DNA of 64,000 nt from Simplicispira suum (GTDB lineage Bacteria; Pseudomonadota; Gammaproteobacteria; Burkholderiales; Burkholderiaceae_C): assembly GCF_003008595.1 (NCBI RefSeq), contig NZ_CP027669.1:1302001-1366000 (forward strand). Reading direction: 5' to 3'. A program made the position numbers and the translations under genes. The notes under the pieces were generated by a model. That model had not been told where the DNA came from and ran no database searches. It was given only the letters and a program-made list of their open reading frames with translations. Each line of letters starts with the position of its first letter. Positions within the stretch are counted from its first letter, which is position 1. Positions 1 through 64,000 of this stretch are shown piece by piece.

Positions 1-30
1 GGTCTAGCGAGGGCGCAATAAAATACAAAC

Positions 31-86
31 ATCATTTTCGCCTCTAGCGCTTATTTACACAGCGCATGCAGCTCTAATTTTAATAG
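31..86. repeat. Dispersed Comamonadaceae-type palindromic repeat, copy 1
   Basis: The core reads ctctagcgcttatt followed by a degenerate right arm (agcgcatgcagct). It is a degraded copy of the AGCGCTTA-N5-TAAGCGCT element seen elsewhere in the window, lying just upstream of the tctD start. Confidence 0.6.
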
Positions 87-93
87 CGATACT

Positions 94-801
94 ATGCGCA
101 TCCTGCTGGCCGAAGACGAGCCGGCACTGGCCAACTGGCTGGTGCAGGCATTGCTGCAATCGGGCTTTCAGGTCGATTGGATCAACGACGGGCGTCTGGT
201 GGCCAGCAGCCTGAAAGCCACGCGCTACGACGCCCTGGTGCTGGACCTGGGCCTGCCGGGGCGCGACGGACACGACGTGCTGGATGGCCTGCGCGACGGC
301 GGGCACGATTTGCCCGTGTTGATACTGACCGCACGCGACTCGCTCATTGAGCGCGTGCATACGCTGCGCGCCGGAGCGGACGATTTTCTGGCCAAGCCCT
401 TTGAACTGGCGGAACTGGAAGTGCGCTTGCTGGCGCTGATCCGCCGTGCCCGGGGCTCAGGGCACGCGCGTTTTGCCTGCGGGCCGCTGGTCTACGAACC
501 CGTAGGCCAGCAATTGCTGCTCAACCACCAGCCCTTGAAACTGCGCCCGCGCGAGCACGCTCTGCTGCGCGCCCTGGTGCAGCACAGCGGCGAACCCATG
601 TCCAAGCGCGACCTGATGGAGCGCATCTTTGCCGACGAAGCAGAGGTGCAGCCCGAGGCGGTGGAAGTCATCGTGCACCGATTGCGCAAGCACCTGGAGG
701 GCAGCGGTGTGCAGATCACCACGCTGCGTGGTCTGGGTTATGTGCTGGAGGCCGCAACGACGCCCGCCCGAACCAGCGTGCCCGATTCGTCCGGCCTTTG
801 A
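94..801 (+). CDS. tctD: OmpR-family response regulator, TctD-like
   Basis: DNA-binding response regulator of 235 aa. The receiver domain (about residues 1-115) has the acidic pair E7/D8, the phospho-acceptor D51 in VLDLGLPG, and K101 in LAKPFE. An OmpR/PhoB winged helix follows (about 125-222) with the typical VHRLRKHL recognition helix. The sensor kinase gene begins directly after its stop and a TctCBA transporter follows, so the likely role is to switch on tricarboxylate or other carboxylate uptake in response to substrate. The TctD name rests on this context; the sequence alone supports only the OmpR/QseB-type class. No strong Shine-Dalgarno precedes the ATG. Confidence 0.88.
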   Translation: MRILLAEDEPALANWLVQALLQSGFQVDWINDGRLVASSLKATRYDALVLDLGLPGRDGHDVLDGLRDGGHDLPVLILTARDSLIERVHTLRAGADDFLAKPFELAELEVRLLALIRRARGSGHARFACGPLVYEPVGQQLLLNHQPLKLRPREHALLRALVQHSGEPMSKRDLMERIFADEAEVQPEAVEVIVHRLRKHLEGSGVQITTLRGLGYVLEAATTPARTSVPDSSGL

Positions 802-803
802 GC

Positions 804-2273
804 ATGCCCCGCTGGTCCCACTGGAGCCTGCGCCGCAGCTTGCTGGCGGTGCTGGTCCCCGGTCTGCTGGCCGTGACCGGCCTGGACATCGCGGTGAGCT
901 GGCGCAACACCCTGGCCGCCGCCAACGCCGCTTTTGACCGCTCGCTGCTGGGCGCCATCAAGGCGATGGACGCCAACATTTCCACGGCCAGCGGCGGCTT
1001 GTCGGTGGAACTGCCCTACCGCATGCTCGAATTCTTTGAGCTCACCGCCAGCGGCCAGGTTTTCTACCGCGTCGCCAGCGGCGACAACCTGGTGGAAATT
1101 GGCAACGACGGGCTGCCGCCACCACCCCAACCGCTGGTGGACGGACAGCCACAGTTTCACGACGGCAGCTACTTTGGCACGCCCATTCGCGTCGGCTCCT
1201 ACGCACGCGAACTCGATCGCGCGCTTTCCCAGGGCTCGCAGTCCAAGCGCGTGATGATCCAGGTGGCCGAAACCCTGGAAAGCCGCCAGGATTTCACACG
1301 CCGGCTGGTGCTGGAGACGGTGGCACGCGATTTCCTGTTCCTGCTTGCGGCTTTGGGTCTGGTGGTGCTGGTGGTTCAGTTCGCCCTGCGTCCCCTGCAG
1401 CGCTTGCAGAGCGAGGTGGCCGCGCGCAGAGTGGACGACCTCACCCCCGTCAGCGCAGAGGATGTCCCTGCGGATGTGCGGCCGCTGGTCGACGCGCTCA
1501 ATCAGCATGCCAGCCGCTACCGCGATGCCCTGGAAGCACAGCGGCGTTTTGTCGACGATGCCTCGCACCAGTTGCGCACGCCCCTGACCACGCTGGCGAC
1601 CCAGGTCGGGTTTGCGCTGCGCGAGCAGGACGGGAGCAAAAGAGGCCAGGCGCTACTGGCCATCAAGCAGCAGGTGGACGACGCCATTCGGCAGACCAAC
1701 CAGATGCTGGCCCTGGCGCGCGCCGATGCCGCAGCGCTTCGCCTCGCTCCGCTGGACATGCACGCGCTGGCTGAACGGGTCACTCGCAGCCTGTGGCCAT
1801 TGGCACGCTCGCGCGCCATCGACCTGGGGTTTGAGCCCCTTCCAGGTCCGCCCAGCCGCGTCAACGCCAACGCCAACGAGGCCCAGATTGCCGAAGCGCT
1901 GTCCAACCTGGTTCACAACGCCCTGGTGCATGTGCCGGCAGGCGGCCATGTGACCGTGCAAGCAGGCTGCGAAGGCAGTGCGGCGGTACTGCGCGTAGTG
2001 GACGATGGCCCCGGCATGTCGGCAGCCGACCGAGCGCGGGCTGGTGAGCGCTTCATGCGCGTTGTGCGCGTGCAGCGCCCGGCTGAACCCAGCGCCTTGC
2101 TCACCAATTCGACTTCGCCTGCCGCCTCCCAGGGCAGTGGGCTGGGTCTGGCCATCGCCAAGGCCATCGTCCAGCGCCACGGCGGCACGCTGGAGCTCGC
2201 CGATGCCAACGGGCATGCCAGCCAACCGGGTCTGGTTGCCACCTTGCGCTGGCCTGCGCGCGCGCCAGCCTGA
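804..2273 (+). CDS. tctE: Sensor histidine kinase, TctE-like
   Basis: Membrane sensor kinase of 489 aa from the ATG. A TTG two codons upstream overlaps the tctD stop and is an alternative start. The protein has a first TM segment near residues 12-32 and a periplasmic sensor domain of about 140 residues of the 2CSK_N type expected for TctE. A second TM (about 178-196), HAMP-like linker and HisKA domain follow, with the phospho-histidine near residue 255 in DASHQLRTPL. The C-terminal HATPase domain shows the N box (NLVHNALVH), VVDDGPGMS and GSGLGLAIAK. It should phosphorylate the upstream regulator in response to an extracytoplasmic carboxylate. Confidence 0.87.
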   Translation: MPRWSHWSLRRSLLAVLVPGLLAVTGLDIAVSWRNTLAAANAAFDRSLLGAIKAMDANISTASGGLSVELPYRMLEFFELTASGQVFYRVASGDNLVEIGNDGLPPPPQPLVDGQPQFHDGSYFGTPIRVGSYARELDRALSQGSQSKRVMIQVAETLESRQDFTRRLVLETVARDFLFLLAALGLVVLVVQFALRPLQRLQSEVAARRVDDLTPVSAEDVPADVRPLVDALNQHASRYRDALEAQRRFVDDASHQLRTPLTTLATQVGFALREQDGSKRGQALLAIKQQVDDAIRQTNQMLALARADAAALRLAPLDMHALAERVTRSLWPLARSRAIDLGFEPLPGPPSRVNANANEAQIAEALSNLVHNALVHVPAGGHVTVQAGCEGSAAVLRVVDDGPGMSAADRARAGERFMRVVRVQRPAEPSALLTNSTSPAASQGSGLGLAIAKAIVQRHGGTLELADANGHASQPGLVATLRWPARAPA

Positions 2274-2430
2274 ACCCGCTCGGCGCGCCCTCAGTACAAA
2301 CCCTGGGTTTTCAGCCGCTGCAATGAAAGCCTGGCGAAAGCCGGCTTTTCCTACATTGGCCTGCGTGGTGCAGAGCAAACCCGGCACGCGGGAATGCGCA
2401 CCCTGGCAACCCAACACAAGGAGACAGATC

Positions 2431-3417
2431 ATGCGGTTCCCTTCGAAAGCACTCGCAACCCTGGCCGTCGCAGTCCTGACCGTGACTGCGGCCCAGGCCG
2501 GCCCGCTCGACAAAACCGAGTGCATTGCACCCGCCAAACCCGGCGGCGGCTTTGACCTGACCTGCAAGCTCGCACAAAGCGCGCTGCTGAACGGCAAGTA
2601 CATCAGCGACCCGATGCGCGTGAGCTACATGCCGGGCGGCATTGGCGCGGTGGCGTACAACGCCATCGTCGCGCAGCGCCCTGATGAGAACAACACCATC
2701 GTCGCTTTCTCGGGCGGCTCGCTGCTCAACCTGGCGCAGGGCAAGTTCGGCCGCTACAACGAGAACGACGTGCGCTGGCTGGCCGCCATCGGCACCGACT
2801 ACGGCGCCGTCGTCGTGGCCGAAAGCTCGCCGCTCAAAACCATTGCGGACCTGGTCGCCGCCATCAAGGCCGACCCCGGCAAGGTGGTCTTCGGTGCGGG
2901 GGGCAGCGTCGGTAGCCAGGACTGGATGAAGGCCGCCCTGACCGCACGCGCCGCCGGGCTGGACCCCAAGAGCATGCGCTTCGTCGCGTTTGAAGGCGGT
3001 GGCGAAGCCATCACCGCGCTGCAAGGCGGCCACGTGCAGGTGTATTCGGGCGACGCGTCCGAGGCCGAAGAGCAAATGAAGGCGGGTGCCAAGATTCGCG
3101 TGCTCGCGGTGCTGGCCGACAAGCGCCTGGAAGGCACCATGGCCAACACGCCCACCATGAAAGAGCTGGGCTACGACGTGCAGTGGCCCATCATCCGCGG
3201 CTTCTACATGGGCCCCAAGGTGAGCGACGCCGACTACAAGGTCTGGCAGAGCACGTTTGCAAAGATGATGGCCACGCCGGAGTACGACAAGCTGCGCTCC
3301 GAGCGCAGCCTGTTCAAGTTCGCGCTGACCGGCAAGGAGCTCGACGCCTTCATTGCCGAACGCATGACCACCTACCGCGCTCTGGCAAAAGACTTCGGTC
3401 TGAAGGTTGCGCAGTAA
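2431..3417 (+). CDS. tctC: Tripartite tricarboxylate transporter substrate-binding protein (TctC/Bug)
   Basis: Periplasmic binding protein of 328 aa. An AAGGAGA Shine-Dalgarno sits 7 nt before the chosen ATG, and a Sec signal peptide ends near TAAQA-GPLDK. The mature protein begins with the Bug-family pattern 'ECIAPAKPGGGFD' and has the usual length. It would capture a carboxylate and hand it to the TctBA membrane complex encoded just downstream. A perfect 13-bp hairpin follows the stop codon, which may keep this subunit at a higher level than the membrane partners, as is common for binding proteins. The substrate cannot be read from sequence. Confidence 0.93.
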   Translation: MRFPSKALATLAVAVLTVTAAQAGPLDKTECIAPAKPGGGFDLTCKLAQSALLNGKYISDPMRVSYMPGGIGAVAYNAIVAQRPDENNTIVAFSGGSLLNLAQGKFGRYNENDVRWLAAIGTDYGAVVVAESSPLKTIADLVAAIKADPGKVVFGAGGSVGSQDWMKAALTARAAGLDPKSMRFVAFEGGGEAITALQGGHVQVYSGDASEAEEQMKAGAKIRVLAVLADKRLEGTMANTPTMKELGYDVQWPIIRGFYMGPKVSDADYKVWQSTFAKMMATPEYDKLRSERSLFKFALTGKELDAFIAERMTTYRALAKDFGLKVAQ

Positions 3418-3427
3418 AAGCGCCCTG

Positions 3428-3458
3428 CGCTGGCAGATGCCAACCGCATCTGCCAGCG
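3428..3458 (+). promoter_or_regulatory. 13-bp perfect hairpin after tctC
   Basis: CGCTGGCAGATGC pairs perfectly with GCATCTGCCAGCG across the 5-nt loop CAACC. It starts 10 nt after the tctC stop. No U-tract follows, so an mRNA-stabilising or attenuating intercistronic stem is more likely than a full terminator. Confidence 0.6.
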
Positions 3459-3465
3459 TCCAAAA

Positions 3466-3522
3466 TTTCAAGCTATTTTGGCATCTAGCGCTTATTACAT
3501 AAGCGCTGGCAGCTATTTTATT
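3466..3522. repeat. Dispersed palindromic repeat, copy 2 (intact)
   Basis: An intact copy: left flank 'aagctattttggcat', core AGCGCTTA-TTACA-TAAGCGCT, right flank 'ggcagctatttta'. It lies between tctC and tctB and adds a second stem-loop to that gap. Confidence 0.75.
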
Positions 3523-3533
3523 GAGAGCAAATC

Positions 3534-4064
3534 ATGGCAGATCGCATTCTTGGCACGGTGTGCCTGCTGCTGGGCGCGGCCATGGCCTGGGCCTCACGCA
3601 GCTACGCGGCCGAAATCTCTTACGAGCCCGTGGGGCCGCGCGCTTTTCCCCTGCTGCTGGCGGCCATTTTTGCACTGATTGGCGCCTGGTTGCTGGTCAC
3701 GGGCAGACGCCGCGTGGCCAAGCCGGCTGCGGCTCCGAAGGCCACATTGGCCGAGCCGCTGCCCGCAAGCGGTGCGGCAGAAGCGGCAACGGCCATCGTG
3801 CCCGCCGCACCAGCCAACAACCTCGTCGCGGTCGCGATGTGCGCGGTGGCGGTGCTGGTGTACGGCGCGCTGTTCCAGCCGCTGGGTTTTGTGCTCGCCA
3901 CGACGCTGATGGCGGTGCCCGTCTGCAAGGCCTTTGGCGGCACGCTCAAGGGCGGTTTGCTGGGCGGCCTGGGCCTGGGCTTCGGGCTGTTCTTTCTCTT
4001 TGACAAAGTGCTGGACGTGATCTTGCCCACCGGCGTGCTGTCGTTCCTGCTGGGCGGACGCTGA
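3534..4064 (+). CDS. tctB: Tripartite tricarboxylate transporter small membrane subunit (TctB)
   Basis: Small inner-membrane subunit, 176 aa. It has the four-TM TctB pattern: an N-terminal pair (about 5-22 and 38-56), an Ala/Pro-rich cytoplasmic or periplasmic linker, then two more helices (about 100-120 and 135-170). The motif YEPVGPRAFP after the first helix is typical of the family. It is followed after one base by tctA, and together they form the secondary transporter fed by TctC. The linker (about 60-95) is longer and more Ala-rich than the compact family core. Confidence 0.88.
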   Translation: MADRILGTVCLLLGAAMAWASRSYAAEISYEPVGPRAFPLLLAAIFALIGAWLLVTGRRRVAKPAAAPKATLAEPLPASGAAEAATAIVPAAPANNLVAVAMCAVAVLVYGALFQPLGFVLATTLMAVPVCKAFGGTLKGGLLGGLGLGFGLFFLFDKVLDVILPTGVLSFLLGGR

Positions 4065-4065
4065 T

Positions 4066-5568
4066 ATGGAAACCCTCAACTTCCTGGGCCAGGGCTTTGG
4101 CGTGGCGCTGATGCCCACCAACCTGATGATGGCCGCCATTGGCGCGCTGATTGGCACCATCGTGGGCATGCTGCCGGGCCTGGGGCCCATCAACGGCGTG
4201 GCGCTGCTGATGCCGCTGGCCTTTGCGCTCAAGCTGCCGGCCCACACCGCGCTGATTTTGCTCACCGCCGTCTACATCGGCTGCGAGTTTGGCGGGCGCA
4301 TTTCGTCCATCTTGCTCAACGTGCCGGGCGACGCAGGCGCCATCATGACGGCCATCGACGGGCATCCGATGGCGCGCGCCGGGAACGCAGGCGTGGCACT
4401 GTCGATTTCCGCCTGGGCTTCGTTTGTCGGCTCCACCGTGGCCACCGCCGGCATCGTGCTGTTTGCGCCGCTGCTGGCGCGCTGGGCGCTGGCCTTTGGC
4501 CCGGCCGAATACTTTGCGCTGATGTGCTTTGCCTTTGCCTGCATCACCGGGCTGATGGGCAGCGAGCCGCTCAAGGCGGTGCTGGCCGCCGCACTGGGCC
4601 TGGCGCTGTCCACCGTGGGGCTGGACAGCAACTCGGGCGTGTACCGCTTCACCGGCGACAACGTGCACCTGTCGGACGGCATCCAGTTCATCGTGGTGGT
4701 GATTGGCCTGTTCTCGGTGAGCGAAATTCTGGTCATGCTGGAACACCAGACCCATTCCAGCGGGCTGATTCGCACCGTGGGCCGCACCCTGTTCAACATG
4801 AAGGAATTCATGATGACGGGCTGGACCATTGTTCGCTCGTCGGTGCTGGGCTTTGTGGTGGGCGTGCTGCCCGGCGCGGGCGCCACGATTGCCAGCGCCA
4901 TGGCGTACTCGGTGGAAAAGCGCCTGAACGACAAGGACGGCACCTTTGGCAAGGGCGACGTGCGCGGCGTCAGCGCGCCCGAGGCGGCCAACAACGCGTC
5001 TGCCAACGGCTCCTTCATTCCCATGCTCACGCTGGGTGTGCCCGGCTCGGGCACGACGGCAGTGATGATGGGGGCGCTGGCGCTCTACAACATTACGCCG
5101 GGGCCGGCGCTGTTCACCCAGCAGCCAGAGCTGGTGTGGGGGCTGATTGCCTCGATGTTTGTCTCCAACGTACTGCTGCTGTTCATCAACATCCCGCTGG
5201 TGGGCCTTTTTGCGCGGCTGCTGCTGGTGCCCAACTGGCTCTTGGTGCCGGGCATTCTGGCGATCAGTGCGGTCGGCGTGTACTCGGTGCACGCCACCAC
5301 GTTTGACCTGCTTCTGATGGGCGTGCTGGGCATTGTCGGCTTTGCGCTGCGCAAGGCGGGCATCCCGATGGCGCCGCTGATTCTGGGCTTTGTGCTGGGC
5401 GATTTGATGGAGCAAAACCTGCGCCGCGCACTGTCGATCACCAACGGCGAGTTGTCGATTCTGTGGGGCAGCCCGATCACCGTCGGCCTGTGGCTGGCCG
5501 CTGCAGCCATGCTGCTGCTGCCACCGTTGTACCGCCGCTGGCAGCGCCGCCACGCAGCGCTCGCCTAA
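4066..5568 (+). CDS. tctA: Tripartite tricarboxylate transporter large permease (TctA)
   Basis: Large permease of 500 aa, the normal family length, with about 12 predicted membrane helices. The TctA signature GMLPGLGPINGVALLMPL lies near residues 27-44 and a second, inverted-repeat-like PGAGATIASAMAYS lies near 267-280. It carries out ion-coupled import of a carboxylate delivered by TctC. It is separated from tctB by one nucleotide and from the downstream AbrB-family gene by three, so all are probably one transcript. Confidence 0.94.
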   Translation: METLNFLGQGFGVALMPTNLMMAAIGALIGTIVGMLPGLGPINGVALLMPLAFALKLPAHTALILLTAVYIGCEFGGRISSILLNVPGDAGAIMTAIDGHPMARAGNAGVALSISAWASFVGSTVATAGIVLFAPLLARWALAFGPAEYFALMCFAFACITGLMGSEPLKAVLAAALGLALSTVGLDSNSGVYRFTGDNVHLSDGIQFIVVVIGLFSVSEILVMLEHQTHSSGLIRTVGRTLFNMKEFMMTGWTIVRSSVLGFVVGVLPGAGATIASAMAYSVEKRLNDKDGTFGKGDVRGVSAPEAANNASANGSFIPMLTLGVPGSGTTAVMMGALALYNITPGPALFTQQPELVWGLIASMFVSNVLLLFINIPLVGLFARLLLVPNWLLVPGILAISAVGVYSVHATTFDLLLMGVLGIVGFALRKAGIPMAPLILGFVLGDLMEQNLRRALSITNGELSILWGSPITVGLWLAAAAMLLLPPLYRRWQRRHAALA

Positions 5569-5571
5569 ACG

Positions 5572-6606
5572 ATGGGCCTGCGCTGGCTGAGCCTGGCAGC
5601 CGTCAGCGCACTGCTCTCGGCGGCGCTGCTGGCGCTGCACATACCAGCCGCCGTGCTGCTGGGCTGCATGCTGGTGGGGCTGGTGTTTTCCGTGTGGGGC
5701 GCGCCGCTGGCCGTGCCGCGCAGAGCGTTTGGCTGGGGGCAGGGTCTGCTCGGCTGCCTGATGGCGCAAAGCCTGCACCCGGACCAGCTCGGCCAGGTGC
5801 TCGCGCACTGGCCGGTGGTGCTGGGCACCACGGTGATGCTGATTGCAGCGAGCAGTGGCCTGGGCTGGTGGCTGATGCGCCGCCAGATCATGCCCGGCAC
5901 GACGGCGGTGTGGGGCATGGCGCCGGGCGCTGCCTCGGCCATGGTGGTGATGGCCGAGGACTACGGCGCCGACGTCCGCCTGGTGGCGTTCATGCAGTAC
6001 ACGCGGGTGGTGGCCGTCACGGTGGTGGCGGCGCTGGTGGCGCGTGCGGCCGGCGCGCACCTGCCGGTGGCGGCGTCGGCTGTGGACTGGCTGGCGCTGG
6101 GCGCACCCGCCAACCTGCTGCTGACCGCCGCACTCGTGCTGGGCGGCAGTTGGCTGGCGCGGCGCTTTGACATTTCAGGTGGCGCCATGGTGATTCCGCT
6201 GCTGGCCTCTGTGCTGGTGCAGCTGGTGTGGGGAGTTGCACCGGCACTGCCGCCCGCGCTGATGGCGCTGGCCTACGCCAGCATCGGCTGGAGCGTGGGC
6301 CTGCGTTTTACGCGCGGCGTGTTGCTGCATGCCCTGCGCGCCCTGCCGCGCGTGCTGGCGGCGATGGCGCTGCTGATGGGCGTGGGGCTGGCGAGCGGCG
6401 GCGTGCTGGTGCTGGCCATGGGGCTTGACCCCTTAAGCGCCTACCTCGCCACCTCGCCCGGCGGGGCCGATTCGATGGCGGTCATTGCCGCCACCAGCAG
6501 CGTCGACACCAGCTTTGTCATGGCGATGCAACTGGCGCGCTTTCTGCTGGTGCTGCTCACCGGCCCGGCCATCAGCCGCTGGCTGGCAGAGCGCGGATCC
6601 GCCTGA
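5572..6606 (+). CDS. AbrB-family membrane protein
   Basis: Hydrophobic protein of 344 aa built from two homologous halves of about 160 residues, the layout of the Gram-negative AbrB (ammonia monooxygenase regulator-like, PF05145) family. The second half carries the typical SPGGADSMAVIAATS segment near the C terminus; the first half has a counterpart around PGAASAMVVMAEDYGADV. The start lies three bases after the tctA stop, so it is translationally linked to the transporter. Family function is not well established; transport or export is inferred. Its position suggests a role tied to the TctCBA substrate. Confidence 0.82.
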   Translation: MGLRWLSLAAVSALLSAALLALHIPAAVLLGCMLVGLVFSVWGAPLAVPRRAFGWGQGLLGCLMAQSLHPDQLGQVLAHWPVVLGTTVMLIAASSGLGWWLMRRQIMPGTTAVWGMAPGAASAMVVMAEDYGADVRLVAFMQYTRVVAVTVVAALVARAAGAHLPVAASAVDWLALGAPANLLLTAALVLGGSWLARRFDISGGAMVIPLLASVLVQLVWGVAPALPPALMALAYASIGWSVGLRFTRGVLLHALRALPRVLAAMALLMGVGLASGGVLVLAMGLDPLSAYLATSPGGADSMAVIAATSSVDTSFVMAMQLARFLLVLLTGPAISRWLAERGSA

Positions 6607-6690
6607 CGCCAAGCCCGCGCTGGCCAGAACCCCTATCATGTGGAACCTGTGCCGCCGAAGTGATCGGCCTGTGCTGCCTGCGAGACCCCC

Positions 6691-7563
6691 ATGTTCGACT
6701 TTCCCGCCGCCACGATGCTTCCCTTCACCGCCAGCGACGGCGAAAACCTCGCGCTCTACGATTGGCCGCTGCCCGAAGACAACCCCCGCCGCGGCACGGT
6801 GCTGCTGGTGCACGGCCTGGGCGAGCACGCCGGACGCTATGGACACGTGGCGCAGCACCTCAACGCCTGGGGCTTTGCGGTGCGCGCCTACGATCACTAC
6901 GGTCACGGCCGCTCGGCCGGCCCGCGGGGCGGACTGAACCACGACAACCGCCTGCTCGAGGACCTCGCCGACCTGGTGGACGCGACGCGAAAACGCATGG
7001 CCGATGGCGAACCGCTGGTGCTGCTCGGCCACAGCCTGGGTGGACTGGTGGCGGCGCGCTTTGTCTCACTGCACTTGCGGCCCGTGGAGGGGCTGGTGCT
7101 CTCCTCGCCCGCCCTGGACACCGGGCTGTCGGGTTTTCAAAAATTGCTGCTGGCGACCTTGCCGCGACTGCTGCCCAATTTGCGTGTGGGCAACGGACTC
7201 GAAGTTCAGGCGCTGTCGCACAACCCTGCGGTGGTGGCCGCCTACCAGGCCGACCCCCTGTGCCATGACCGCATCAGCGCGCGACTGGGGCGCTTCATTG
7301 CCGACGCCGGCCCCGCCACACTGGCACGCGCCGCGCACTGGAGCGTTCCCACGCTGCTGCTGTGGGCGGGAGCCGACCGCCTGGTGCGGCCCGCTGGCAG
7401 CGCCGCCTTTGCGGCTGCCGCACCACCAGCGCTGGTGCAGGCGCAATGCGTGGAAGGCGCTTTTCACGAAATCTTCAATGAATCGCCCGAGTGGGCTGCG
7501 CCCGTCTTCGCACAACTGCAGCGCTGGTTGGTACAGCGCTTCGGGCTGCCAGGTACAGCTTGA
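6691..7563 (+). CDS. Alpha/beta hydrolase, monoacylglycerol-lipase-like
   Basis: Serine hydrolase of 290 aa of the Hydrolase_4 (lysophospholipase/monoglyceride lipase) type. It shows the oxyanion-hole motif VHGLGEHAGRY near residue 35, the loop YDHYGHGRS, and the nucleophile in GHSLGG near residue 112. The acid is probably the Asp in LLWAGADRLV and the catalytic His lies in GAFHEIFNE near the C terminus, so the triad appears complete. No signal peptide is visible, so a cytoplasmic esterase acting on acylglycerols or similar esters is likely. It is followed by a convergent MFS gene with a dispersed repeat between them. Confidence 0.87.
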   Translation: MFDFPAATMLPFTASDGENLALYDWPLPEDNPRRGTVLLVHGLGEHAGRYGHVAQHLNAWGFAVRAYDHYGHGRSAGPRGGLNHDNRLLEDLADLVDATRKRMADGEPLVLLGHSLGGLVAARFVSLHLRPVEGLVLSSPALDTGLSGFQKLLLATLPRLLPNLRVGNGLEVQALSHNPAVVAAYQADPLCHDRISARLGRFIADAGPATLARAAHWSVPTLLLWAGADRLVRPAGSAAFAAAAPPALVQAQCVEGAFHEIFNESPEWAAPVFAQLQRWLVQRFGLPGTA

Positions 7564-7567
7564 TTTT

Positions 7568-7622
7568 TTGGTAAAAATGGCCTCTACCGCTTTGGTATCA
7601 AGCGTTAGAAGCTACAAAAACA
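7568..7622. repeat. Dispersed palindromic repeat, copy 3 (degenerate)
   Basis: The segment reads 'ggcctctaccgctttggtatcaagcgttagaagcta', a mutated copy that keeps the outer flanks. It lies between two convergent genes and may serve as their common transcription end. Confidence 0.5.
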
Positions 7623-7629
7623 ATAGTAT

Positions 7630-8814
7630 TTATCCCGGCTGAGGCACCTGCCGCTGGCGCGCCATCAGCCACAGCAGCGCAGCTCCGGTCAGCAGCAAGG
7701 GCGGCAGAGACGCCAGGTTCAGCCAGTTCCAGCCGCTGGTGGTCACCAGGGCGCCTGAGGCCAGCGAGGTAACGGCCATGGTGGCAAAGACAAAGAAATT
7801 GATGGCGCCCTGGGCGCGGTCTTTTTCCTCGGGCCGGTAAGCAGTGATCGCCAGCGTGGTGCTGCCGGTGAACAGGAAATTCCAGCCCACCCCGAGCAGA
7901 AACAGCGCCGCTATGAAGTGGTGGATTTCCTGCCCCGACAGCGCGATGCCCACGCACAACAGGTTGAGCAGCACGCCCACCAACATGACGGGGAGCGTTC
8001 CCATCTTTTTAATAAGGTGGCCGGTGAAAAACCCCGGTGCAAACATGCCGATCACATGCCATTCGAGCACCAATGCAGCCGAGTCAAAGCCAAAGCCGCA
8101 AACCTGCATCGCCAGCGGTGTCGCCGCCATCAGCAAATTCATTACGCCGTAGCCCAGCGCAGCCCCCAACACCGCCACTGCAAAGGCCGGCTGGCGCAGC
8201 AGCTCGCTGACCGGCCGGCCGACTGGCGCCGGCGCCGCACCAGGCACGGGAACGGCCTGCTTCTCAAACCGCACGCCGGCCATGCAGACCATGGCCAGCA
8301 AGGCCACCAGCATCAGGGCGATATAGGCACCAGCAAACGGCACCGGAAAAAAATTGCGCGTGCTGCTTGCCAAATTCGGCCCTGCCACGGCGCCCAGCAA
8401 GCCGCCAGCCAGCACCAATGAGACGGCTTTCTCGCGGAACGCTGGCGCGGCCAGTTCCGCTGCGGCAAAGCGGTACAACTGGCCGTTGGCGTTGTAGTAG
8501 CCGGCAATGACGGTGGCGCCGCACAGCAACCAGAAGCTGCCGCTGAACGCTGCCCATGCGCACAGCGCCGCCGACAGGAAGGCCACCAGAAGTCCGAGCT
8601 GGAACGAGCCGCGCCGCCCCCAGCGCGCCTGGCTGGCCGCCACCAGCGGCGTCGAAAGGGCACCGCCCACCACATAGCCCATCACCGGCAGAGTCGCCAT
8701 CCAGCCAAACGGCGCCAGTTGCAGCCCTACCAGCCCATTGATGGCGATAAAGACCACGTTGTTGGTCAACAGGAGGCCCTGGCACAGGGCGAGCAGCCAA
8801 AGATTTTTTTTCAT
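7630..8814 (-). CDS. MFS transporter
   Basis: Major facilitator superfamily carrier of 394 aa, with about 12 hydrophobic segments in two six-helix halves. The start was placed at the ATG giving MKKNLWLLALCQG, which opens the first membrane helix; a longer frame upstream is hydrophilic and arginine-rich and unlikely to be translated. The first intracellular loop has the MFS-like ASQARWGRRGSFQLG. The substrate is unknown. It is transcribed divergently from ubiU and convergently with the hydrolase gene. Confidence 0.85.
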   Translation of the reverse strand: MKKNLWLLALCQGLLLTNNVVFIAINGLVGLQLAPFGWMATLPVMGYVVGGALSTPLVAASQARWGRRGSFQLGLLVAFLSAALCAWAAFSGSFWLLCGATVIAGYYNANGQLYRFAAAELAAPAFREKAVSLVLAGGLLGAVAGPNLASSTRNFFPVPFAGAYIALMLVALLAMVCMAGVRFEKQAVPVPGAAPAPVGRPVSELLRQPAFAVAVLGAALGYGVMNLLMAATPLAMQVCGFGFDSAALVLEWHVIGMFAPGFFTGHLIKKMGTLPVMLVGVLLNLLCVGIALSGQEIHHFIAALFLLGVGWNFLFTGSTTLAITAYRPEEKDRAQGAINFFVFATMAVTSLASGALVTTSGWNWLNLASLPPLLLTGAALLWLMARQRQVPQPG

Positions 8815-8900
8815 GGTGAAGTGCGATTGTGCGGCGTCGGGCCGCGCCTGCCTGTCGCGGTGTCGTTGGCGCAGTAGACGGCTTCCATTGTGCGGCTGTC

Positions 8901-8914
8901 TTGACAAAGGTCAG
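8901..8914. promoter_or_regulatory. FNR/ANR-like box upstream of ubiU
   Basis: The sequence TTGAC-AAAG-GTCAG is a near-perfect dyad matching the FNR/CRP-family layout TTGAT-N4-ATCAA. It lies 88 bp upstream of the ubiU start. FNR-type control would fit genes needed for ubiquinone synthesis without oxygen. The match is by eye and no -10 element was assigned. Confidence 0.45.
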
Positions 8915-9001
8915 CACAGAGCGGGCGTGCCAGGCGTATGGTTGCCCGCTATTGCGCTTCGCCCGGCCCTGCGGCGCTCGCGCTTCTCTCCTGGTCCCCG
9001 C

Positions 9002-10063
9002 ATGCACGCCCCCACACTCACCCCGACCCCCGAAGCTGCGGCGCCCGCAAACGCACCGCTCCCCTTTGAACTCGTCTGTCCTGCAGGCAGCCTGCCGGCG
9101 CTCAAAGCCGCGGTAGACAACGGCGCCAGCTGCGTCTACCTGGGCCTGCGCGACGCCACCAACGCGCGCAACTTCGCCGGACTGAACTTTGACGAAGCGG
9201 CCATTGCCAGCGGCATTGCCTACGCCCACGCACGTGGCTGCAAGGTGTTCATGGCGCTCAACACCTACCCGCAGGCCGCCAACCCCGCGCCCTGGCGCGC
9301 TGCGGTGGACAAGGCGGTGGACCTGGGCGTGGACGCCGTCATCCTGGCCGACCCGGGCCTGATGCAGTACGCCGCGCAGCACCACCCCCGGCTGCGCCTG
9401 CACCTCTCGGTGCAGGGCTCGGCCACCAGTGCCGACGCCATCAACTTTTACCGCGAGCAGTTCGGCATCGTGCGCGCCGTGCTGCCGCGCGTGCTGGCTA
9501 TGGAGCAGGTGCGCCGCGTCATCGACCGTACGCCGGTGGAAATCGAGGTCTTCGGTTTTGGCAGCCTGTGCGTCATGGTGGAGGGGCGTTGCGCCCTGTC
9601 GTCCTACGTCACGGGCGAGTCGCCCAACACGCACGGCGTGTGCTCGCCGCCCAAATCGGTGCGCTGGCAGGAAACCCCGAAGGGCCTGGAATCGCGCCTG
9701 AACGGCGTGCTGATTGACCGCTACGCCCCCGGCGAGAACGCCGGCTACCCGACGCTGTGCAAGGGGCGCTTTGACGTGGCCGAAGACAAGAACTACTACG
9801 CCATCGAGGAGCCGACCAGCCTGAACACGCTGGAACTGCTGCCCGAGTTGATGAAGATCGGCGTGCGCGCCGTGAAGATCGAAGGCCGCCAGCGCAGCCC
9901 CGCCTACGCCGCCCAGGTCACCAAAGTCTGGCGCGAAGCCATCGACAACTGCCTGGCCGACCCCTTGCGCTACAGCCCCAAGACCGCCTGGATGGCCAGC
10001 CTGGACGAAGTGGCCGAGGGCCAGCAGCACACGCTTGGCGCTTACCACCGCCCTTGGAAATGA
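9002..10063 (+). CDS. ubiU: UbiU, U32-family subunit for O2-independent ubiquinone hydroxylation
   Basis: Peptidase-U32-like protein of 353 aa. The N terminus after a Pro/Ala-rich leader reads FELVCPAGSLPALKAAVDNGA, the usual UbiU/YhbU opening. The cysteines expected to hold the [4Fe-4S] cluster appear in GSLCVMVEGRCALS, GVCSPP and TLCKGRFD. UbiU works with UbiV as a heterodimer that hydroxylates the ubiquinone ring anaerobically, using a donor such as prephenate (established for E. coli UbiUVT). The stop overlaps the ubiV start (ATGA), and ubiT follows, which makes the assignment firm. An FNR-like box lies upstream. Confidence 0.94.
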   Translation: MHAPTLTPTPEAAAPANAPLPFELVCPAGSLPALKAAVDNGASCVYLGLRDATNARNFAGLNFDEAAIASGIAYAHARGCKVFMALNTYPQAANPAPWRAAVDKAVDLGVDAVILADPGLMQYAAQHHPRLRLHLSVQGSATSADAINFYREQFGIVRAVLPRVLAMEQVRRVIDRTPVEIEVFGFGSLCVMVEGRCALSSYVTGESPNTHGVCSPPKSVRWQETPKGLESRLNGVLIDRYAPGENAGYPTLCKGRFDVAEDKNYYAIEEPTSLNTLELLPELMKIGVRAVKIEGRQRSPAYAAQVTKVWREAIDNCLADPLRYSPKTAWMASLDEVAEGQQHTLGAYHRPWK

Positions 10064-10989
10064 TGAACGCTCCCACCTTGAAACTTTCCCTCGGCGCGCT
10101 GCAGTACTACTGGCCGCGCCAGACCATTTTTGACTTCTACCAGGCCATCGCCGCCTCGCCGGTGGACATCATCTACCTGGGCGAAACGGTGTGCTCGCGC
10201 CGCCACGAACTGCGCTTATCTGACTGGATCGACATCGCCGACCTGATGCGCGACTCGGGCAAGGAGGCCGTGCTGTCCACCCAGGTGCTGCTCGAATCAG
10301 GCATCGAGGTGAGCGCCATGCACAAGGTCACCGGCAACCCGGATTACCTGATTGAAGCCAACGACATGGGCGCGGTGCAGCGCTTGTCGGCGGCCCAGCG
10401 CCCCTTCGTCGGCGGGCTGCACCTGAATATCTACAACCAGCCCGCGCTCACCTGGCTGGCCTCGCTCGGCGCCACGCGCTGGGTGGCGCCGCTGGAGATG
10501 AAGCACCAGGATCTTTCCGCCCTCATCCAGGACGGCCCGAAGGACTTGCAAACCGAAGTGTTTGCCTATGGCCGCATGCCGCTGGCGTTCTCTGCACGGT
10601 GCTTTACGGCCCGCCAGCGCAACCTCCCCAAGGACGACTGCCAGTTCGCCTGCATGGACCACCCGGATGGCCTGATGCTCAAGACGCGCGAGAGCGAAGA
10701 TTTTCTGGTGCTCAACGGCATCCAGACGCAATCGGCGCGTGTGCACAACCTGATCGACGAACTGCCGCGCATGCAGAGCATGGGTGTGGCCGTGGCGCGC
10801 ATCAGCCCGCAGGCGCAGCACACGCACGAAATCCTTGCCCTGTTCGACGCCGTACGCCGTGGCACCCTGGCACCGCACGATGCCCGCACGCAATTGCAGC
10901 CTCTGGTGCCTGATCAAAGCTGCAACGGCTACTGGCACGGCCAGCCGGGCCTGGACCTGGTGGAGACGCAAACGCTGGCCACGGCTTGA
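10060..10989 (+). CDS. ubiV: UbiV, partner of UbiU in O2-independent ubiquinone synthesis
   Basis: U32-family protein of 309 aa, shorter than UbiU as in E. coli YhbV. The start ATG overlaps the ubiU stop; an alternative ATG is one codon later. Diagnostic features are KLSLGALQYYW near the N terminus, YLGETVCSRRHE, and the Fe-S cysteine set C in ARCFTAR, then CQFAC, with the N-terminal C. Together with UbiU it should bind one [4Fe-4S] cluster each and carry out oxygen-free ring hydroxylation. Spacing to ubiT is 113 bp and contains a dispersed repeat. Confidence 0.93.
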   Translation: MMNAPTLKLSLGALQYYWPRQTIFDFYQAIAASPVDIIYLGETVCSRRHELRLSDWIDIADLMRDSGKEAVLSTQVLLESGIEVSAMHKVTGNPDYLIEANDMGAVQRLSAAQRPFVGGLHLNIYNQPALTWLASLGATRWVAPLEMKHQDLSALIQDGPKDLQTEVFAYGRMPLAFSARCFTARQRNLPKDDCQFACMDHPDGLMLKTRESEDFLVLNGIQTQSARVHNLIDELPRMQSMGVAVARISPQAQHTHEILALFDAVRRGTLAPHDARTQLQPLVPDQSCNGYWHGQPGLDLVETQTLATA

Positions 10990-11015
10990 GGCGCATTCGA
11001 CCCCGCTGAATCAAT

Positions 11016-11072
11016 ACAAGCAAAAAGTGTCTCTAGCGCTTATTGAACATGCGTGAGCAGCTATCAAAACAA
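11016..11072. repeat. Dispersed palindromic repeat, copy 4
   Basis: The left half is preserved (tctctagcgcttattgaa) and the right half is altered (catgcgtgagcagctatc). It lies between ubiV and ubiT. Confidence 0.6.
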
Positions 11073-11102
11073 AAGCAGCACACGCCACCGACAAGGAATG
11101 CC

Positions 11103-11618
11103 ATGAACGCCTCGCCCAATCCCTTTACCCTGCCTGCTCCCTTGGCGGCGCTCACCGGTCGGCTGCCTGCGTACCCCGGCTCGCTGTTGCTGGTGACGGC
11201 GCTGAACCTGGGTGTGGCACGCCAGTTGCCGGGCGATGTCGGCGAGATGCTGCGCGGCAAGCGGCTGCGCATCCAGGTGCGCGACGCCCGCGTCACCCTG
11301 GATTTCACCTGGACCGGCAGCGCCTTTGCCGCCCGCCCACGCCAGACGGAAACCGACCTGTGCATCAGCGCCAGCGCACACGACTTTGTGCTGCTGGCGC
11401 AGCGCCAGCAAGACCCGGACACGCTGTTCTTCAACCGCCGTCTGGTGATGGAGGGCGACACCGAGCTGGGGCTGGTAGTGAAGAACACGCTGGACGCGCT
11501 GGAACTGCCTGTGCTCGACCTGCAGCAATGGGCGCCGCGCCAGGTGCTGGCACGACTGGCAGCGCTGCGCCCCGGCGCGCGCCCTGCCGATCCACTCTAT
11601 CCTGGAACCCGACCATGA
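11103..11618 (+). CDS. ubiT: UbiT, SCP2-domain accessory factor for anaerobic ubiquinone synthesis
   Basis: SCP2 lipid-binding-domain protein of 171 aa. The ATG was chosen because CAAGGA lies just upstream; a longer reading into the repeat is unlikely. The SCP2 fold spans about residues 40-130, including LRIQVRDARVTLDFTW and the conserved RRLVMEGDTELGLVVKN. UbiT binds isoprenoid lipids and is the third essential factor of the O2-independent pathway in E. coli. The stop overlaps the start of the next gene (ATGA), so the DGC protein is translationally coupled to it. Confidence 0.92.
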   Translation: MNASPNPFTLPAPLAALTGRLPAYPGSLLLVTALNLGVARQLPGDVGEMLRGKRLRIQVRDARVTLDFTWTGSAFAARPRQTETDLCISASAHDFVLLAQRQQDPDTLFFNRRLVMEGDTELGLVVKNTLDALELPVLDLQQWAPRQVLARLAALRPGARPADPLYPGTRP

Positions 11619-12058
11619 ACCGCGAACGAGATGTGCTGCCGCTGGTCTACTCCTGCTCCGGGTGTTCGAGCGCCGCGCAGCTGGCCAACCACGTCGCCCT
11701 GCGCCTGGACCGCGCAGGTGTGGCCGAAATGTCGTGCATTGCCGGTGTCGGCGGGGACGTGCCCAGCCTGGTGCGCACCGCGCGTTCCGGCCGCCCCATC
11801 ATCGCGCTCGATGGCTGCCCGCTCAACTGCGTGCAGGGGTGCCTGGCGCGCCACGGCATCACGGCAGACCGGCACTACCAGCTGCAACAGTACGGCGTGA
11901 AAAAACGCCGCCACGAAGACTTTGATGCGGCGCAGGCGGGCACGGTGCTGGAACAGGTGCAGGCCGACCTGCAGACCAACCCGCTGGTTCCCGCCGCCCG
12001 CACCCAGGACGCTGCGAACCAGGCGGCTGGAGACGCTCAAACCCTGCGATTGGCATAG
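11615..12058 (+). CDS. DGC-domain putative zinc-binding protein
   Basis: Cytoplasmic protein of 147 aa matching the DGC family (PF08859), named for a conserved Asp-Gly-Cys. Cysteine motifs are CSGCSS near residue 15, SCIAGVGGD near 40, and LDGCPLNCVQGC near 70. These are arranged to bind zinc or another metal. Family members have no firmly known function. It overlaps ubiT by 4 nt and precedes ubiX, so a role in anaerobic quinone synthesis or in Fe-S/metal supply to UbiUV is possible but is inferred only from position. The C-terminal 40 residues look less conserved. Confidence 0.8.
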   Translation: MNRERDVLPLVYSCSGCSSAAQLANHVALRLDRAGVAEMSCIAGVGGDVPSLVRTARSGRPIIALDGCPLNCVQGCLARHGITADRHYQLQQYGVKKRRHEDFDAAQAGTVLEQVQADLQTNPLVPAARTQDAANQAAGDAQTLRLA

Positions 12059-12134
12059 CCAATGCCGAACAAGTCACGCACGCACCGCGCATCATCGCGG
12101 TGAGTTGCCGAGCATTGCCCTAAGCTTGCCCACC

Positions 12135-12740
12135 ATGGACCTTCCCAGCGCACCGCAACGCATCATCGTCGGCATCTCGGGCGCCAGCGGCGCGGTGTAC
12201 GGCGTGCGCCTGCTGCAGGTGCTGCGCGAATGCCCCGGCGTGCAATCGCATTTGGTGGTGTCCGACGCCGGCTGGCGCACCCTTCGCCACGAACTGGGGA
12301 TGGAGCGGCCCGCCGTCGAAGCGCTGGCGCACCAGGCGCACGACGCGCGCAACGTGGGCGCCAGCATTGCCAGCGGTTCGTTCCAGTGCGCCGGCATGGT
12401 GGTGGCGCCTTGCTCCATGCGCACGCTGGCCTCGGTAGCGCACGGCTTGTCAGACAACCTGCTCACGCGCGCCGCAGACGTGGTGCTCAAAGAGCGCCGC
12501 CGCCTGATTTTGATGGCGCGCGAAACGCCGCTGCACTTGGGCCATTTGCGCAACATGGTGAGCGTGACCGAAATGGGCGCCATCGTCTGCCCGCCGATGC
12601 CCGCGTTCTACCTACGCCCGCAGAGCGTCGCCGACATCGTGGACGCCAGCGTGGCGCGGGTGCTGGATTTACTCGGCCTGCCGCACTCCCTGACCCAGCG
12701 CTGGACCGGCGAAGAAAAATCGGGGTCAGATTCCAATTAA
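12135..12740 (+). CDS. ubiX: UbiX flavin prenyltransferase
   Basis: Flavin prenyltransferase of 201 aa, the usual size. It has the FMN-binding GISGASGAVYG at residues 13-23, the APCSMRT loop, and the strongly conserved segments LLTRAADVVLKERR and ETPLHLGHLRNM. It makes prenylated FMN, the cofactor required by UbiD decarboxylases; ubiD lies 1.5 kb downstream across a divergent gene. No convincing Shine-Dalgarno precedes the ATG. The C-terminal tail (EEKSGSDSN) is variable. Next to ubiUVT it completes the anaerobic ubiquinone module. Confidence 0.93.
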   Translation: MDLPSAPQRIIVGISGASGAVYGVRLLQVLRECPGVQSHLVVSDAGWRTLRHELGMERPAVEALAHQAHDARNVGASIASGSFQCAGMVVAPCSMRTLASVAHGLSDNLLTRAADVVLKERRRLILMARETPLHLGHLRNMVSVTEMGAIVCPPMPAFYLRPQSVADIVDASVARVLDLLGLPHSLTQRWTGEEKSGSDSN

Positions 12741-12748
12741 ATGTTGCC

Positions 12749-14065
12749 TCAACGGCCGCCGCTGCCCTGGGATGCCCCACCGCTCGGCTCAGCCTCGTCC
12801 TCCGCCGGCGCCCGCGGGTCCATTTGCAACACCACCTGAGAACCCGCACCCACGGCCACGAAATCGCCCTTCAGCTCGGCAGGCACCGGAGCCGCCGCGT
12901 GAATGCGCTTGAAGGCATAGGCGGCCAGGGTCGCCATCACGGCGGCGTAGAACAGCATCAGGCTGGCCGGACCGGCCACATCCATCACGGCACCCGCCAG
13001 TACCGGGCCAATGGCAGCGCCGACACCGTGAATCAGCAGCAGGCCACCGGTAAATTCCACCAAGCGCGACGAATCGATCACGTCGTTCACGTGCGCTACA
13101 CCCAGGCCATAGATCGAAAAAATCAGGCCGCCAAGCAGCAGCGACAGGGGCAGCAGGGAATCGACCGACACATTGGCGAGCACAAAGGCCATGCCGGTGA
13201 CGCCGGCACCCAGAATGCACACCCAGAGCAGCACCAGGCGCCGGTCGTGGCTGTCCGAGTAGTGCCCCACAGGCCACTGCAACGCTGCGCCGCCCAGAAT
13301 GGCCGTGGCCATAAAGGTCGCTATCCCTGCATCGGTAAAGCCCACAGATTTTCCGAACACCGCAGTCATGCCGTAGAACGCGCCTGTGATCAGGCCGGAA
13401 GCAAAGGCGGCAGCCATTCCCATGGGCGAGGCATCGTAGAGCTTGCGCAGACTGAAGCGGGGCGCCTCAACCACGGCGGGTTCGGCCACCTTGGTCATGG
13501 TAATGGGCAACAGCGCAAAGGAAAAAAGCACCGACACCAGGGCAAACGGCACGAAGCCCAGTCGGTCACCCACCAGCAGCAGCCACTGCCCGAGCGCCAT
13601 GGCGACGAAGTTGATGGTCATGTACACCGCAAACAAGCGCCCGCGCAGCGCGTTTGGCGCCAGCGCGTTGAGCCAGCTTTCGATGGTGATATACAGCCCC
13701 ACCATGCACATGCCCGTGACCAGGCGCAGCAGGCCCCAGAACCACGGATCGATCCAGAACGCGTGCAGGATGGGCATGGTGGACGCGAGCGACGCCATGG
13801 CGGCAAAGGCGCGGATATGCCCCACCTTGCTGATCAGCACCGGGCATGCAAAGGTGCCGGCCACAAAACCAGCAAAGTAAGCCGCAGTGACCAAACCCAG
13901 CGTGACGCTGGAGAAATTTGCCACACCAGCACGCAGTCCGAGCACCGAAAACAGCAGGCCGACGCCCAGCACCAGAACCCCCGAGCCAAGCAGCAAGGTG
14001 GACAGACGCCACAACATGGGGCCGACGGAGGCGCCAGGGGTACTGGGGGGGGAACGGTCGATCAA
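12749..14065 (-). CDS. MFS transporter (YcaD-like)
   Basis: MFS carrier of 438 aa with 12 predicted helices; the loop VGHYSDSHDRRLVL between helices 8 and 9 is the second-half counterpart of the MFS A motif. It resembles the YcaD/UMF-type permeases. The frame starts with TTG preceded by a GCAGG stretch; an ATG 16 codons in (at 14017, giving MLWRLSTLLLG) is the other plausible start. The C-terminal 45 residues are hydrophilic and Gly/Ser-rich. It is convergent with ubiX (8-bp gap) and divergent from ubiD, so it interrupts the ubi cluster. Substrate unknown. Confidence 0.85.
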   Translation of the reverse strand: MIDRSPPSTPGASVGPMLWRLSTLLLGSGVLVLGVGLLFSVLGLRAGVANFSSVTLGLVTAAYFAGFVAGTFACPVLISKVGHIRAFAAMASLASTMPILHAFWIDPWFWGLLRLVTGMCMVGLYITIESWLNALAPNALRGRLFAVYMTINFVAMALGQWLLLVGDRLGFVPFALVSVLFSFALLPITMTKVAEPAVVEAPRFSLRKLYDASPMGMAAAFASGLITGAFYGMTAVFGKSVGFTDAGIATFMATAILGGAALQWPVGHYSDSHDRRLVLLWVCILGAGVTGMAFVLANVSVDSLLPLSLLLGGLIFSIYGLGVAHVNDVIDSSRLVEFTGGLLLIHGVGAAIGPVLAGAVMDVAGPASLMLFYAAVMATLAAYAFKRIHAAAPVPAELKGDFVAVGAGSQVVLQMDPRAPAEDEAEPSGGASQGSGGR

Positions 14066-14205
14066 TACCTGCTGCCTTGGAGAGAAAAATCAGTGAAACT
14101 GGGGGCAATCGAGGTCCGAGCCCAATAGTTTCCGAGTCGCTTCGTGGGAGCCTTTGATTATGGACGCGGACCAAAAGCGACGCGGCAGGCAGCCCCAATA
14201 GTCAG

Positions 14206-14262
14206 CGGAAATCATCAAAAACTATAGCTGTCAGTGCAATTCAATTCTGCGCTAACGCACTG
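14206..14262. repeat. Possible degenerate dispersed repeat, copy 5
   Basis: The string 'actatagctgtcagtgc...ctgcgctaacgcactg' keeps the flank words of the dispersed repeat but the stem is lost. It sits in the ubiD leader. Confidence 0.3.
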
Positions 14263-14282
14263 TTTGACCTGAAAATCACCCC

Positions 14283-15767
14283 ATGTCCACGCACGACCTC
14301 CGCAGCTTCCTCGCCCAGCTGGAACACACCGGCGACCTGCGCCGCATTGCCGAGCCCGTCTCGCCCCACCTGGAGATGACGGCGCTGGCAGACCGCGTGC
14401 TGCGCGCCGGTGGCCCGGCGCTGCTGTTTGAAAACCCCACAGGCCACACCATGCCCGTACTGGCCAACCTGTTCGGCACGCCCGAGCGCGTGGCCCGCGC
14501 CATGGGGGTGGACAGCATTGCCGGGCTGCGCCCCTTTGGCGAACTGCTGGCCTCGCTCAAGGAGCCCGAGGCACCCAGGGGCTTCAAGGAAATGGTGGGC
14601 ATGCGCAGCCTGCTCAAAACCCTGTGGAACATGGCGCCCAAGGAGCGCAGCAGCCCACCCTGCCAGGAACTTGTGTGGGAAGGCCAGGACGTGGACCTGG
14701 CGCGCCTGCCGATCCAGCACTGCTGGCCGGGCGATGTGGCGCCGCTCGTCACCTGGGGGCTGGTCATCACGCGCGGGCCGCACAAGGCGCGGCAGAACCT
14801 GGGCATCTACCGCCAGCAGGTGCTGGGCCGCAACCAGCTCATCCTGCGCTGGCTGGCGCATCGCGGCGGCGCGCTCGATTTTGCCGAGCATTGCCGCCTG
14901 CACCCGGGCGCGCCCTACCCGGTGGCCGTCGCCATTGGTGCCGACCCGGCGACCATTCTGGGTGCCGTCACACCCGTGCCCGACAGCTTGTCGGAGTACC
15001 AGTTTGCCGGCCTGCTGCGCGGTGCGCGCACCGAGGTGGCGCCCGCGCTGGGCGTGCCGCTCTCCGTCCCGGCACACGCCGAAATCGTGCTCGAAGGCCA
15101 TATCTACGCCGATGCCGCACACCCCAGCGGCTGGCAGCACGCGCTCGAAGGGCCGTACGGCGACCACACCGGCTACTACAACGAGTGCGCCGAGTTCCCC
15201 GTGTTCACGGTGGACCGCATCACGCTGCGCCGCGATGCGATATACCACTCCACCTACACCGGCAAACCGCCCGATGAACCGGCGGTGCTGGGCGTGGCGC
15301 TCAACGAGTTGTTCATTCCGCTCTTGCAGCGTCAGTTCCCGGAGATCATCGACTTCTATCTGCCGCCCGAGGGCTGCAGCTATCGCATGGCACTGGTGCG
15401 CATCAAGAAAGCCTACCCCGGCCACGCGCGGCGCGTGATGATGGGTGTGTGGAGCCATCTGCGCCAGTTCATGTACACCAAGTTCATCGTGGTGGTGGAC
15501 GACGATGTGGACGTGCGCGATTGGAAGGAAGTCGTCTGGGCCATGACCACGCGCATGGACCCGGTGCGCGACACCCTGCTCATTGAGCACACCCCCATCG
15601 ACTACCTCGACTTTGCCTCGCCGGTCAGTGGCCTGGGCGGCAAGATGGGGCTGGATGCGACGAACAAATGGCCGGGCGAGACGCTGCGCGAATGGGGCCG
15701 CACCATCGCCATGGATGTCGATGTGCAGGCGCGCATGGATGCACTCGCTCAAACACTGGGGCTTTAA
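14283..15767 (+). CDS. ubiD: UbiD-family 4-hydroxy-3-polyprenylbenzoate decarboxylase
   Basis: prenyl-FMN-dependent decarboxylase of 494 aa. Recognisable family segments are the N-terminal [23 protein letters not shown] (cofactor and metal region), AEIVLEGHI with the catalytic glutamates, [13 protein letters not shown], and the C-terminal DATNKWPGE. It removes the ring carboxylate of the polyprenylated 4-hydroxybenzoate intermediate, using the cofactor made by UbiX. A 41-codon degenerate copy of its 3' end occurs 4.5 kb downstream at 20271-20396. The response-regulator gene starts 32 bp after the stop. Confidence 0.93.
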
Positions 15768-15799
15768 AAGCGGGCGAACTCATCTACTATGGGCTGCGC

Positions 15800-16522
15800 A
15801 TGGACACCGATTCAAGCCCCCATCACGATGCATCCCCTGGCAAAGGTTTACTGGTGGTCGACGACCATGAGCTGCTGCGGCTCGGGCTGCGCACACTGGT
15901 GCAATCCCACGCACAGGCCAACGGTCAGGTGGTACAGGTGTTTGAGGCCCACAGCCTGCAAGATGCGCTAACAACATTTGGCGATAACGCCGCCGCCATC
16001 CAACTGGTTTTGCTTGACTTGCACTTGCCCGATGCGCACGGCCTGTCTGGCGTGGAGGCCTTCATGGCTGAATTTCCAGAGGCCCATGTGGCTGTGCTGT
16101 CGGGCGTCAGCGACCCCGGCCTTCAGCGCGAGGCGCTGGCTCTCGGCGCCCGAGCCTATCTGACCAAATCGGGCGACCTCGCTGAGGTGGTGCGCTACAT
16201 CACGGCATCGCACGTGATTCGCATACCTCACACAGCGCACCAGGACACGAAGGCCCACGACCCGGAGGACGACACCGGAACGCCTGCATCGGCCGCCACC
16301 TCAGCAACCAGTGGTCGAACGGTGCGCACCGCCTCCGGCGAGTGGATACCGATCACGGCCCGACAAGCCCAGGTGCTCGACTGGATCCTGACGGGCTGGT
16401 CCAACCGCCAGATCGCAGACCATGCGAATTTGAGCGAAGGCACGGTCAAAAACCACGTCTCCACCTTGCTGCTGTTGCTGGGCGCACGTTCACGGGCGCA
16501 GCTCATCAGCCAACTGCGTTGA
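15800..16522 (+). CDS. LuxR/NarL-family response regulator
   Basis: Response regulator of 240 aa. The receiver domain (about 10-130) shows VVDDHE, the phospho-acceptor in VLLDLHLPDAHG and the conserved Lys in YLTKSGD. A flexible Ala/Thr/Asp-rich linker (about 145-170) precedes a LuxR-type HTH near the C terminus (ITARQAQVLDWI, NRQIADHANLSEGTVKNHVS). The stop codon overlaps the start of the hybrid kinase gene, so the two form a two-component pair. Target genes are unknown; upstream ubiD is close enough to be co-transcribed. Confidence 0.86.
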   Translation: MDTDSSPHHDASPGKGLLVVDDHELLRLGLRTLVQSHAQANGQVVQVFEAHSLQDALTTFGDNAAAIQLVLLDLHLPDAHGLSGVEAFMAEFPEAHVAVLSGVSDPGLQREALALGARAYLTKSGDLAEVVRYITASHVIRIPHTAHQDTKAHDPEDDTGTPASAATSATSGRTVRTASGEWIPITARQAQVLDWILTGWSNRQIADHANLSEGTVKNHVSTLLLLLGARSRAQLISQLR

Positions 16523-18327
16523 CCACCAGGGCTCCCACCGCTGTCGTCGATCCCGCCACCGCTCAGCGGATGCTGCGCGAGCAGGTGGCAACACTTTTTG
16601 CCACGACCAAGAGCGCCACCGTGGCCGATGCCTTGGTGGCCTGGACCTTCGGGGCTTTGTTCTATTGGCAGTTGCGAGATCCGTGGGTACTGGGATGGCT
16701 GGGCCTGCATTTTCTGCAATTGCTGCGCTACCCCAGCCAGGCGGCCTACCACCGCGACCCGGCCGCAGACAACCGCAGCGTCTTCTGGGCGAGCCGCCAT
16801 TGGAAGGAAATGCTCTTTTTTTCCTGCGTCTGGGGCGCGCTTCCCTGGATGATGATGCCAGCCGGCAACATGCCCATGACCTCGATGATCGTGCTCATCA
16901 TCGTCGGTCTGTGCAGCACCGGCTTGCCCGCAGTGGCCGCGCGCTGGAGTTCAGTGCTCGCCTTCGTTCTGCCCATGAACATCGGCCTGATCAGCGCCTT
17001 GGTCTGGCACGGCAGCAATACCCACCTGGCCTTGGCTTTTCTCGTTGCGGTGTATTTACTGGCCACCCTTCAAATCGCACACTCGCTCAACAAGATGCTC
17101 ACAGAGTCGCTGCTCGCGCGCTTCGAGAAAGAAGCGCTGGCCGAGCAGATCACAGAACAAATGGCGGTGACCCAGCGCCTGAGCGACGAAAAGACCCGCT
17201 TCTTTGCCTCGGCCAGCCACGATCTGCGCCAGCCCCTGCATGCCATCGCCCTGTTTGGTGCCGTGCTGGAACGGGAGCTGCACAGCCACAGCGCAGGCGA
17301 GCACGCGAAGCGCCTCATGCAAGCCGTGCATGCCAAGGGAACATCTCTCGACACCATGCTGGACATGTCGCGCCTGGACGCCGACGTGGTGCAGCCCGAA
17401 TTGAACGCTGTGGCCTTGAGGCCCATGCTGCAAGCGCTCAACCAGTTGTTTGCTTCGCGGACGCAAGCGAAGGGTCTTCAACTGCGCGTGCGTACCACCG
17501 GGCTGTGGGTGCGAACCGACCCGCAGTTGCTGCAGCGCCTGCTCGCCAACCTGGTGGAAAACGCCATTAAATACACCGATGTTGGCGGCGTGCTGGTGCT
17601 GGCGCGGGCCAAACACGACGAGGTCTGGGTCGAAGTGGTCGACACCGGCCGAGGCATTGCGCCCAAAAACAGGGAGAAGATTTTTGAGGCGTTCTATCAA
17701 ATCGACAACCCCGGACGCGACCGCAACCAAGGGCTTGGCATGGGGTTGTCCATCGTGCGCAGGCTCTCCCACTTGCTGCACCACCCTTTGCATCTGACAT
17801 CGCGGCCTGGCATAGGCACACGGTTTCGCCTGAAATTACCTCTGGCATCCATCCCCGAAATCGATGGCGCACGCGCTGAGGCAGCTTCAACGCCATCAGG
17901 AATGCCTCCACGCGAGCCTACCCAACAAGCCCCTGCGTTGGTCTTGCCATCACCCGTTCTGCTGCTGGACGATGAGGCCGACATTGGCGAGGCGATGACC
18001 GCCTTGCTCGCCTCCTACGGCGTGCAACTCGAAGTGGTGACTCACGAGGCGGCGGCGGAGCAGGCTTTTACACAGGCGGCCGTGGAGGCACGGCCGTTTG
18101 CGGCCTTGATCTGCGACTACCGTTTGGCCGAAGGCGCTGATGGGCTGGAGACTGCCCAGCGCCTGAGGGCCAAGTTCAATCCCGAGCTGCCTTTTCTGCT
18201 GGTCACTGGAGAGACTTCACCGCAACGGCTGCAGCGCATTCGCAGCAGCGGCGTGCCGGTGTTGTTCAAACCTGTCGTCGCTCAAACACTGATTCAGACT
18301 CTGGCCAAGCTGATCGCCAAAGCCTGA
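16519..18327 (+). CDS. Hybrid sensor histidine kinase/response regulator
   Basis: Membrane kinase of about 602 aa. The start is uncertain: a TTG overlapping the regulator stop (TTGA) is used here; the first ATG is at 16570. Six hydrophobic helices fill about residues 35-205. The HisKA domain holds the typical SASHDLRQPLHAIALFG phospho-His motif, followed by an HATPase domain (NLVENAIKYTD, VVDTGRGI, GLGMGLSIVRR). A C-terminal receiver begins LLLDDEADIGEAM and has the acceptor in ICDYRLAEGADG. The domain order is that of self-contained hybrid kinases that signal to a LuxR-type partner, here encoded directly upstream. Confidence 0.86.
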   Translation: MTTRAPTAVVDPATAQRMLREQVATLFATTKSATVADALVAWTFGALFYWQLRDPWVLGWLGLHFLQLLRYPSQAAYHRDPAADNRSVFWASRHWKEMLFFSCVWGALPWMMMPAGNMPMTSMIVLIIVGLCSTGLPAVAARWSSVLAFVLPMNIGLISALVWHGSNTHLALAFLVAVYLLATLQIAHSLNKMLTESLLARFEKEALAEQITEQMAVTQRLSDEKTRFFASASHDLRQPLHAIALFGAVLERELHSHSAGEHAKRLMQAVHAKGTSLDTMLDMSRLDADVVQPELNAVALRPMLQALNQLFASRTQAKGLQLRVRTTGLWVRTDPQLLQRLLANLVENAIKYTDVGGVLVLARAKHDEVWVEVVDTGRGIAPKNREKIFEAFYQIDNPGRDRNQGLGMGLSIVRRLSHLLHHPLHLTSRPGIGTRFRLKLPLASIPEIDGARAEAASTPSGMPPREPTQQAPALVLPSPVLLLDDEADIGEAMTALLASYGVQLEVVTHEAAAEQAFTQAAVEARPFAALICDYRLAEGADGLETAQRLRAKFNPELPFLLVTGETSPQRLQRIRSSGVPVLFKPVVAQTLIQTLAKLIAKA

Positions 18328-18441
18328 ACCATCGCATGCCGCTGCACACGCCCAATCGCCTCACGACATGACTTTCGGCACTGTTGGGCGGTCTCCTTCC
18401 GACTTATTCTGAGTGAAACGCCACACCCAAGGATTCGAGAC

Positions 18442-18912
18442 ATGCTGCCCAACCCGTACCAAATGAAAGCTGAGCGCGTATTCGGAAATCGAGACACTCA
18501 CCAAGCCCAACCGAGCAGCCTGAGATCGCGCTTGGCGATCTCATTGGCGGTTTTTGCCAGTTTTTCGTTAGTGGGCAACACGCATGCCAAAGACCCTGGC
18601 ACCCCCACGGCGGAACACCTGGGCCTTACACCGGCCTATCTGCAGGGCGATTGGTGCCAGACCTACATCCAATTCCCCAAGGAACGCAGCGAAGAAAACA
18701 CGCCCTACCGGTGGGATCCCGATGGCACCTACGCCACCAGGGGCTCGAAACATGGCGACATGAAAGCGGGCTACTTTTACCTCTACAAGCCTGAGGGAAA
18801 AATCAAGCTCGCCACCATCGCAGGCTTCTTCAAAGTGAAGTCGGTCGAGCCAAACGAATTTGTCTTGCTCGTTTTTGGCGATATGCATTTTCAAAGAGGC
18901 CCTTGCAAATGA
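18442..18912 (+). CDS. Exported protein of unknown function
   Basis: Unrecognised protein of 156 aa. AAGGA lies about 9 nt before the ATG; a second ATG is seven codons in. After a basic N region (to about residue 31) a hydrophobic stretch LAISLAVFASFSLVG ends near NTHAKDP, consistent with a Sec signal peptide, so the mature part of about 105 residues would be periplasmic. It contains two cysteines (in DWCQTY and at the penultimate residue), which could form one disulfide. The stop overlaps the next start by ATGA. Confidence 0.65.
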   Translation: MLPNPYQMKAERVFGNRDTHQAQPSSLRSRLAISLAVFASFSLVGNTHAKDPGTPTAEHLGLTPAYLQGDWCQTYIQFPKERSEENTPYRWDPDGTYATRGSKHGDMKAGYFYLYKPEGKIKLATIAGFFKVKSVEPNEFVLLVFGDMHFQRGPCK

Positions 18913-19517
18913 CCCATTGCCTACACCGAACCGCAGCTTGTGCAGCCCCTACATCCGATCGCCCACCGCGCTGGGCCAAACCAATCGGTGTACTGGCCAT
19001 GGCCCTGTGGTCGCCCATGCTGGCACATTCGGCCACGCCAGCAGAAATGATGAAAAAGGTTCGAGCGCACGCAGCCACCCTAGAAGGGCCTTGCCCGTTT
19101 TTTGATGCGGTCGTAGTGGAGAAGACTTTCCCGAACAGCAGCAACGAAGCGGTGTTCAAACGCCGCGACAAACCGTTTCCCTCCTGCACCTACCTCTGGA
19201 ACGCGAAACACATGAACGGCGTCAAGATGGCCGGGCGCACGGTGATGGTTCCTTCCGAGGGGCGCTTGACATTGACCAAAGTAGCCACCCGCAACGAAGC
19301 CCAGGATTGGGAGCGGGTCTTGACAGGCTACAAAAATCAGCAGCTGACCCCAGTGCCCGAGTTGGGCCCATACGCCGTTTGGTCAGCCCAGCGCCGCCAG
19401 CTGTCATGGATCGCCAAAGGCCACATTTTTCATGTGGCGGTGGAGGACGATGACCAGCCCGCCGACCAACAAAAGAACGCCATGGTGGTGGCGGCCGAGT
19501 TGACCCGAACGCACTGA
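18909..19517 (+). CDS. Exported protein of unknown function
   Basis: Unrecognised protein of 202 aa whose start overlaps the previous stop. A hydrophobic segment (IGVLAMALWSPMLAHSA) after a basic region suggests export with cleavage near HSA-TPAEM. The mature part has two cysteines (GPCPFF and PSCTYLW) and no recognised domain. Translational coupling with the preceding exported protein suggests the two act together in the periplasm. The downstream MITE-like inverted repeat separates it from a third, oppositely oriented exported protein. Confidence 0.6.
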   Translation: MTHCLHRTAACAAPTSDRPPRWAKPIGVLAMALWSPMLAHSATPAEMMKKVRAHAATLEGPCPFFDAVVVEKTFPNSSNEAVFKRRDKPFPSCTYLWNAKHMNGVKMAGRTVMVPSEGRLTLTKVATRNEAQDWERVLTGYKNQQLTPVPELGPYAVWSAQRRQLSWIAKGHIFHVAVEDDDQPADQQKNAMVVAAELTRTH

Positions 19518-19524
19518 CCCTTCA

Positions 19525-19631
19525 TTCCATTTCCAAATCATTTGTGACGCGAAGATGAGCCGCAGACATTGCCGTAGCAAGGCAAGGCGAAGTCGAAGTT
19601 GACAACGTCGCGGATGATTTAGAAATGGAAT
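19525..19631. repeat. 107-bp MITE-like inverted-repeat element
   Basis: The left end ATTCCATTTCCAAATCAT is mirrored by the right end ATGATTTAGAAATGGAAT, with imperfect pairing continuing about 10 bp further in (gtgacg/cgtcgc). The 50-bp centre has no reading frame. It lies between two convergent genes, so it may act as a bidirectional terminator, but its terminal inverted repeats and size also suit a small non-autonomous mobile element. Confidence 0.6.
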
Positions 19632-19638
19632 CAGTGCA

Positions 19639-20184
19639 TCAGTCCTCGCAAGCCTGCCCGCTCCCCTTGTTGGTGCATACCGACTGACGCACCCACAGCG
19701 TCAGCCCATCTGCCGCGTTGACCAAGGCGGTGACTTCGGTCGCGCGATAGCCCTCGCCCGACGACACCCGGTCGGCCCAGATGGTGAACTCATCCGGGTC
19801 AGAGTCCTCGTCCACTTCACCGGCTACGCAGCGCGACAACCGCTCACGCAGTGCCTTGTCTATCTTGAACACCGCCGGGAATTTGCAGCTGTAGCCCGTT
19901 TGCCGCAACTGCATCTTCGGCTCGTCCAGATGCACCGCCACCACGCTGCAGGTCTTGGCGCCTGTCATGGTTTTTTTGGCCTGGTAGGTTTTCCAGCCCT
20001 TGACGGCGGGGTTGGAAGGCGCAGCAAGCGCACCTTTGTGGGCAGCAAATCCCTTCTGCGCGTCGCTCACGGCCGCCTTCAACTCCTGGCAGGCAAACAT
20101 CTCATTCGCCATGGCTACCGTCGGCACGGCCAGCCAAGTAGCAACCACTGTGGCCACCAAACATAAGATTGGTCGATCAAGCAT
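19639..20184 (-). CDS. Exported cysteine-containing protein of unknown function
   Basis: Unrecognised protein of 181 aa with a clear signal peptide (hydrophobic ILCLVATVVATWLAVPTVAMA, cleaved near AMA-NEM). The mature part has six cysteines (ACQE, KTCS, YSCK, SRCV, SVCT, QACE), an even number compatible with three disulfides. GGAAGAG precedes the start. It is convergent with the two exported proteins at 18.4-19.5 kb, and all three are of the same general kind (small, secreted, no known domain). Confidence 0.65.
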   Translation of the reverse strand: MLDRPILCLVATVVATWLAVPTVAMANEMFACQELKAAVSDAQKGFAAHKGALAAPSNPAVKGWKTYQAKKTMTGAKTCSVVAVHLDEPKMQLRQTGYSCKFPAVFKIDKALRERLSRCVAGEVDEDSDPDEFTIWADRVSSGEGYRATEVTALVNAADGLTLWVRQSVCTNKGSGQACED

Positions 20185-20270
20185 GCATCTCTTCCGGTCT
20201 AAGTAACCTCATCAAAGCCTGAGCCTAGCGCTTTGCGTGGCGCACAACCAGTGCACAAAGTCATGCTTGG

Positions 20271-20396
20271 AAGATGCGCGTGGACGCAACCAATACTTGG
20301 CCCGGCGAGAGGTTGCGCGAATGGGCCCGAACCATTGCCATGCACGCCGTTGTAGTGGCGCGTAGGAATGCGCTGGCTCAAACGCTGGGGCTTTGA
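20271..20396 (+). pseudogene. Relic of a ubiD 3' end
   Basis: Translated in frame this stretch gives 41 residues ending in a stop. They match the last 41 residues of the intact UbiD at 14283-15767 at 30 of 41 positions; shared runs include DATN, WPGE, LREW, RTIAM and the terminal ALAQTLGL. No similarity is visible upstream of position 20271. This is therefore the remaining tail of a second, deleted ubiD-type gene. Its end overlaps, antisense, the last codons of the cytochrome b-reductase fusion. Confidence 0.85.
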
Positions 20397-22324
20397 ACTC
20401 CCGACTCTGTCGCCTCGGCCGCTATCGGCCGCGCCGCTGGAACGAACGCGTCGGAGAAGCATGCCCCCTCGGCCAGACCTTGGGCCAGGAAAGCTGGAAT
20501 CGCCGTTTCCACCATCCGCACCGAGCCGCAGAGGTAGACCTCGTGACCACTGAGGTCAGGGAAATCGGCCAGCATGGCATCGTGCACCAGACCGATGCGC
20601 CCCTCCCAGCCGTCGCCCGACTCGGGTTCTGACACCACCGGCACCACACTGAAGTTGGGGTACTGGCGCTGCCACTCTTCGCACAGCGCCAGCATGTACA
20701 AATCCTTGGGGTGGCGCACACCCCAGTACAAGCGCATCGGCCGTGTCAGGCCGCGGGCAAAGGCGTCCAGCACAATGCTCTTGATCGGAGCGAAGCCTGT
20801 TGCGCCGGCGATGAACAGGATGGGCTGGGTGCCGTCGCGCAGCGTGAACTGGCCGCGCGGCCCTTCAAATGTGATCGTGTCACCCACCTGCATGCCCTCG
20901 AACACATGGGTGGTAAAGCGTCCGCCCGGAACCAGACGCACGTGCAGCTCGATCAGCGCGTTGTCCTGAGGAGAGTTGGCAAACGAGAAAGCTCGGCGCT
21001 CGCCGTCCTCCAACACGATGTCGATGTACTGGCCGGCTTCGAAATCCAGACGCGAAGCACCGGGCAGTTCGAGTCGCAAACGCATCACGTCGTCGGCCAG
21101 ATGCTCCATGTTCACCACGCGCGCCTGGTACTGCGGCACCTCGGTTGCACTTGCTCCGGTGAAGCCATCGACGGCAATCACCACGTCGCCGTTGGGCACA
21201 GCGCAGCACATCAGCGCCAGACCGCGCGCCAGCTGCGCATCAGAGAGGGCAGACTTCTGGTACGGGCGCTGCTCCACGGTGCCCTGTTCCATGCTGCACA
21301 GGCAAAGGCCGCAGGCACCGTTGCGGCATTCATAGGGGAGCGCCAGACCTGCGCGCAGCCCCGCGTCGAGGAGCGTCTCACCCGGTCGCAACGTGAACTC
21401 GGCGGCCGTGGCGCCTTCGCCGCGCACGGTAGCGTGCAACGTGCCTTGCGCCGCGCGCCGGCCTTGCGGCCACAAAGGCAGCAGGAGCAACACGAGCGTG
21501 ATGCCAGACACCAGCGCCCAGACCTGGCCGAGTGGCCACTGGCTGAGCAGCGGATAGAGCGCAAGCAAGAACCAGTCGAGTTGCACGCTCATGACCGCCT
21601 TGGCCAGATTGGCTGCGCCGCCTTGACTGAGCACTGGCGCTGCCAAGGACATCACGAGCAACGTGCTTACCAAGCCAATCACCACCGGGCGCGGCGGCGT
21701 GGTACGTGCCTTGGGCACACGCTGCACGTGGATCCACATCAGCAGCAGCACCACCAGCGGCAGGCCGATGTGCAGGAAGGAGAGCAGTGAGAAGAAGCGG
21801 TCGCTGACGCTGTCGGCATACACAAAGTTGCGCATCAGCGTGCCGCTGAACGGCGGCAACCAGTCGAGCCACTCAAAGCTGGTGACGGTGACGTACTGCG
21901 CCAGGGCGTCCCAGGGCAGCATGTAGCCGTTGACGCCCGAGGCATAGACGAGCCAGATCAGCGCCACGCCGGTAACCCATGAAAACCAGCGGAAGCCATG
22001 GAACAGGTTGAACGCGAAATAGCGCAGCATGTGCAGCATCATGGTGAGCACCATGGCGTCGGACGCGTAGCGATGCACGCTGCGCAGGATGCCGCCAAAC
22101 CACCATTGGCCGTGCGTCAGCGACTGCACTGAGTCGTAAGCGCCGGTTACGCCGGTTTCAAAGAAGGCATAGAGGTAAAGGCCGCTGCCACTGACAATCC
22201 AGAACAGAAAGAAGGTGATGGAGCCAAGGTGGTACAGGGGGTTGATGCGGTCGCCAAAAGCACGATTGAACAAATCCTCCACGCGCATGAAAAGCCACTG
22301 CAGGGCCGACTGAATCGCTTTCAT
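20378..22324 (-). CDS. Cytochrome b - [2Fe-2S] ferredoxin - FAD/NAD(P) reductase fusion
   Basis: Three-part redox protein of 648 aa. Residues 1-280 form a cytochrome b N-terminal domain with the two bis-histidine pairs spaced 14 apart (H84/H98 and H185/H199), so both b hemes should be present. Residues about 295-390 are a plant-type ferredoxin with the ligand set C-x4-C-x2-C (ECRNGACGLC) plus a later Cys in LMCCA. The last 250 residues are a ferredoxin-reductase-type FAD domain (RAFSFANSP) and NAD(P) domain (GATGFAPIKS, YLCGSVRMVE). Such a chain could pass electrons between NAD(P)H, quinone and the adjacent heme-copper protein. Its last codons run into an antisense ubiD relic. It is the last gene of the nine-gene operon. 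Confidence 0.88.
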   Translation of the reverse strand: MKAIQSALQWLFMRVEDLFNRAFGDRINPLYHLGSITFFLFWIVSGSGLYLYAFFETGVTGAYDSVQSLTHGQWWFGGILRSVHRYASDAMVLTMMLHMLRYFAFNLFHGFRWFSWVTGVALIWLVYASGVNGYMLPWDALAQYVTVTSFEWLDWLPPFSGTLMRNFVYADSVSDRFFSLLSFLHIGLPLVVLLLMWIHVQRVPKARTTPPRPVVIGLVSTLLVMSLAAPVLSQGGAANLAKAVMSVQLDWFLLALYPLLSQWPLGQVWALVSGITLVLLLLPLWPQGRRAAQGTLHATVRGEGATAAEFTLRPGETLLDAGLRAGLALPYECRNGACGLCLCSMEQGTVEQRPYQKSALSDAQLARGLALMCCAVPNGDVVIAVDGFTGASATEVPQYQARVVNMEHLADDVMRLRLELPGASRLDFEAGQYIDIVLEDGERRAFSFANSPQDNALIELHVRLVPGGRFTTHVFEGMQVGDTITFEGPRGQFTLRDGTQPILFIAGATGFAPIKSIVLDAFARGLTRPMRLYWGVRHPKDLYMLALCEEWQRQYPNFSVVPVVSEPESGDGWEGRIGLVHDAMLADFPDLSGHEVYLCGSVRMVETAIPAFLAQGLAEGACFSDAFVPAARPIAAEATESGVQSPSV

Positions 22325-23784
22325 TACTGAACCACCATTTCATTGGCGCCGGGAGTTCCCGCGCTCTCTTTTGCCCGCATTGCCCGGACGGTCACGACAA
22401 TAAACAACACACCACCAATGATGGCCACCAGTCCGCCAAACCCCATCAATCCCATGCCAGCAATTTCGGCATTGGAGCGCAGCACCTGCTCAGCGCCCGC
22501 CACCTTGCGCTGCACGCCGTACCCACCGGACCACACCAAACCGACGATGTGCATCAACTGCCCCAGGCCATACACCCAGGGCTGCGCCACCGCCAACCGG
22601 CCCTTTGGCGCTGCATAGCCGAGCGCAGGAAGCAAGTGGTAAACCAGACCCATCAGCGCCAACGTGACGCCGACGATGCAGCCGTGGTAATGCGCAGGGA
22701 TGCGCACGTTGCTGCCGCTGATGAAGATGCCGATCACACCACCCGCGCCAAACAGCAAGATCGACGCCAGCAAAGCAGCGCGCAACGGATGCTGAGTGGC
22801 TTGCGCCAGCGGAAGTCGGTACAGCGCCACCACCACCGCCAGCGCCACCGGAACGATGGCCGTACCGCCGCCGGCACGCATCGCCCAGGTCAGCATGGAG
22901 CGGTGCTCTACCGAGCTGATGTCATGGGCAAGATAAGCCCAGGGTGTGACAAAAACGCCCGCTAGAGCCAGGGCGAACATCAGTACCGTCACACGCGGGC
23001 TCAGGCGCATCCGTGCGCCGCAGGCGCTGGCCAGCCACAACCATCCAACCAGCATCAACAGTGTCCAAGTGAACTGCAGCACGTGTCCGCCGCCCCAGAA
23101 CAAGATTTCGTAGTACGCCTTGCCAGTCAGCGACATGGGCAGTTGCACAAAAGACCAGGCAAATGCCAACAGCGCTATCGCTGTGGCGACTGCTGCGGCG
23201 TTCAGGCCAAAGCCCAACGCGCCGCTTCCGCCAAACGAAAGGCCGAGCCGTGGCGCCGCAACCAAGCTGCGCAACGCCAGGACACCCACACCCAGGCCAA
23301 ACACCACCAGACCGCCAAGAAACAGCGGCGAGTTCAGGACCGGGATGTAGTTGGCCATGATGGGCTCGCCCGCATTCAGGAAAGGCGCAGCAGCCATCGC
23401 CAGTGTGCCGGCGGCGCAGATCCACAGCGCACTCCAGCCCCAGCGCAGACCGCGTTCGCCCCCCTGCACGCTCCACAGCAATCCACCCAATGCCATGAAC
23501 CACACGAGAACGGAAAGATCGACGTGCAGCACCAGCGCGACATGGAAAAAATCTGCTGCCGGCAACAGGCGATTGACGCCCGGTGTGCGCGAAAGCACCA
23601 GCAGAACGGAAAACAGGCCCGAACCCACCAAGGCCAGCAGGCCCAGCCAGAGCCAGCCACGCGCAAGGGCGCGGCGCGCGTCTTGCGGCACTGCCAGCGA
23701 ATAGTCGGCGGCCGCCTGCGCAGGCGGTGGACGGTTCGCCGACAGGGAGGCGGGGTTCAGCGAAGAAGGCGCGATGGCACTCAT
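22324..23784 (-). CDS. Divergent heme-copper oxidase-superfamily subunit I
   Basis: Membrane protein of 486 aa with about 12 helices, related to subunit I of heme-copper oxidases and NO reductases. Candidate heme ligands are H87 (LHVDLSVLVW) and the H-x-H pair H365/H367 (IPAHYHG). A candidate CuB/FeB ligand is H234 in WGGGHVLQF; the residue four on, Tyr in A/B-type oxidases, is Phe238. The usual helix-VII HH pair reads H287-D288 (AYLAHDISSVEH). Loss of Tyr and of one His makes ordinary O2-reducing chemistry doubtful and suggests an NO-reductase-like or novel activity. It overlaps neighbours on both sides (TAATG and ATGA). Confidence 0.8.
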   Translation of the reverse strand: MSAIAPSSLNPASLSANRPPPAQAAADYSLAVPQDARRALARGWLWLGLLALVGSGLFSVLLVLSRTPGVNRLLPAADFFHVALVLHVDLSVLVWFMALGGLLWSVQGGERGLRWGWSALWICAAGTLAMAAAPFLNAGEPIMANYIPVLNSPLFLGGLVVFGLGVGVLALRSLVAAPRLGLSFGGSGALGFGLNAAAVATAIALLAFAWSFVQLPMSLTGKAYYEILFWGGGHVLQFTWTLLMLVGWLWLASACGARMRLSPRVTVLMFALALAGVFVTPWAYLAHDISSVEHRSMLTWAMRAGGGTAIVPVALAVVVALYRLPLAQATQHPLRAALLASILLFGAGGVIGIFISGSNVRIPAHYHGCIVGVTLALMGLVYHLLPALGYAAPKGRLAVAQPWVYGLGQLMHIVGLVWSGGYGVQRKVAGAEQVLRSNAEIAGMGLMGFGGLVAIIGGVLFIVVTVRAMRAKESAGTPGANEMVVQ

Positions 23785-24284
23785 AGCAGCACGATCTCTC
23801 CGCGCTGGGAGTCGAAGTCAATCACCAACACCTGGGCCGGCACCAATTCGACTGTGGCATCGTGCTGGTAGGTAAAGCCGCTGGTGGCCGTGGTGTCACG
23901 CATGCGCACGGTAATCCGGTGCTTGCCTGCCGGCACCTCCAGTCGCTTGTACACGGTGGAGGCTCCATCACGCGAGAGGCCTGAGGGCGCAGCGACGTGC
24001 TGGTAAGCCGGCACGCCATCGATGTCCAGCTCCACCGCCACAGGAGCGCGCTCGCGCTCGCACTTGAGCGGCGCGCGCATGTTGGGCGCCAGTTTCGCCA
24101 GTTCTTCGGCGGTGTAAGGCCGGCACTCAGCGACGCGCTGGCCGTGGTGCACGAAACTCAGCTTGATCAATGCCTGATCCGGCGCCAGTGGCGCATACGC
24201 CGGCCAGTGTGAAAAAGTGCCGACGAAGACAGCAAAACTGCCATACAGCAGCGCCTGTCCCGCCAGATCGAAAACACGCTTCAT
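23781..24284 (-). CDS. Membrane-anchored protein of unknown function in the heme-copper operon
   Basis: Unrecognised protein of 167 aa with one N-terminal hydrophobic segment (ALLYGSFAVFVGTFS), then a mostly beta-strand domain facing the periplasm. Residues include several His and only two Cys (ECRPYT and LKCERE), and no CuA or c-heme motif (no CxxCH). Its size, topology and place, overlapping the divergent subunit I gene by ATGA, fit a small subunit II-like partner for that protein. This is inference from position; sequence similarity to subunit II is not evident. Confidence 0.7.
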   Translation of the reverse strand: MKRVFDLAGQALLYGSFAVFVGTFSHWPAYAPLAPDQALIKLSFVHHGQRVAECRPYTAEELAKLAPNMRAPLKCERERAPVAVELDIDGVPAYQHVAAPSGLSRDGASTVYKRLEVPAGKHRITVRMRDTTATSGFTYQHDATVELVPAQVLVIDFDSQRGEIVLL

Positions 24285-25954
24285 GCAGTGGACTCCGGAT
24301 GTTCAAAAGATTTTGCCGTACGCGAACGCAGAGCTTGAAAGGAGGTGGTCAAGACCGCTTCGTCGCCGGGGTCGACGGCCACCAATGACCAGCGTTCTGC
24401 CGGTACGCTGGCGCGCAGCCGCGGCTCCCGCACGCCCTGCAGGCGCTCGCGCGTCCAGCGCTCGCCCAGACGGAAGGCGCAGCCTCCCTCGCGGCAGCTT
24501 GCAACCAGCACACCATCGGCACCGGCGCGCAACGCGTATTCAATAAAAGACGGCGGCAACAGCCCGGTGCACACCAGTGGCAAGGTGAGCACATCGCTCC
24601 CAGACAGTGCGCCCAGGTCCGCCCCCTCGGCACAGCCGAACACCACGTAGCGACGGGGTCCGGGGAGCGCGGCCAGGCCGCTTAGCATCTGCCGGCGCAG
24701 GTCGTCAATGGGCCACTGAGGCATGTCGATGCCGGTATGCAGCACCTCAGCGCTGCGAAACGGAGTGGACGAGGGACAGGAGCCCACACAGATGCCGCAG
24801 CTCGCACACAGGTCACTTCGTACCTGCGCCAGCTCCATGCCAACGCGGCCGCTGGGGTGCGGCACCATGGTGATGGCAGCATAGGGGCAATCTTCCACGC
24901 AGCGGCGACAACCACTGCAATGGTCCGGGTCCACCTCGGCCACAAACTGTGTCAACGCGGTCGGTCGCCAGTGCGTGTGCGAAGTGGCAGGCGGGGCCGC
25001 TCCAACTTCAGCCGGATTGGCCGTGGCAGCGCCCGGCGCCACCGGCTGCGCGCGAACACGCCGCACGCCAAGCCAGGGCAGGGCCAGCAGCAGTGCAACA
25101 GAGAGCCCAAGCAGGCCCCACACGATCGCTGCGGAAGTCGCGGCGGTCAGGGGATGGATGAACAAAAGCAGCCAGTCGTAGTTCAGGACTGCGGGAACTG
25201 TGGCCAGATCGGCCGGTCCCTGACTGCGCACCGGCAAGAGCGCGGCGAGCATCAGCAAAGTCACGCCGGTACCGATTGCCAGCGCGCGCGCGGGAAACAC
25301 TTGGGCACGGCTCAGTCGCTGGACATGGAACCACAGACCAAACACCAGCATCAGCGGGACCCCCACGTGCACAAATACGAACAAGGAAAACAGGCGATCA
25401 TTCAATTGCGTGCCGCCCAGAAAATTGCGTGCCAAGGGCGAGGCAAGGCCGGGCAGCGCATCGAGCCATTCGGCGGTCGCGGTGGCAGAAAATTGCCCCA
25501 GACGATCCCAGTTGAGCCAAAAACCGCCGATGGCACTGACGAACAACAGCAACAGCAAGGGCACCCCCGTCAGCCACGATGCGGCGCGAAAACTGCGAAA
25601 ACGCCCCAGCATCCATTCGCGCACGACATGGGCAAGTACCACCAATACCATGGCGTCTGCGGCGTAGCGGTGCAATCCACGAAGCAAACTGCCCCAGCGC
25701 CGCGGCTCACGCGAGAGCATTTCAATGGATTGGTAGGCGCCGCTGGCCGAGGTATCGAGCACCGCGTACAGCACGGCGCCACTGACAACCAACAGCCACA
25801 AAAGCAGAAAAGCCAAAGCCCCCAGCTGCTTGAGTGGATTGCCGCCCGCACCGACCAACGCGTCGAAACCATGTTCGAGCGCGCGCCACCAACGCGTTGC
25901 AATTCGCGGCGGCGCAGGTGCGGGAGCCCGGCGGGTCAAGACAGCCACAGACAC
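24281..25954 (-). CDS. Cytochrome b - 2[4Fe-4S] ferredoxin - MvhD/FlpD fusion
   Basis: Fusion protein of 557 aa starting at GTG. Residues 1-290 are a cytochrome b N-terminal domain with intact heme ligands H95/H109 and H196/H210. Two 4Fe-4S motifs follow (about 355-410): CSGCRRCVEDCP and CASCGICVGSCP. The last about 130 residues match the hydrogenase delta subunit/FlpD family (PF02662), with cysteines in VFGCAEG, LVCTGL, ASCREGGC. In methanogens MvhD links hydrogenase to heterodisulfide reductase; here its fusion to a quinone-type cytochrome b is unusual. It is likely to carry electrons between a soluble iron-sulfur or flavin donor and the membrane. It overlaps the next gene by ATGA. Confidence 0.87.
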   Translation of the reverse strand: MSVAVLTRRAPAPAPPRIATRWWRALEHGFDALVGAGGNPLKQLGALAFLLLWLLVVSGAVLYAVLDTSASGAYQSIEMLSREPRRWGSLLRGLHRYAADAMVLVVLAHVVREWMLGRFRSFRAASWLTGVPLLLLLFVSAIGGFWLNWDRLGQFSATATAEWLDALPGLASPLARNFLGGTQLNDRLFSLFVFVHVGVPLMLVFGLWFHVQRLSRAQVFPARALAIGTGVTLLMLAALLPVRSQGPADLATVPAVLNYDWLLLFIHPLTAATSAAIVWGLLGLSVALLLALPWLGVRRVRAQPVAPGAATANPAEVGAAPPATSHTHWRPTALTQFVAEVDPDHCSGCRRCVEDCPYAAITMVPHPSGRVGMELAQVRSDLCASCGICVGSCPSSTPFRSAEVLHTGIDMPQWPIDDLRRQMLSGLAALPGPRRYVVFGCAEGADLGALSGSDVLTLPLVCTGLLPPSFIEYALRAGADGVLVASCREGGCAFRLGERWTRERLQGVREPRLRASVPAERWSLVAVDPGDEAVLTTSFQALRSRTAKSFEHPESTA

Positions 25955-25960
25955 CCCGGC

Positions 25961-26818
25961 TCAGCGGCCGCGCAGATGTTGGCGCTGACGAGCGCGCGGC
26001 CGCGTCGCGCGCCACTCTCTAAAAAAGAAGACCATCATCACGACAAAAAACGTCACTCCGCCTGCAATCTGAATCGGCAGGGTGTAGTCCACGCGGTAGC
26101 TGCCGGTTTTCGGGTCGTACACCGTGCATACCAAACGCACACGTTCAAACAAACCTTCCAGCACCCGTTCATGGGTCACTGGCGAGCCCGCCAGCAACAA
26201 GCGCAGCGGCTCGCCCAGATCGGCGGCGTTCAGTTGCTCACCATAAATCTGGCGCACGATCCGGCCCTGCGAATCCACCAAACTCAGTTGCAACACGTGG
26301 TCAAAACCGGCCGGTGTAGGTTCATACAGAAAGCCAAAATCGCGTGTCAAGGCGGGCACATCGGCGCCGCGTGGGCTGAGAAATTCCCAGTTGTCTGAAT
26401 TGATATGAAACTGGGCGGCAAACGCCTTGAGCGCACCAGGGGAGTCCTCCGGCTGGTTAAAGCCGATGCTCACCACGTTGAACTGTCCTGGCCCGACACT
26501 TTTTTGCAGCGCTTCCACCGCTATCTGTAACGCGCGCGTAGTTCCGGGGCAGATCTGAAAGCACCCGGTATAGATGAAGCTCACGAGCAAGGGTTTGCCT
26601 CGGTAGGTTGACAAAGCCACCGTGCGACCCGAACGGTCACGAAACAGGTGCTCGCCAAGTTCCCGACCCACCGCATCCTGGCTGGCTCGCAAGGCGAGGG
26701 TCTTGTCGAGGCCGGGCCTGCTTTGTGCCTCGCTCGCATCGCTCGCTGCAGCAGGCAGCGCACCCGCCCCGATCGAACACGCCAACAGCAGCGCAGCAAA
26801 GGGGCGAAAGCAGAACAT
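25961..26818 (-). CDS. SCO1/SenC-family copper chaperone with C-terminal membrane anchor
   Basis: SCO-type protein of 285 aa. The ATG at 26818 gives a signal peptide (FAALLLACSIGAGALPAAA); a TTG two codons earlier is possible. The thioredoxin-like domain has the copper-binding CxxxC in YTGCFQICPG and the distal His in FDHVLQLS. A hydrophobic helix near the C terminus (VTFFVVMMVFFF) is not usual for SCO proteins, which are normally anchored at the N terminus. It probably loads copper into the CuA centre of the subunit II in the same operon, 12 bp after ctaB. Confidence 0.88.
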   Translation of the reverse strand: MFCFRPFAALLLACSIGAGALPAAASDASEAQSRPGLDKTLALRASQDAVGRELGEHLFRDRSGRTVALSTYRGKPLLVSFIYTGCFQICPGTTRALQIAVEALQKSVGPGQFNVVSIGFNQPEDSPGALKAFAAQFHINSDNWEFLSPRGADVPALTRDFGFLYEPTPAGFDHVLQLSLVDSQGRIVRQIYGEQLNAADLGEPLRLLLAGSPVTHERVLEGLFERVRLVCTVYDPKTGSYRVDYTLPIQIAGGVTFFVVMMVFFFREWRATRPRARQRQHLRGR

Positions 26819-26830
26819 GGACAAGCTCGC

Positions 26831-27730
26831 TTAGCGGACCAAGCCGTCCACGCAAGCCGCCACCAACAGGGTGCTCAGTTGTACCAAGGAGGCAAAAAAG
26901 GCCGACATAGCGTGCTGGCGGGTCACTTCGCGCGACAGCACCCAGGCCTTGTGCACGAAATGCAGGCCGCCCCCCAAGGCGCCGACGAGATACACCGGGC
27001 CCGCACCCCAGAATGCCGGCAACAACGAAGCCACCAGCAATGCCACGGTACTTCCGAAGACGATGCGCGCGGCACGCTCGTTGCCCACCACGACTGGAAG
27101 CATGGGCACGCCTGCCTGCGCATAGTCGGCGCGGTTGGCAATGGCCAGGGCCCAGAAGTGCGGTGGCGTCCACAGGAAGAGCACCAAGGCAAGCAGCATG
27201 GGCAACGGCCCGAGCGCCGGATCGACTGCGGCCGCGCCTGCCAGAACTGCGAAGCTGCCGGCCAGACCGCCGATGACGATGTTCATAGGACTGCGGCGCT
27301 TGAGCCACACGGTGTACACAAAGGCGTAGAAGAATGCGCCCAGGAACACATACACCGCTGCCGCACCGTTGAGCACCAGCCACGCTGCCGCGACGGCAGC
27401 CGCAAGCATGGCCCCCATCAGCACCAGCCAGGCCGGGTGGTGCGGCAGTGCACCAGTAACAAAGGCGCGCCGCCGCGTGCGCGCCATCAGCTGGTCGCTC
27501 TGGTGTTCAACATACTGGTTGAAGGCTCCCGCGCTGGCCGAAGCCACCAGCACCGACAGCGCCAGCACCAGTACCTCGATCCAGCTGGGTGCCGGCCCAG
27601 GTGTCACCACCATGCCCACCAATGCAGTGACCATGATGAGCGAACCAATACGCAGCTTGAACAGCGAGATGACGTCGCGCGTGCGCTGCACAGCCAGGCT
27701 GCGCGCAGGGTGGAGCGTGTCGGTGTGCAT
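26831..27730 (-). CDS. ctaB: Protoheme IX farnesyltransferase (heme O synthase)
   Basis: UbiA-family prenyltransferase of 299 aa with about nine helices. The start at MHTDTLH is preceded by GGAAGCG. The prenyl-diphosphate-binding motif reads NQYVEHQSDQLMARTRRR, matching the CtaB consensus N-x3-D-x3-D-x2-M-x-R-T with Glu in place of the first Asp. It converts heme B to heme O, implying that one of the operon's heme-copper subunits carries heme O or A. It starts 14 bp after the subunit I stop. Confidence 0.93.
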   Translation of the reverse strand: MHTDTLHPARSLAVQRTRDVISLFKLRIGSLIMVTALVGMVVTPGPAPSWIEVLVLALSVLVASASAGAFNQYVEHQSDQLMARTRRRAFVTGALPHHPAWLVLMGAMLAAAVAAAWLVLNGAAAVYVFLGAFFYAFVYTVWLKRRSPMNIVIGGLAGSFAVLAGAAAVDPALGPLPMLLALVLFLWTPPHFWALAIANRADYAQAGVPMLPVVVGNERAARIVFGSTVALLVASLLPAFWGAGPVYLVGALGGGLHFVHKAWVLSREVTRQHAMSAFFASLVQLSTLLVAACVDGLVR

Positions 27731-27744
27731 AGTGCGCTTCCGCT

Positions 27745-29472
27745 TTAGGACATGCCCCACAGCTGTGCGAGGTACTTCCAGTTAATGAAGTAATACAGCA
27801 CGAAGGCGAGCAGGAACACCATGGCCAGCACGAAACTTCCAGGCGCTACCAAGCCGGCCGACCCGTAAGTCTGCGCAGCCGCTGTCCGTGCAGTGGGTGG
27901 AATCGGCGTGAAGCGCGGGCTGACAGCGCCTTGATCCAACTTCTTGCCCCACAACAAAGAGCCGACCGTGATGTAGATGTACAGTCCGCCGCCAGCAATC
28001 GCAGCGAGGCCACCGATACCGACAAGACCCATCATCAGGTAGGCTGCGCCGGGCCATTCATACGCCAGTGCCGCGCCGCTGAAAGCCATGTCCCAGTGCC
28101 TGCGCGAAACGCCCAGGGTACCGGCCCCCATCATCACGAGACAGAAGAAGTACATCGAGAAACCGAAGAGGTAGGGCTGGATCTTGGCCAGACCGGGAGA
28201 AATGGTTTCCCGCTTGAACAGCACCGGAATCAAGAAGTACGTCAGCGCCATGAAGGTCAGCGTAGTACCCACCACCACGGTCGCATGGAAGTGGCCAGGC
28301 ACATAGATGGTGTTGTGGATGATCAGGTTGAGCTGCTCGGTACCCATCATCACGCCCGAGATACCGCCGAGGAAACCAAAACCGACGATGGAGATGAAAA
28401 CCCCCGAGAAGGTAGGATTGCCCCAAGGCGCCTTGCGCAACCACTCGAACAGGCCCTTGTTGTAACCCTTGGCGCGCTGCGCCACTTCCATGGCACCCGG
28501 AACCGTGAGGCCGTGAATCATCGAAGCCAGCACAGCGAAGTACATGAAGTAGCTGGTGTTAACCACTTTCCACTCGGTACTGACGCCAGGGTCGGCCAAC
28601 AGGTGGTGCGCACTGGCAAGCTGGAGAAACAGGATGTAGAGCAGGAAGGCGCCGCGACTGACGCGCTCGGACATCGGCTTGGCGCCAAAGGCGACTGCAG
28701 CCACCAGATACCAGATGGAAATGTGCGCCGCCACGTTGATCTGCTGCGACGAGTGACCAAAGGCCCACCAAATGGTCCGGTAGATCAGCGGATCGACGTG
28801 ACTGATGAGACCGAGAGCCAGCAAATACGTTGGGATCAGGATGATCGCTCCCGAGACGATGGTGAACACCGCAATGATGGCCGCCACGATAGCGCCGAAT
28901 GTCACCAGCGGAACCGAGCCTTGGTAGGTCTTGTCGCGCTTGGCAACCACCAGCGTTCCAAAGAAGACGAAGCAAGCGATCAACGCGCCGACAGCAAAAA
29001 GGATCAAGCCCAGGTAGAACCAGGGCGTGGCCATCATCGGCACGTAGGACGTCATCATCACGCTAGAGCCGCCGCGGAACACATCGATGTTGTTCATCAC
29101 GGCGCCGACCAGCATCAGCGCGTAGGCCAACCAAGCCATCTTGGGCGTGGCAATCCGACAGCGCAGCAGCGTCGACGCACAGAAGTACAGCACTGCGACT
29201 TCAAAGAAAATCATCCAGAAGATGAGCATATTGATGCCGTGCGCGGTGAGCACCAAGTAGAAAGTGTCTGCGGCCAGCCAGTGAACGGCGGGCCAGCGTG
29301 TCAGCACCACGCCAATGGCGAGGATGCCGCCCACCAGCAGCGCGACGACAGCAGTCACCGCGTTGAAGATCATCAGGCGTTCGGCATTGCGTTCGAACTG
29401 CAGGCCCGAACGCGGGCAGGTACGGTAGGTGGTGGCGTTGCCTGAGGCAAGCGCAGCAGAAGTTGCGGCCAT
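27745..29472 (-). CDS. Cytochrome c oxidase/NO reductase-like subunit I without the cross-linking Tyr
   Basis: B-type heme-copper subunit I of 575 aa. All six metal ligands are visible: H78 (LTAHGIN, low-spin heme), H240 (WWAFGHSS, CuB), H289-H290 (SAHHLLADPG, CuB), H394 and H396 (VPGHFHA, hemes). The residue that should be the His-cross-linked Tyr (H-x3-Y, position 244) is Gln in GHSSQQ. This Tyr is needed for O2 cleavage in A- and B-type oxidases, and its loss is characteristic of non-canonical NO reductases within the superfamily. Neighbouring CuA subunit and SenC gene resemble the norSY-senC arrangement described from ammonia oxidisers. Function therefore proposed as NO reductase; oxidase activity not excluded. 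Confidence 0.85.
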   Translation of the reverse strand: MAATSAALASGNATTYRTCPRSGLQFERNAERLMIFNAVTAVVALLVGGILAIGVVLTRWPAVHWLAADTFYLVLTAHGINMLIFWMIFFEVAVLYFCASTLLRCRIATPKMAWLAYALMLVGAVMNNIDVFRGGSSVMMTSYVPMMATPWFYLGLILFAVGALIACFVFFGTLVVAKRDKTYQGSVPLVTFGAIVAAIIAVFTIVSGAIILIPTYLLALGLISHVDPLIYRTIWWAFGHSSQQINVAAHISIWYLVAAVAFGAKPMSERVSRGAFLLYILFLQLASAHHLLADPGVSTEWKVVNTSYFMYFAVLASMIHGLTVPGAMEVAQRAKGYNKGLFEWLRKAPWGNPTFSGVFISIVGFGFLGGISGVMMGTEQLNLIIHNTIYVPGHFHATVVVGTTLTFMALTYFLIPVLFKRETISPGLAKIQPYLFGFSMYFFCLVMMGAGTLGVSRRHWDMAFSGAALAYEWPGAAYLMMGLVGIGGLAAIAGGGLYIYITVGSLLWGKKLDQGAVSPRFTPIPPTARTAAAQTYGSAGLVAPGSFVLAMVFLLAFVLYYFINWKYLAQLWGMS

Positions 29473-29487
29473 TGTTATGTGCTCCTG

Positions 29488-30027
29488 CTATTTGACGTAG
29501 AGGCGTCCCACCATGGTGTGGTGGTTGATGCCGCAAAACTCGTTACAGACGATAGAGAACTGACCCGACTGGTTGGGCGTAATCTTCATCACGTGCTCAT
29601 ATCCAGGCACCACCTGGATGTTGATGTTGGTCGGCTGCAGAGAGAAGCCGTGGTTGTAATCCATAGAAGTCATGTGCAGCTTGTAGGTTTTGTCTTTTTC
29701 AAGCTCGAGAATGGGCCACCAGGACCACAAACGTCCGATGAGGTAGACGTCGCTGCCCTCAGGTGGGTGCACCACAGGGATTTTTTCGTCGGTCTCGGTG
29801 CGTACGGTGTACTTGTCGACCATGGCCTGCGTCTTGGCAGAGAACATCTCTGGCGTGGTCTTGTAGGTTTCCGTGGAGAGGTTTTGCTTGCCGTAGATGT
29901 GCCAGCCGACCATCATGAAGAACATGACCATGCACCAAGCGAAGGCGATGGCGATCCATAGGCCTTCGACACGGTCCAGCGGGTGCTTCCACCAAAGCCG
30001 TTCGGCGGGGGGGAGAATAGCGCTCAT
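29488..30027 (-). CDS. CuA-containing subunit II of the heme-copper enzyme
   Basis: Subunit II of 179 aa with a single N-terminal TM (about residues 22-42) and a periplasmic cupredoxin domain. The CuA ligand set is complete: His in MDYNHGFSL and then CNEFCGINHHTM, with two Cys, bridging Glu, His and Met in the correct spacing. Having only one TM, it resembles B-type (ba3) subunit II. It should accept electrons from a c-type cytochrome or cupredoxin and pass them to the adjacent subunit I. GAGGAG precedes the start; it lies 15 bp upstream of the subunit I gene. Confidence 0.92.
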   Translation of the reverse strand: MSAILPPAERLWWKHPLDRVEGLWIAIAFAWCMVMFFMMVGWHIYGKQNLSTETYKTTPEMFSAKTQAMVDKYTVRTETDEKIPVVHPPEGSDVYLIGRLWSWWPILELEKDKTYKLHMTSMDYNHGFSLQPTNINIQVVPGYEHVMKITPNQSGQFSIVCNEFCGINHHTMVGRLYVK

Positions 30028-30041
30028 GTGCGGGCTCCTCT

Positions 30042-30197
30042 TTACTTGGCCAAGGGAATGGTCAAGATCTCAATCACCCCCCACAGTGAATACACCACCA
30101 TCGGGATCATCACCCCGATAAACAGCAGCAGGAAAGGGTTGTCCAGCAATTGCTGAATCATCGGAACCTTCTCGTTCTCGTCGTCATGGTGTTCCAT
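30042..30197 (-). CDS. 51-aa single-TM protein, first gene of the heme-copper operon
   Basis: Small protein of 51 residues with a strong GAGGAG ribosome site. The N terminus is charged (MEHHDDENEKVP); the rest is one hydrophobic helix (about 21-46) ending PLAK. It lies 14 bp upstream of the CuA subunit gene. Small single-helix subunits occur in B-type oxidases (for example subunit IIa of ba3), so it may be a stabilising subunit. No family was recognised. Confidence 0.75.
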   Translation of the reverse strand: MEHHDDENEKVPMIQQLLDNPFLLLFIGVMIPMVVYSLWGVIEILTIPLAK

Positions 30198-30259
30198 AGG
30201 GGTATCTCCTCGGTTACCTAAAGATGCATTCGATTCTCGGGTTTAGCCTCATCGTAAGC

Positions 30260-30273
30260 TTGATCTACGACAA
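30260..30273. promoter_or_regulatory. FNR/DNR-like box in front of the heme-copper operon
   Basis: TTGAT-CTAC-GACAA matches eight of ten positions of the TTGAT-N4-ATCAA box used by FNR and NO-sensing DNR/NNR regulators. It lies 63 bp upstream of the first start codon, between the operon and the divergent ctaA-like gene. The right half-site is weak. Confidence 0.35.
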
Positions 30274-30341
30274 GGTCCACCGCCAGCAGCGCTAGGGGAA
30301 ACCACTAACGTTGCGTCCTTTCCACTCTCTCGGTCCGCAGA

Positions 30342-31333
30342 ATGGCCGCTTTTCTCGTTGAGCGCAAGATGCATTCCCCTATCGCGTCGATGACTTTGCC
30401 CCAGCGCAGCAGCCTGCTGCGGCGTGCCGCCTGGCTGTGTGCTGCGCTGGTTCTGATAGTGATCAGCCTGAGCGCGTTTCTGCGCCAATCGAATGCGGGC
30501 CTGGGTTGCACACCCTGGCCTGCCTGCCATGCCCGCGCTGCAGCGGGCGAGGCGCCGCAGGAGGCGGCCGGGCCGACCCAGCGCGGGGCCCGCGCCGTGC
30601 ACCGGGTGACCGCTTCGTCTTTGCTTGTGCTCCTGCTGGGCATGGCGGCGCTGGCTTGGATGCCCACGCCCCGCGCGGGCGTGGAAGGCCGTCAGATCCT
30701 GCTTGCGCTGGGCCTGGTGCTGTTCCTGGCGCTGCTGGGGCCGTTCACCTCCGGATCACGCGTACCTGCGGTGACGCTGGGCAATCTCCTGGGGGCCTGT
30801 TGTTGTTCGCCGTCTGTGTGCGCCTTGCGCTGCCCCCTGCAGCGCGCTCGGCGCGAGCCGGCCCGCCGCTGGGCCGCTGGGCTTGGACTGCGTTCGCGCT
30901 GCTTCTGATGCAGATGGTGCTAGGCGGGCTGATCAGTGCAGGCTACGCCGGTTTGAGCTGTCCGCAACTGCTTGGCTGCCATCCAGGAGCGCAGGGCTGG
31001 CTGGCGCTCAGTCCCTGGCAAGTGCCCGGCGCAGGCGCAGGGCTGCCCCAATACGCTGGGGGCGTGGGCGTGCAATGGCTGCACCGTCTGGGTACGCTGG
31101 CGGTGCTGGCAGCGGTGATTGCGCTGGCGCTGGCCGCCTGGCGCGCCGGTCGGCGCAAGTCGGCCACGGTGCTGGTGACGCTTGTCGCGCTGCAGACCGA
31201 ACTGGGGATGGTGCTGGCGCTGGGCGCTCTGCCCCTGGGCGCTGCACTGGCGCACAACCTGCTCGCTGCGCTGTTGCTGGCCACCGTGGCGACGCTGCTG
31301 CCGCGCGCCCGCGTACTGTCACCTGGGTTGTGA
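30342..31333 (+). pseudogene. CtaA/COX15-like heme A synthase, frameshifted
   Basis: Two overlapping frames together make one CtaA/COX15-like protein of about 330 aa. The first frame runs through SNAGLGCTPWPACHA and HRVTASS to TLGNLLG; the second continues GLLLFAVCV through SCPQLLGCHPG, QWLHRLG and ALAHNLLAAL to the stop. The break is at the G5 run at 30791-30795; a sixth G would restore NLLGGLLLF. Conserved His residues survive on both sides. It may be a sequencing error, a recent pseudogene or a slippage site. Divergent from the heme-copper operon, it would supply heme A. The start could also be at 30369. Confidence 0.8.
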
Positions 31334-31364
31334 CACGCGCGCCGGGCGCTGAGCACAATGGCCC

Positions 31365-32657
31365 ATGGACTTCGCCCCTTCAGCCCGAGCGCAGGAACTG
31401 CTGCTGCGCATGGATGCCTTCGTACAGCGCTATCTTCTGCCGCACAACGCTGCGTGGCATGCGGCGGCGCAGGCAGGCAGCTATCCACCGCCGTTTCTCG
31501 CTGATCTGAAGGCCCTGGCGCGCGAGGAAGGCCTGTGGAACCTGTTCTTGCCCACCCTGCGCGAGGATGAGCCGGGAACCCGTCTTTCCAACCTGGACTA
31601 CGCACCGCTGGCCGAGTGCATGGGGCGCCTGCCCTGGGCGGCCGAGGTCTTCAATTGCAACGCTCCCGACACCGGAAACATCGAGTTGCTGCATCGCTTC
31701 GCGTCGGCGGAGCAGCGCGGCGAATGGCTCGAACCATTGCTGGACGGGCGCATCCGCTCGGCCTTTGCCATGAGCGAACCCGATGTGGCCTCGTCGGACC
31801 CGACGAATCTGCAGACCACCGTGCGGCGCGACGGCACCGAGCTGGAACTGAGTGGCAGAAAATGGTTCATCACCGGCGCGGCGCACCCCGATTGCCGGCT
31901 GCTGATCGTGATGTGCCGAAACGCAGGCGAAGATCCGGAGCCCGGCAGCATCCACCAGCGCCACAGCATGGTGCTGGTGCCGCTGGAGGCACCGGGTGTG
32001 CAGGTGCTGCGCAACATTCCCGTGCTGCATCACCACGCCCCCGAAGGCCACTGCGAAATCCTGCTGCAAGGCGTGCGTGTGCCCGAGAGCTCCTTGCTGG
32101 GCGAATGGGGCGCGGGCTTTGCGATGGCGCAAGCCCGGCTCGGGCCGGGCCGCGTGCACCACTGCATGCGCAGCATCGGCCAGTGCGAACTGGCGTTGCA
32201 ATTGGCGGCCGAGCGCACGCTGGAGCGCCAGATGTTTGGCCGCTACGAGTCGGATTTTTCCAACGTGCAGGACTGGCTGGCCGAGTCGCGCATCGAGATT
32301 GACCAGGCGCGTTTGCTGGTGCTGCGCACCGCCTGGCTGCTGGATCAGGGGAGCGCTGCAGACGCGGCGGGAACGCGCGCCCAGGTGGCAGCCATCAAGG
32401 TGGTGGCTGCACGCCTGCAGACGCGTGTGGTGAACCGGGCCATGCAGGTGTTTGGTGCCATGGGACTGTCCCCCGACACGCCGCTGGCCCAGTTCTGGAG
32501 CTGGGGCCGCGCCCTGCATCTGATGGACGGGCCGGACGAGGTGCACCTGCGCAGCGTGGCGCGGCATGAACTGGCCCAGGCGCGGGGCCGCATGGGCCAG
32601 AGCAGCGCCTGGTTCACGACGCCTGAGCAAATGCGGGCGCCCCCACGGGTACGCTAG
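31365..32657 (+). CDS. Acyl-CoA dehydrogenase family protein
   Basis: Flavoprotein of 430 aa. It has the acyl-CoA dehydrogenase FAD/substrate signature FAMSEPDVASSDPTNL, then the mid beta-domain GRKWFITGA, and a C-terminal helical domain with FGAMGLSPDTPLAQFW. The sequence type resembles the ACAD10/11-like group. The C-terminal tail has HLMDGPDEVHLRSVAR, close to the family's ligand loop. It would oxidise an acyl-CoA to the enoyl-CoA, passing electrons to ETF. It stands alone, with no other beta-oxidation gene nearby, so substrate cannot be deduced. Confidence 0.9.
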   Translation: MDFAPSARAQELLLRMDAFVQRYLLPHNAAWHAAAQAGSYPPPFLADLKALAREEGLWNLFLPTLREDEPGTRLSNLDYAPLAECMGRLPWAAEVFNCNAPDTGNIELLHRFASAEQRGEWLEPLLDGRIRSAFAMSEPDVASSDPTNLQTTVRRDGTELELSGRKWFITGAAHPDCRLLIVMCRNAGEDPEPGSIHQRHSMVLVPLEAPGVQVLRNIPVLHHHAPEGHCEILLQGVRVPESSLLGEWGAGFAMAQARLGPGRVHHCMRSIGQCELALQLAAERTLERQMFGRYESDFSNVQDWLAESRIEIDQARLLVLRTAWLLDQGSAADAAGTRAQVAAIKVVAARLQTRVVNRAMQVFGAMGLSPDTPLAQFWSWGRALHLMDGPDEVHLRSVARHELAQARGRMGQSSAWFTTPEQMRAPPRVR

Positions 32658-32661
32658 TCTG

Positions 32662-32728
32662 CTACGATATTTATAGCTTCTAACGCTTATTGGATAAGCG
32701 CTAGCGGCATAAACAATCTATATTTTCG
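32662..32728. repeat. Dispersed palindromic repeat, copy 6 (near-intact)
   Basis: The core CTAACGCTTA-TTGGA-TAAGCGCTAG has one mismatch in a 10-bp stem, flanked by 'tatagctt' and 'cggcataaac'. It lies between convergent acyl-CoA dehydrogenase and diguanylate cyclase genes and could end both transcripts. Confidence 0.7.
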
Positions 32729-32740
32729 CGGATTCGATGC

Positions 32741-33904
32741 TCAGTTTTGAGCTTGCGGCTGCAGCGTGGATCGTGCAGCCGGTGTGCGCTGCGGGTGGCG
32801 CACCACACGGTTGCGTCCTTGTGCCTTGGCCTGGTAAAGCGCCTCGTCCGTGCACTCGACCACTTGCTCCACCGACTGGCCCGGCAGACTCTCGGCCAAG
32901 CCTGCCGATACCGTCACTGCCACGTGACCGGCAGGGCAGGGAACCTGCAGCGTGGCCACCTCGGCGCGCAAGCGCTCAAGCAGCAATGCCGCACCCGCAG
33001 CGTCGGTCTCAGGCAGGAGCAACAAAAACTCCTCGCCGCCCCAGCGCGCGAGCACGTCGGTACTGCGCAGATTTTTGACGGCGCTTTGGGCAAACGCACA
33101 CAGCACCGCGTCGCCCACCGCATGGCCGTGTTGGTCATTGACCCGTTTGAAAAGATCCAGATCCAGCAGCGCCAGCACCAGCGGGCGCCCACTGCGGTCG
33201 CAGCGCTCACGTTCCACCGCCAGCAGTTCGGTCATGCGGCGCCGGTTGACCAGGCCGGTCAGGTCGTCGTGCGCGGCCAGATGATGGATGCGCGCCAGTG
33301 CCGCAGCCAGTGCGTGCTTTTGCCGCTTGAGCCGCTGGCGCACATGCTGAATGCGCAGACCGACAAAGGTGCTTCCGCCGAGCACAAGAACGATCATCAC
33401 GCCGTAGGCCAGCTCCAGCACCGCGTTGTGTCCAGGGGCATCCATCCAGAAGACCACCACCGTCGCGATGCCGAAGCACAGCAGCGACAGCAGCAGGTTG
33501 GCCAGCATCTGGCGCGCGCTCAGGTTGAAGATGCCAAACATCAACACCAGCGAGAGAATGACCGGCGTGATTCCGCGCGCTTCGCCCAGCAAGGCATAAC
33601 CCGCCGCGTTGCTCAGGATGGCGTAGCGAATCTGCAGTTGGGTCAGCGCTGGATCGTCCAGGCTTAGGGTCCAGCCGGTACGGATGCACACCAGCACCGC
33701 GAGGTTGAACAGCACGAGCGTGCTGATCCAGATGAGGCTCAGATCCACACGCGCAAAACCGGCGTAGGCCAACAGCATGACGAGCCCGCCGCACACTGCG
33801 GAAAGCAGCGCCGACACCGCCGTCATGGCAACACGGATGCGCATGTGGTGATCGACGCCGAGGAGCCGCTGCGCCCAGGCGCTGCGGTTCACGTTACGGA
33901 CCAT
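32741..33904 (-). CDS. Membrane diguanylate cyclase (GGDEF)
   Basis: Protein of 387 aa. The start at 33904 has AAAGG 7 nt upstream; a GTG 17 codons earlier is less likely. About six membrane helices (residues 25-190) form a sensor-like N-terminal region, then a GGDEF domain with ARWGGEEFLLLLPE. The RSTD motif five residues upstream matches the RxxD allosteric I-site, so product inhibition by c-di-GMP is expected. It should make c-di-GMP in response to an unknown membrane signal. No EAL domain. Confidence 0.9.
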   Translation of the reverse strand: MVRNVNRSAWAQRLLGVDHHMRIRVAMTAVSALLSAVCGGLVMLLAYAGFARVDLSLIWISTLVLFNLAVLVCIRTGWTLSLDDPALTQLQIRYAILSNAAGYALLGEARGITPVILSLVLMFGIFNLSARQMLANLLLSLLCFGIATVVVFWMDAPGHNAVLELAYGVMIVLVLGGSTFVGLRIQHVRQRLKRQKHALAAALARIHHLAAHDDLTGLVNRRRMTELLAVERERCDRSGRPLVLALLDLDLFKRVNDQHGHAVGDAVLCAFAQSAVKNLRSTDVLARWGGEEFLLLLPETDAAGAALLLERLRAEVATLQVPCPAGHVAVTVSAGLAESLPGQSVEQVVECTDEALYQAKAQGRNRVVRHPQRTPAARSTLQPQAQN

Positions 33905-34105
33905 GCCACGCCTTTCATAGGTTATGGGCAAGCACTGCGCTGCGGGTGTCGACACTGCGGCGCCATTCTAGGGACGCACGGTTTTGGTGCAAACGCAAGC
34001 CCCCACAGAGAGGTCGGCTTGGGCCGGCAGGAGATGGAGACCGCCGGGTCCAGGCCTGCCAGGCCGTCCCAAACCCATTCTGAGCCTGCGGTTGAAAACT
34101 GCGAC

Positions 34106-34134
34106 TTGCAGGAAGGGGTTTCGTCGCATAAGAT
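34106..34134 (+). promoter_or_regulatory. Candidate sigma-70 promoter of the TetR gene
   Basis: TTGCAG and TAAGAT are separated by 17 bp. The -35 is a weak match and the -10 fits four of six. The TetR operator begins at the next base, as expected for autorepression. Confidence 0.4.
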
Positions 34135-34148
34135 AGTAATCAATTACT
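34135..34148. promoter_or_regulatory. TetR-type operator palindrome
   Basis: AGTAAT-CA-ATTACT is a perfect 6-bp inverted repeat with a 2-bp centre, located 17 bp before the regulator start codon. It overlaps the likely transcription start. Confidence 0.55.
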
Positions 34149-34165
34149 CACTTTCAGAGCATTCC

Positions 34166-34774
34166 GTGTCTACTGCTTCCAAATACCTGCCTGCCGATGA
34201 GCGCCGCGCCGCAACCGTGGAGGCTGTCATTGAACTGGCCGCCACCCAGAATCCGAGCGACATCACCACCGCAGCGATTGCCGGCCACATGCACCTGACC
34301 CAAGGGGCATTGTTTCGCCACTTTCCATCCAAGGACGCCATCCTGCAGGCCGTCATGGAATGGGTGGCCGAGCAGTTGCTGGCCCGCGTCGAGCGGGCCG
34401 CACAGGATGCACCTTCTCCCCTGGCCGCTCTGGAGGCCATGTTTCTGGCGCACACCGCCTTCATCGCAGAGCACCCCGGCGTTCCGCGCATGATGTTTGG
34501 TGAACTCCAGCGCACGGGCGACAGCCTGCCCCGGCGCATGGTGCGCACCCTGCTGGGGCGTTATGGCGAGCGCCTGCAGCAGCTGTTTGCAGAGGGCAAG
34601 GCGAGTGGCGAAATCGACCCCGCCCTGGACACAGAGGCCGCCGCCACTTCATTCATCGGCAGCATCCAGGGCCTGGTCATGCAGTCCATGCTGTCCGGTG
34701 ACGTAGCGCGCATTCGCCGCGACGCGCCGCGCGTGTACGCCATTTACCAGCGCGGCATCCGGAGCGCGCCATGA
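34166..34774 (+). CDS. TetR/AcrR-family transcriptional regulator
   Basis: Regulator of 202 aa starting at GTG. The HTH lies near residues 25-50 (ITTAAIAGHMHLTQGALFRHFPSKD cut short here: key residues T, H, G, F and H of the GALFRHFPSKD helix), with a ligand-binding C-terminal domain. A perfect palindrome lies just upstream of the start. It precedes an ABC-type efflux operon on the same strand, which it most likely represses, as is common for TetR regulators of efflux pumps. Confidence 0.88.
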   Translation: MSTASKYLPADERRAATVEAVIELAATQNPSDITTAAIAGHMHLTQGALFRHFPSKDAILQAVMEWVAEQLLARVERAAQDAPSPLAALEAMFLAHTAFIAEHPGVPRMMFGELQRTGDSLPRRMVRTLLGRYGERLQQLFAEGKASGEIDPALDTEAAATSFIGSIQGLVMQSMLSGDVARIRRDAPRVYAIYQRGIRSAP

Positions 34775-34835
34775 GCGCCGCGCCGGGCCGCTCCCCAGCA
34801 AGCTCGCGCCGCAGTGCGCAGCAAGGAGGTATTCA

Positions 34836-35987
34836 ATGAGCCGCCTTCCCCTGCAACGCCGCACCCTGGCCCTGCTGGCCGTCGTGCTGCCCCTGCTGGC
34901 CTTGTTCATCTATGTGGTGCTGCGCTCGGGGCCGCTCGCTCCGGTGGCCGTCACCGTGGCCACGGCCGAGCAGCGCTCCATCACCCCCGCCCTGTTCGGC
35001 ATTGGCACGGTGGAGGCGCGCACCACCTACCACGTCGGTCCCACGGTGTCCGGCCGCGTGCTGCGCCTGTCGGTCGAAGTAGGCGACCGCGTCACGGCGG
35101 GCCAGGTGCTGGGCGAAATGGATGCCGTGGACTTTGACGAGCGCCTGCGCGCCCAGGCTGCCGCCGTACAGCGGGCCCAGGCCGCTCTGAAGGACGCGCA
35201 GGCCCGCCAGCAGCAGGCACAGACCCAGGCTACGCGCTACGCCGAGCTGCTGGCCGTGCGTGCCACCAGCGAAGAAATTGCCACCGCGCGCCAGCAGGAC
35301 TTGGCCAGCGCCAACGCTGCTCTGGCGGGCAGCCAGGCCGAAGTGGCACGCCTGCGCGCCGAGCAGGAAGCCCTGCGCACGCAGCGCGGCCAGCTGCGCC
35401 TGCGCGCCCCGGCCGACGCGCTGGTGACAGCGCGCCTGGCCGAGCCCGGCAGCACCGTGGTGCCCGGACAGGCGGTAGTGGACCTGGTAGACCCGAACAG
35501 CCTGTGGGTCAATGTGCGCTTTGACCAGACCAGTGCGGCCGGCCTCGCCGCCGGTTTGCCCGCGCAGGTGCTGCTGCGCTCGGACGTTGGGGCGCCACTG
35601 GCCGCGCGCGTGCTGCGTGTCGAACCCCTGGCCGATGCCGTGACCGAAGAAACCCTGGCGAAGGTGGTGCTGGCCTCCCTGCCCACCCCCTTGCCGCCGC
35701 TGGGCACCCTGGCGGAAGTCACCATTCACCTGCCCGAACTCGCCGCTGCACCCACCATCCCCAATGCCGCCCTGCGGCGCGTGGACGGAAAGATGGGCGT
35801 TTGGGAGTTGGGCGCCGACGGCCTGCGCTTTGCCCCCCTGGTACTGGGCCAGGCTGATCTGGACGGCCAGGTGCAGGTGCACAGCGGCCTTGCAGAAGGC
35901 GCGCGCATCGTCGTCTACAGCGAGAAGGAACTGACCGCCCGCAGCAACACCCATGTGGTGGACCGCATCGTCAAGGGGGCGCCGTGA
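34836..35987 (+). CDS. HlyD/MacA-like periplasmic adaptor (membrane fusion protein)
   Basis: Adaptor of 383 aa with a strong AAGGAGGT ribosome site. An N-terminal TM (LALLAVVLPLLALFIYVVL) anchors it. The biotinyl-lipoyl-like halves flank a long coiled coil (about 100-195) rich in Ala/Gln/Arg; the beta-barrel domain follows (VDPNSLWVNVRF). It would link the inner-membrane ABC permease to the outer-membrane protein encoded downstream. The stop overlaps the GTG start of the permease. Confidence 0.9.
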   Translation: MSRLPLQRRTLALLAVVLPLLALFIYVVLRSGPLAPVAVTVATAEQRSITPALFGIGTVEARTTYHVGPTVSGRVLRLSVEVGDRVTAGQVLGEMDAVDFDERLRAQAAAVQRAQAALKDAQARQQQAQTQATRYAELLAVRATSEEIATARQQDLASANAALAGSQAEVARLRAEQEALRTQRGQLRLRAPADALVTARLAEPGSTVVPGQAVVDLVDPNSLWVNVRFDQTSAAGLAAGLPAQVLLRSDVGAPLAARVLRVEPLADAVTEETLAKVVLASLPTPLPPLGTLAEVTIHLPELAAAPTIPNAALRRVDGKMGVWELGADGLRFAPLVLGQADLDGQVQVHSGLAEGARIVVYSEKELTARSNTHVVDRIVKGAP

Positions 35988-37231
35988 TCAGCCTGGCGGG
36001 CCGCGACATCCTCCATGCCTGGGGCAAGTTTGTCTTCACGGGCATTGGGCTGGGGCTGCTGATCGGCGTCACGCTCACCATGGCCGGGGTGTACCGCGGC
36101 ATGGTGGACGACGGACGCGCCCTGCTGGACAACAGCGGCGCCGACATCTGGGTGGTGCAGCAGGGCACGCTCGGGCCCTACGCCGAACCATCAAGCCTGA
36201 ACGACAGCACCTGGCGCAGCCTGCGCGCGCTGCCCGGCGTGCAGGACGCTGCCAACGTGACCTATCTGACCATGCAGGTGCAGCGCCTGGCAGGCAACGG
36301 CAGCGCGGCGGACGCAGCGGGCACGGCCCGTGCCGCCAGCGACGTGCGCGCCATGGTGGTCGGCATCGCGCCCGGCGGCAGCGGCACACCGGGCTGGCCG
36401 CCCTATCTGGTGGCAGGCCGCCAGCTCACGCGCAGCCATTACGAGGCTGTGGCCGACATCGCCAGCGGCCTGGCGCTGGGCGAGCGCATCCAGATCCGGC
36501 GCAACGTCTATACCGTGGTCGGGCTCACGCGGCGCATGGTGTCCTCGGGCGGTGACCCCATGGTGTTCATCCCGCTCAAGGATGCGCAGGCGGCACAGTT
36601 TCTGCGCGACAACGATGCGCTCTGGCAAAGCCGCCACCGCACCGCCGCCAACCCCGCTTTCAACCGTCCGGGTGTGCCCGGCCTGCTGGACGCCGTGATT
36701 GCTTCGCAAAGCAGCAACCCTTCGGTCAACGCGGTGCTGGTGCGCGTGCGCCCAGGCCACGACGCCGAGGAGGTAGCAGCGTCGATCCAGCGCTGGCAGC
36801 GCCTCACGGCCACCACACGCGCGCAGATGGAAGACATCCTGGTCGGAAAGCTGATTGCCACCTCAGCGAAGCAGATCGGCATGTTCCTGGCCATTCTGGC
36901 GCTGGTCAGCGCGGCCATCGTCGCCTTCATCATCTACACGCTCACGCTGGGCAAGATCCGCGAGATCGCGGTGCTCAAGCTCATCGGCACCAAGAACCGC
37001 ACCATCGCCGGCATGATCGTGCAGCAGGCGCTGGGCCTGGGGCTCATCGGCTTCGTGGTGGGCAAGATCTCCGCCACGCTGATGGCGCCCGCCTTCCCCA
37101 AATACGTGCTGCTGGTGCCAGAAGACACGGCGATGGGGCTGGCGGCCATCCTGGCCATCTGCGTACTGGCCAGCGGCGTCGCCATCCGCGCCGCGCTGCG
37201 CGTCGATCCCGCCGAAGCGGTAGGAGGTTGA
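35984..37231 (+). CDS. ABC transporter permease, FtsX/DevC-like
   Basis: Permease of 415 aa starting with GTG. One TM lies at the N terminus (about 12-32), followed by a large periplasmic MacB-core-like domain (about 35-275) and three more TMs in the FtsX domain (about 285-410). This 1+3 topology is typical of MacB and DevC. With the adaptor and the ATPase it makes a tripartite exporter. The start overlaps the adaptor stop and the ATPase gene begins one base after its stop. Confidence 0.9.
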   Translation: MISLAGRDILHAWGKFVFTGIGLGLLIGVTLTMAGVYRGMVDDGRALLDNSGADIWVVQQGTLGPYAEPSSLNDSTWRSLRALPGVQDAANVTYLTMQVQRLAGNGSAADAAGTARAASDVRAMVVGIAPGGSGTPGWPPYLVAGRQLTRSHYEAVADIASGLALGERIQIRRNVYTVVGLTRRMVSSGGDPMVFIPLKDAQAAQFLRDNDALWQSRHRTAANPAFNRPGVPGLLDAVIASQSSNPSVNAVLVRVRPGHDAEEVAASIQRWQRLTATTRAQMEDILVGKLIATSAKQIGMFLAILALVSAAIVAFIIYTLTLGKIREIAVLKLIGTKNRTIAGMIVQQALGLGLIGFVVGKISATLMAPAFPKYVLLVPEDTAMGLAAILAICVLASGVAIRAALRVDPAEAVGG

Positions 37232-37232
37232 C

Positions 37233-37969
<737 letters not shown>

Positions 37970-37973
<4 letters not shown>

Positions 37974-38392
37974 AACCCATGCTGCAACGCAATCCCTGGC
38001 TGCGCGGCGCCAGCGTGTTCGCTGTGCTCTTTGGCCTGCTTACCCTGAAGGAAGGCGGCACCGTGCTGTTCGGCGGCGCAGCCGCGCGCAGCGCTGCCGG
38101 GGCCTATGTGCCGTTTGTGCTCTGGTTCAATTTCGTGGCCGGTTTTGCCTACGTGGCGGCAGGCATTGCGCTCTGGCGGCGCCTGGGCTGGGCGGCGTGG
38201 CTGGCGCTCTGCATTGGCCTGGTGACGGGCTTGGTGTTTGCGGCCTTCGGCATCCATGTACTGACGGGCGGCGCCTATGAGATGCGCACCGTCGGCGCCA
38301 TGGCCTTGCGCACTGTGGTGTGGCTGGGCATCAGTGCCCTGGCCTTGCGTTTGCGACCCGCCCGCGCGGTCCGACTGGAAACCACACGATGA
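37970..38392 (+). CDS. Four-TM membrane protein of unknown function
   Basis: Hydrophobic protein of 140 aa with four predicted helices (about 10-28, 45-65, 68-90, 105-125). The start that overlaps the ATPase stop (ATGA) is preferred over an ATG 33 nt earlier inside the ATPase gene. It is coupled at both ends to efflux genes, so it probably belongs to the exporter unit. No family recognised. Confidence 0.7.
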
Positions 38393-39864
38393 AAAATGTT
38401 TTGTTCCACGCGCTTCCCAGCGGGCGCGCCTCCTTGTCCCTGGTGCTCACCGCCCTGCTCGCTGGCTGCGCGGCGGGCCCGGATTATCAAACGCGCCCAC
38501 TCCTGGCGGACAACGCCCTGCCGCAACCGGCCAGTACCGCATCGGGCAGCGCCAGCAGCAGCGCCTTTGGCGCGGCGCAGGCGTGGCGCGCCGACATCGA
38601 CCTGGAAGCGCCCTGGTGGCAGCAACTCGGTTCCCCTCGCCTGGACGCGCTGATCGACCAAGCCCTGCAGGCCAGCCCGACGCTGGTGGCCGCGCAGGCA
38701 CAACTGCGCCAGGCTGAGGAACTGCAGGGGGCGCAAGAGCGCGCCACTCAACTGCCGCGCGCCGACCTGGGCGTGGGCAGCGCGCGCCAGCACAGCTCGC
38801 CCAGCGCACAGGGTTTGCCCGGCGACGGGCGCACCTTCAGCCTGCACAGCGCCAGCGTCAGCGTGCAGTACCAGCTCGACGTGTCGGGCGGCAACCGCCG
38901 GGCGCTGCAGGCCCTGGCGGCACGCACCGACTACCGCCGCTACCAGCTGGCAGGCGCCCGCCTGGACCTCGCCGCGCGCATCGCCAGCACCGCCATTACC
39001 CAGGCGCGCATTGCCGCCCAGGCCGAAGCCCTGGAGGCCATCGCCCGCAACCAGGCGGCGCAAACTGGCATCGCCCAGGAACGCCTGCGCCTGGGCCAGG
39101 CCATGCCGGCCGATGTGCAGGCCCTGCAGGCGGCGCTGGAGCAGACCCGCGCCTCCGCGCTGCTGCTGCGCAAGCAGGCGCAGCAAAGCGCTCACTTGCT
39201 GGCCGTGTTGGCCGGGCGCGCACCGGGCGCCGAGCCGCTGCCCGCGTTCAGCTTGGAAGATTTCACATTGCCCGCCGAGCTGCCGCAGGTGCTGCCGTCT
39301 GAGCTGGTGCGCCAGCGCCCCGACATCCAGGCAGCCGAAGCACTGGTGCGTGTGGCCAGCGCCGAGCATGGCGTGGCCGTGGCGCGCATGTACCCGCAAA
39401 TCCGGCTCAGCGCGAATCTGGGCAGCCAGGCGCTGACCACGGGTGCCCTGTTTGGTGGCGGCTCGGCCGTGTGGGGCCTGATTGCCCAGCTCACCCAGCC
39501 TTTGTTTGACCCGGCCTTGCCCGCGCAGCAACGCGCCGCACTGGCCGGCCTGGACGCCGCTGCCGCCCAGTACCAGGGCGTGGTGCTGGACGCGCTGCGC
39601 AGCGTGGCCGATGCCCTGCGCGCCACCGAGGCCGATGCGCAGGTGCTCGCCACGCTGGAGCGGGCCGATACCGCCGCACAGGCCAGCCTGCAGACCACGC
39701 AGCAGCAACTGGCGCTGGGCGCCAGCAGCCACCTGCAATGGCTGGTGGCCCAGCAGCAAGCCCTACAACTGCGCAGCAGCCTGGTGGCGGCACAGGCCCA
39801 GCGCCTCGCCGACAGTGCCGCGCTGTTCCAGGCCGTGGGCGCGGGCGTGGCTACGGCCTCCTGA
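38389..39864 (+). CDS. NodT-family outer-membrane efflux lipoprotein
   Basis: Outer-membrane factor of 491 aa. A lipobox LLAGC at residues about 23-27 marks lipidation, followed by the NodT-type CAAGPDYQ. Two outer-membrane-efflux repeats hold the long helices and the paired motif PWWQQLGSPRLDALIDQAL and ELVRQRPDIQAAEALV. It gives the exporter of this operon its own outer-membrane channel, separate from the TolC-like protein at 44.8 kb. The start overlaps the previous stop. Confidence 0.9.
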   Translation: MKNVLFHALPSGRASLSLVLTALLAGCAAGPDYQTRPLLADNALPQPASTASGSASSSAFGAAQAWRADIDLEAPWWQQLGSPRLDALIDQALQASPTLVAAQAQLRQAEELQGAQERATQLPRADLGVGSARQHSSPSAQGLPGDGRTFSLHSASVSVQYQLDVSGGNRRALQALAARTDYRRYQLAGARLDLAARIASTAITQARIAAQAEALEAIARNQAAQTGIAQERLRLGQAMPADVQALQAALEQTRASALLLRKQAQQSAHLLAVLAGRAPGAEPLPAFSLEDFTLPAELPQVLPSELVRQRPDIQAAEALVRVASAEHGVAVARMYPQIRLSANLGSQALTTGALFGGGSAVWGLIAQLTQPLFDPALPAQQRAALAGLDAAAAQYQGVVLDALRSVADALRATEADAQVLATLERADTAAQASLQTTQQQLALGASSHLQWLVAQQQALQLRSSLVAAQAQRLADSAALFQAVGAGVATAS

Positions 39865-39909
39865 GTCGCACTTGTCGCAAGGCCGAAGCACGGCTTAAAT
39901 CATCGTTAC

Positions 39910-39938
39910 TTGACTATTTAACTACTTGCGCAAATAAT
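39910..39938 (+). promoter_or_regulatory. Strong sigma-70 promoter for the RND operon
   Basis: TTGACT and AATAAT are separated by exactly 17 bp, each matching five of six consensus bases, in an AT-rich gap 52 bp before the adaptor start. AGAT-TAAT-ATCT just downstream may be a small operator. Confidence 0.6.
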
Positions 39939-39989
39939 AGATTAATATCTTTCGTCCGCGACCCCGCGACCGCTCTCAAGAGAATGCCC

Positions 39990-41102
39990 ATGACGCTTTC
40001 TTCCGCTCTCTCTTCCGCTCTCGCCCGGCTCAGCGCGCCATCCGTCACGATGCTCCTGGCGGCGCTGTCCTGTGTCTGGGCTGCCCCCGCGCTTGCCGCC
40101 ACCGATGCGCCTCTGGCCACTGCACCCGCGCAGGCCGCTGGCAGCGCCCGCGCTGTCAGCTACGACGGCGTCGTAGAGGCTGTGCGCCAGACGCAGATTG
40201 CCGCCCAGGTGCCCGGCGCGGTGGTGGAACTGGCCGTACATGCGGGCGACCGTGTCGCCGCCGGCCAGTTGCTTGCGCGCATTGACGCGCGCAGCGCCGA
40301 CCAGGGGGCCGCCGCCAGCGCGGCGCAGGTGCAGGCAGCGCGGGCCGGCCTGGCCGTGGCCCAGGGCGAATTTGAACGCCAGCAGCAACTGCACGCCAAA
40401 AAATACATCAGCGCCGCCGCACTGGAGCGCGCCGAGGGCCAGCTCAAGGCGGCGCGCGCGCAGGTGCAAGCGCAAAGCGCACAGGCGGGCGCGGCGCGCA
40501 CCGGGGCCGGCCTGCACACCGTGCGCGCGCCCTACGCCGGTGTGGTGGCCGAAGTGCCGGTGCAGTTGGGCGACATGGCCATGCCGGGCCGCCCGCTGCT
40601 CACGCTCTACGACCCGTCGGCCCTGCGCGTCACGGCTTCGGTGCCGCAGTCGGCTATGGCCAAGCTTGCGGGCACCAATCTCGGCGCCGCCCAGGTGCGC
40701 ATCGAACTTCCCGGCGTGCCCGCCGACCAGCAGCCCCAGGTCACGCGTGTGCAACTGCTGCCCACGGTAGATTCCGGCACGCACACCCAGCAACTGCGCG
40801 CCGAGTTGCCAGCCCAATTCGCCCACGCCGTACCCGGCATGTTTGCGCGTCTCTGGCTGGCAGCGGTGCCGGTCGATTCAAAAGCCGCCGATGCGCCCCA
40901 GGCGGGCGTCACCGTGCCCCTCGCGTCGGTGCTGCGCCGCGGTGAAATGACCGGCGTGTACGTGCCCGACGCCCAGGGCCGCCCACTGCTGCGCCAGGTG
41001 CGCCTCGGGCCGGTGGTTGGCGATCGCGTAGAGATTTTGAGCGGTGTCGCCCCCGGCGAAGCCGTGGTGCTGGACCCGCTGGCCGTCGGCAGCGCGCGCT
41101 AA
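39990..41102 (+). CDS. RND-type periplasmic adaptor protein
   Basis: Adaptor of 370 aa. The ATG at 39990 has AAGAGA well placed upstream; another ATG two codons earlier is possible. A signal peptide ends near APALAA. Domain order: lipoyl half (VEAVRQTQIAAQVPGAVVE), coiled coil (about 95-150), second lipoyl half, beta-barrel (LYDPSALRVTASVP) and membrane-proximal domain. It pairs with the RND pump encoded 15 bp downstream. Confidence 0.9.
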   Translation: MTLSSALSSALARLSAPSVTMLLAALSCVWAAPALAATDAPLATAPAQAAGSARAVSYDGVVEAVRQTQIAAQVPGAVVELAVHAGDRVAAGQLLARIDARSADQGAAASAAQVQAARAGLAVAQGEFERQQQLHAKKYISAAALERAEGQLKAARAQVQAQSAQAGAARTGAGLHTVRAPYAGVVAEVPVQLGDMAMPGRPLLTLYDPSALRVTASVPQSAMAKLAGTNLGAAQVRIELPGVPADQQPQVTRVQLLPTVDSGTHTQQLRAELPAQFAHAVPGMFARLWLAAVPVDSKAADAPQAGVTVPLASVLRRGEMTGVYVPDAQGRPLLRQVRLGPVVGDRVEILSGVAPGEAVVLDPLAVGSAR

Positions 41103-41117
41103 AGGCAAGGGAACTTC

Positions 41118-44100
41118 ATGAGCGCAAGCACTCCCCCCGCCTCGGCGTCTCTGGCCGCATTGCGGATTTCTTCCAGAGCGCGCAGATCACGCCGCTGCTG
41201 GCCTTGGTGGCCTTTTTGCTCGGCGCCTTTGCCGTGCTGGTGACGCCGCGCGAGGAAGAGCCGCAGATCAACGTGACCATGGCCAACGTGATCATTCCGT
41301 TTCCCGGCGCCAGCGTGCGCGACGTGGAGCAGATGGTGGCGATTCCGGCCGAACAGGTGCTCTCGCAGATCACAGGCGCCGAGCATGTGATGTCCACTTC
41401 GCGCCCCGGCATGGCGCTGCTGACCGTGCAATTCAAGGTGGGCGTGCCGCGCACCGAGGCGCTGGTGCGGCTGTACGACACCGTGAACTCCAACGCCGAC
41501 TGGCTGCCCCAGGGCCTGGGCGTTCTGCCGCCCATCATCAAGCCCAAGGGCATTGACGACGTGCCCATCGTCGCGCTGACGCTCTACTCCAGCAACCCGC
41601 AAACCGACGCCTTTCAGCTGGAGCGCGTGGCGCACAGCATCGAGGCGGACTTGAAGCGCGTGCCCGGCACGCGCGAGGTCACCACCCTCGGTGGCCCTGG
41701 CCGCGCGGTGATGGTGGAAATGGACCCGGCGCGCATGAGCGGCGCGGGCGTCACCGTGGCGGACCTGCGGCGCGCCCTGCAGTCGGCCAACCTGGGGCTG
41801 CCGGTGGGCGATCTGCTGCGCGCCAACCAGGCCATTGCGATTGAAGCCGGGCCGCTGCTGGCCAATGCCGCCGAAGTGGCCGACCTGGTGGTCGGCGTGC
41901 AGGCCGGCAAGCCGGTGTTTCTGCGCGACGTCGCCGCCGTGCGAGACGGCCCGCCGCCGGCCGCGCACTACGCCTGGTACGGAACAGCCGGCGAACACGC
42001 CGCAGAACACCCCGCCGTGACCATTGCGATCACCAAGAAGCCGGGGGAGAACGCCATTGACGTGGCCAACGCCGTGATGGCGCGCGCCGAGCAATTGAAG
42101 AACACGGTGATTCCCGCCGACGTGCAGGTCGCCGAGACGCGCAACTACGGCGCCACGGCGAACGACAAGGCGCAAAAACTGATCCAGAAGCTGCTGTTCG
42201 CCACCGCCTCGGTGGTGGCACTGGTGTTCATCGCCCTGGGGCGGCGCGAGGCTGCCATCGTCGGCACCGCCGTGGTGCTGACGCTGACCGCCACGCTGTT
42301 TGCGTCCTGGGCCTGGGGCTTTACGCTCAACCGGGTTTCGCTGTTCGCGCTGATCTTCTCCATCGGCATCCTGGTGGACGACGCCATCGTGGTGGTGGAG
42401 AACATCCACCGCCACCAGCAGCTGGAACCGGGCAAAACGCTGGCGCAAATCATCCCCGGCGCGGTGGACGAAGTGGGCGGCCCGACCATCCTCGCCACGC
42501 TTACCGTGATTGCCGCGCTGTTGCCCATGGCCTTTGTCTCGGGGCTGATGGGCCCGTACATGAGCCCCATCCCCATCAACGCCAGCATGGGCATGCTGCT
42601 CTCCTTGGCGATTGCCTTTGTCGTCACGCCCTGGCTGGCGCGGCTGTGGATGAAGCAGCACCCCGGCCAGGCCGAGGAAGGCCATGCCCAGCCCTCGGGC
42701 ATGGCGCGGCGCATCACGCCGCTGTTCACGCGCATCTTCGCGCCGCTGCTCGATGAAAAACGCGGCGGACGCAACCGCGCCCTGCTGGGTCTGGGCGTGG
42801 CGCTGCTGATCGCCATCTCGGTGGCGCTGCCCGCCACCGGGCTGGTGCTGCTCAAGATGCTGCCGTTTGACAACAAGTCGGAGTTCCAGGTGGTGGTCGA
42901 CATGCCCGCCGGCACGCCGGTCGAGCGCACCGCCGCCGTGCTGCACGAACTGGGCGCGTACCTCGCCACCGTGCCCGAGGTGACGGACTACCAGGCCTAC
43001 GCCGGCACCGCCGCCCCGATCAACTTCAACGGCCTGGTGCGCCAGTACTACCTGCGCACTGGTGGCGAGGTGGGCGACATCCAGGTCAACCTGGTGGACA
43101 AACATGAGCGCGACGCGCAAAGCCACGCCATTGCCACGCGCGTGCGAGCGCCGCTGCAGGAAATTGCCAAGCGCTATGACGCCAACGTCAAAGTGGTCGA
43201 GGTGCCGCCCGGCCCGCCCGTGCTCTCGCCCATCGTCGCCGAAATCTACGGGCCCGACGCCGAAGGCCGCCGCCAGGTGGCCAAGGCCGTGCGCGGCGTG
43301 TTCGAAGCGACCACCGGCCTGGTGGATGTGGACGACACCAGCATTGCCGATGCGCCGCGCCAGCTCCTGCTGGTGGACCGCCGCAAGGCGGCCCTGCTGG
43401 GCGTGCCGCAGCAAGCGATCGTGACCACGCTGCGCGCCGGACTGGCGGGGGAAGCGGCCACCTATCTGCACGACCAAAGCAAATACCCCGCCGCCGCCAC
43501 GCTGCAACTGCCGCCGGAGCAACAAGGCAACCTGAACGCACTGCTGCAGCTCACGGTGCGCTCGGCCAGCGGTGCACTGGTACCGATCCGCGAGTTGGTC
43601 ACCGTGAGCGATACGCTGCGCGAGCAGCCCGTGCACCACAAGGATTTGCTGCCGGTGAACTACGTGCTTGCCGACATGGCCGGCAAGGTGGACAGCCCGC
43701 TCTACGGCATGTTTGAAATGCGCAGCAGCATCGCCAAGCTGCCCATGCCCGGTGGCGGCCAGTTGGCGGAGTACTTCATCCACCAGCCCAGCGACGCCTG
43801 GCGCGGCTACGCGCTCAAGTGGGATGGCGAGTGGCAAATCACCTACGAGACCTTCCGCGACATGGGCGCCGCCTACGCCGTGGGCCTGATCCTGATTTAC
43901 CTGCTGGTGGTGGCGCAGTTTGGCAGCTACCTCACGCCGCTGATCATCATGGCGCCCATTCCGCTGACCATCATTGGCGTCATGCCGGGCCACGCGCTGC
44001 TGGGCGCGCAGTACACCGCCACCAGCATGATCGGCATGATTGCGCTGGCCGGCATCATCGTGCGCAACTCCATCCTGCTGGTGGACTTCATCAACCTGCA

Positions 44101-44377
44101 GGTGAGAAGCGGCGTCGAATTCAAAGAGGCCATCCTCCACTCGGCCATCACGCGCGCCCAGCCCATCGTGCTGACCGGGCTGGCCGCCATGCTGGGGGCG
44201 TTCTTCATCCTGGACGACCCGATCTTCAACGGCCTGGCGATCTCGCTGATCTTCGGTATCGCCGTCTCCACCTTGCTCACGCTGGTGGTCATTCCCACCC
44301 TGTACTACGCGGCGTACCGCAAGCACCTGCACCGGTTGCTGCCGCCTGCAGAAGCGGCAACGCTATCCCATCCATAG
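41118..44377 (+). CDS. RND efflux pump (AcrB/HAE1-like), N-terminal frameshift
   Basis: Inner-membrane RND transporter of about 1,086 aa, 12 TMs with two large periplasmic loops. Family hallmarks include TPREEEPQI after TM1, FPGASVRDVEQMVA, and LVDDAIVVVENIHR in TM4 with the proton-relay Asp pair nearby. An ATG at 41118 with AAGG upstream gives MSASTPPASASL, but the frame breaks at a GG at 41153-41154. One extra G would give a normal GRIADFFQSAQITPLLALV. As read, the main frame has only a TTG at 41204, inside TM1. It may be a sequencing error or a real mutation, like the ctaA break. Operon with adaptor, AhpD-like and TolC-like genes. Confidence 0.85.
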
Positions 44378-44380
44378 CTG

Positions 44381-44428
44381 CTTGCGCACGTTCAGTATGC
44401 GCTAGAGCCCTATTTGATTGATAAAAAT
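44381..44428. repeat. Dispersed palindromic repeat, copy 7
   Basis: The segment 'atagctgcttgcgcacgttcagtatgcgctagagccctattt' keeps the flanks; the stem is altered to GCGCA/TGCGC. It lies between the RND pump and the AhpD-like gene. Confidence 0.5.
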
Positions 44429-44789
44429 GACCCAAAGCTACCTCGACCTGACCCGCGAAATCTCGGCCGAAATTCACAAGCTGCGCGCCGACATCCCCGA
44501 CACCCTGCGCGGCTTTTCCGCCATGGCGCAGGCGGCCGGCCAGCCGGGCGTGCTGGATGCGAAGACGAAGGAGCTGATCGCCATGGCGCTGTCGGTTTCC
44601 TCGCGCTGCGACCCCTGCATTGGCTACCACGCGCAGGCCCTGGTGAAGTTCGGCGCCAGCCGCGCCGAGCTGACTGAGATGCTGGGCATGGCGGTCTACA
44701 TGGGCGGCGGGCCTTCGCTGATGTACGCCGCCAAGGCCTCCGCTGCCTTCGACGAATTTGCCGCCCTGGCCGCGCCGGCCACGGCCTGA
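44427..44789 (+). CDS. Carboxymuconolactone decarboxylase/AhpD-like protein
   Basis: Protein of 120 aa of the AhpD-like fold. The active-site motif C-x2-C-x3-H is present as RCDPCIGYH near residue 60, typical of the alkylhydroperoxidase-like, disulfide-active members. It probably reduces peroxides or acts as a thiol carrier. It sits between the pump and TolC-like genes, an arrangement suggesting a role under the same stress. No good Shine-Dalgarno is visible. Confidence 0.88.
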   Translation: MTQSYLDLTREISAEIHKLRADIPDTLRGFSAMAQAAGQPGVLDAKTKELIAMALSVSSRCDPCIGYHAQALVKFGASRAELTEMLGMAVYMGGGPSLMYAAKASAAFDEFAALAAPATA

Positions 44790-44807
44790 CCCCATCGGAG
44801 ACCGCTC

Positions 44808-46202
44808 ATGCCCCGCCAGCGCCTCACCGCCCCCGCGTACGCGCTCCTCCTTGCCGCCAGCCTTTTGTGCGCAGCGCCGCAAGCGCAGGCCGCCGACCTG
44901 GCGGCCGCGTTTGCCGCCGCCCAGCAGCACGACCGCAGCTACGCCGCCGAACGCGCCGCACACGACACGGCGCAACCCCGGCGCGACCAGGCCGCCGCGC
45001 TGTGGCGGCCGGGGGTGCAGTTCCAGGCGACGGCCGGGCTGGGCAGCAGCGAGACCGACACGCGCGGCGCGCAGTTTGGCGCGCCCGGCCTGGGCACATC
45101 GCAAGGCGTGGATTTTTCCACCTCGGTGAACGGTGGCGCCAGCACCCGCTGGGCGCTGCAGGCCAGCCAGCCGCTCTACAACCCGCAGCGCCGCGCCCAG
45201 CAGCGCCAGCTCCACACCGCCGCCGAAGTGGCCGAGCGCAGTTGGCAGGTGGCGGGCCAGCAATTGGCGCAGCGCGTGGCGCAGGCCTGGTTTGGCCTGG
45301 CGCTGTCGCGCGAATCGCTGGCCGTGCTCGATGCGCAACTGGGCGCCGTGCAGCGCATCAGCCAGGAGGCCCAGGACCGCTACGACCTGGGCGACGCCCC
45401 CGTCACCGCCACCCACGAAGCGCGCGCCCGCCTGGCGCTGCTGCGCGCCCAGCGCCTCGCCGCGCAAAACGAGGTGGCGGTGAAAGAACGCGTGCTGACC
45501 GACCTGACCGGCCTGCCCGTGGCGGCCCTCGAAGCGCACGCCCCCGCCCAGGTGGCGACCGACACCACACCGCTGCCCGCCTGGCAGGCCGAGGCCGAGG
45601 CGCACAACCTGCAACTGGCGCTGCAGCAGCTCGCCGTGGACAACGCCCAGGCCGCCGCCGACCGGCTGCGCGCCGGCAGCAGCGCCAGCGTGGACCTGGT
45701 GGCCCAGGTCGGGCAAGAGCGCATCCACGGCAGCGGCGACTACGGCAGCGCACGCAACAAGGCAACGAATGCCCTGGTGGGCGTGCAGCTCACGGTGCCG
45801 CTGTGGACCGGCGGCATGCAAACTGCCCGCGAGCGCGAAGCCCTTGCCCTGCTGGAAAAAGAGCGTGCCACGCTGGACGCGCTGCGCGAACAGGTGGCGC
45901 GTGACGTCAACACGGCCTGGCTGCAACTGGCCACCGGCGCCGAGCGCGTGCGCGCGCTGGCCGAGGCGCTGGCCGCCAGCAGCGAGCGCCTGGCCGCCAC
46001 CCGGCTCGGCCAAGAGGTGGGCGACCGCACCCTGCTCGACGTCCTCTCCGCCGAAAACGACCAGGCCGCCGCGCGTCTGCAACTGACCCAGGCGCGCACC
46101 GAATGGCTGCTCGCCCGCCTGCAACTGGCCACGCTCAGCGGCCGCCCTGGCGAGACCGCGCTGCAGGCCCTGAGCGCCGCCATGACCGACTCCGGCAAAT
46201 GA
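44808..46202 (+). CDS. TolC-family outer-membrane efflux protein
   Basis: Outer-membrane channel of 464 aa. Signal peptide (LLLAASLLCAAPQAQA), then two repeats of about 200 residues of long alpha-helices and a beta-barrel. Typical TolC features are RYDLGDAPVTATHEARARL and the C-terminal VGDRTLLDVLSAENDQAAAR. No lipobox, unlike the NodT-type protein at 38.4 kb. It would form the outer channel for the RND pump. Confidence 0.9.
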   Translation: MPRQRLTAPAYALLLAASLLCAAPQAQAADLAAAFAAAQQHDRSYAAERAAHDTAQPRRDQAAALWRPGVQFQATAGLGSSETDTRGAQFGAPGLGTSQGVDFSTSVNGGASTRWALQASQPLYNPQRRAQQRQLHTAAEVAERSWQVAGQQLAQRVAQAWFGLALSRESLAVLDAQLGAVQRISQEAQDRYDLGDAPVTATHEARARLALLRAQRLAAQNEVAVKERVLTDLTGLPVAALEAHAPAQVATDTTPLPAWQAEAEAHNLQLALQQLAVDNAQAAADRLRAGSSASVDLVAQVGQERIHGSGDYGSARNKATNALVGVQLTVPLWTGGMQTAREREALALLEKERATLDALREQVARDVNTAWLQLATGAERVRALAEALAASSERLAATRLGQEVGDRTLLDVLSAENDQAAARLQLTQARTEWLLARLQLATLSGRPGETALQALSAAMTDSGK

Positions 46203-47549
<1,347 letters not shown>

Positions 47550-47567
47550 CGCACAACCGCGCAGACT

Positions 47568-47622
47568 CTTAAATCAATAGCTGCCAGCGCTTACTGGATA
47601 AGCGCTGGAGGCTATTTTTACC
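47568..47622. repeat. Dispersed palindromic repeat, copy 8 (intact)
   Basis: The best copy in the window: CCAGCGCTTA-CTGGA-TAAGCGCTGG is a perfect 10-bp stem, followed by 'aggctattttt', so it could work as a rho-independent terminator between sqr and the DUF302 gene. Confidence 0.8.
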
Positions 47623-47640
47623 TTGAAATTGGAGATCCCC

Positions 47641-48054
47641 ATGAACCCGCCCTACGCCTTCGCCATCACCATCGCCCAGCCCCTTGCGCAGGCGGTGGAA
47701 ACGCTGCGCGCAGCGCTGGCCGCCGAGCAAATGGGCATCGTCAGCGAAGTGGACATGCAGGCCACGCTCAAAGCCAAGCTCGGCATCGACAGCGCGCCTC
47801 AGCGCATTCTGGGCGTGTGCGCGCCCAAGGTGGCGCACGCGCTGGTCACGGCCGAGCCCGACATCGCCGCCCTGCTGCCCTGCGGCGCCAGCGCACTGGA
47901 GGCGACCCCCGGCCAGACGCGCGTGCTGCTGCAAGACCCGCGCGTCATCCTCGCCGCCAGCGCCAGCCAGGACCCGGCAGTCAAAGCCGTACTGGAAGAA
48001 GCCCGCGTCGCCGTGCTGCGCGTGGTGGCAGCCCTCGGCGGCCAAGCCGACTGA
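47641..48054 (+). CDS. DUF302 domain protein
   Basis: Protein of 137 aa matching DUF302, with GGAGA before the chosen ATG. The family pattern includes the start of strand/helix AVETLRAAL, GIVSEVDMQATLKAKLG and the conserved LGVCAPKVAHALV with its single Cys. Function is not established; DUF302 proteins often neighbour sulfur and redox genes. It lies between sqr and a second SQR-like flavoprotein, two bases from the latter. Confidence 0.88.
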   Translation: MNPPYAFAITIAQPLAQAVETLRAALAAEQMGIVSEVDMQATLKAKLGIDSAPQRILGVCAPKVAHALVTAEPDIAALLPCGASALEATPGQTRVLLQDPRVILAASASQDPAVKAVLEEARVAVLRVVAALGGQAD

Positions 48055-48055
48055 T

Positions 48056-49189
48056 ATGGCGGGCCAGCGCATCACCATCCTGGGCAGCGGCTTCGGCGCC
48101 CTGTCTGCGGTGCGCGAACTGCGCGCGCGCGGTTGCCAGGAAGAGATCACGCTGATCTCGCCCCGCGCCGAGCTGCATTACCTGCCCGGCACCATCTGGA
48201 TTCCCAGCGGCCTGCGCACGCGCGAGCAGCTCATCGTGCCGCTGGCGCCCTTTTTTGCGCGCATGAAGGTGCAGCATCTGGCCGCCGAAGTCACCGGCCT
48301 CTCCCCCGATGGCCGCAGCGTGCAGACCACGGCCGGCGAGGTGGCGAACGACGCGCTGGTGATTGCCACCGGCGGGCGCTTCATCAAGAAGCTCCCCGGC
48401 ATCGAACACGCCATCACGCCCTGCGAAGGCATAGCAGCCGCCGAAAAGATTCGCGACCGCCTGCGCGCCATGCAAGGCGGCACCATCGCCGTCGGCTTTG
48501 CCGGCAACCCCAAGGAACCCACGGCCGTGCGCGGCGGGCCGATGTTCGAGTTCCTCTTCGGCATCGATGCGCAACTGCGCCGCGAGGGCCGGCGCGAGCA
48601 GTTCGAGCTGGTGTTCTTCAATCCCTCCAAAGAACCCGGCGCCCGCCTGGGCGCCAAGGCCGTCGCCCACCTGCTGGCCGAGATGGCGCGCCGCAACGTC
48701 ACCACGCACCTGGGCCACAAGATGGTGCGCTTCGAGGCCGACAAGGTCGTCACCGAAGGCGGCGAATTTGCCGCCGATTTGATTTTGTTCATGCCCGGCA
48801 TGACCGGCAACGCCTGGTTCGACCAAACCACCCTGCCGCGCTCGCCCGGTGGCCTGCTGCAAGCCGACGCCCAGTGCCGCGTGCCGGGCTTTGAGCATGT
48901 CTACGTGGTGGGTGACTCCGGCAGCTTCCCCGGCCCCGACTGGATGCCCAAGCAGGCGCACATGGCGGACCTGCAGGCGGCGGCTGCTGCGCAGAACCTG
49001 ATCGACGGCCTGGCCGGACGGCCGCAGACTGCGGGCTTCAAGGCGGAGCTGGCCTGCATCATCGATGCGCTGGGGACCGGGACGCTGGTGTGGCGCACCG
49101 AACAGCGGAACTTGCTGCTGCCGCCTCTGCGGTTGATGCATTGGGCGAAGCGGGGGTTTGAGGGGCGGTATTTGGGGCGGTATCGGTAG
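48056..49189 (+). CDS. SQR/NDH-2-like FAD-dependent oxidoreductase
   Basis: Flavoprotein of 377 aa of the same superfamily as SQR but divergent. FAD motif ILGSGFGALSAVRELR at the N terminus; second motif around VYVVGDSGSFPGP near 285-297 for the FAD ribityl region; the GGRFIKKLPGIEH loop is typical of the SQR-like group. It lacks the SQR cysteine pair at the type I positions (one Cys in TPCEGIAA only), so a different acceptor reaction is likely. It follows DUF302 by one base. Confidence 0.85.
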   Translation: MAGQRITILGSGFGALSAVRELRARGCQEEITLISPRAELHYLPGTIWIPSGLRTREQLIVPLAPFFARMKVQHLAAEVTGLSPDGRSVQTTAGEVANDALVIATGGRFIKKLPGIEHAITPCEGIAAAEKIRDRLRAMQGGTIAVGFAGNPKEPTAVRGGPMFEFLFGIDAQLRREGRREQFELVFFNPSKEPGARLGAKAVAHLLAEMARRNVTTHLGHKMVRFEADKVVTEGGEFAADLILFMPGMTGNAWFDQTTLPRSPGGLLQADAQCRVPGFEHVYVVGDSGSFPGPDWMPKQAHMADLQAAAAAQNLIDGLAGRPQTAGFKAELACIIDALGTGTLVWRTEQRNLLLPPLRLMHWAKRGFEGRYLGRYR

Positions 49190-49535
49190 GGGACGGCGAC
49201 ATAATGCGTTCTTCAGGGATGTACTGCGCGTCAAATTACTTTTTTGATCGAGACCTGCGTTTTTCTGCCGACTGAAAACGATCCAGAGCGCTCTTCTGCT
49301 ACCTATATCTGCTTTGTGATGGCAGTCGTTCAGGGTTAAACAAAATGAGAAATTCGATCGCCGCCAGAATCGCAACGAAAGCGCCATCTCACGAACTCGC
49401 CTTCGAATGATGCACTATCGGCGGGGAAAAACGCCCAGCAAGTGATCCCTTTAGAGTAAGGTAGAAACTCAGCAGATTCTACAAATTTCAGTGCTATTTA
49501 TCTGGCCAAGGATTGAATGAGCTTTACTCAACCCA
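49190..49535. other. AT-rich non-coding flank of the island
   Basis: Base composition drops sharply after the flavoprotein stop. No gene, promoter or repeat of the kinds found elsewhere is visible, and no complete insertion sequence ends are seen. It is probably the edge of the acquired segment that carries the NTPase gene. Confidence 0.5.
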
Positions 49536-52010
49536 TCACCTCTTGGCTTTCGACTGCTGGAAATTGGCTGATGCCAAGGCCCTTTCGCAGTCGGCATGTA
49601 CCAGTGGCCGCAGGCGGTTCTTTATTGGAGCATTGAGCCAGCCCTGTCCAAGGTTTCGCCGCTTGGCCTCAATAAGCCAACGCTCTTCCACTTCTTCAAG
49701 ATATGTAAGAAACGCATTTACTCGTTGAATTCGAATTTGCAGCTTAGCGGCCCTACCGGGCTCCATCTGGACCCGATACGTCAGATCACGAATTTCACCC
49801 CACAAATCGTTGTCATAGATGTGTGCGTCAAGTGCGCACATCTCCGTGTAATTGAAGCGCCCCATGAGATCTTGCACAAGAAAGCCTGCAAGTCGGGTGG
49901 GAATTAATCTAGAAGACTGATTTAGTGGTTCCCCGTCGAGCGTTCTGAGAATTGAGCTGTCAAGTAGCGTCTTTAAAGCGAAATCAACTTCCCGCTGTGC
50001 GATACCAACTTGGTGGAGTGTGCCTTGTAACTCCTCTACAATTAGACCGTCAAAATTGGATGACTGCGCGAGATGCACTAAAAAGTCGGTGATACTCACC
50101 CTTAGTAACTGCAATGACGGAATACCAATCTTCGCGCAGTACATGTTGGGCAACAGCGAGTCTTCCTCTCGGAAAAACTTACGTCCGCCGAGTACTGCGC
50201 CCTTAAACACTTCGTGAGGGGGAAATCGCCACGCACGGTCTGTCAGATACTTCTGCAGCGCTAAATCAGCTGTAACGTGGCCGCTAGCCAAGAATTCCCG
50301 AGCAAGACTGAGGCCTCTACGAATGTTCCCGCCTGCAAGAGTATCAAGCAGCTCCGCGCCATCAACTGAAAGTAAGGACTGGGCAGCGATTTCAAAGAAT
50401 GCTCCAATGTCCTCCACCTTGAATCGAGCGCCGCTTTCTAGCTGTAGTTCCGCCTTCTGGTTTTCGAGCATTTTCCGCGCGTACGCAAAACGACGTGAGA
50501 GAACCGGAATGACACTTGGCGCATCAATATAAACTGCCTCCAGTTCAAATGCATCAAAAGTAGGAGACGTCCGATACTTGCGGTAGGTAGTATCTCGTAG
50601 AGCAATAATGATGTTGACTTTGTGTTTTTGGGAAAATGCCTGTGCCTCCGCGAATATTTCGTTCTGACGTTGATCATTTTCTATTTGATCAACGTTGTCT
50701 ATTGTGACAAATACGGGTCTTTGTTTATCTATATATGAAACGATTCTGTCTACATAGGGGATCACCGCCTTTCTCTCGTTCATGATCACAGATGAGACTT
50801 CCTTGTCAAAGGCAGCAGGATCACTCTTCTTAAGCATGAAAAGTGGCCCTCGCGAAAGATTTTCCACCTCACTTTTGTAGGCAGGATAAATCGTGGCTTC
50901 CCAGTCTCCCATTCCAAACTCTGAATCAGATTCGATTAAGTTAAGTAATTGACTGTAAATGAAATCGCGCGGGGAATCGTGCTCAGTAGCTTTCTTGAAA
51001 TCGAGATATAGCCAGCCAATCTTTGACTCAATAATTTCACGTGACGAAACAAATCGAGTAAAGGCTAGAAACGTGGATTTTCCTGCACCAACGGAACCAA
51101 GAATAAGGAAAAATTTTGACTGGTGGACACTCGATTGATTAATTTTTTGATCGAAATAATCATGAGACTTTTTCGACGTTCTTATCCGAGTGGCGGGTAT
51201 TCCAAGCTGAGGTTTAGGGTCGGTTAAGTACATCCTTAGACGACTATCAAACCCAGTGCGCTCAGCATTACGAACGTAACAAAAATTTAACGCATCAGCG
51301 TCATTGAGTAGGCCTTGGTCAGTCAGAACTTTATCTACAGCCGGACTAAGGTGCTGATAAAGAGTATTGCGCCCCAACCTAGCATCAGGGTCTCGTAGTA
51401 ACGTGAGCGCTCTTCTTATGGGTACATCTCTATCGGCTTGAAGCAACTCCTTCTCAAGGTTGCCTTCAATCACACGCTGACGTGAAAGCAACTCCCAGAA
51501 CTCTACAAATCTGCATTCAATGTCTTTCAGACTACGGAAAATCCGCGCCTGAGTATCGTTGAATTCGATTCCATCAGTTCGTACGGCGGGAAAAACAATC
51601 CAAGCATCACCGTTCGTCACGACTGCGAACGGCGCAGATTTAGTTTGGCAATATTGACGTGCCTGCCGTATCGCTTCGCCAATGGCTCCACTTGACAGGA
51701 ATCCGCCTAATTTCCCTGACTTTAGGTTATTTGGCAGCGTGAACGTCGCACCTGCTTTCTTGGCTTCTACTATGAGGCTTGTTGTCGCTGTTTTTACGTG
51801 ATAGTCAGCAAATTCTGTGTGCCCGAACTCGCTACAAGGAGGCTCCAGGCTTAAGTCATCCCTTTGCCAGCCAAGTACGTCTTCAAGCATCCCGTCTATA
51901 ACTTTGAAACGGGTCTCTGCCTCATTGGAATCGCTTAGCTGCAGCTTTCCGTATGCGTCAATCAATTCTTTCAAGACTTTGTGGCCTTGATCTACTTGCA
52001 CCTCGCTCAT
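49536..52010 (-). CDS. PD-(D/E)XK nuclease-like/P-loop NTPase protein, candidate defence gene
   Basis: Protein of 824 aa, unrecognised as a named system. AAGGAG lies 6 nt before the start used; an ATG two codons earlier overlaps the ribosome site. The N-terminal 150 residues resemble HsdR_N-type nuclease domains: E32-x-R34, D69 in EFADY and E82-x-K84 in IVEAKK give a complete D-x12-E-x-K core. A P-loop NTPase follows with Walker A GSVGAGKST at 305-313 and Walker B VFVTIDNVD near 434-441, then IIALRD as in STAND-type ATPases. The C-terminal 300 residues are helical. The low G+C against a G+C-rich background indicates recent acquisition. Confidence 0.78.
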   Translation of the reverse strand: MSEVQVDQGHKVLKELIDAYGKLQLSDSNEAETRFKVIDGMLEDVLGWQRDDLSLEPPCSEFGHTEFADYHVKTATTSLIVEAKKAGATFTLPNNLKSGKLGGFLSSGAIGEAIRQARQYCQTKSAPFAVVTNGDAWIVFPAVRTDGIEFNDTQARIFRSLKDIECRFVEFWELLSRQRVIEGNLEKELLQADRDVPIRRALTLLRDPDARLGRNTLYQHLSPAVDKVLTDQGLLNDADALNFCYVRNAERTGFDSRLRMYLTDPKPQLGIPATRIRTSKKSHDYFDQKINQSSVHQSKFFLILGSVGAGKSTFLAFTRFVSSREIIESKIGWLYLDFKKATEHDSPRDFIYSQLLNLIESDSEFGMGDWEATIYPAYKSEVENLSRGPLFMLKKSDPAAFDKEVSSVIMNERKAVIPYVDRIVSYIDKQRPVFVTIDNVDQIENDQRQNEIFAEAQAFSQKHKVNIIIALRDTTYRKYRTSPTFDAFELEAVYIDAPSVIPVLSRRFAYARKMLENQKAELQLESGARFKVEDIGAFFEIAAQSLLSVDGAELLDTLAGGNIRRGLSLAREFLASGHVTADLALQKYLTDRAWRFPPHEVFKGAVLGGRKFFREEDSLLPNMYCAKIGIPSLQLLRVSITDFLVHLAQSSNFDGLIVEELQGTLHQVGIAQREVDFALKTLLDSSILRTLDGEPLNQSSRLIPTRLAGFLVQDLMGRFNYTEMCALDAHIYDNDLWGEIRDLTYRVQMEPGRAAKLQIRIQRVNAFLTYLEEVEERWLIEAKRRNLGQGWLNAPIKNRLRPLVHADCERALASANFQQSKAKR

Positions 52011-52399
52011 TGGCATCTCCTTATGTGAATTTTTTGTGACGCAAAAACAAGATAAGGGTGTGAACTATATTCGTAATTCAAAAAATCATCTGGCGCTCCA
52101 AACAACGCATTCGATCCGTTCTAGTCGGATTCGAACTCCTTCGCGTGCTGGTCACCTCCAGATTGAACGGCCCCTTTCGGCCCTTTTTCGTCGCATCGGT
52201 CTCGCATGTGAGATCTACTAAACTCCAAGTTTCTTCGCGAAAAAGAAGACGCTTAGGACTTTCTGATCCGGGTCGACAACAGCCGGTCATCATCTCGGAC
52301 TCAAACGTGACGTGTCGAACATGAACTGAAAAACACTATCGCTGCGCCCAGCATTCCGGGATTGGGGTCTGAGCACAAGTTTCGCTGCGCTGCATCGTG
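52011..52399. other. Non-coding right flank of the island
   Basis: AT-rich at first (52017-52090), holding the promoter region of the NTPase gene, then rising in G+C. A T-arm-like word GGATTCGAAC at about 52128 resembles a tRNA 3' end but does not fold as one. No other feature seen. Confidence 0.4.
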
Positions 52400-52735
52400 A
52401 TCCGACAGTTGCACTGCGCCTCAAATTCCTGCGCCGCGCGCAGTGCTGGCGCCCGGGGCCGAGCGCAGCGATGGTCCGAAGGGCTGCCCGGCTCCCCTTC
52501 CCCTCTGGCCGTGCCGAGGAGCACAGGCGCAAAGCGGATCAGGGGCCGCGCGCTGTTTGAGCGCAACGCAGTGAAGCGAGTTTGCGCGGACCCCGCTTTG
52601 CGCCGCGCACCGCAGGTTGCCCCGAAGGGGACACGGACAACGGGGTCGCCTTCTCTTTGGTGCCTTTCTCTTGGCGACGCAAGAGAAAGGTACTGCGCCG
52701 CCGGGCGCACATCCCGGCACCCGCCCTTGGCAAAG
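52400..52735. repeat. Structured dispersed intergenic repeat
   Basis: G+C-rich block with several hairpins (for example CCCCGAAGGGG) and a perfect 11-bp stem at 52663-52690. Its minus-strand reading gives peptides of the type RRQEKGTKEKATPLS, which I recall as spurious predicted proteins from many beta- and gammaproteobacterial genomes. This fits a repeated non-coding element, not a gene. Confidence 0.5.
52663..52690. terminator. Perfect 11-bp hairpin downstream of proQ
   Basis: CCTTTCTCTTG pairs with CAAGAGAAAGG around the loop GCGACG. It lies 140 bp beyond the proQ stop (minus strand) within the dispersed repeat; there is no run of T, so termination is only possible. Confidence 0.4.
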
Positions 52736-52829
52736 GCATGCCGTTATTCCAGGCTTACCAGCGCATCCTCGATAGCTGGGCTTTGCTCAGTGCAGCCCGT
52801 CAAGCCACGGCACGCGCCGTCAAGCAGCT

Positions 52830-53738
52830 CTATTCAGCGTCGTCGCCCACAGCATCCGGTGCTTTTGACGCTTCCGGTGCGGCAGTCGCCGCAGCAGGCT
52901 CAGCCGCAACCTCCGCCGCACCCTTCTCAGTCGCCTGCGCCGCCGCCAACCGCGCCCGCGCACTCACCACCGAGCGCGTCACCGCGCGCACGTCCATGCC
53001 GTACATATCCGCAAACGCTTCCACGCTTTGGCCGCTGGCCTCAAAAGTGCGCAGCAGCGCTTCGTCCTTGGCCGCGCGGGCCGCCAATTCGGCAAAGGCT
53101 TCGTCGAGCACGGCATTGCCTGCTTCATCGCGCGTGCGCACGCGCTCGGCGTAGTCCTCGCGCGAGAGGCCGCTGGCGTCAATGTTGTCGACGATGCGCG
53201 CGCGCAGCCGGGGCAACAGGTCGTCCTGACCCCGGCCCTGGCGGCGCTTGTAGACCTCGACCAGCGCGTGGTGGATGTGCTCGGGCGCCATGGCTTCCAC
53301 CGGCTGGCCCTGCAGGTCGTGGCGCTGCTGGCCGGATGCGACGGCTTGCAGATAGCGCGTGGAGCGGGTGTGGATGGCCAGCGCCTGCTTGAGCGCGTCT
53401 TTCTCGAATGCCTCGGGGTGCGCGGCCATCAGGTCCTGAAAGATGCCGCGCTTGAGCGGGCGAAACACCGCGCCGAAGAGTTGCGGGTAGAGCGCGGCCA
53501 ACTGCTCCAGCGCGGGCGGCACCGGGCGCGGGGCGCGGCGAGGAGGCGCATTGGGTGCGTCAGTCGCTTGGGGCTGGCCTGCCCGTGGCTGACCCGGCCG
53601 GGGCTTGCCGCGCCCACTGCGATGTCGGCCGCCGGGCGGCTGCGCAGCAGCGCTGTCTTGCGGACTCACCTCAGTTGCGGGCACTGCGGGCGGAGCAGGT
53701 TCTTCGGGCAGGGCGGGAGCGGCGGCATTCTCAGTCAT
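52830..53738 (-). CDS. proQ: ProQ/FinO-family RNA chaperone
   Basis: Protein of 302 aa. The N-terminal 75 residues are a disordered Pro/Ala/Arg/Gln region, then a ProQ/FinO domain (about 75-185) with LEQLAALYPQLF, PLKRGIFQDLMAAHP and IHTRSTRYLQAVASGQQRHDLQG, the conserved RNA-binding signature. The C-terminal part is helical and ends in an Ala/Glu-rich tail. It binds structured RNAs and matches sRNAs to mRNAs. The N-terminal extension is longer than in E. coli ProQ, where the domain is at the start. Confidence 0.9.
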   Translation of the reverse strand: MTENAAAPALPEEPAPPAVPATEVSPQDSAAAQPPGGRHRSGRGKPRPGQPRAGQPQATDAPNAPPRRAPRPVPPALEQLAALYPQLFGAVFRPLKRGIFQDLMAAHPEAFEKDALKQALAIHTRSTRYLQAVASGQQRHDLQGQPVEAMAPEHIHHALVEVYKRRQGRGQDDLLPRLRARIVDNIDASGLSREDYAERVRTRDEAGNAVLDEAFAELAARAAKDEALLRTFEASGQSVEAFADMYGMDVRAVTRSVVSARARLAAAQATEKGAAEVAAEPAAATAAPEASKAPDAVGDDAE

Positions 53739-53954
53739 GGCATCAGGGGAGCTGGAGCAAAGCCTTCGATCATGCCAGTCTGCTTGCTACCGCGCGAAAA
53801 AACCCTTCCAGCCTGCATTTCGAAACAGATGCAACAGCCGTTCAGGCTGACAGCCGCGTCATCCAGCTCCTACAAGGGCAAACCCGCAGACGGACCTACA
53901 TTGGATTCACGGACGACGCAACACGCCATCCGTGAAGCAAGAAAAGGGCGGCCC

Positions 53955-53969
53955 GACAGGGCGCCTGTC
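53955..53969. promoter_or_regulatory. Palindrome upstream of the Gln/Ser-rich gene
   Basis: GACAGG-GCG-CCTGTC, an inverted repeat nearly identical to the one at 54280-54293 after the same gene. It lies 34 bp before the start codon. Confidence 0.45.
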
Positions 53970-54003
53970 CATGTTCAACACCATCCTCTCAAGGAGTGAA
54001 TCC

Positions 54004-54273
54004 ATGTCTTCCAAGCAACAAGGCAGCGACAGCAAAAACCACAACCCCCAGGGTCACAACCAGTACACCGACAACAGCAACCAGAGCAGTGCGTCGCGCC
54101 AGCAGCAGCAAAGCAGCGGCAGCCCGCGCCAGCAAGGCGCTGACGCAAGCGACAACAGGTCTTTCGGATCGCGCCAGCAGGAGCAAAGCGCGGGCAGCCA
54201 CTCCCACCGGCAGCAGGGAGGCACGCATGAGCAGCATGTGAAGGCCGGCCAGCAAAGCCACAAGAACAGCTGA
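54004..54273 (+). CDS. Small hydrophilic Gln/Ser-rich protein
   Basis: Protein of 89 aa behind AAGGAGTG. Composition is dominated by Gln, Ser, Gly, Asn and His, with no hydrophobic core and no signal peptide. Two imperfect internal repeats are visible (ASRQQQQSSGSPRQQGAD and GSRQQEQSAGSHSHRQQGG). It resembles small intrinsically disordered stress proteins in general character, but no family was recognised. It has its own terminator, and near-identical palindromes lie on both sides. Confidence 0.7.
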   Translation: MSSKQQGSDSKNHNPQGHNQYTDNSNQSSASRQQQQSSGSPRQQGADASDNRSFGSRQQEQSAGSHSHRQQGGTHEQHVKAGQQSHKNS

Positions 54274-54279
54274 CCCGCC

Positions 54280-54293
54280 GACAGGCGCCTGTC
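54280..54293. repeat. Palindrome downstream of the Gln/Ser-rich gene
   Basis: GACAGGCGCCTGTC, perfect palindrome, second copy of the 53955 element, 7 bp after the stop codon. Confidence 0.45.
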
Positions 54294-54307
54294 GCTTTGT
54301 GAATCCC

Positions 54308-54331
54308 AAGGGAGCTTCGGCTCCCTTTTTT
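54308..54331 (+). terminator. Rho-independent terminator
   Basis: AAGGGAGC-TTCG-GCTCCCTT with a UUCG tetraloop, followed by TTTT. Classic terminator for the Gln/Ser-rich gene. Confidence 0.88.
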
Positions 54332-54340
54332 ACGTAGCTT

Positions 54341-55888
54341 TCAGTGGCCGCGCAGGGCGCGCCGGTACTGCATGGCTTCGGCCACATGGGCGATCTGCGT
54401 GCTCTGCGCGCCAGCCAGGTCGGCAATGGTGCGCGCCACTTTCAGCGCGCGGTGCGTGGCCCGGGCGGACCAGCCCAGGCGCGCGGCAGCGGTTTGCAGG
54501 AACTGGGCGGCGGCGGCGTCGAGCGCGATCTGCGTGTCGATTTTCTGCCCCTGCAGCGCCTGGTTGGCGCAGCCCTGGCGCGCCAGAGCGCGGGCGCGGG
54601 CGCGTACCACGCGCTCGCGCACGGCGGCGCTGGCCTCGCCGGGCGGGGCGCCGAGCAAGTCGGTGGCCGGCAGGGCGGGCACTTCCACATGCAGGTCGAT
54701 GCGGTCGAGCAGCGGGCCCGAGAGGCGCGCCTGGTAGTGCGCCACCTGGTCGGGCGAACAGCGGCAGGCGCGCTGCGCCGAGCCCAGGAAGCCGCAGGGG
54801 CAGGGGTTCATGGCCGCAATCAGCTGAAAGCGCGCCGGGAACTCGGCCCGCTGCGCGGCGCGGGCAATGGTGATGTGGCCGGTTTCCAGCGGTTCGCGCA
54901 GGGCCTCCAGGGCGGCACGCGGAAACTCAGGAAGTTCGTCCAAAAACAAGACGCCGTGGTGCGCGAGCGAAATTTCGCCCGGCCGGGGCGGCGAGCCACC
55001 GCCCACCAAGGCCACGGCACTCGCGGTGTGGTGCGGGCTTGATGTAGGCCGCTCGGCCCAGCGCTCAATCGCAAAACGGCCGGCCAGGCTGGCGACGGCG
55101 GCGCTCTCCAGCGCTTGCTGCACCGTCATGTCCGGCAGGATGCCGGCAAAGCGCTGCGCCAGCATGGATTTGCCCGAGCCGGGCGGCCCCATGAGCAGCA
55201 GGCTGTGGCCACCAGCTGCGGCAATCTCCAGCGCTCGCCGGGCTGCAGCCTGGCCTTTGACATCGGCCAGATCGGCGTAGTGCGCGTGCGCCTGCGACGC
55301 CTGGTGCGCCATGCGCTGCCAGCCGGCGTCGGCTGGCAATTCGTCGTCCAGCGGCGTGGGCAGAAAGGCACGCACCACATCGAGCAGATGGCGCGCGCGC
55401 CAGACGGCGCTGCCGGGCACCAGCGCGGCTTCTTCGGCGCTTCCTGGCGGCAGCACCAGGCGCACGCCTGCAGCTTCGCCTTTCGTTTCAGCGGTGTGCA
55501 GGGCGAGGCTGGTCGCGAGGGCGCCACGCACTGCGCGCAGCTCGCCCGAGAGCGAAAGCTCGCCGGCAAATTCCCAACCGGCCAGGCGGGCGCCGTCGAT
55601 CTGCCCGCTGGCGGCCAGGATGCCGAGCGCAATGGGCAAATCAAAGCGCCCGGAATCCTTGGGCAGATCGGCCGGCGCCAGGTTCACGGTGATGCGCTTG
55701 TTGTGCGGGAATTCGAGCCCCGCGTTCTGCAGCGCCGAGCGCACGCGCTCGCGCGCCTCTTTCACTTCTACCTCGGCCAGGCCGACCAGCGTGAAGCTGG
55801 GCAATCCATTGGCCAGGTGCACCTCGACGGTGACCGGCGGCGCGCGCAGCCCCAGCAGGGCGCGGCTTTGCACCAAAGCAAGACTCAT
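54341..55888 (-). CDS. comM: ComM/YifB-family Mg-chelatase-like AAA+ ATPase
   Basis: AAA+ protein of 515 aa, normal length for the family. The N-terminal Lon-like domain starts MSLALVQSRAL and contains VEVHLANGLPSFTLVGL. The ATPase core has Walker A GPPGSGKSML near 225, Walker B GVLFLDELPEF near 305 and the zinc-like CPCGFLGSAQRACRC set. ComM is a hexameric branch-migration helicase that promotes integration of DNA in natural transformation. Frames extending upstream of the start are non-coding. Confidence 0.93.
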   Translation of the reverse strand: MSLALVQSRALLGLRAPPVTVEVHLANGLPSFTLVGLAEVEVKEARERVRSALQNAGLEFPHNKRITVNLAPADLPKDSGRFDLPIALGILAASGQIDGARLAGWEFAGELSLSGELRAVRGALATSLALHTAETKGEAAGVRLVLPPGSAEEAALVPGSAVWRARHLLDVVRAFLPTPLDDELPADAGWQRMAHQASQAHAHYADLADVKGQAAARRALEIAAAGGHSLLLMGPPGSGKSMLAQRFAGILPDMTVQQALESAAVASLAGRFAIERWAERPTSSPHHTASAVALVGGGSPPRPGEISLAHHGVLFLDELPEFPRAALEALREPLETGHITIARAAQRAEFPARFQLIAAMNPCPCGFLGSAQRACRCSPDQVAHYQARLSGPLLDRIDLHVEVPALPATDLLGAPPGEASAAVRERVVRARARALARQGCANQALQGQKIDTQIALDAAAAQFLQTAAARLGWSARATHRALKVARTIADLAGAQSTQIAHVAEAMQYRRALRGH

Positions 55889-55969
55889 GAGCGGTTTTCT
55901 CCCCAATGCGGTGCGCGCTCTGCGCTGCGGCGGCGGCCTGCTGGCCGCTGTCCAAGAGCGTTTCGGCGT

Positions 55970-55989
55970 GTGGCAGCGGAGCATGCCAC
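55970..55989. promoter_or_regulatory. Candidate activator (NtrC-like) dyad
   Basis: GTGGCA-N8-TGCCAC is a perfect dyad 16 bp upstream of the sigma-54 promoter. NtrC half-sites are similar but usually spaced five apart, so the identity of the activator is uncertain. Confidence 0.35.
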
Positions 55990-56004
55990 AGGAAGAAGGG
56001 GTGC

Positions 56005-56020
56005 TGGCACGCTCCCTGCT
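56005..56020 (+). promoter_or_regulatory. Sigma-54 (-24/-12) promoter of torF-glnK-amtB
   Basis: TGGCAC-N5-CTGCT matches the TGGCAC-N5-TTGCA consensus at all but two positions, and GG and GC are exactly 10 bp apart. It lies 40 bp before torF. Nitrogen-limitation control through NtrC is expected. Confidence 0.75.
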
Positions 56021-56059
56021 TAGAAGGTTCATCCCCAATGTTCCGCCCCCGGAGGACCC

Positions 56060-57155
<1,096 letters not shown>

Positions 57156-57189
57156 CGCGCCGCCCTTCCACCCAACCGAGAACATCCCC

Positions 57190-58608
57190 ATGAAAAAACT
57201 GCTTGTTTCTCTCTTGCTGGGGCTGGGCGCTTTGACGCTGGGCCCGCTGGCCCTGGCCCAGACCCCGGCGGCCAGCGAAGCGGTGTCCAGCGCGCCTGCG
57301 ACGGCCCCTGATGCCACGCCGGCTGCGGTGGCTGCTGCGGCGCTGGCGGCCGAAGCGGCGCCCGCCGCAGCCCCCGCACCCAAGCTCGACTCGGGCGACA
57401 CCGCCTGGATGCTCACTTCTACCCTGCTCGTCATCCTGATGGTGATTCCGGGCCTGGCACTGTTCTATGGCGGCCTGGCGCGCTCGAAGAACATGCTCTC
57501 GGTGCTGGTGCAGGTGTTCGTGATCTTCGCGCTCATCACCGTGCTCTGGGCGATTTACGGTTACAGCCTGGCCTTTGGCGGCGAGGGGCAGTTCTACGGT
57601 GGGTTCGACAAGCTGTTCTTGAAGGGCATCGCTCCCGACACGCTCTCAGGCATGTTGCCGACCATCCCTGAATATGTGTTCGTCGCCTTCCAGTCCACCT
57701 TTGCCGCCATCACGGTGGCGCTGATCGTCGGCTCGTTTGCCGAGCGCATCAAGTTCGCTGCCGTGCTGATCTTCGCGGTGCTGTGGTTCACGCTGAGCTA
57801 CATCCCCATGGCGCACATGGTCTGGGGCGGTGGTCTGCTGGGCAAAGACGGTGCGCTGGACTTTGCCGGTGGCACCGTGGTGCACATCAACGCCGGCATG
57901 GCCGGCCTGGTGGGCGCCTACATGGTCGGCAAGCGCGTGGGCTTTGGCAAAGAGGCGCTGACGCCGCACAGCCTGACGCTGACCATGGTGGGCGCGTCGC
58001 TGCTGTGGGTGGGCTGGTTTGGCTTCAACGCGGGGTCTGCCGGCGCGGCCAATGGCTCGGCGGGCCTGGCCTTTATCAACACCACGCTGGCGACGGGCGC
58101 GGCCACGCTGTCCTGGCTGGCCGGTGAGATGCTGCACAAGGGCAAGGCCTCCATGCTGGGCGCGGCCTCGGGCGCGGTGGCCGGGCTGGTGGCGGTCACG
58201 CCGGCGGCGGGCTTCGTCGGCCCGATGGGTTCCATCGTGCTGGGTCTGCTTGCCGGCCTGGTCTGCCTGTGGGGCGTGGGCGGCCTGAAGAAGATGCTGG
58301 GCGCGGACGACGCATTTGACGTGTTTGGCGTGCACGGGGTGGGCGGCATCGTCGGCGCCATCCTGACCGGCGTGTTTGCCTCGCAAGGCCTGGGCGGCAC
58401 GGGCGGTTTGAGCCCGGACACCTACGCCATGGGCGCGCAGGTATGGGTGCAGTGCAAGAGCGTGCTGGTGACGCTGGTGTGGTCGGGTGTGGCCGCCTTC
58501 ATCAGCTACAAGATCGCCGATCTCCTGGTGGGTCTGCGGGTCACGGAAGAGGCCGAGCGCGAGGGCCTGGATATCACTTCGCACGGCGAGACGGCGTACA
58601 GCCGCTGA
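57190..58608 (+). CDS. amtB: Ammonium transporter AmtB
   Basis: Amt/MEP channel of 472 aa. A signal peptide and an Ala/Pro-rich periplasmic linker (about 25-60) precede 11 TMs. The twin histidines are in GTVVHINAG and DVFGVHGVGG; GLALFYGGLARSKN is the family start of TM1. It imports ammonium under nitrogen limitation and is gated by GlnK. The Ala/Pro linker is longer than in E. coli AmtB. A terminator follows the stop. Confidence 0.95.
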   Translation: MKKLLVSLLLGLGALTLGPLALAQTPAASEAVSSAPATAPDATPAAVAAAALAAEAAPAAAPAPKLDSGDTAWMLTSTLLVILMVIPGLALFYGGLARSKNMLSVLVQVFVIFALITVLWAIYGYSLAFGGEGQFYGGFDKLFLKGIAPDTLSGMLPTIPEYVFVAFQSTFAAITVALIVGSFAERIKFAAVLIFAVLWFTLSYIPMAHMVWGGGLLGKDGALDFAGGTVVHINAGMAGLVGAYMVGKRVGFGKEALTPHSLTLTMVGASLLWVGWFGFNAGSAGAANGSAGLAFINTTLATGAATLSWLAGEMLHKGKASMLGAASGAVAGLVAVTPAAGFVGPMGSIVLGLLAGLVCLWGVGGLKKMLGADDAFDVFGVHGVGGIVGAILTGVFASQGLGGTGGLSPDTYAMGAQVWVQCKSVLVTLVWSGVAAFISYKIADLLVGLRVTEEAEREGLDITSHGETAYSR

Positions 58609-58636
58609 ACACGGCGCCGGGTTTTGGGCGCACGCT

Positions 58637-58665
58637 AAGCCCGCCTTTCGAGGCGGGCTTTTTTT
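58637..58665 (+). terminator. Rho-independent terminator of the amtB operon
   Basis: AAGCCCGCC-TTTCGA-GGCGGGCTT followed by TTTTT. Lies 29 bp after the amtB stop. Confidence 0.92.
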
Positions 58666-58720
58666 GCGCGCGGGCCTGCGGGGAATAATGGACCGATCCA
58701 CAGCATGAAGGAGATCGGCC

Positions 58721-59677
58721 ATGGCATGGCGCGCATTGGGCAGCCACATTTGCGAACTGGGTGAATCGCCGTTCTGGCAAGCTTCCGAGAACCGGCTGTA
58801 CTGGGTCGACATTGCCGGCCGCGCAGCCCTGCGCGCCGACGCAGCCACCGGTGCCACCGAGCGCTGGTCGCTGCCCGCCGAGCCCGGCTGCATGGCCCCG
58901 GCGCGCACGGCGGGCAAGCCCGATGGCTGGGTGCTGGCGCTGCGCAGCGGCATCTACCGCGCCCGGACCTGGGGCGGCGAACTGGTGCGCATCGCCACGC
59001 TCCCGTACGACCCGGCGCACGAGCGTGCCAACGACGGCAAGTGCGATCCGCTGGGGCGCTTTTGGGTCGGCACGCGCGACGAGTGCCCAGGCGGGAACGC
59101 GGCAGGCATGTACTGCATCGATGCACGGGGCAACCCGGCGAAGGTACAGAAAATGTGGGACGGTGCGGGCACGCTCAACGGTCTGGCCTGGTCGCCCGAG
59201 CCCGACACCCTGTACAGCGCCGACACGCCCACCCACCGCATCGAGGTGCGCGACTGGAGCGCTGCCGGCAACCGCCTGGGGCCGCCGCGCACGCTGCACC
59301 AGTTCCCGCTCAAGCCCGCGCACTGGCAACCGGGCGAAACCGGCTACGGGGGCCGGCCGGACGGCGCAGCGGTAGACATGGAGGGCAACTACTGGTGCGC
59401 GATGTACGAGGGCGGCCGCGTGCTGCAACTCTCGCCCGGCGGTGAGGTACTGCAGGAGATCGCCACCCCCGCCGCCTGTCCCACCATGGTCTGCCTGGGC
59501 GGCCCCGAGCGGCGCACGCTGTTGGTCACCACCGCGCGCCACGGGCGCCCTGCCGTCGAGCTGGAGCGCACGCCCCTGGCAGGCTGCGTGCTGGTGCTGC
59601 AGGCGCCGGTGGCGGTGCCGGGCTTGGCGGTGAACAGCTTTGAGGAAGCTGCGTGGACCGGGGGCAGCAATGCGTGA
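58721..59677 (+). CDS. SMP-30/gluconolactonase-family lactonase
   Basis: Six-bladed beta-propeller protein of 318 aa with GGAGAT before the start. The metal-site residues are visible: Glu in LGESPFW, Asn in ERANDGKCDPLGRFWVGT, Asn in TLNGLAWS and Asp in GGRPDGAAVD. It should hydrolyse a sugar lactone in the cytoplasm, as no signal peptide is seen. Nothing around it points to the substrate. Confidence 0.9.
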   Translation: MAWRALGSHICELGESPFWQASENRLYWVDIAGRAALRADAATGATERWSLPAEPGCMAPARTAGKPDGWVLALRSGIYRARTWGGELVRIATLPYDPAHERANDGKCDPLGRFWVGTRDECPGGNAAGMYCIDARGNPAKVQKMWDGAGTLNGLAWSPEPDTLYSADTPTHRIEVRDWSAAGNRLGPPRTLHQFPLKPAHWQPGETGYGGRPDGAAVDMEGNYWCAMYEGGRVLQLSPGGEVLQEIATPAACPTMVCLGGPERRTLLVTTARHGRPAVELERTPLAGCVLVLQAPVAVPGLAVNSFEEAAWTGGSNA

Positions 59678-59679
59678 AT

Positions 59680-59748
59680 CATCAAAAATGATAGCTTCTA
59701 ACGCAATGCCAATAAGCGCTAGAGCCCATTTTTACTTGATTTTTCAGC
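59680..59748. repeat. Dispersed palindromic repeat, copy 9
   Basis: The segment 'gatagcttctaacgcaatgccaataagcgctagagccc' keeps the right arm TAAGCGCT; the left arm is mutated. It lies between the lactonase and the small unknown gene. Confidence 0.6.
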
Positions 59749-59788
59749 CAGCAGGAGACAAGCTCCCTTGTTTCGCGGAGCGCTTGCC

Positions 59789-60025
59789 ATGGCGAGCCTG
59801 ACACTGCACCCGGTCAACGAAGGTGTGGTGGCGGTCCACCTGGCGAGCGGCGAACCGGTGGGCCACCTCAAACGCATCGGCGGACTCTGGAAATTCAAGG
59901 CCATGGGCTACGAAGACGGCAGCCTGGTGCCTGGCGGCGGCCCCCTGACCGCGCAGCACAACCGCACGTTCGCCGAACTCGACGCCGCCGCCATCGGCGC
60001 GGCGCTGCTGTCGGGTTCCGAGTAG
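59789..60025 (+). CDS. Small protein of unknown function
   Basis: Protein of 78 aa; GGAGCG lies before the ATG, while a TTG seven codons earlier would lengthen it. It reads as a compact alpha/beta domain (LHPVNEGVVAVHLASGEPVG, LWKFKAMGYEDG) with no signal, TM or Cys. No family recognised; G+C and codon use match the chromosome, which supports a real gene. Confidence 0.6.
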   Translation: MASLTLHPVNEGVVAVHLASGEPVGHLKRIGGLWKFKAMGYEDGSLVPGGGPLTAQHNRTFAELDAAAIGAALLSGSE

Positions 60026-60370
60026 TCGGGCAACATGGCGGGGGAAGGACGCACGGATTTGGATGAAAGATGGAACTTGGTTGATCTGCCCGCCAGCACA
60101 GCCGGCGCTTGCCTACAGGCGGGCCGCTGGCGTTGGGATGTGATGCTGCCCATGCCTTGCCTGCCTGCCCATGCCATGCCAGCTGACCCGCACGCAGCTT
60201 CGCCATTGGCGTGCGCGCGCGCCGGGGGCCCACCCACATTGACCCCGCGAACGGGGCGTCCGATACTGAATCGGGCGGCCAGCGGGCCCCGTCGATTCTT
60301 CTCAGGCCCCCTCTTCAAGCGAATAGCCATCTCAAGCTTCAACCACCGTCCCCGCATCCGCTGGCACAGC
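60026..60370. other. 345-bp non-coding gap before the solute-binding gene
   Basis: An open frame continues upstream of the binding protein through this gap but reads as a low-quality Pro/Arg/Ala-rich sequence. Only the candidate promoter at 60239-60267 is recognised. Confidence 0.45.
60239..60267 (+). promoter_or_regulatory. Candidate sigma-70 promoter
   Basis: TTGACC and GATACT are separated by 17 bp; five and four of six consensus matches. It precedes the binding protein-diguanylate cyclase pair. Confidence 0.45.
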
Positions 60371-61105
60371 ATGGCCTGCCTTGCCGCCCTCTGGTGTTGC
60401 GGCGTGGTCCATGCCGCCAGCGACAGCGCGGTGCGCATCCTCACCGAGGAATACCCACCGTACAACTACACTGAGCAAGGAAAAATCACCGGCCTGAGCA
60501 CCGAAGTGGTCGAAGCGGTGCTGGGCGAACTGAAGATGCGCGGCGATTTCCAGTCCCTTCCCTGGGCGCGCGCCTACGAAATTGCGCGCAGCACGCCCGA
60601 CGTGCTGATCTACAGCATTGGCCGCACGCCCGAGCGCGACAGGTTGTTCAAATGGGTGGGCGTCATCGCAACGACGAACTACTACCTGTTCGGCCGGCCG
60701 GGCAAGACGTACAAGGTCGATTCGCTCGAAGCTGCCAAGCAGTACCGCATTGCCACCGTCAACGAGGACGTGGGCGAACAGTTCCTGCTGGCTCGCGGTT
60801 TTGTCAAAGGCCAGAACCTGCAGCCCAGCGTGAAATACGAGCAGAACTACGAAAAGCTCAAACTGGGGCGGGTCGACCTTTGGATCATGGACGAGCTGAC
60901 CGCCAGCTACCTGGCACGCCAGGCGGGCGACGACCCGGCGAAAACCCTGGTTCGGGTCTACCGCATTCCCGAACTCACCAACGACGCGTCGTATATGGCT
61001 TTTGGCACGCAGACATCCGACGCCACCGTGGAAAAATTCCGCCGCGCACTCGAACGCGTCAAGCAAAGCGGTCGCTACGAGCAGTTGCAGCGCCAATGGC
61101 AATGA
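60371..61105 (+). CDS. Periplasmic solute-binding protein, family 3 type
   Basis: Binding protein of 244 aa. The ATG used gives a short signal-like stretch MACLAALWCCGVVHAAS; basic residues just upstream (RPRIRW) suggest the true start may be earlier at a rare codon. The mature protein begins VRILTEEYPPYNYTEQGKI, the amino-acid-binding SBP_bac_3 pattern, followed by the DRLFKWVGVIATTNYYL hinge strand. There is no permease or ATPase nearby. Its stop overlaps the diguanylate cyclase start, so it probably acts as a ligand sensor feeding into that protein. Confidence 0.82.
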   Translation: MACLAALWCCGVVHAASDSAVRILTEEYPPYNYTEQGKITGLSTEVVEAVLGELKMRGDFQSLPWARAYEIARSTPDVLIYSIGRTPERDRLFKWVGVIATTNYYLFGRPGKTYKVDSLEAAKQYRIATVNEDVGEQFLLARGFVKGQNLQPSVKYEQNYEKLKLGRVDLWIMDELTASYLARQAGDDPAKTLVRVYRIPELTNDASYMAFGTQTSDATVEKFRRALERVKQSGRYEQLQRQWQ

Positions 61106-62472
61106 GCCCCCCGCAGGGAAGCACTGTGCCCGCGCCGGCGGTGGCCCCGCTGCCGCTGGCACCAGCGGGGCGCCAGCACTCCCTCGGCTGGCGCCTGGTG
61201 TGGACGACGCTGATCTTTTGCGTCTTTTTCATTCTGGTGTCGGTTGCGGCGCTGACCTGGACGGCGTGGAACGCGGGCGTGGAGCGGATGGACGCAGAGC
61301 TGGCGCAAATCGAACAGATCTACAGCGGCACCCTGTCCAAGGCGATATGGGAACTCGACCGCGAGGCGCTGCAGGCGCACGTGCAAAGCGTGCGCAAAGT
61401 GCCTGCCGTGGGAAGCATCTCGGTGCAGGTGGCGTTGGCAAATCGGCCCACGGAGGTGTTTGAAGCCTCGCGCACCGGCTGGACCGGGCCGGGGCGCGCA
61501 CCCACCCGCCATTTGGTCCTGAGCTACGAGCCCTATCCCGGCGCGCACGAAACCGTGGGCGAACTGGTTTTGCAGGGCAACGAGCACGTGCTGTGGCAGC
61601 AGTTGCGCAGGCAGTTGGCCACCATCGTGGCAGCGCAGTTGCTGCAGTCGCTGATGCTTGCCGGGCTCATCATGCTGGTATTTCACCGCATGGTCACGGT
61701 GCATGTGCGACGCATTGCAGAGCATCTGGCCAGAATGGGGCCCGGAAACCTCAGCCTGCAGTTGCAGCTGGAGCGCCCGCGCCGCCGCCGCGACGAACTG
61801 ACCCAGCTCGAATCCGGCGTCAACCAGTTGCAGGCCAGCCTGGCCGTGCACCTGGAGAGCCAGCGGCGCTACGAGCAAGAGCTGGCCGCCCACCGCGACG
61901 ATCTGGCTCGGCTCGTCGCCGAGCGCACGGCGGAACTCGAGTCGGCGAATGCACGCCTGCAAAGCCTGGCCCGCACCGACACCTTGACCGGCCTGCCCAA
62001 CCGAAGGCATTTCGACGAGACCCAGACCATGGAACTGCGCCGCGCCCGGCGCAGCAGCCAGCGCCTGGCCCTGCTGGTTTGCGACATCGACAGCTTCAAG
62101 GACTACAACGACCACTACGGCCACGCCATGGGCGACCGCTGCCTGAGCGCGGTGGCCCAGGCGCTCAAGACCCACCTGGTGCGCGCAGGCGACCTGGTGG
62201 CGCGCATCGGCGGCGAAGAGTTTGGCGTCATCCTGCCCAACACCGACCGGCTGGGCGCCCAGTTGCTGGCCGAGCGCCTGGTGAAGGCCGTGGCCGACTG
62301 CGGCATCGCGCACGCACACTCGCCCGCCGCGCGCGTGGTGACCATCAGTGTAGGCCTGGCCGTGCTCCACCCCGACAGCGACGACGATTTTGACGCCCTG
62401 TTCCAGCGCGCAGACGCGGCGCTGTACCGCGCCAAAGCCGCCGGGCGCAACCAGGTGGCCGGGCTGGACTAG
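61102..62472 (+). CDS. Membrane diguanylate cyclase (GGDEF)
   Basis: Protein of 456 aa starting at the ATGA overlap with the binding-protein gene. TM1 (about 30-52), a periplasmic sensor loop of about 120 residues, TM2 (about 170-190), HAMP-like region and coiled coil precede the GGDEF domain at the C terminus. The active site is ARIGGEEFGVILP and the I-site RAGD is five residues upstream, as for active, feedback-inhibited cyclases. The coupled periplasmic binding protein is a likely input for the sensor loop. Confidence 0.9.
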   Translation: MSPPQGSTVPAPAVAPLPLAPAGRQHSLGWRLVWTTLIFCVFFILVSVAALTWTAWNAGVERMDAELAQIEQIYSGTLSKAIWELDREALQAHVQSVRKVPAVGSISVQVALANRPTEVFEASRTGWTGPGRAPTRHLVLSYEPYPGAHETVGELVLQGNEHVLWQQLRRQLATIVAAQLLQSLMLAGLIMLVFHRMVTVHVRRIAEHLARMGPGNLSLQLQLERPRRRRDELTQLESGVNQLQASLAVHLESQRRYEQELAAHRDDLARLVAERTAELESANARLQSLARTDTLTGLPNRRHFDETQTMELRRARRSSQRLALLVCDIDSFKDYNDHYGHAMGDRCLSAVAQALKTHLVRAGDLVARIGGEEFGVILPNTDRLGAQLLAERLVKAVADCGIAHAHSPAARVVTISVGLAVLHPDSDDDFDALFQRADAALYRAKAAGRNQVAGLD

Positions 62473-62626
62473 GGCCCAAGCCCCCGGCAAGGGCGCAGCG
62501 CACCATGAAACGCCGGCCATAAAAGGCTGCTCATCCGGATAGGCACGGATGCGCAGCATCGCGCTCACGCCCTGCGTGCAGAAAATTCACGCGGCACCTG
62601 CGGACACCGGCTTACCATCCTTGCCC

Positions 62627-63733
62627 ATGGACAGCATGCTCTCAACCTTCGCCGACCGCGTGCGCGCCGCCGCCGCCGACCAGACCCCTTTGCGCATCCG
62701 TGGCGGGGGCAGCAAGGATTTTCTTGCCGGCGCAGACCCCGGCGGCGAGTGGCTTGATATGCGCCCGCTCGCCGGCATCGTCAGCTACGAGCCGAGCGAA
62801 CTGGTGATCACCGCCCGCGCCGGCACACCGCTGGCCGAGCTGGAGGCGGCCCTCGCCGAGCAAAACCAGTGCCTGCCCTTCGAGCCGCCGCACTTTGGCC
62901 CCGGCGCCACCGTGGGCGGCATGGTGGCGGCGGGGCTGTCGGGCCCGGCGCGCGCCAGCGTGGGCGCGGTGCGCGACTACATGCTGGGCGTGTCCATCAT
63001 CAACGGCCGGGGCGAACCGCTGATCTTTGGCGGCCAGGTGATGAAGAACGTCGCCGGCTACGACGTCTCCCGCCTGATGGCCGGCAGTTGGGGCGAACTC
63101 GGGGTCATCACCGGTGTCAGCCTCAAGGTCTTGCCGGTGGCGCTTGCCGAGGCCACGCTGGCATTTGAATGCGGCCAGGCCGAGGCGCTGGACCGCCTCA
63201 ATGCCTGGGGTGGCCAGCCGCTGCCGCTGAACGCCAGCTGCTGGGTCGAAGACCAGGGCTCGGGGCGCCTGTACCTGCGGCTGCGCGGCGCCGTGGCCGC
63301 CGTGGAAGCGGCCTGCCGCAGCATGGGCGGCGAGCGCCAGACCAGCGCCAGCGTACCCGCCGACTGGCAGGATTGCCGCGAGCAGCGCCTGCCCTGGTTT
63401 GCACAGCGCGCACCCCAGCTCGCGCTGTGGCGTTTGTCGCTGCCGCAGACGGCGCCGGTGCTGGCCCTGCCGCCTGGGGTTGCAGCGCCGCTCGTCGAAT
63501 GGCATGGCGCGCTGCGCTGGGTGCAGGCGGAAAGCCAGCACGGCGCAGCGCTGCAGGAACTGGCGCGCAGTGTGGGCGGAAGCGCTTCAGTATTTGTAGC
63601 TGCCGACGCAGATGCATCAAGCGCTGGAGGCACTTTTAGTCAAATTTCTCCGGCTTTGCAGAAGATCCACGCCCGGCTGCGCGCCGCATTCGACCCGGTT
63701 GGCATCTTCCAGCCCAGCCGGATCGGCAGGTAG
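62627..63733 (+). CDS. glcE: Glycolate oxidase FAD-binding subunit GlcE
   Basis: FAD-binding PCMH-type protein of 368 aa. The N-terminal half has IRGGGSKDFLAG, then SYEPSELVITARAGTPLAELE and FGPGATVGGMVAAGLSGPARA, the GlcE/FAD_binding_4 signatures. The C-terminal PVGIFQPSR motif is typical of GlcE. It forms glycolate oxidase with GlcD and GlcF, but neither lies adjacent here. Near the C terminus the codons for VAADADASSAGGTFSQIS come from the dispersed repeat (copy 10), read in frame. A later ATG at 62636 is an alternative start. Confidence 0.9.
   Translation: MDSMLSTFADRVRAAAADQTPLRIRGGGSKDFLAGADPGGEWLDMRPLAGIVSYEPSELVITARAGTPLAELEAALAEQNQCLPFEPPHFGPGATVGGMVAAGLSGPARASVGAVRDYMLGVSIINGRGEPLIFGGQVMKNVAGYDVSRLMAGSWGELGVITGVSLKVLPVALAEATLAFECGQAEALDRLNAWGGQPLPLNASCWVEDQGSGRLYLRLRGAVAAVEAACRSMGGERQTSASVPADWQDCREQRLPWFAQRAPQLALWRLSLPQTAPVLALPPGVAAPLVEWHGALRWVQAESQHGAALQELARSVGGSASVFVAADADASSAGGTFSQISPALQKIHARLRAAFDPVGIFQPSRIGR
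63589..63645. repeat. Dispersed palindromic repeat, copy 10, inside glcE
   Basis: 'ttgtagctgccgacgcagatgc' and 'atcaagcgctggaggcact' keep the flanks 'tagctgc' and 'agcgctggaggc' of the repeat. It is read in frame in glcE, unlike all other copies, which are intergenic. Confidence 0.65.
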
Positions 63734-63741
63734 GAAGCGCC

Positions 63742-64000
63742 GTGCGCCGCTTTCGCCATCTCACCGACCAGCACCGCACAGGCACGCAGAACCGGCGTCT
63801 GGGCCTGATGCTGGCTTTCAACGCGGGTTCGATCAACGCCGGAGGTTTTCTCTTGGTGGGGCTCTACACCTCGCACATGACGGGCTTTGTCTCCATGCTG
63901 GCCGACAACCTCGTGCTGGGCAACACCGTACTGATGCTGGGCGCAGTCGGCGCCTTGCTGGCTTTCATCAGCGGCGCCGCACTGACCGCCATTTTGGTCA
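63742..64000 (+). CDS. DUF1275 (YoaK-like) membrane protein, 5' part
   Basis: Partial protein of 86 codons starting at GTG, cut by the window edge. The sequence LAFNAGSINAGGFLLVG and YTSHMTGFVSMLADNLVLGN is the DUF1275 hallmark, followed by a second helix. It is a multipass inner-membrane protein of unknown function. It begins 8 bp after glcE, where glcF would normally be expected. Confidence 0.8.
   Translation, partial: MRRFRHLTDQHRTGTQNRRLGLMLAFNAGSINAGGFLLVGLYTSHMTGFVSMLADNLVLGNTVLMLGAVGALLAFISGAALTAILV

What the first reader, a model, noticed from the sequence alone, without database searches (positions are those of the whole stretch)
20378..30197. Nine-gene operon with two unusual heme-copper proteins and two cytochrome b fusions
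One minus-strand unit encodes a 51-aa membrane peptide, CuA subunit II, a Tyr-less subunit I, CtaB, SenC, a cytochrome b-ferredoxin-MvhD fusion, an unknown anchored protein, a second divergent subunit I, and a cytochrome b-ferredoxin-flavin reductase. Seen: tight overlaps and intact cofactor ligands. Known: each domain family. Inferred: a joint respiratory machine, probably for nitric oxide or another small oxidant, joining cytochrome c, quinone and NAD(P)H/ferredoxin pools. I do not know this combination as a described system.
Basis: partly seen in the sequence, partly recalled or inferred. Interest (0 to 1): 0.95.

Follow-up and report, generated by a model that had tools for sequence, protein, structure and literature searches.

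The report
Nitric oxide reductase with copperless twin
Nine adjacent genes, kept together in dozens of related bacteria, encode a predicted nitric oxide reductase, a sister protein that lacks two of the three histidines that hold copper in this enzyme superfamily, and two predicted membrane cytochromes fused to electron-carrier domains that likely feed the system electrons, so a known step of nitrogen respiration would carry apparently unstudied parts.

Summary
Gene C is an eNOR-type nitric oxide reductase subunit I (Gln, not Tyr, at the active site), B its CuA subunit II, A a small third subunit also found in Thermus. The host genome has NirS and NosZ, and no cNOR or qNOR was recognised among its five heme-copper genes. 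In 200 family genomes eNOR tracks NirS/NirK (22 of 23 against 44 of 177). An FNR/DNR-like box precedes A in most relatives. Main correction: H is no intact heme-copper enzyme. It lacks both tandem CuB histidines in all 108 readable sequences, yet keeps heme ligands and fold, and branches beside eNOR. F and I share one di-heme cytochrome b joined to two different redox heads; G travels with eNOR and F. A-B-C is the core across phyla; F-G, then H and I, look like additions. Best reading: a respiratory NO reductase with its own assembly genes and an inferred transmembrane electron-entry module; H's role is open. The eNOR part is known; I found no account of the rest, but the main eNOR paper was not held.

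The parts
30042..30197 (-). A: 51-aa single-helix peptide, small conserved eNOR subunit (role inferred)
   Evidence: Found in 39 of 40 fetched eNOR regions counted (all but the lone-H region L055); 41% identical over 34 residues to the ORF at the same place in Thermus
29488..30027 (-). B: CuA subunit II
   Evidence: COX2; H126, C161, E163, C165, H169, M172 in 40 of 40 rows (CuA ligand set recalled)
27745..29472 (-). C: eNOR-type subunit I
   Evidence: COX1; H78, H240, Q244, H289, H290, H394, H396 in 40 of 40 rows; tree
26831..27760 (-). D: heme o synthase CtaB
   Evidence: TIGR01473 over its cut-off
25961..26824 (-). E: SCO1/SenC, predicted CuA assembly factor
   Evidence: PF02630; CxxxC at residue 88
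24281..25954 (-). F: di-heme cytochrome b (N-terminal half type) fused to 4Fe-4S ferredoxin and FlpD/MvhD domains
   Evidence: Pfam; H95, H109, H196, H210 and the cluster cysteines in at least 95% of 35 rows
23781..24284 (-). G: membrane-anchored beta-sandwich protein without known family, probable partner of the cytochrome b
   Evidence: In 23 of 24 eNOR genomes and 2 of 250 others of the class sample; model pLDDT 94.5; two copies in L141 and L145, after I and after F
22324..23784 (-). H: heme-copper oxidase homologue without the helix VII CuB histidines
   Evidence: ligands; fold; tree
20378..22324 (-). I: di-heme cytochrome b fused to [2Fe-2S], FAD and NAD(P) domains
   Evidence: Pfam; H84, H98, H185, H199 in at least 95% of 23 rows, three of which are F-type proteins
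30260..30273 (-). FNR/DNR-like box TTGTCGTAGATCAA, 2 mismatches, 76 bases upstream of A
   Evidence: At most 2 mismatches in 53 of 65 upstream regions, window included; in the window alone not significant
30324..31330 (+). Divergent ctaA (heme a synthase) relative, split by a frameshift
   Evidence: tblastn with the CtaA of L096 in two frames; that protein matches PF02628

Best explanation
The cluster encodes an eNOR-type enzyme predicted to reduce nitric oxide to nitrous oxide (A, B and C), with predicted cofactor-assembly genes (D, E and a divergent ctaA relative), two cytochrome b fusions that likely carry electrons from ferredoxin and NAD(P)H across the membrane (F with its probable partner G, and I), and a sister of the catalytic subunit that lacks two of three CuB ligands and so is unlikely to be a second reductase (H). 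Shown here: gene order, domains, ligands, conservation, co-occurrence with NirS/NirK, an FNR/DNR-like box in most relatives, tree position of H, and its fold as a predicted model. Inferred: NO as substrate (from the described eNOR family and the denitrification context); electrons reaching CuA from periplasmic cytochrome c; the direction of flow through F and I, from cytoplasmic heads through two b hemes to the quinone pool or the periplasmic face; G as their shared partner; H as a heme-only electron-transfer or ligand-binding partner.
For: eNOR signature Gln with CuA subunit II and grouping with Gln-bearing Thermus, Thermomicrobium and Defluviimonas proteins. NirS or NirK in 22 of 23 eNOR genomes against 44 of 177 others. 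NirS, NosZ and no recognised cNOR or qNOR among five COX1-family genes of the own genome. FNR/DNR-like box. Conserved nine-gene unit. G in 23 of 24 eNOR genomes and 2 of 250 others. Shared cytochrome b of F and I, 38% over 291 residues, with four conserved heme His each and different redox heads. H without CuB pair.
Against: No activity, expression or complex was tested. Thermus and Thermomicrobium eNOR loci show no F, G, H or I in the stretches seen, so these are not needed for every eNOR. H occurs in 11 of 250 class genomes without eNOR, in 4 of the 10 regions fetched near cox-type, ctaA/ctaB or SCO genes, and two eNOR genomes keep an H beside ctaB apart from eNOR (L207, L209): this favours an assembly role over electron transfer. 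H is absent from 5 of 24 eNOR genomes of the class, and F is missing between E and G in L120 and L121. The tree has long branches and no sNOR, bNOR, gNOR, nNOR or purified eNOR rows. The genome co-occurrence test does not correct for relatedness.
Confidence: 0.58

Rival explanations
1. F, G, H and I are biogenesis factors rather than respiratory parts: they would supply electrons to, or hold, the modified heme made by CtaB and CtaA before it enters subunit I, with H as a copper-free heme scaffold.
For: D, E and a divergent CtaA relative (36 of 61 loci with room) are assembly genes in the same unit. H relatives without eNOR lie near ctaA, ctaB, SCO or cox-type genes in 4 of 10 fetched regions. 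Heme A synthase is reported to need molecular oxygen (PMC9145763, passages), an awkward point for an FNR-like regulated enzyme, which extra reductant might meet.
Against: The redox heads of F and I are larger than such a role needs (inference). Thermomicrobium has a heme o synthase beside eNOR without F-G-H-I in the stretch seen. Six of the 10 eNOR-less H regions show no such neighbour.
Confidence: 0.25
2. The enzyme reduces oxygen, not nitric oxide.
For: Distant homology to ba3 oxidases; public names call relatives cbb3-type oxidase.
Against: The active-site Tyr of oxygen reductases is Gln in 40 of 40 rows; eNOR is biochemically characterised as a NO reductase (PMC11388526, passages); nitrite reductase co-occurrence.
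Confidence: 0.06
3. F and I run in reverse: membrane potential and quinol or cytochrome c electrons drive reduction of ferredoxin and NAD(P)+.
For: Transmembrane di-heme path and FlpD/ferredoxin head.
Against: No benefit specific to an NO reductase unit is evident (inference); nothing here tests direction.
Confidence: 0.08
4. H is a decaying copy without function.
For: Two of three CuB ligands are gone and the branch is long, 2.81 changes per column.
Against: 93 invariant columns among 41 sequences, the 40 relatives being 57-91% identical to the window; heme ligands kept in 107-108 of 108 readable rows; an H match in all 23 eNOR genomes of the family sample, broken in a few.
Confidence: 0.03

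Closest known systems
[quoted passage not shown]
   Same: Gln at the Tyr site, CuA-type subunit II upstream (PMC8756737, passages)
   Different: Here in one unit with F, G, H and I, which the Thermus and Thermomicrobium stretches lack
ba3-type (B-family) cytochrome oxidase
   Same: Closest solved relatives of C by sequence apart from 7deg and best Foldseek match of H; a small extra subunit like A (subunit IIa, recalled)
   Different: C has Gln for Tyr; H lacks the helix VII CuB His pair
cytochrome b of bc1/b6f complexes and ExtP of the selenite/tellurite operon
   Same: Four-His di-heme N-terminal half; ExtP is the best NCBIfam model for that part, below its cut-off
   Different: Fused to ferredoxin-FlpD or to Fer2-FAD-NAD heads; only N-terminal-half models match
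BenC-type reductases (Fer2-FAD-NAD)
   Same: Head of I (BenC model E 1.1e-62, below its cut-off); many class genomes have a match to the head alone
   Different: Here fused to a membrane cytochrome b
MvhD/FlpD and HdrA-type electron-transfer domains
   Same: C-terminal part of F (FlpD; HdrA2 model)
   Different: No hydrogenase or heterodisulfide reductase gene was seen in the unit; fused to cytochrome b

Membership tests
eNOR (for C with B) | Gln in place of the active-site Tyr, CuB and heme His kept | tested here: met
   40 of 40 rows
eNOR (for C with B) | Cupredoxin CuA subunit II encoded upstream | tested here: met
   COX2 domain and ligands in B
eNOR (for C with B) | Grouping with a purified eNOR in a tree | tested here: inconclusive
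   Groups with Gln-bearing Thermus and Thermomicrobium proteins, but no purified eNOR was included
eNOR (for C with B) | NO reductase activity | not testable with these tools
   Needs purified enzyme
sNOR, cNOR, qNOR, gNOR (for C) | Asn, Glu, Glu, Asp at the Tyr site (PMC8756737 table A4, passage) | tested here: not met
   Gln in 40 of 40 rows
Heme-copper superfamily fold (for H) | Subunit I fold with low-spin and high-spin heme His | tested here: met
Catalytic heme-copper oxidoreductase (for H) | Three-His CuB or FeB site | tested here: not met
   Only H234 kept; helix VII pair absent in 108 of 108 readable rows
bc-type cytochrome b (for F and I) | Four heme-ligating His on the N-terminal half | tested here: met
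   Conserved in at least 95% of 35 and 23 rows
bc1/b6f complex (for F and I) | C-terminal cytochrome b domain with Rieske and cytochrome c1/f genes | tested here: not met
   Only N-terminal-half models match F and I, and none of the nine proteins matches a Rieske or c1/f family

The most novel reading that the evidence does not exclude
H is a copper-free branch of the heme-copper superfamily that does chemistry of its own: cytochromes I and F pass NAD(P)H and ferredoxin electrons through their b hemes to H, whose lone high-spin heme traps and converts nitric oxide, a membrane counterpart of flavohemoglobin standing beside eNOR.
Probability: 0.12. Interest if true: 0.92.

Novelty: new variant of a known kind. 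Interest (0 to 1): 0.72.

Why it matters
NO reduction makes nitrous oxide, a strong greenhouse gas (general knowledge). This cluster would give Comamonadaceae and related denitrifiers an NO reductase that gene names present as an oxidase, with a possible direct line to cytoplasmic reductant that I found for no NOR in my searches. H offers a natural test of what the heme-copper fold can do without its copper.

Tried and rejected
Two catalytic heme-copper enzymes: rejected on the missing CuB histidines. sNOR, suggested by SenC next to a Tyr-less subunit I: rejected on Gln. A family for G: no Pfam or NCBIfam match and one weak PDB match below E 0.001 (8jkv_A, E 5.9e-4, TM 0.36), so no function is drawn from it. 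The FNR box from the window alone: 29 matches at up to 2 mismatches against 8.1 expected, spread over the window, so only the comparison across loci is used. H on plasmids: no match at E 1e-10. Rfam in 17000-34000: none. Sigma-70-type promoters in 19500-30700: none; nine terminator-like sites, 12.6 expected. Weaker plasmid hits of P0003: the four aligned (Halarchaeum, Haloarcula, Deinococcus, Methylobacterium) carry Tyr, so are not eNOR. CuB-less heme-copper proteins in print: two searches gave nothing to the point. MvhD, cytochrome b and denitrification: three archaeal papers, one looked at in passages.

Rows dropped or limited: one of 109 rows (xL207) is a wrong-frame ORF and is left out of the 108; xL196 is aberrant at H87 and R426; rows include genomes fetched twice under different ids, so they are not independent. 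In one search three of 23 rows under I are F-type proteins. In one search NirS means rows below E 1e-140 plus the partial G160 row, and NirK means over the cut-off; both were read from the listings. The list is capped. The confidence of the best reading was not changed by this.
Full report
Observation. Nine minus-strand ORFs, here called A to I, fill 20378-30197. Pfam gives B COX2, C COX1, D UbiA/CtaB, E SCO1-SenC, F Cytochrome_B + 4Fe-4S + FlpD, G nothing, H COX1, I Cytochrome_B + Fer2 + FAD + NAD. NCBIfam makes D a heme o synthase over its cut-off; for the cytochrome b parts of F and I the best NCBIfam model is ExtP, below its cut-off. Neighbours lie 15 bp apart or less, or overlap.

Is it a unit? 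Yes. In 200 genomes of the family, the own one included, H matched 24; one of these (G108) is a 60-residue match at E 2e-5. Of 20 regions fetched for an H match, 18 hold all nine genes, L051 lacks D and has I divergent, and L055 holds a lone H-like gene, 37-38% identical. Of the other 27, many start or end near the first or last gene found, so are cut by the contig; true gaps exist too (for example L154 without I, L120 and L121 without F). Some lineages have the order A-B-C-D-E-I-G-F-H.

The core is an eNOR. C has the three CuB His, the heme His and Gln244 where oxygen reductases have Tyr in 40 of 40 rows; B has the CuA ligand set in 40 of 40 (ligand roles recalled). Gln at this site was used to define eNOR, with a cupredoxin subunit II upstream (PMC8756737, passages). 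eNOR is biochemically characterised and B-family related (PMC11388526, passages). In a tree of 32 rows C groups with Gln-bearing Thermus, Thermomicrobium and Defluviimonas proteins. A has a relative at the same place in Thermus, 41% over 34 residues.

Context points to nitric oxide. eNOR is in 23 of the 200 family genomes, and all 23 had an H match, broken or partial in a few. NirS or NirK is in 22 of those 23 and in 44 of the other 177 (Fisher p 2.8e-11, relatedness not corrected). So no cNOR or qNOR was recognised, and C would be its only NO reductase. Flanks of 80 loci plus the window hold a cytochrome d1 (NirS-type) gene in 17 and a Crp/Fnr gene in 16 (three members of each scanned). Upstream of A, an FNR/DNR-like box with at most 1 mismatch is in 23 of 65 regions and with at most 2 in 53 of 65, against 1.4% and 9.5% of random windows of the same loci. 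The Thermus eNOR stretch has Rrf2-family and DUF542 genes just downstream.

Assembly genes. Besides D and E, a CtaA (heme a synthase) relative is divergent within 600 bp upstream of A in 36 of 61 loci with room for it (two members scanned). In the window its two halves match in different frames that meet between 30779 and 30875.

F, G and I. F and I share a cytochrome b, 38% over 291 residues, whose four heme His are conserved, joined to two different redox heads. In 274 class genomes G is in 23 of 24 with eNOR and in 2 of 250 without, these two being 73% and 77% complete. F and G are both seen in 15 of 20 class loci; the other five run off their contigs. In L141 and L145 G occurs twice, after I and after F, so it likely pairs with the cytochrome b. 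G models as an N-terminal helix and a beta-sandwich (pLDDT 94.5) without a clear PDB relative.

Layers. Thermus and Thermomicrobium show B, C and a short ORF at A's place, the latter with a heme o synthase (only Thermus A was compared). A Defluviimonas plasmid shows B to G with a short ORF at A's place, F and G confirmed, then a hemerythrin gene; no H or I is annotated in that stretch and its chromosome was not searched. The window's lineage shows A to I. So the cluster looks built in layers on a known enzyme (inference from these samples).

Mechanism. Predicted: cytochrome c gives electrons to CuA and the eNOR makes N2O; F and I bring electrons from ferredoxin and NAD(P)H through two b hemes toward the periplasmic face or the quinone pool; G supports the cytochrome b; H, without CuB, is a heme-only partner. 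My confidence is high for the eNOR part, about one in two for the electron-entry role, and lower for any one role of H.

Known or new. Ten paper searches and passages of eight papers gave no account of F-G-H-I with eNOR or of a CuB-less heme-copper family. Murali 2024 (PNAS), the main eNOR paper, was not held, and may show part of this. I file it as a new variant of a known kind.

Noticed in passing
window 30324-31330 (+): A divergent ctaA relative is split by a frameshift in this genome, while its nearest relative L096 has one open frame. Sequencing error or real loss cannot be told.
   Followed up: partly
L178:11983-13665 (Thermus thermophilus plasmid): This eNOR-type subunit I has Lys where the low-spin heme His of helix X is expected (GHFKAT for GHFHAT).
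   Followed up: no
L055:9299-11344: A lone H-like gene, also without the CuB pair, lies beside multiheme cytochrome c, NHL-repeat, ResB and cytochrome c assembly genes.
   Followed up: partly
L192, L198: H relatives in genomes without eNOR sit next to a sigma-70 family factor of 287-289 aa.
   Followed up: no
L177:17517-17921: A hemerythrin-family gene follows G in the Defluviimonas plasmid eNOR cluster.
   Followed up: no
L081:382-1209: A further cytochrome b half near an eNOR cluster lies in an 850-aa open frame, so may be another fusion.
   Followed up: no
window 50001-52000: A stretch of low GC (0.464 against 0.58-0.71 elsewhere in the table) overlaps an 826-aa minus-strand ORF at 49536-52016.
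   Followed up: no
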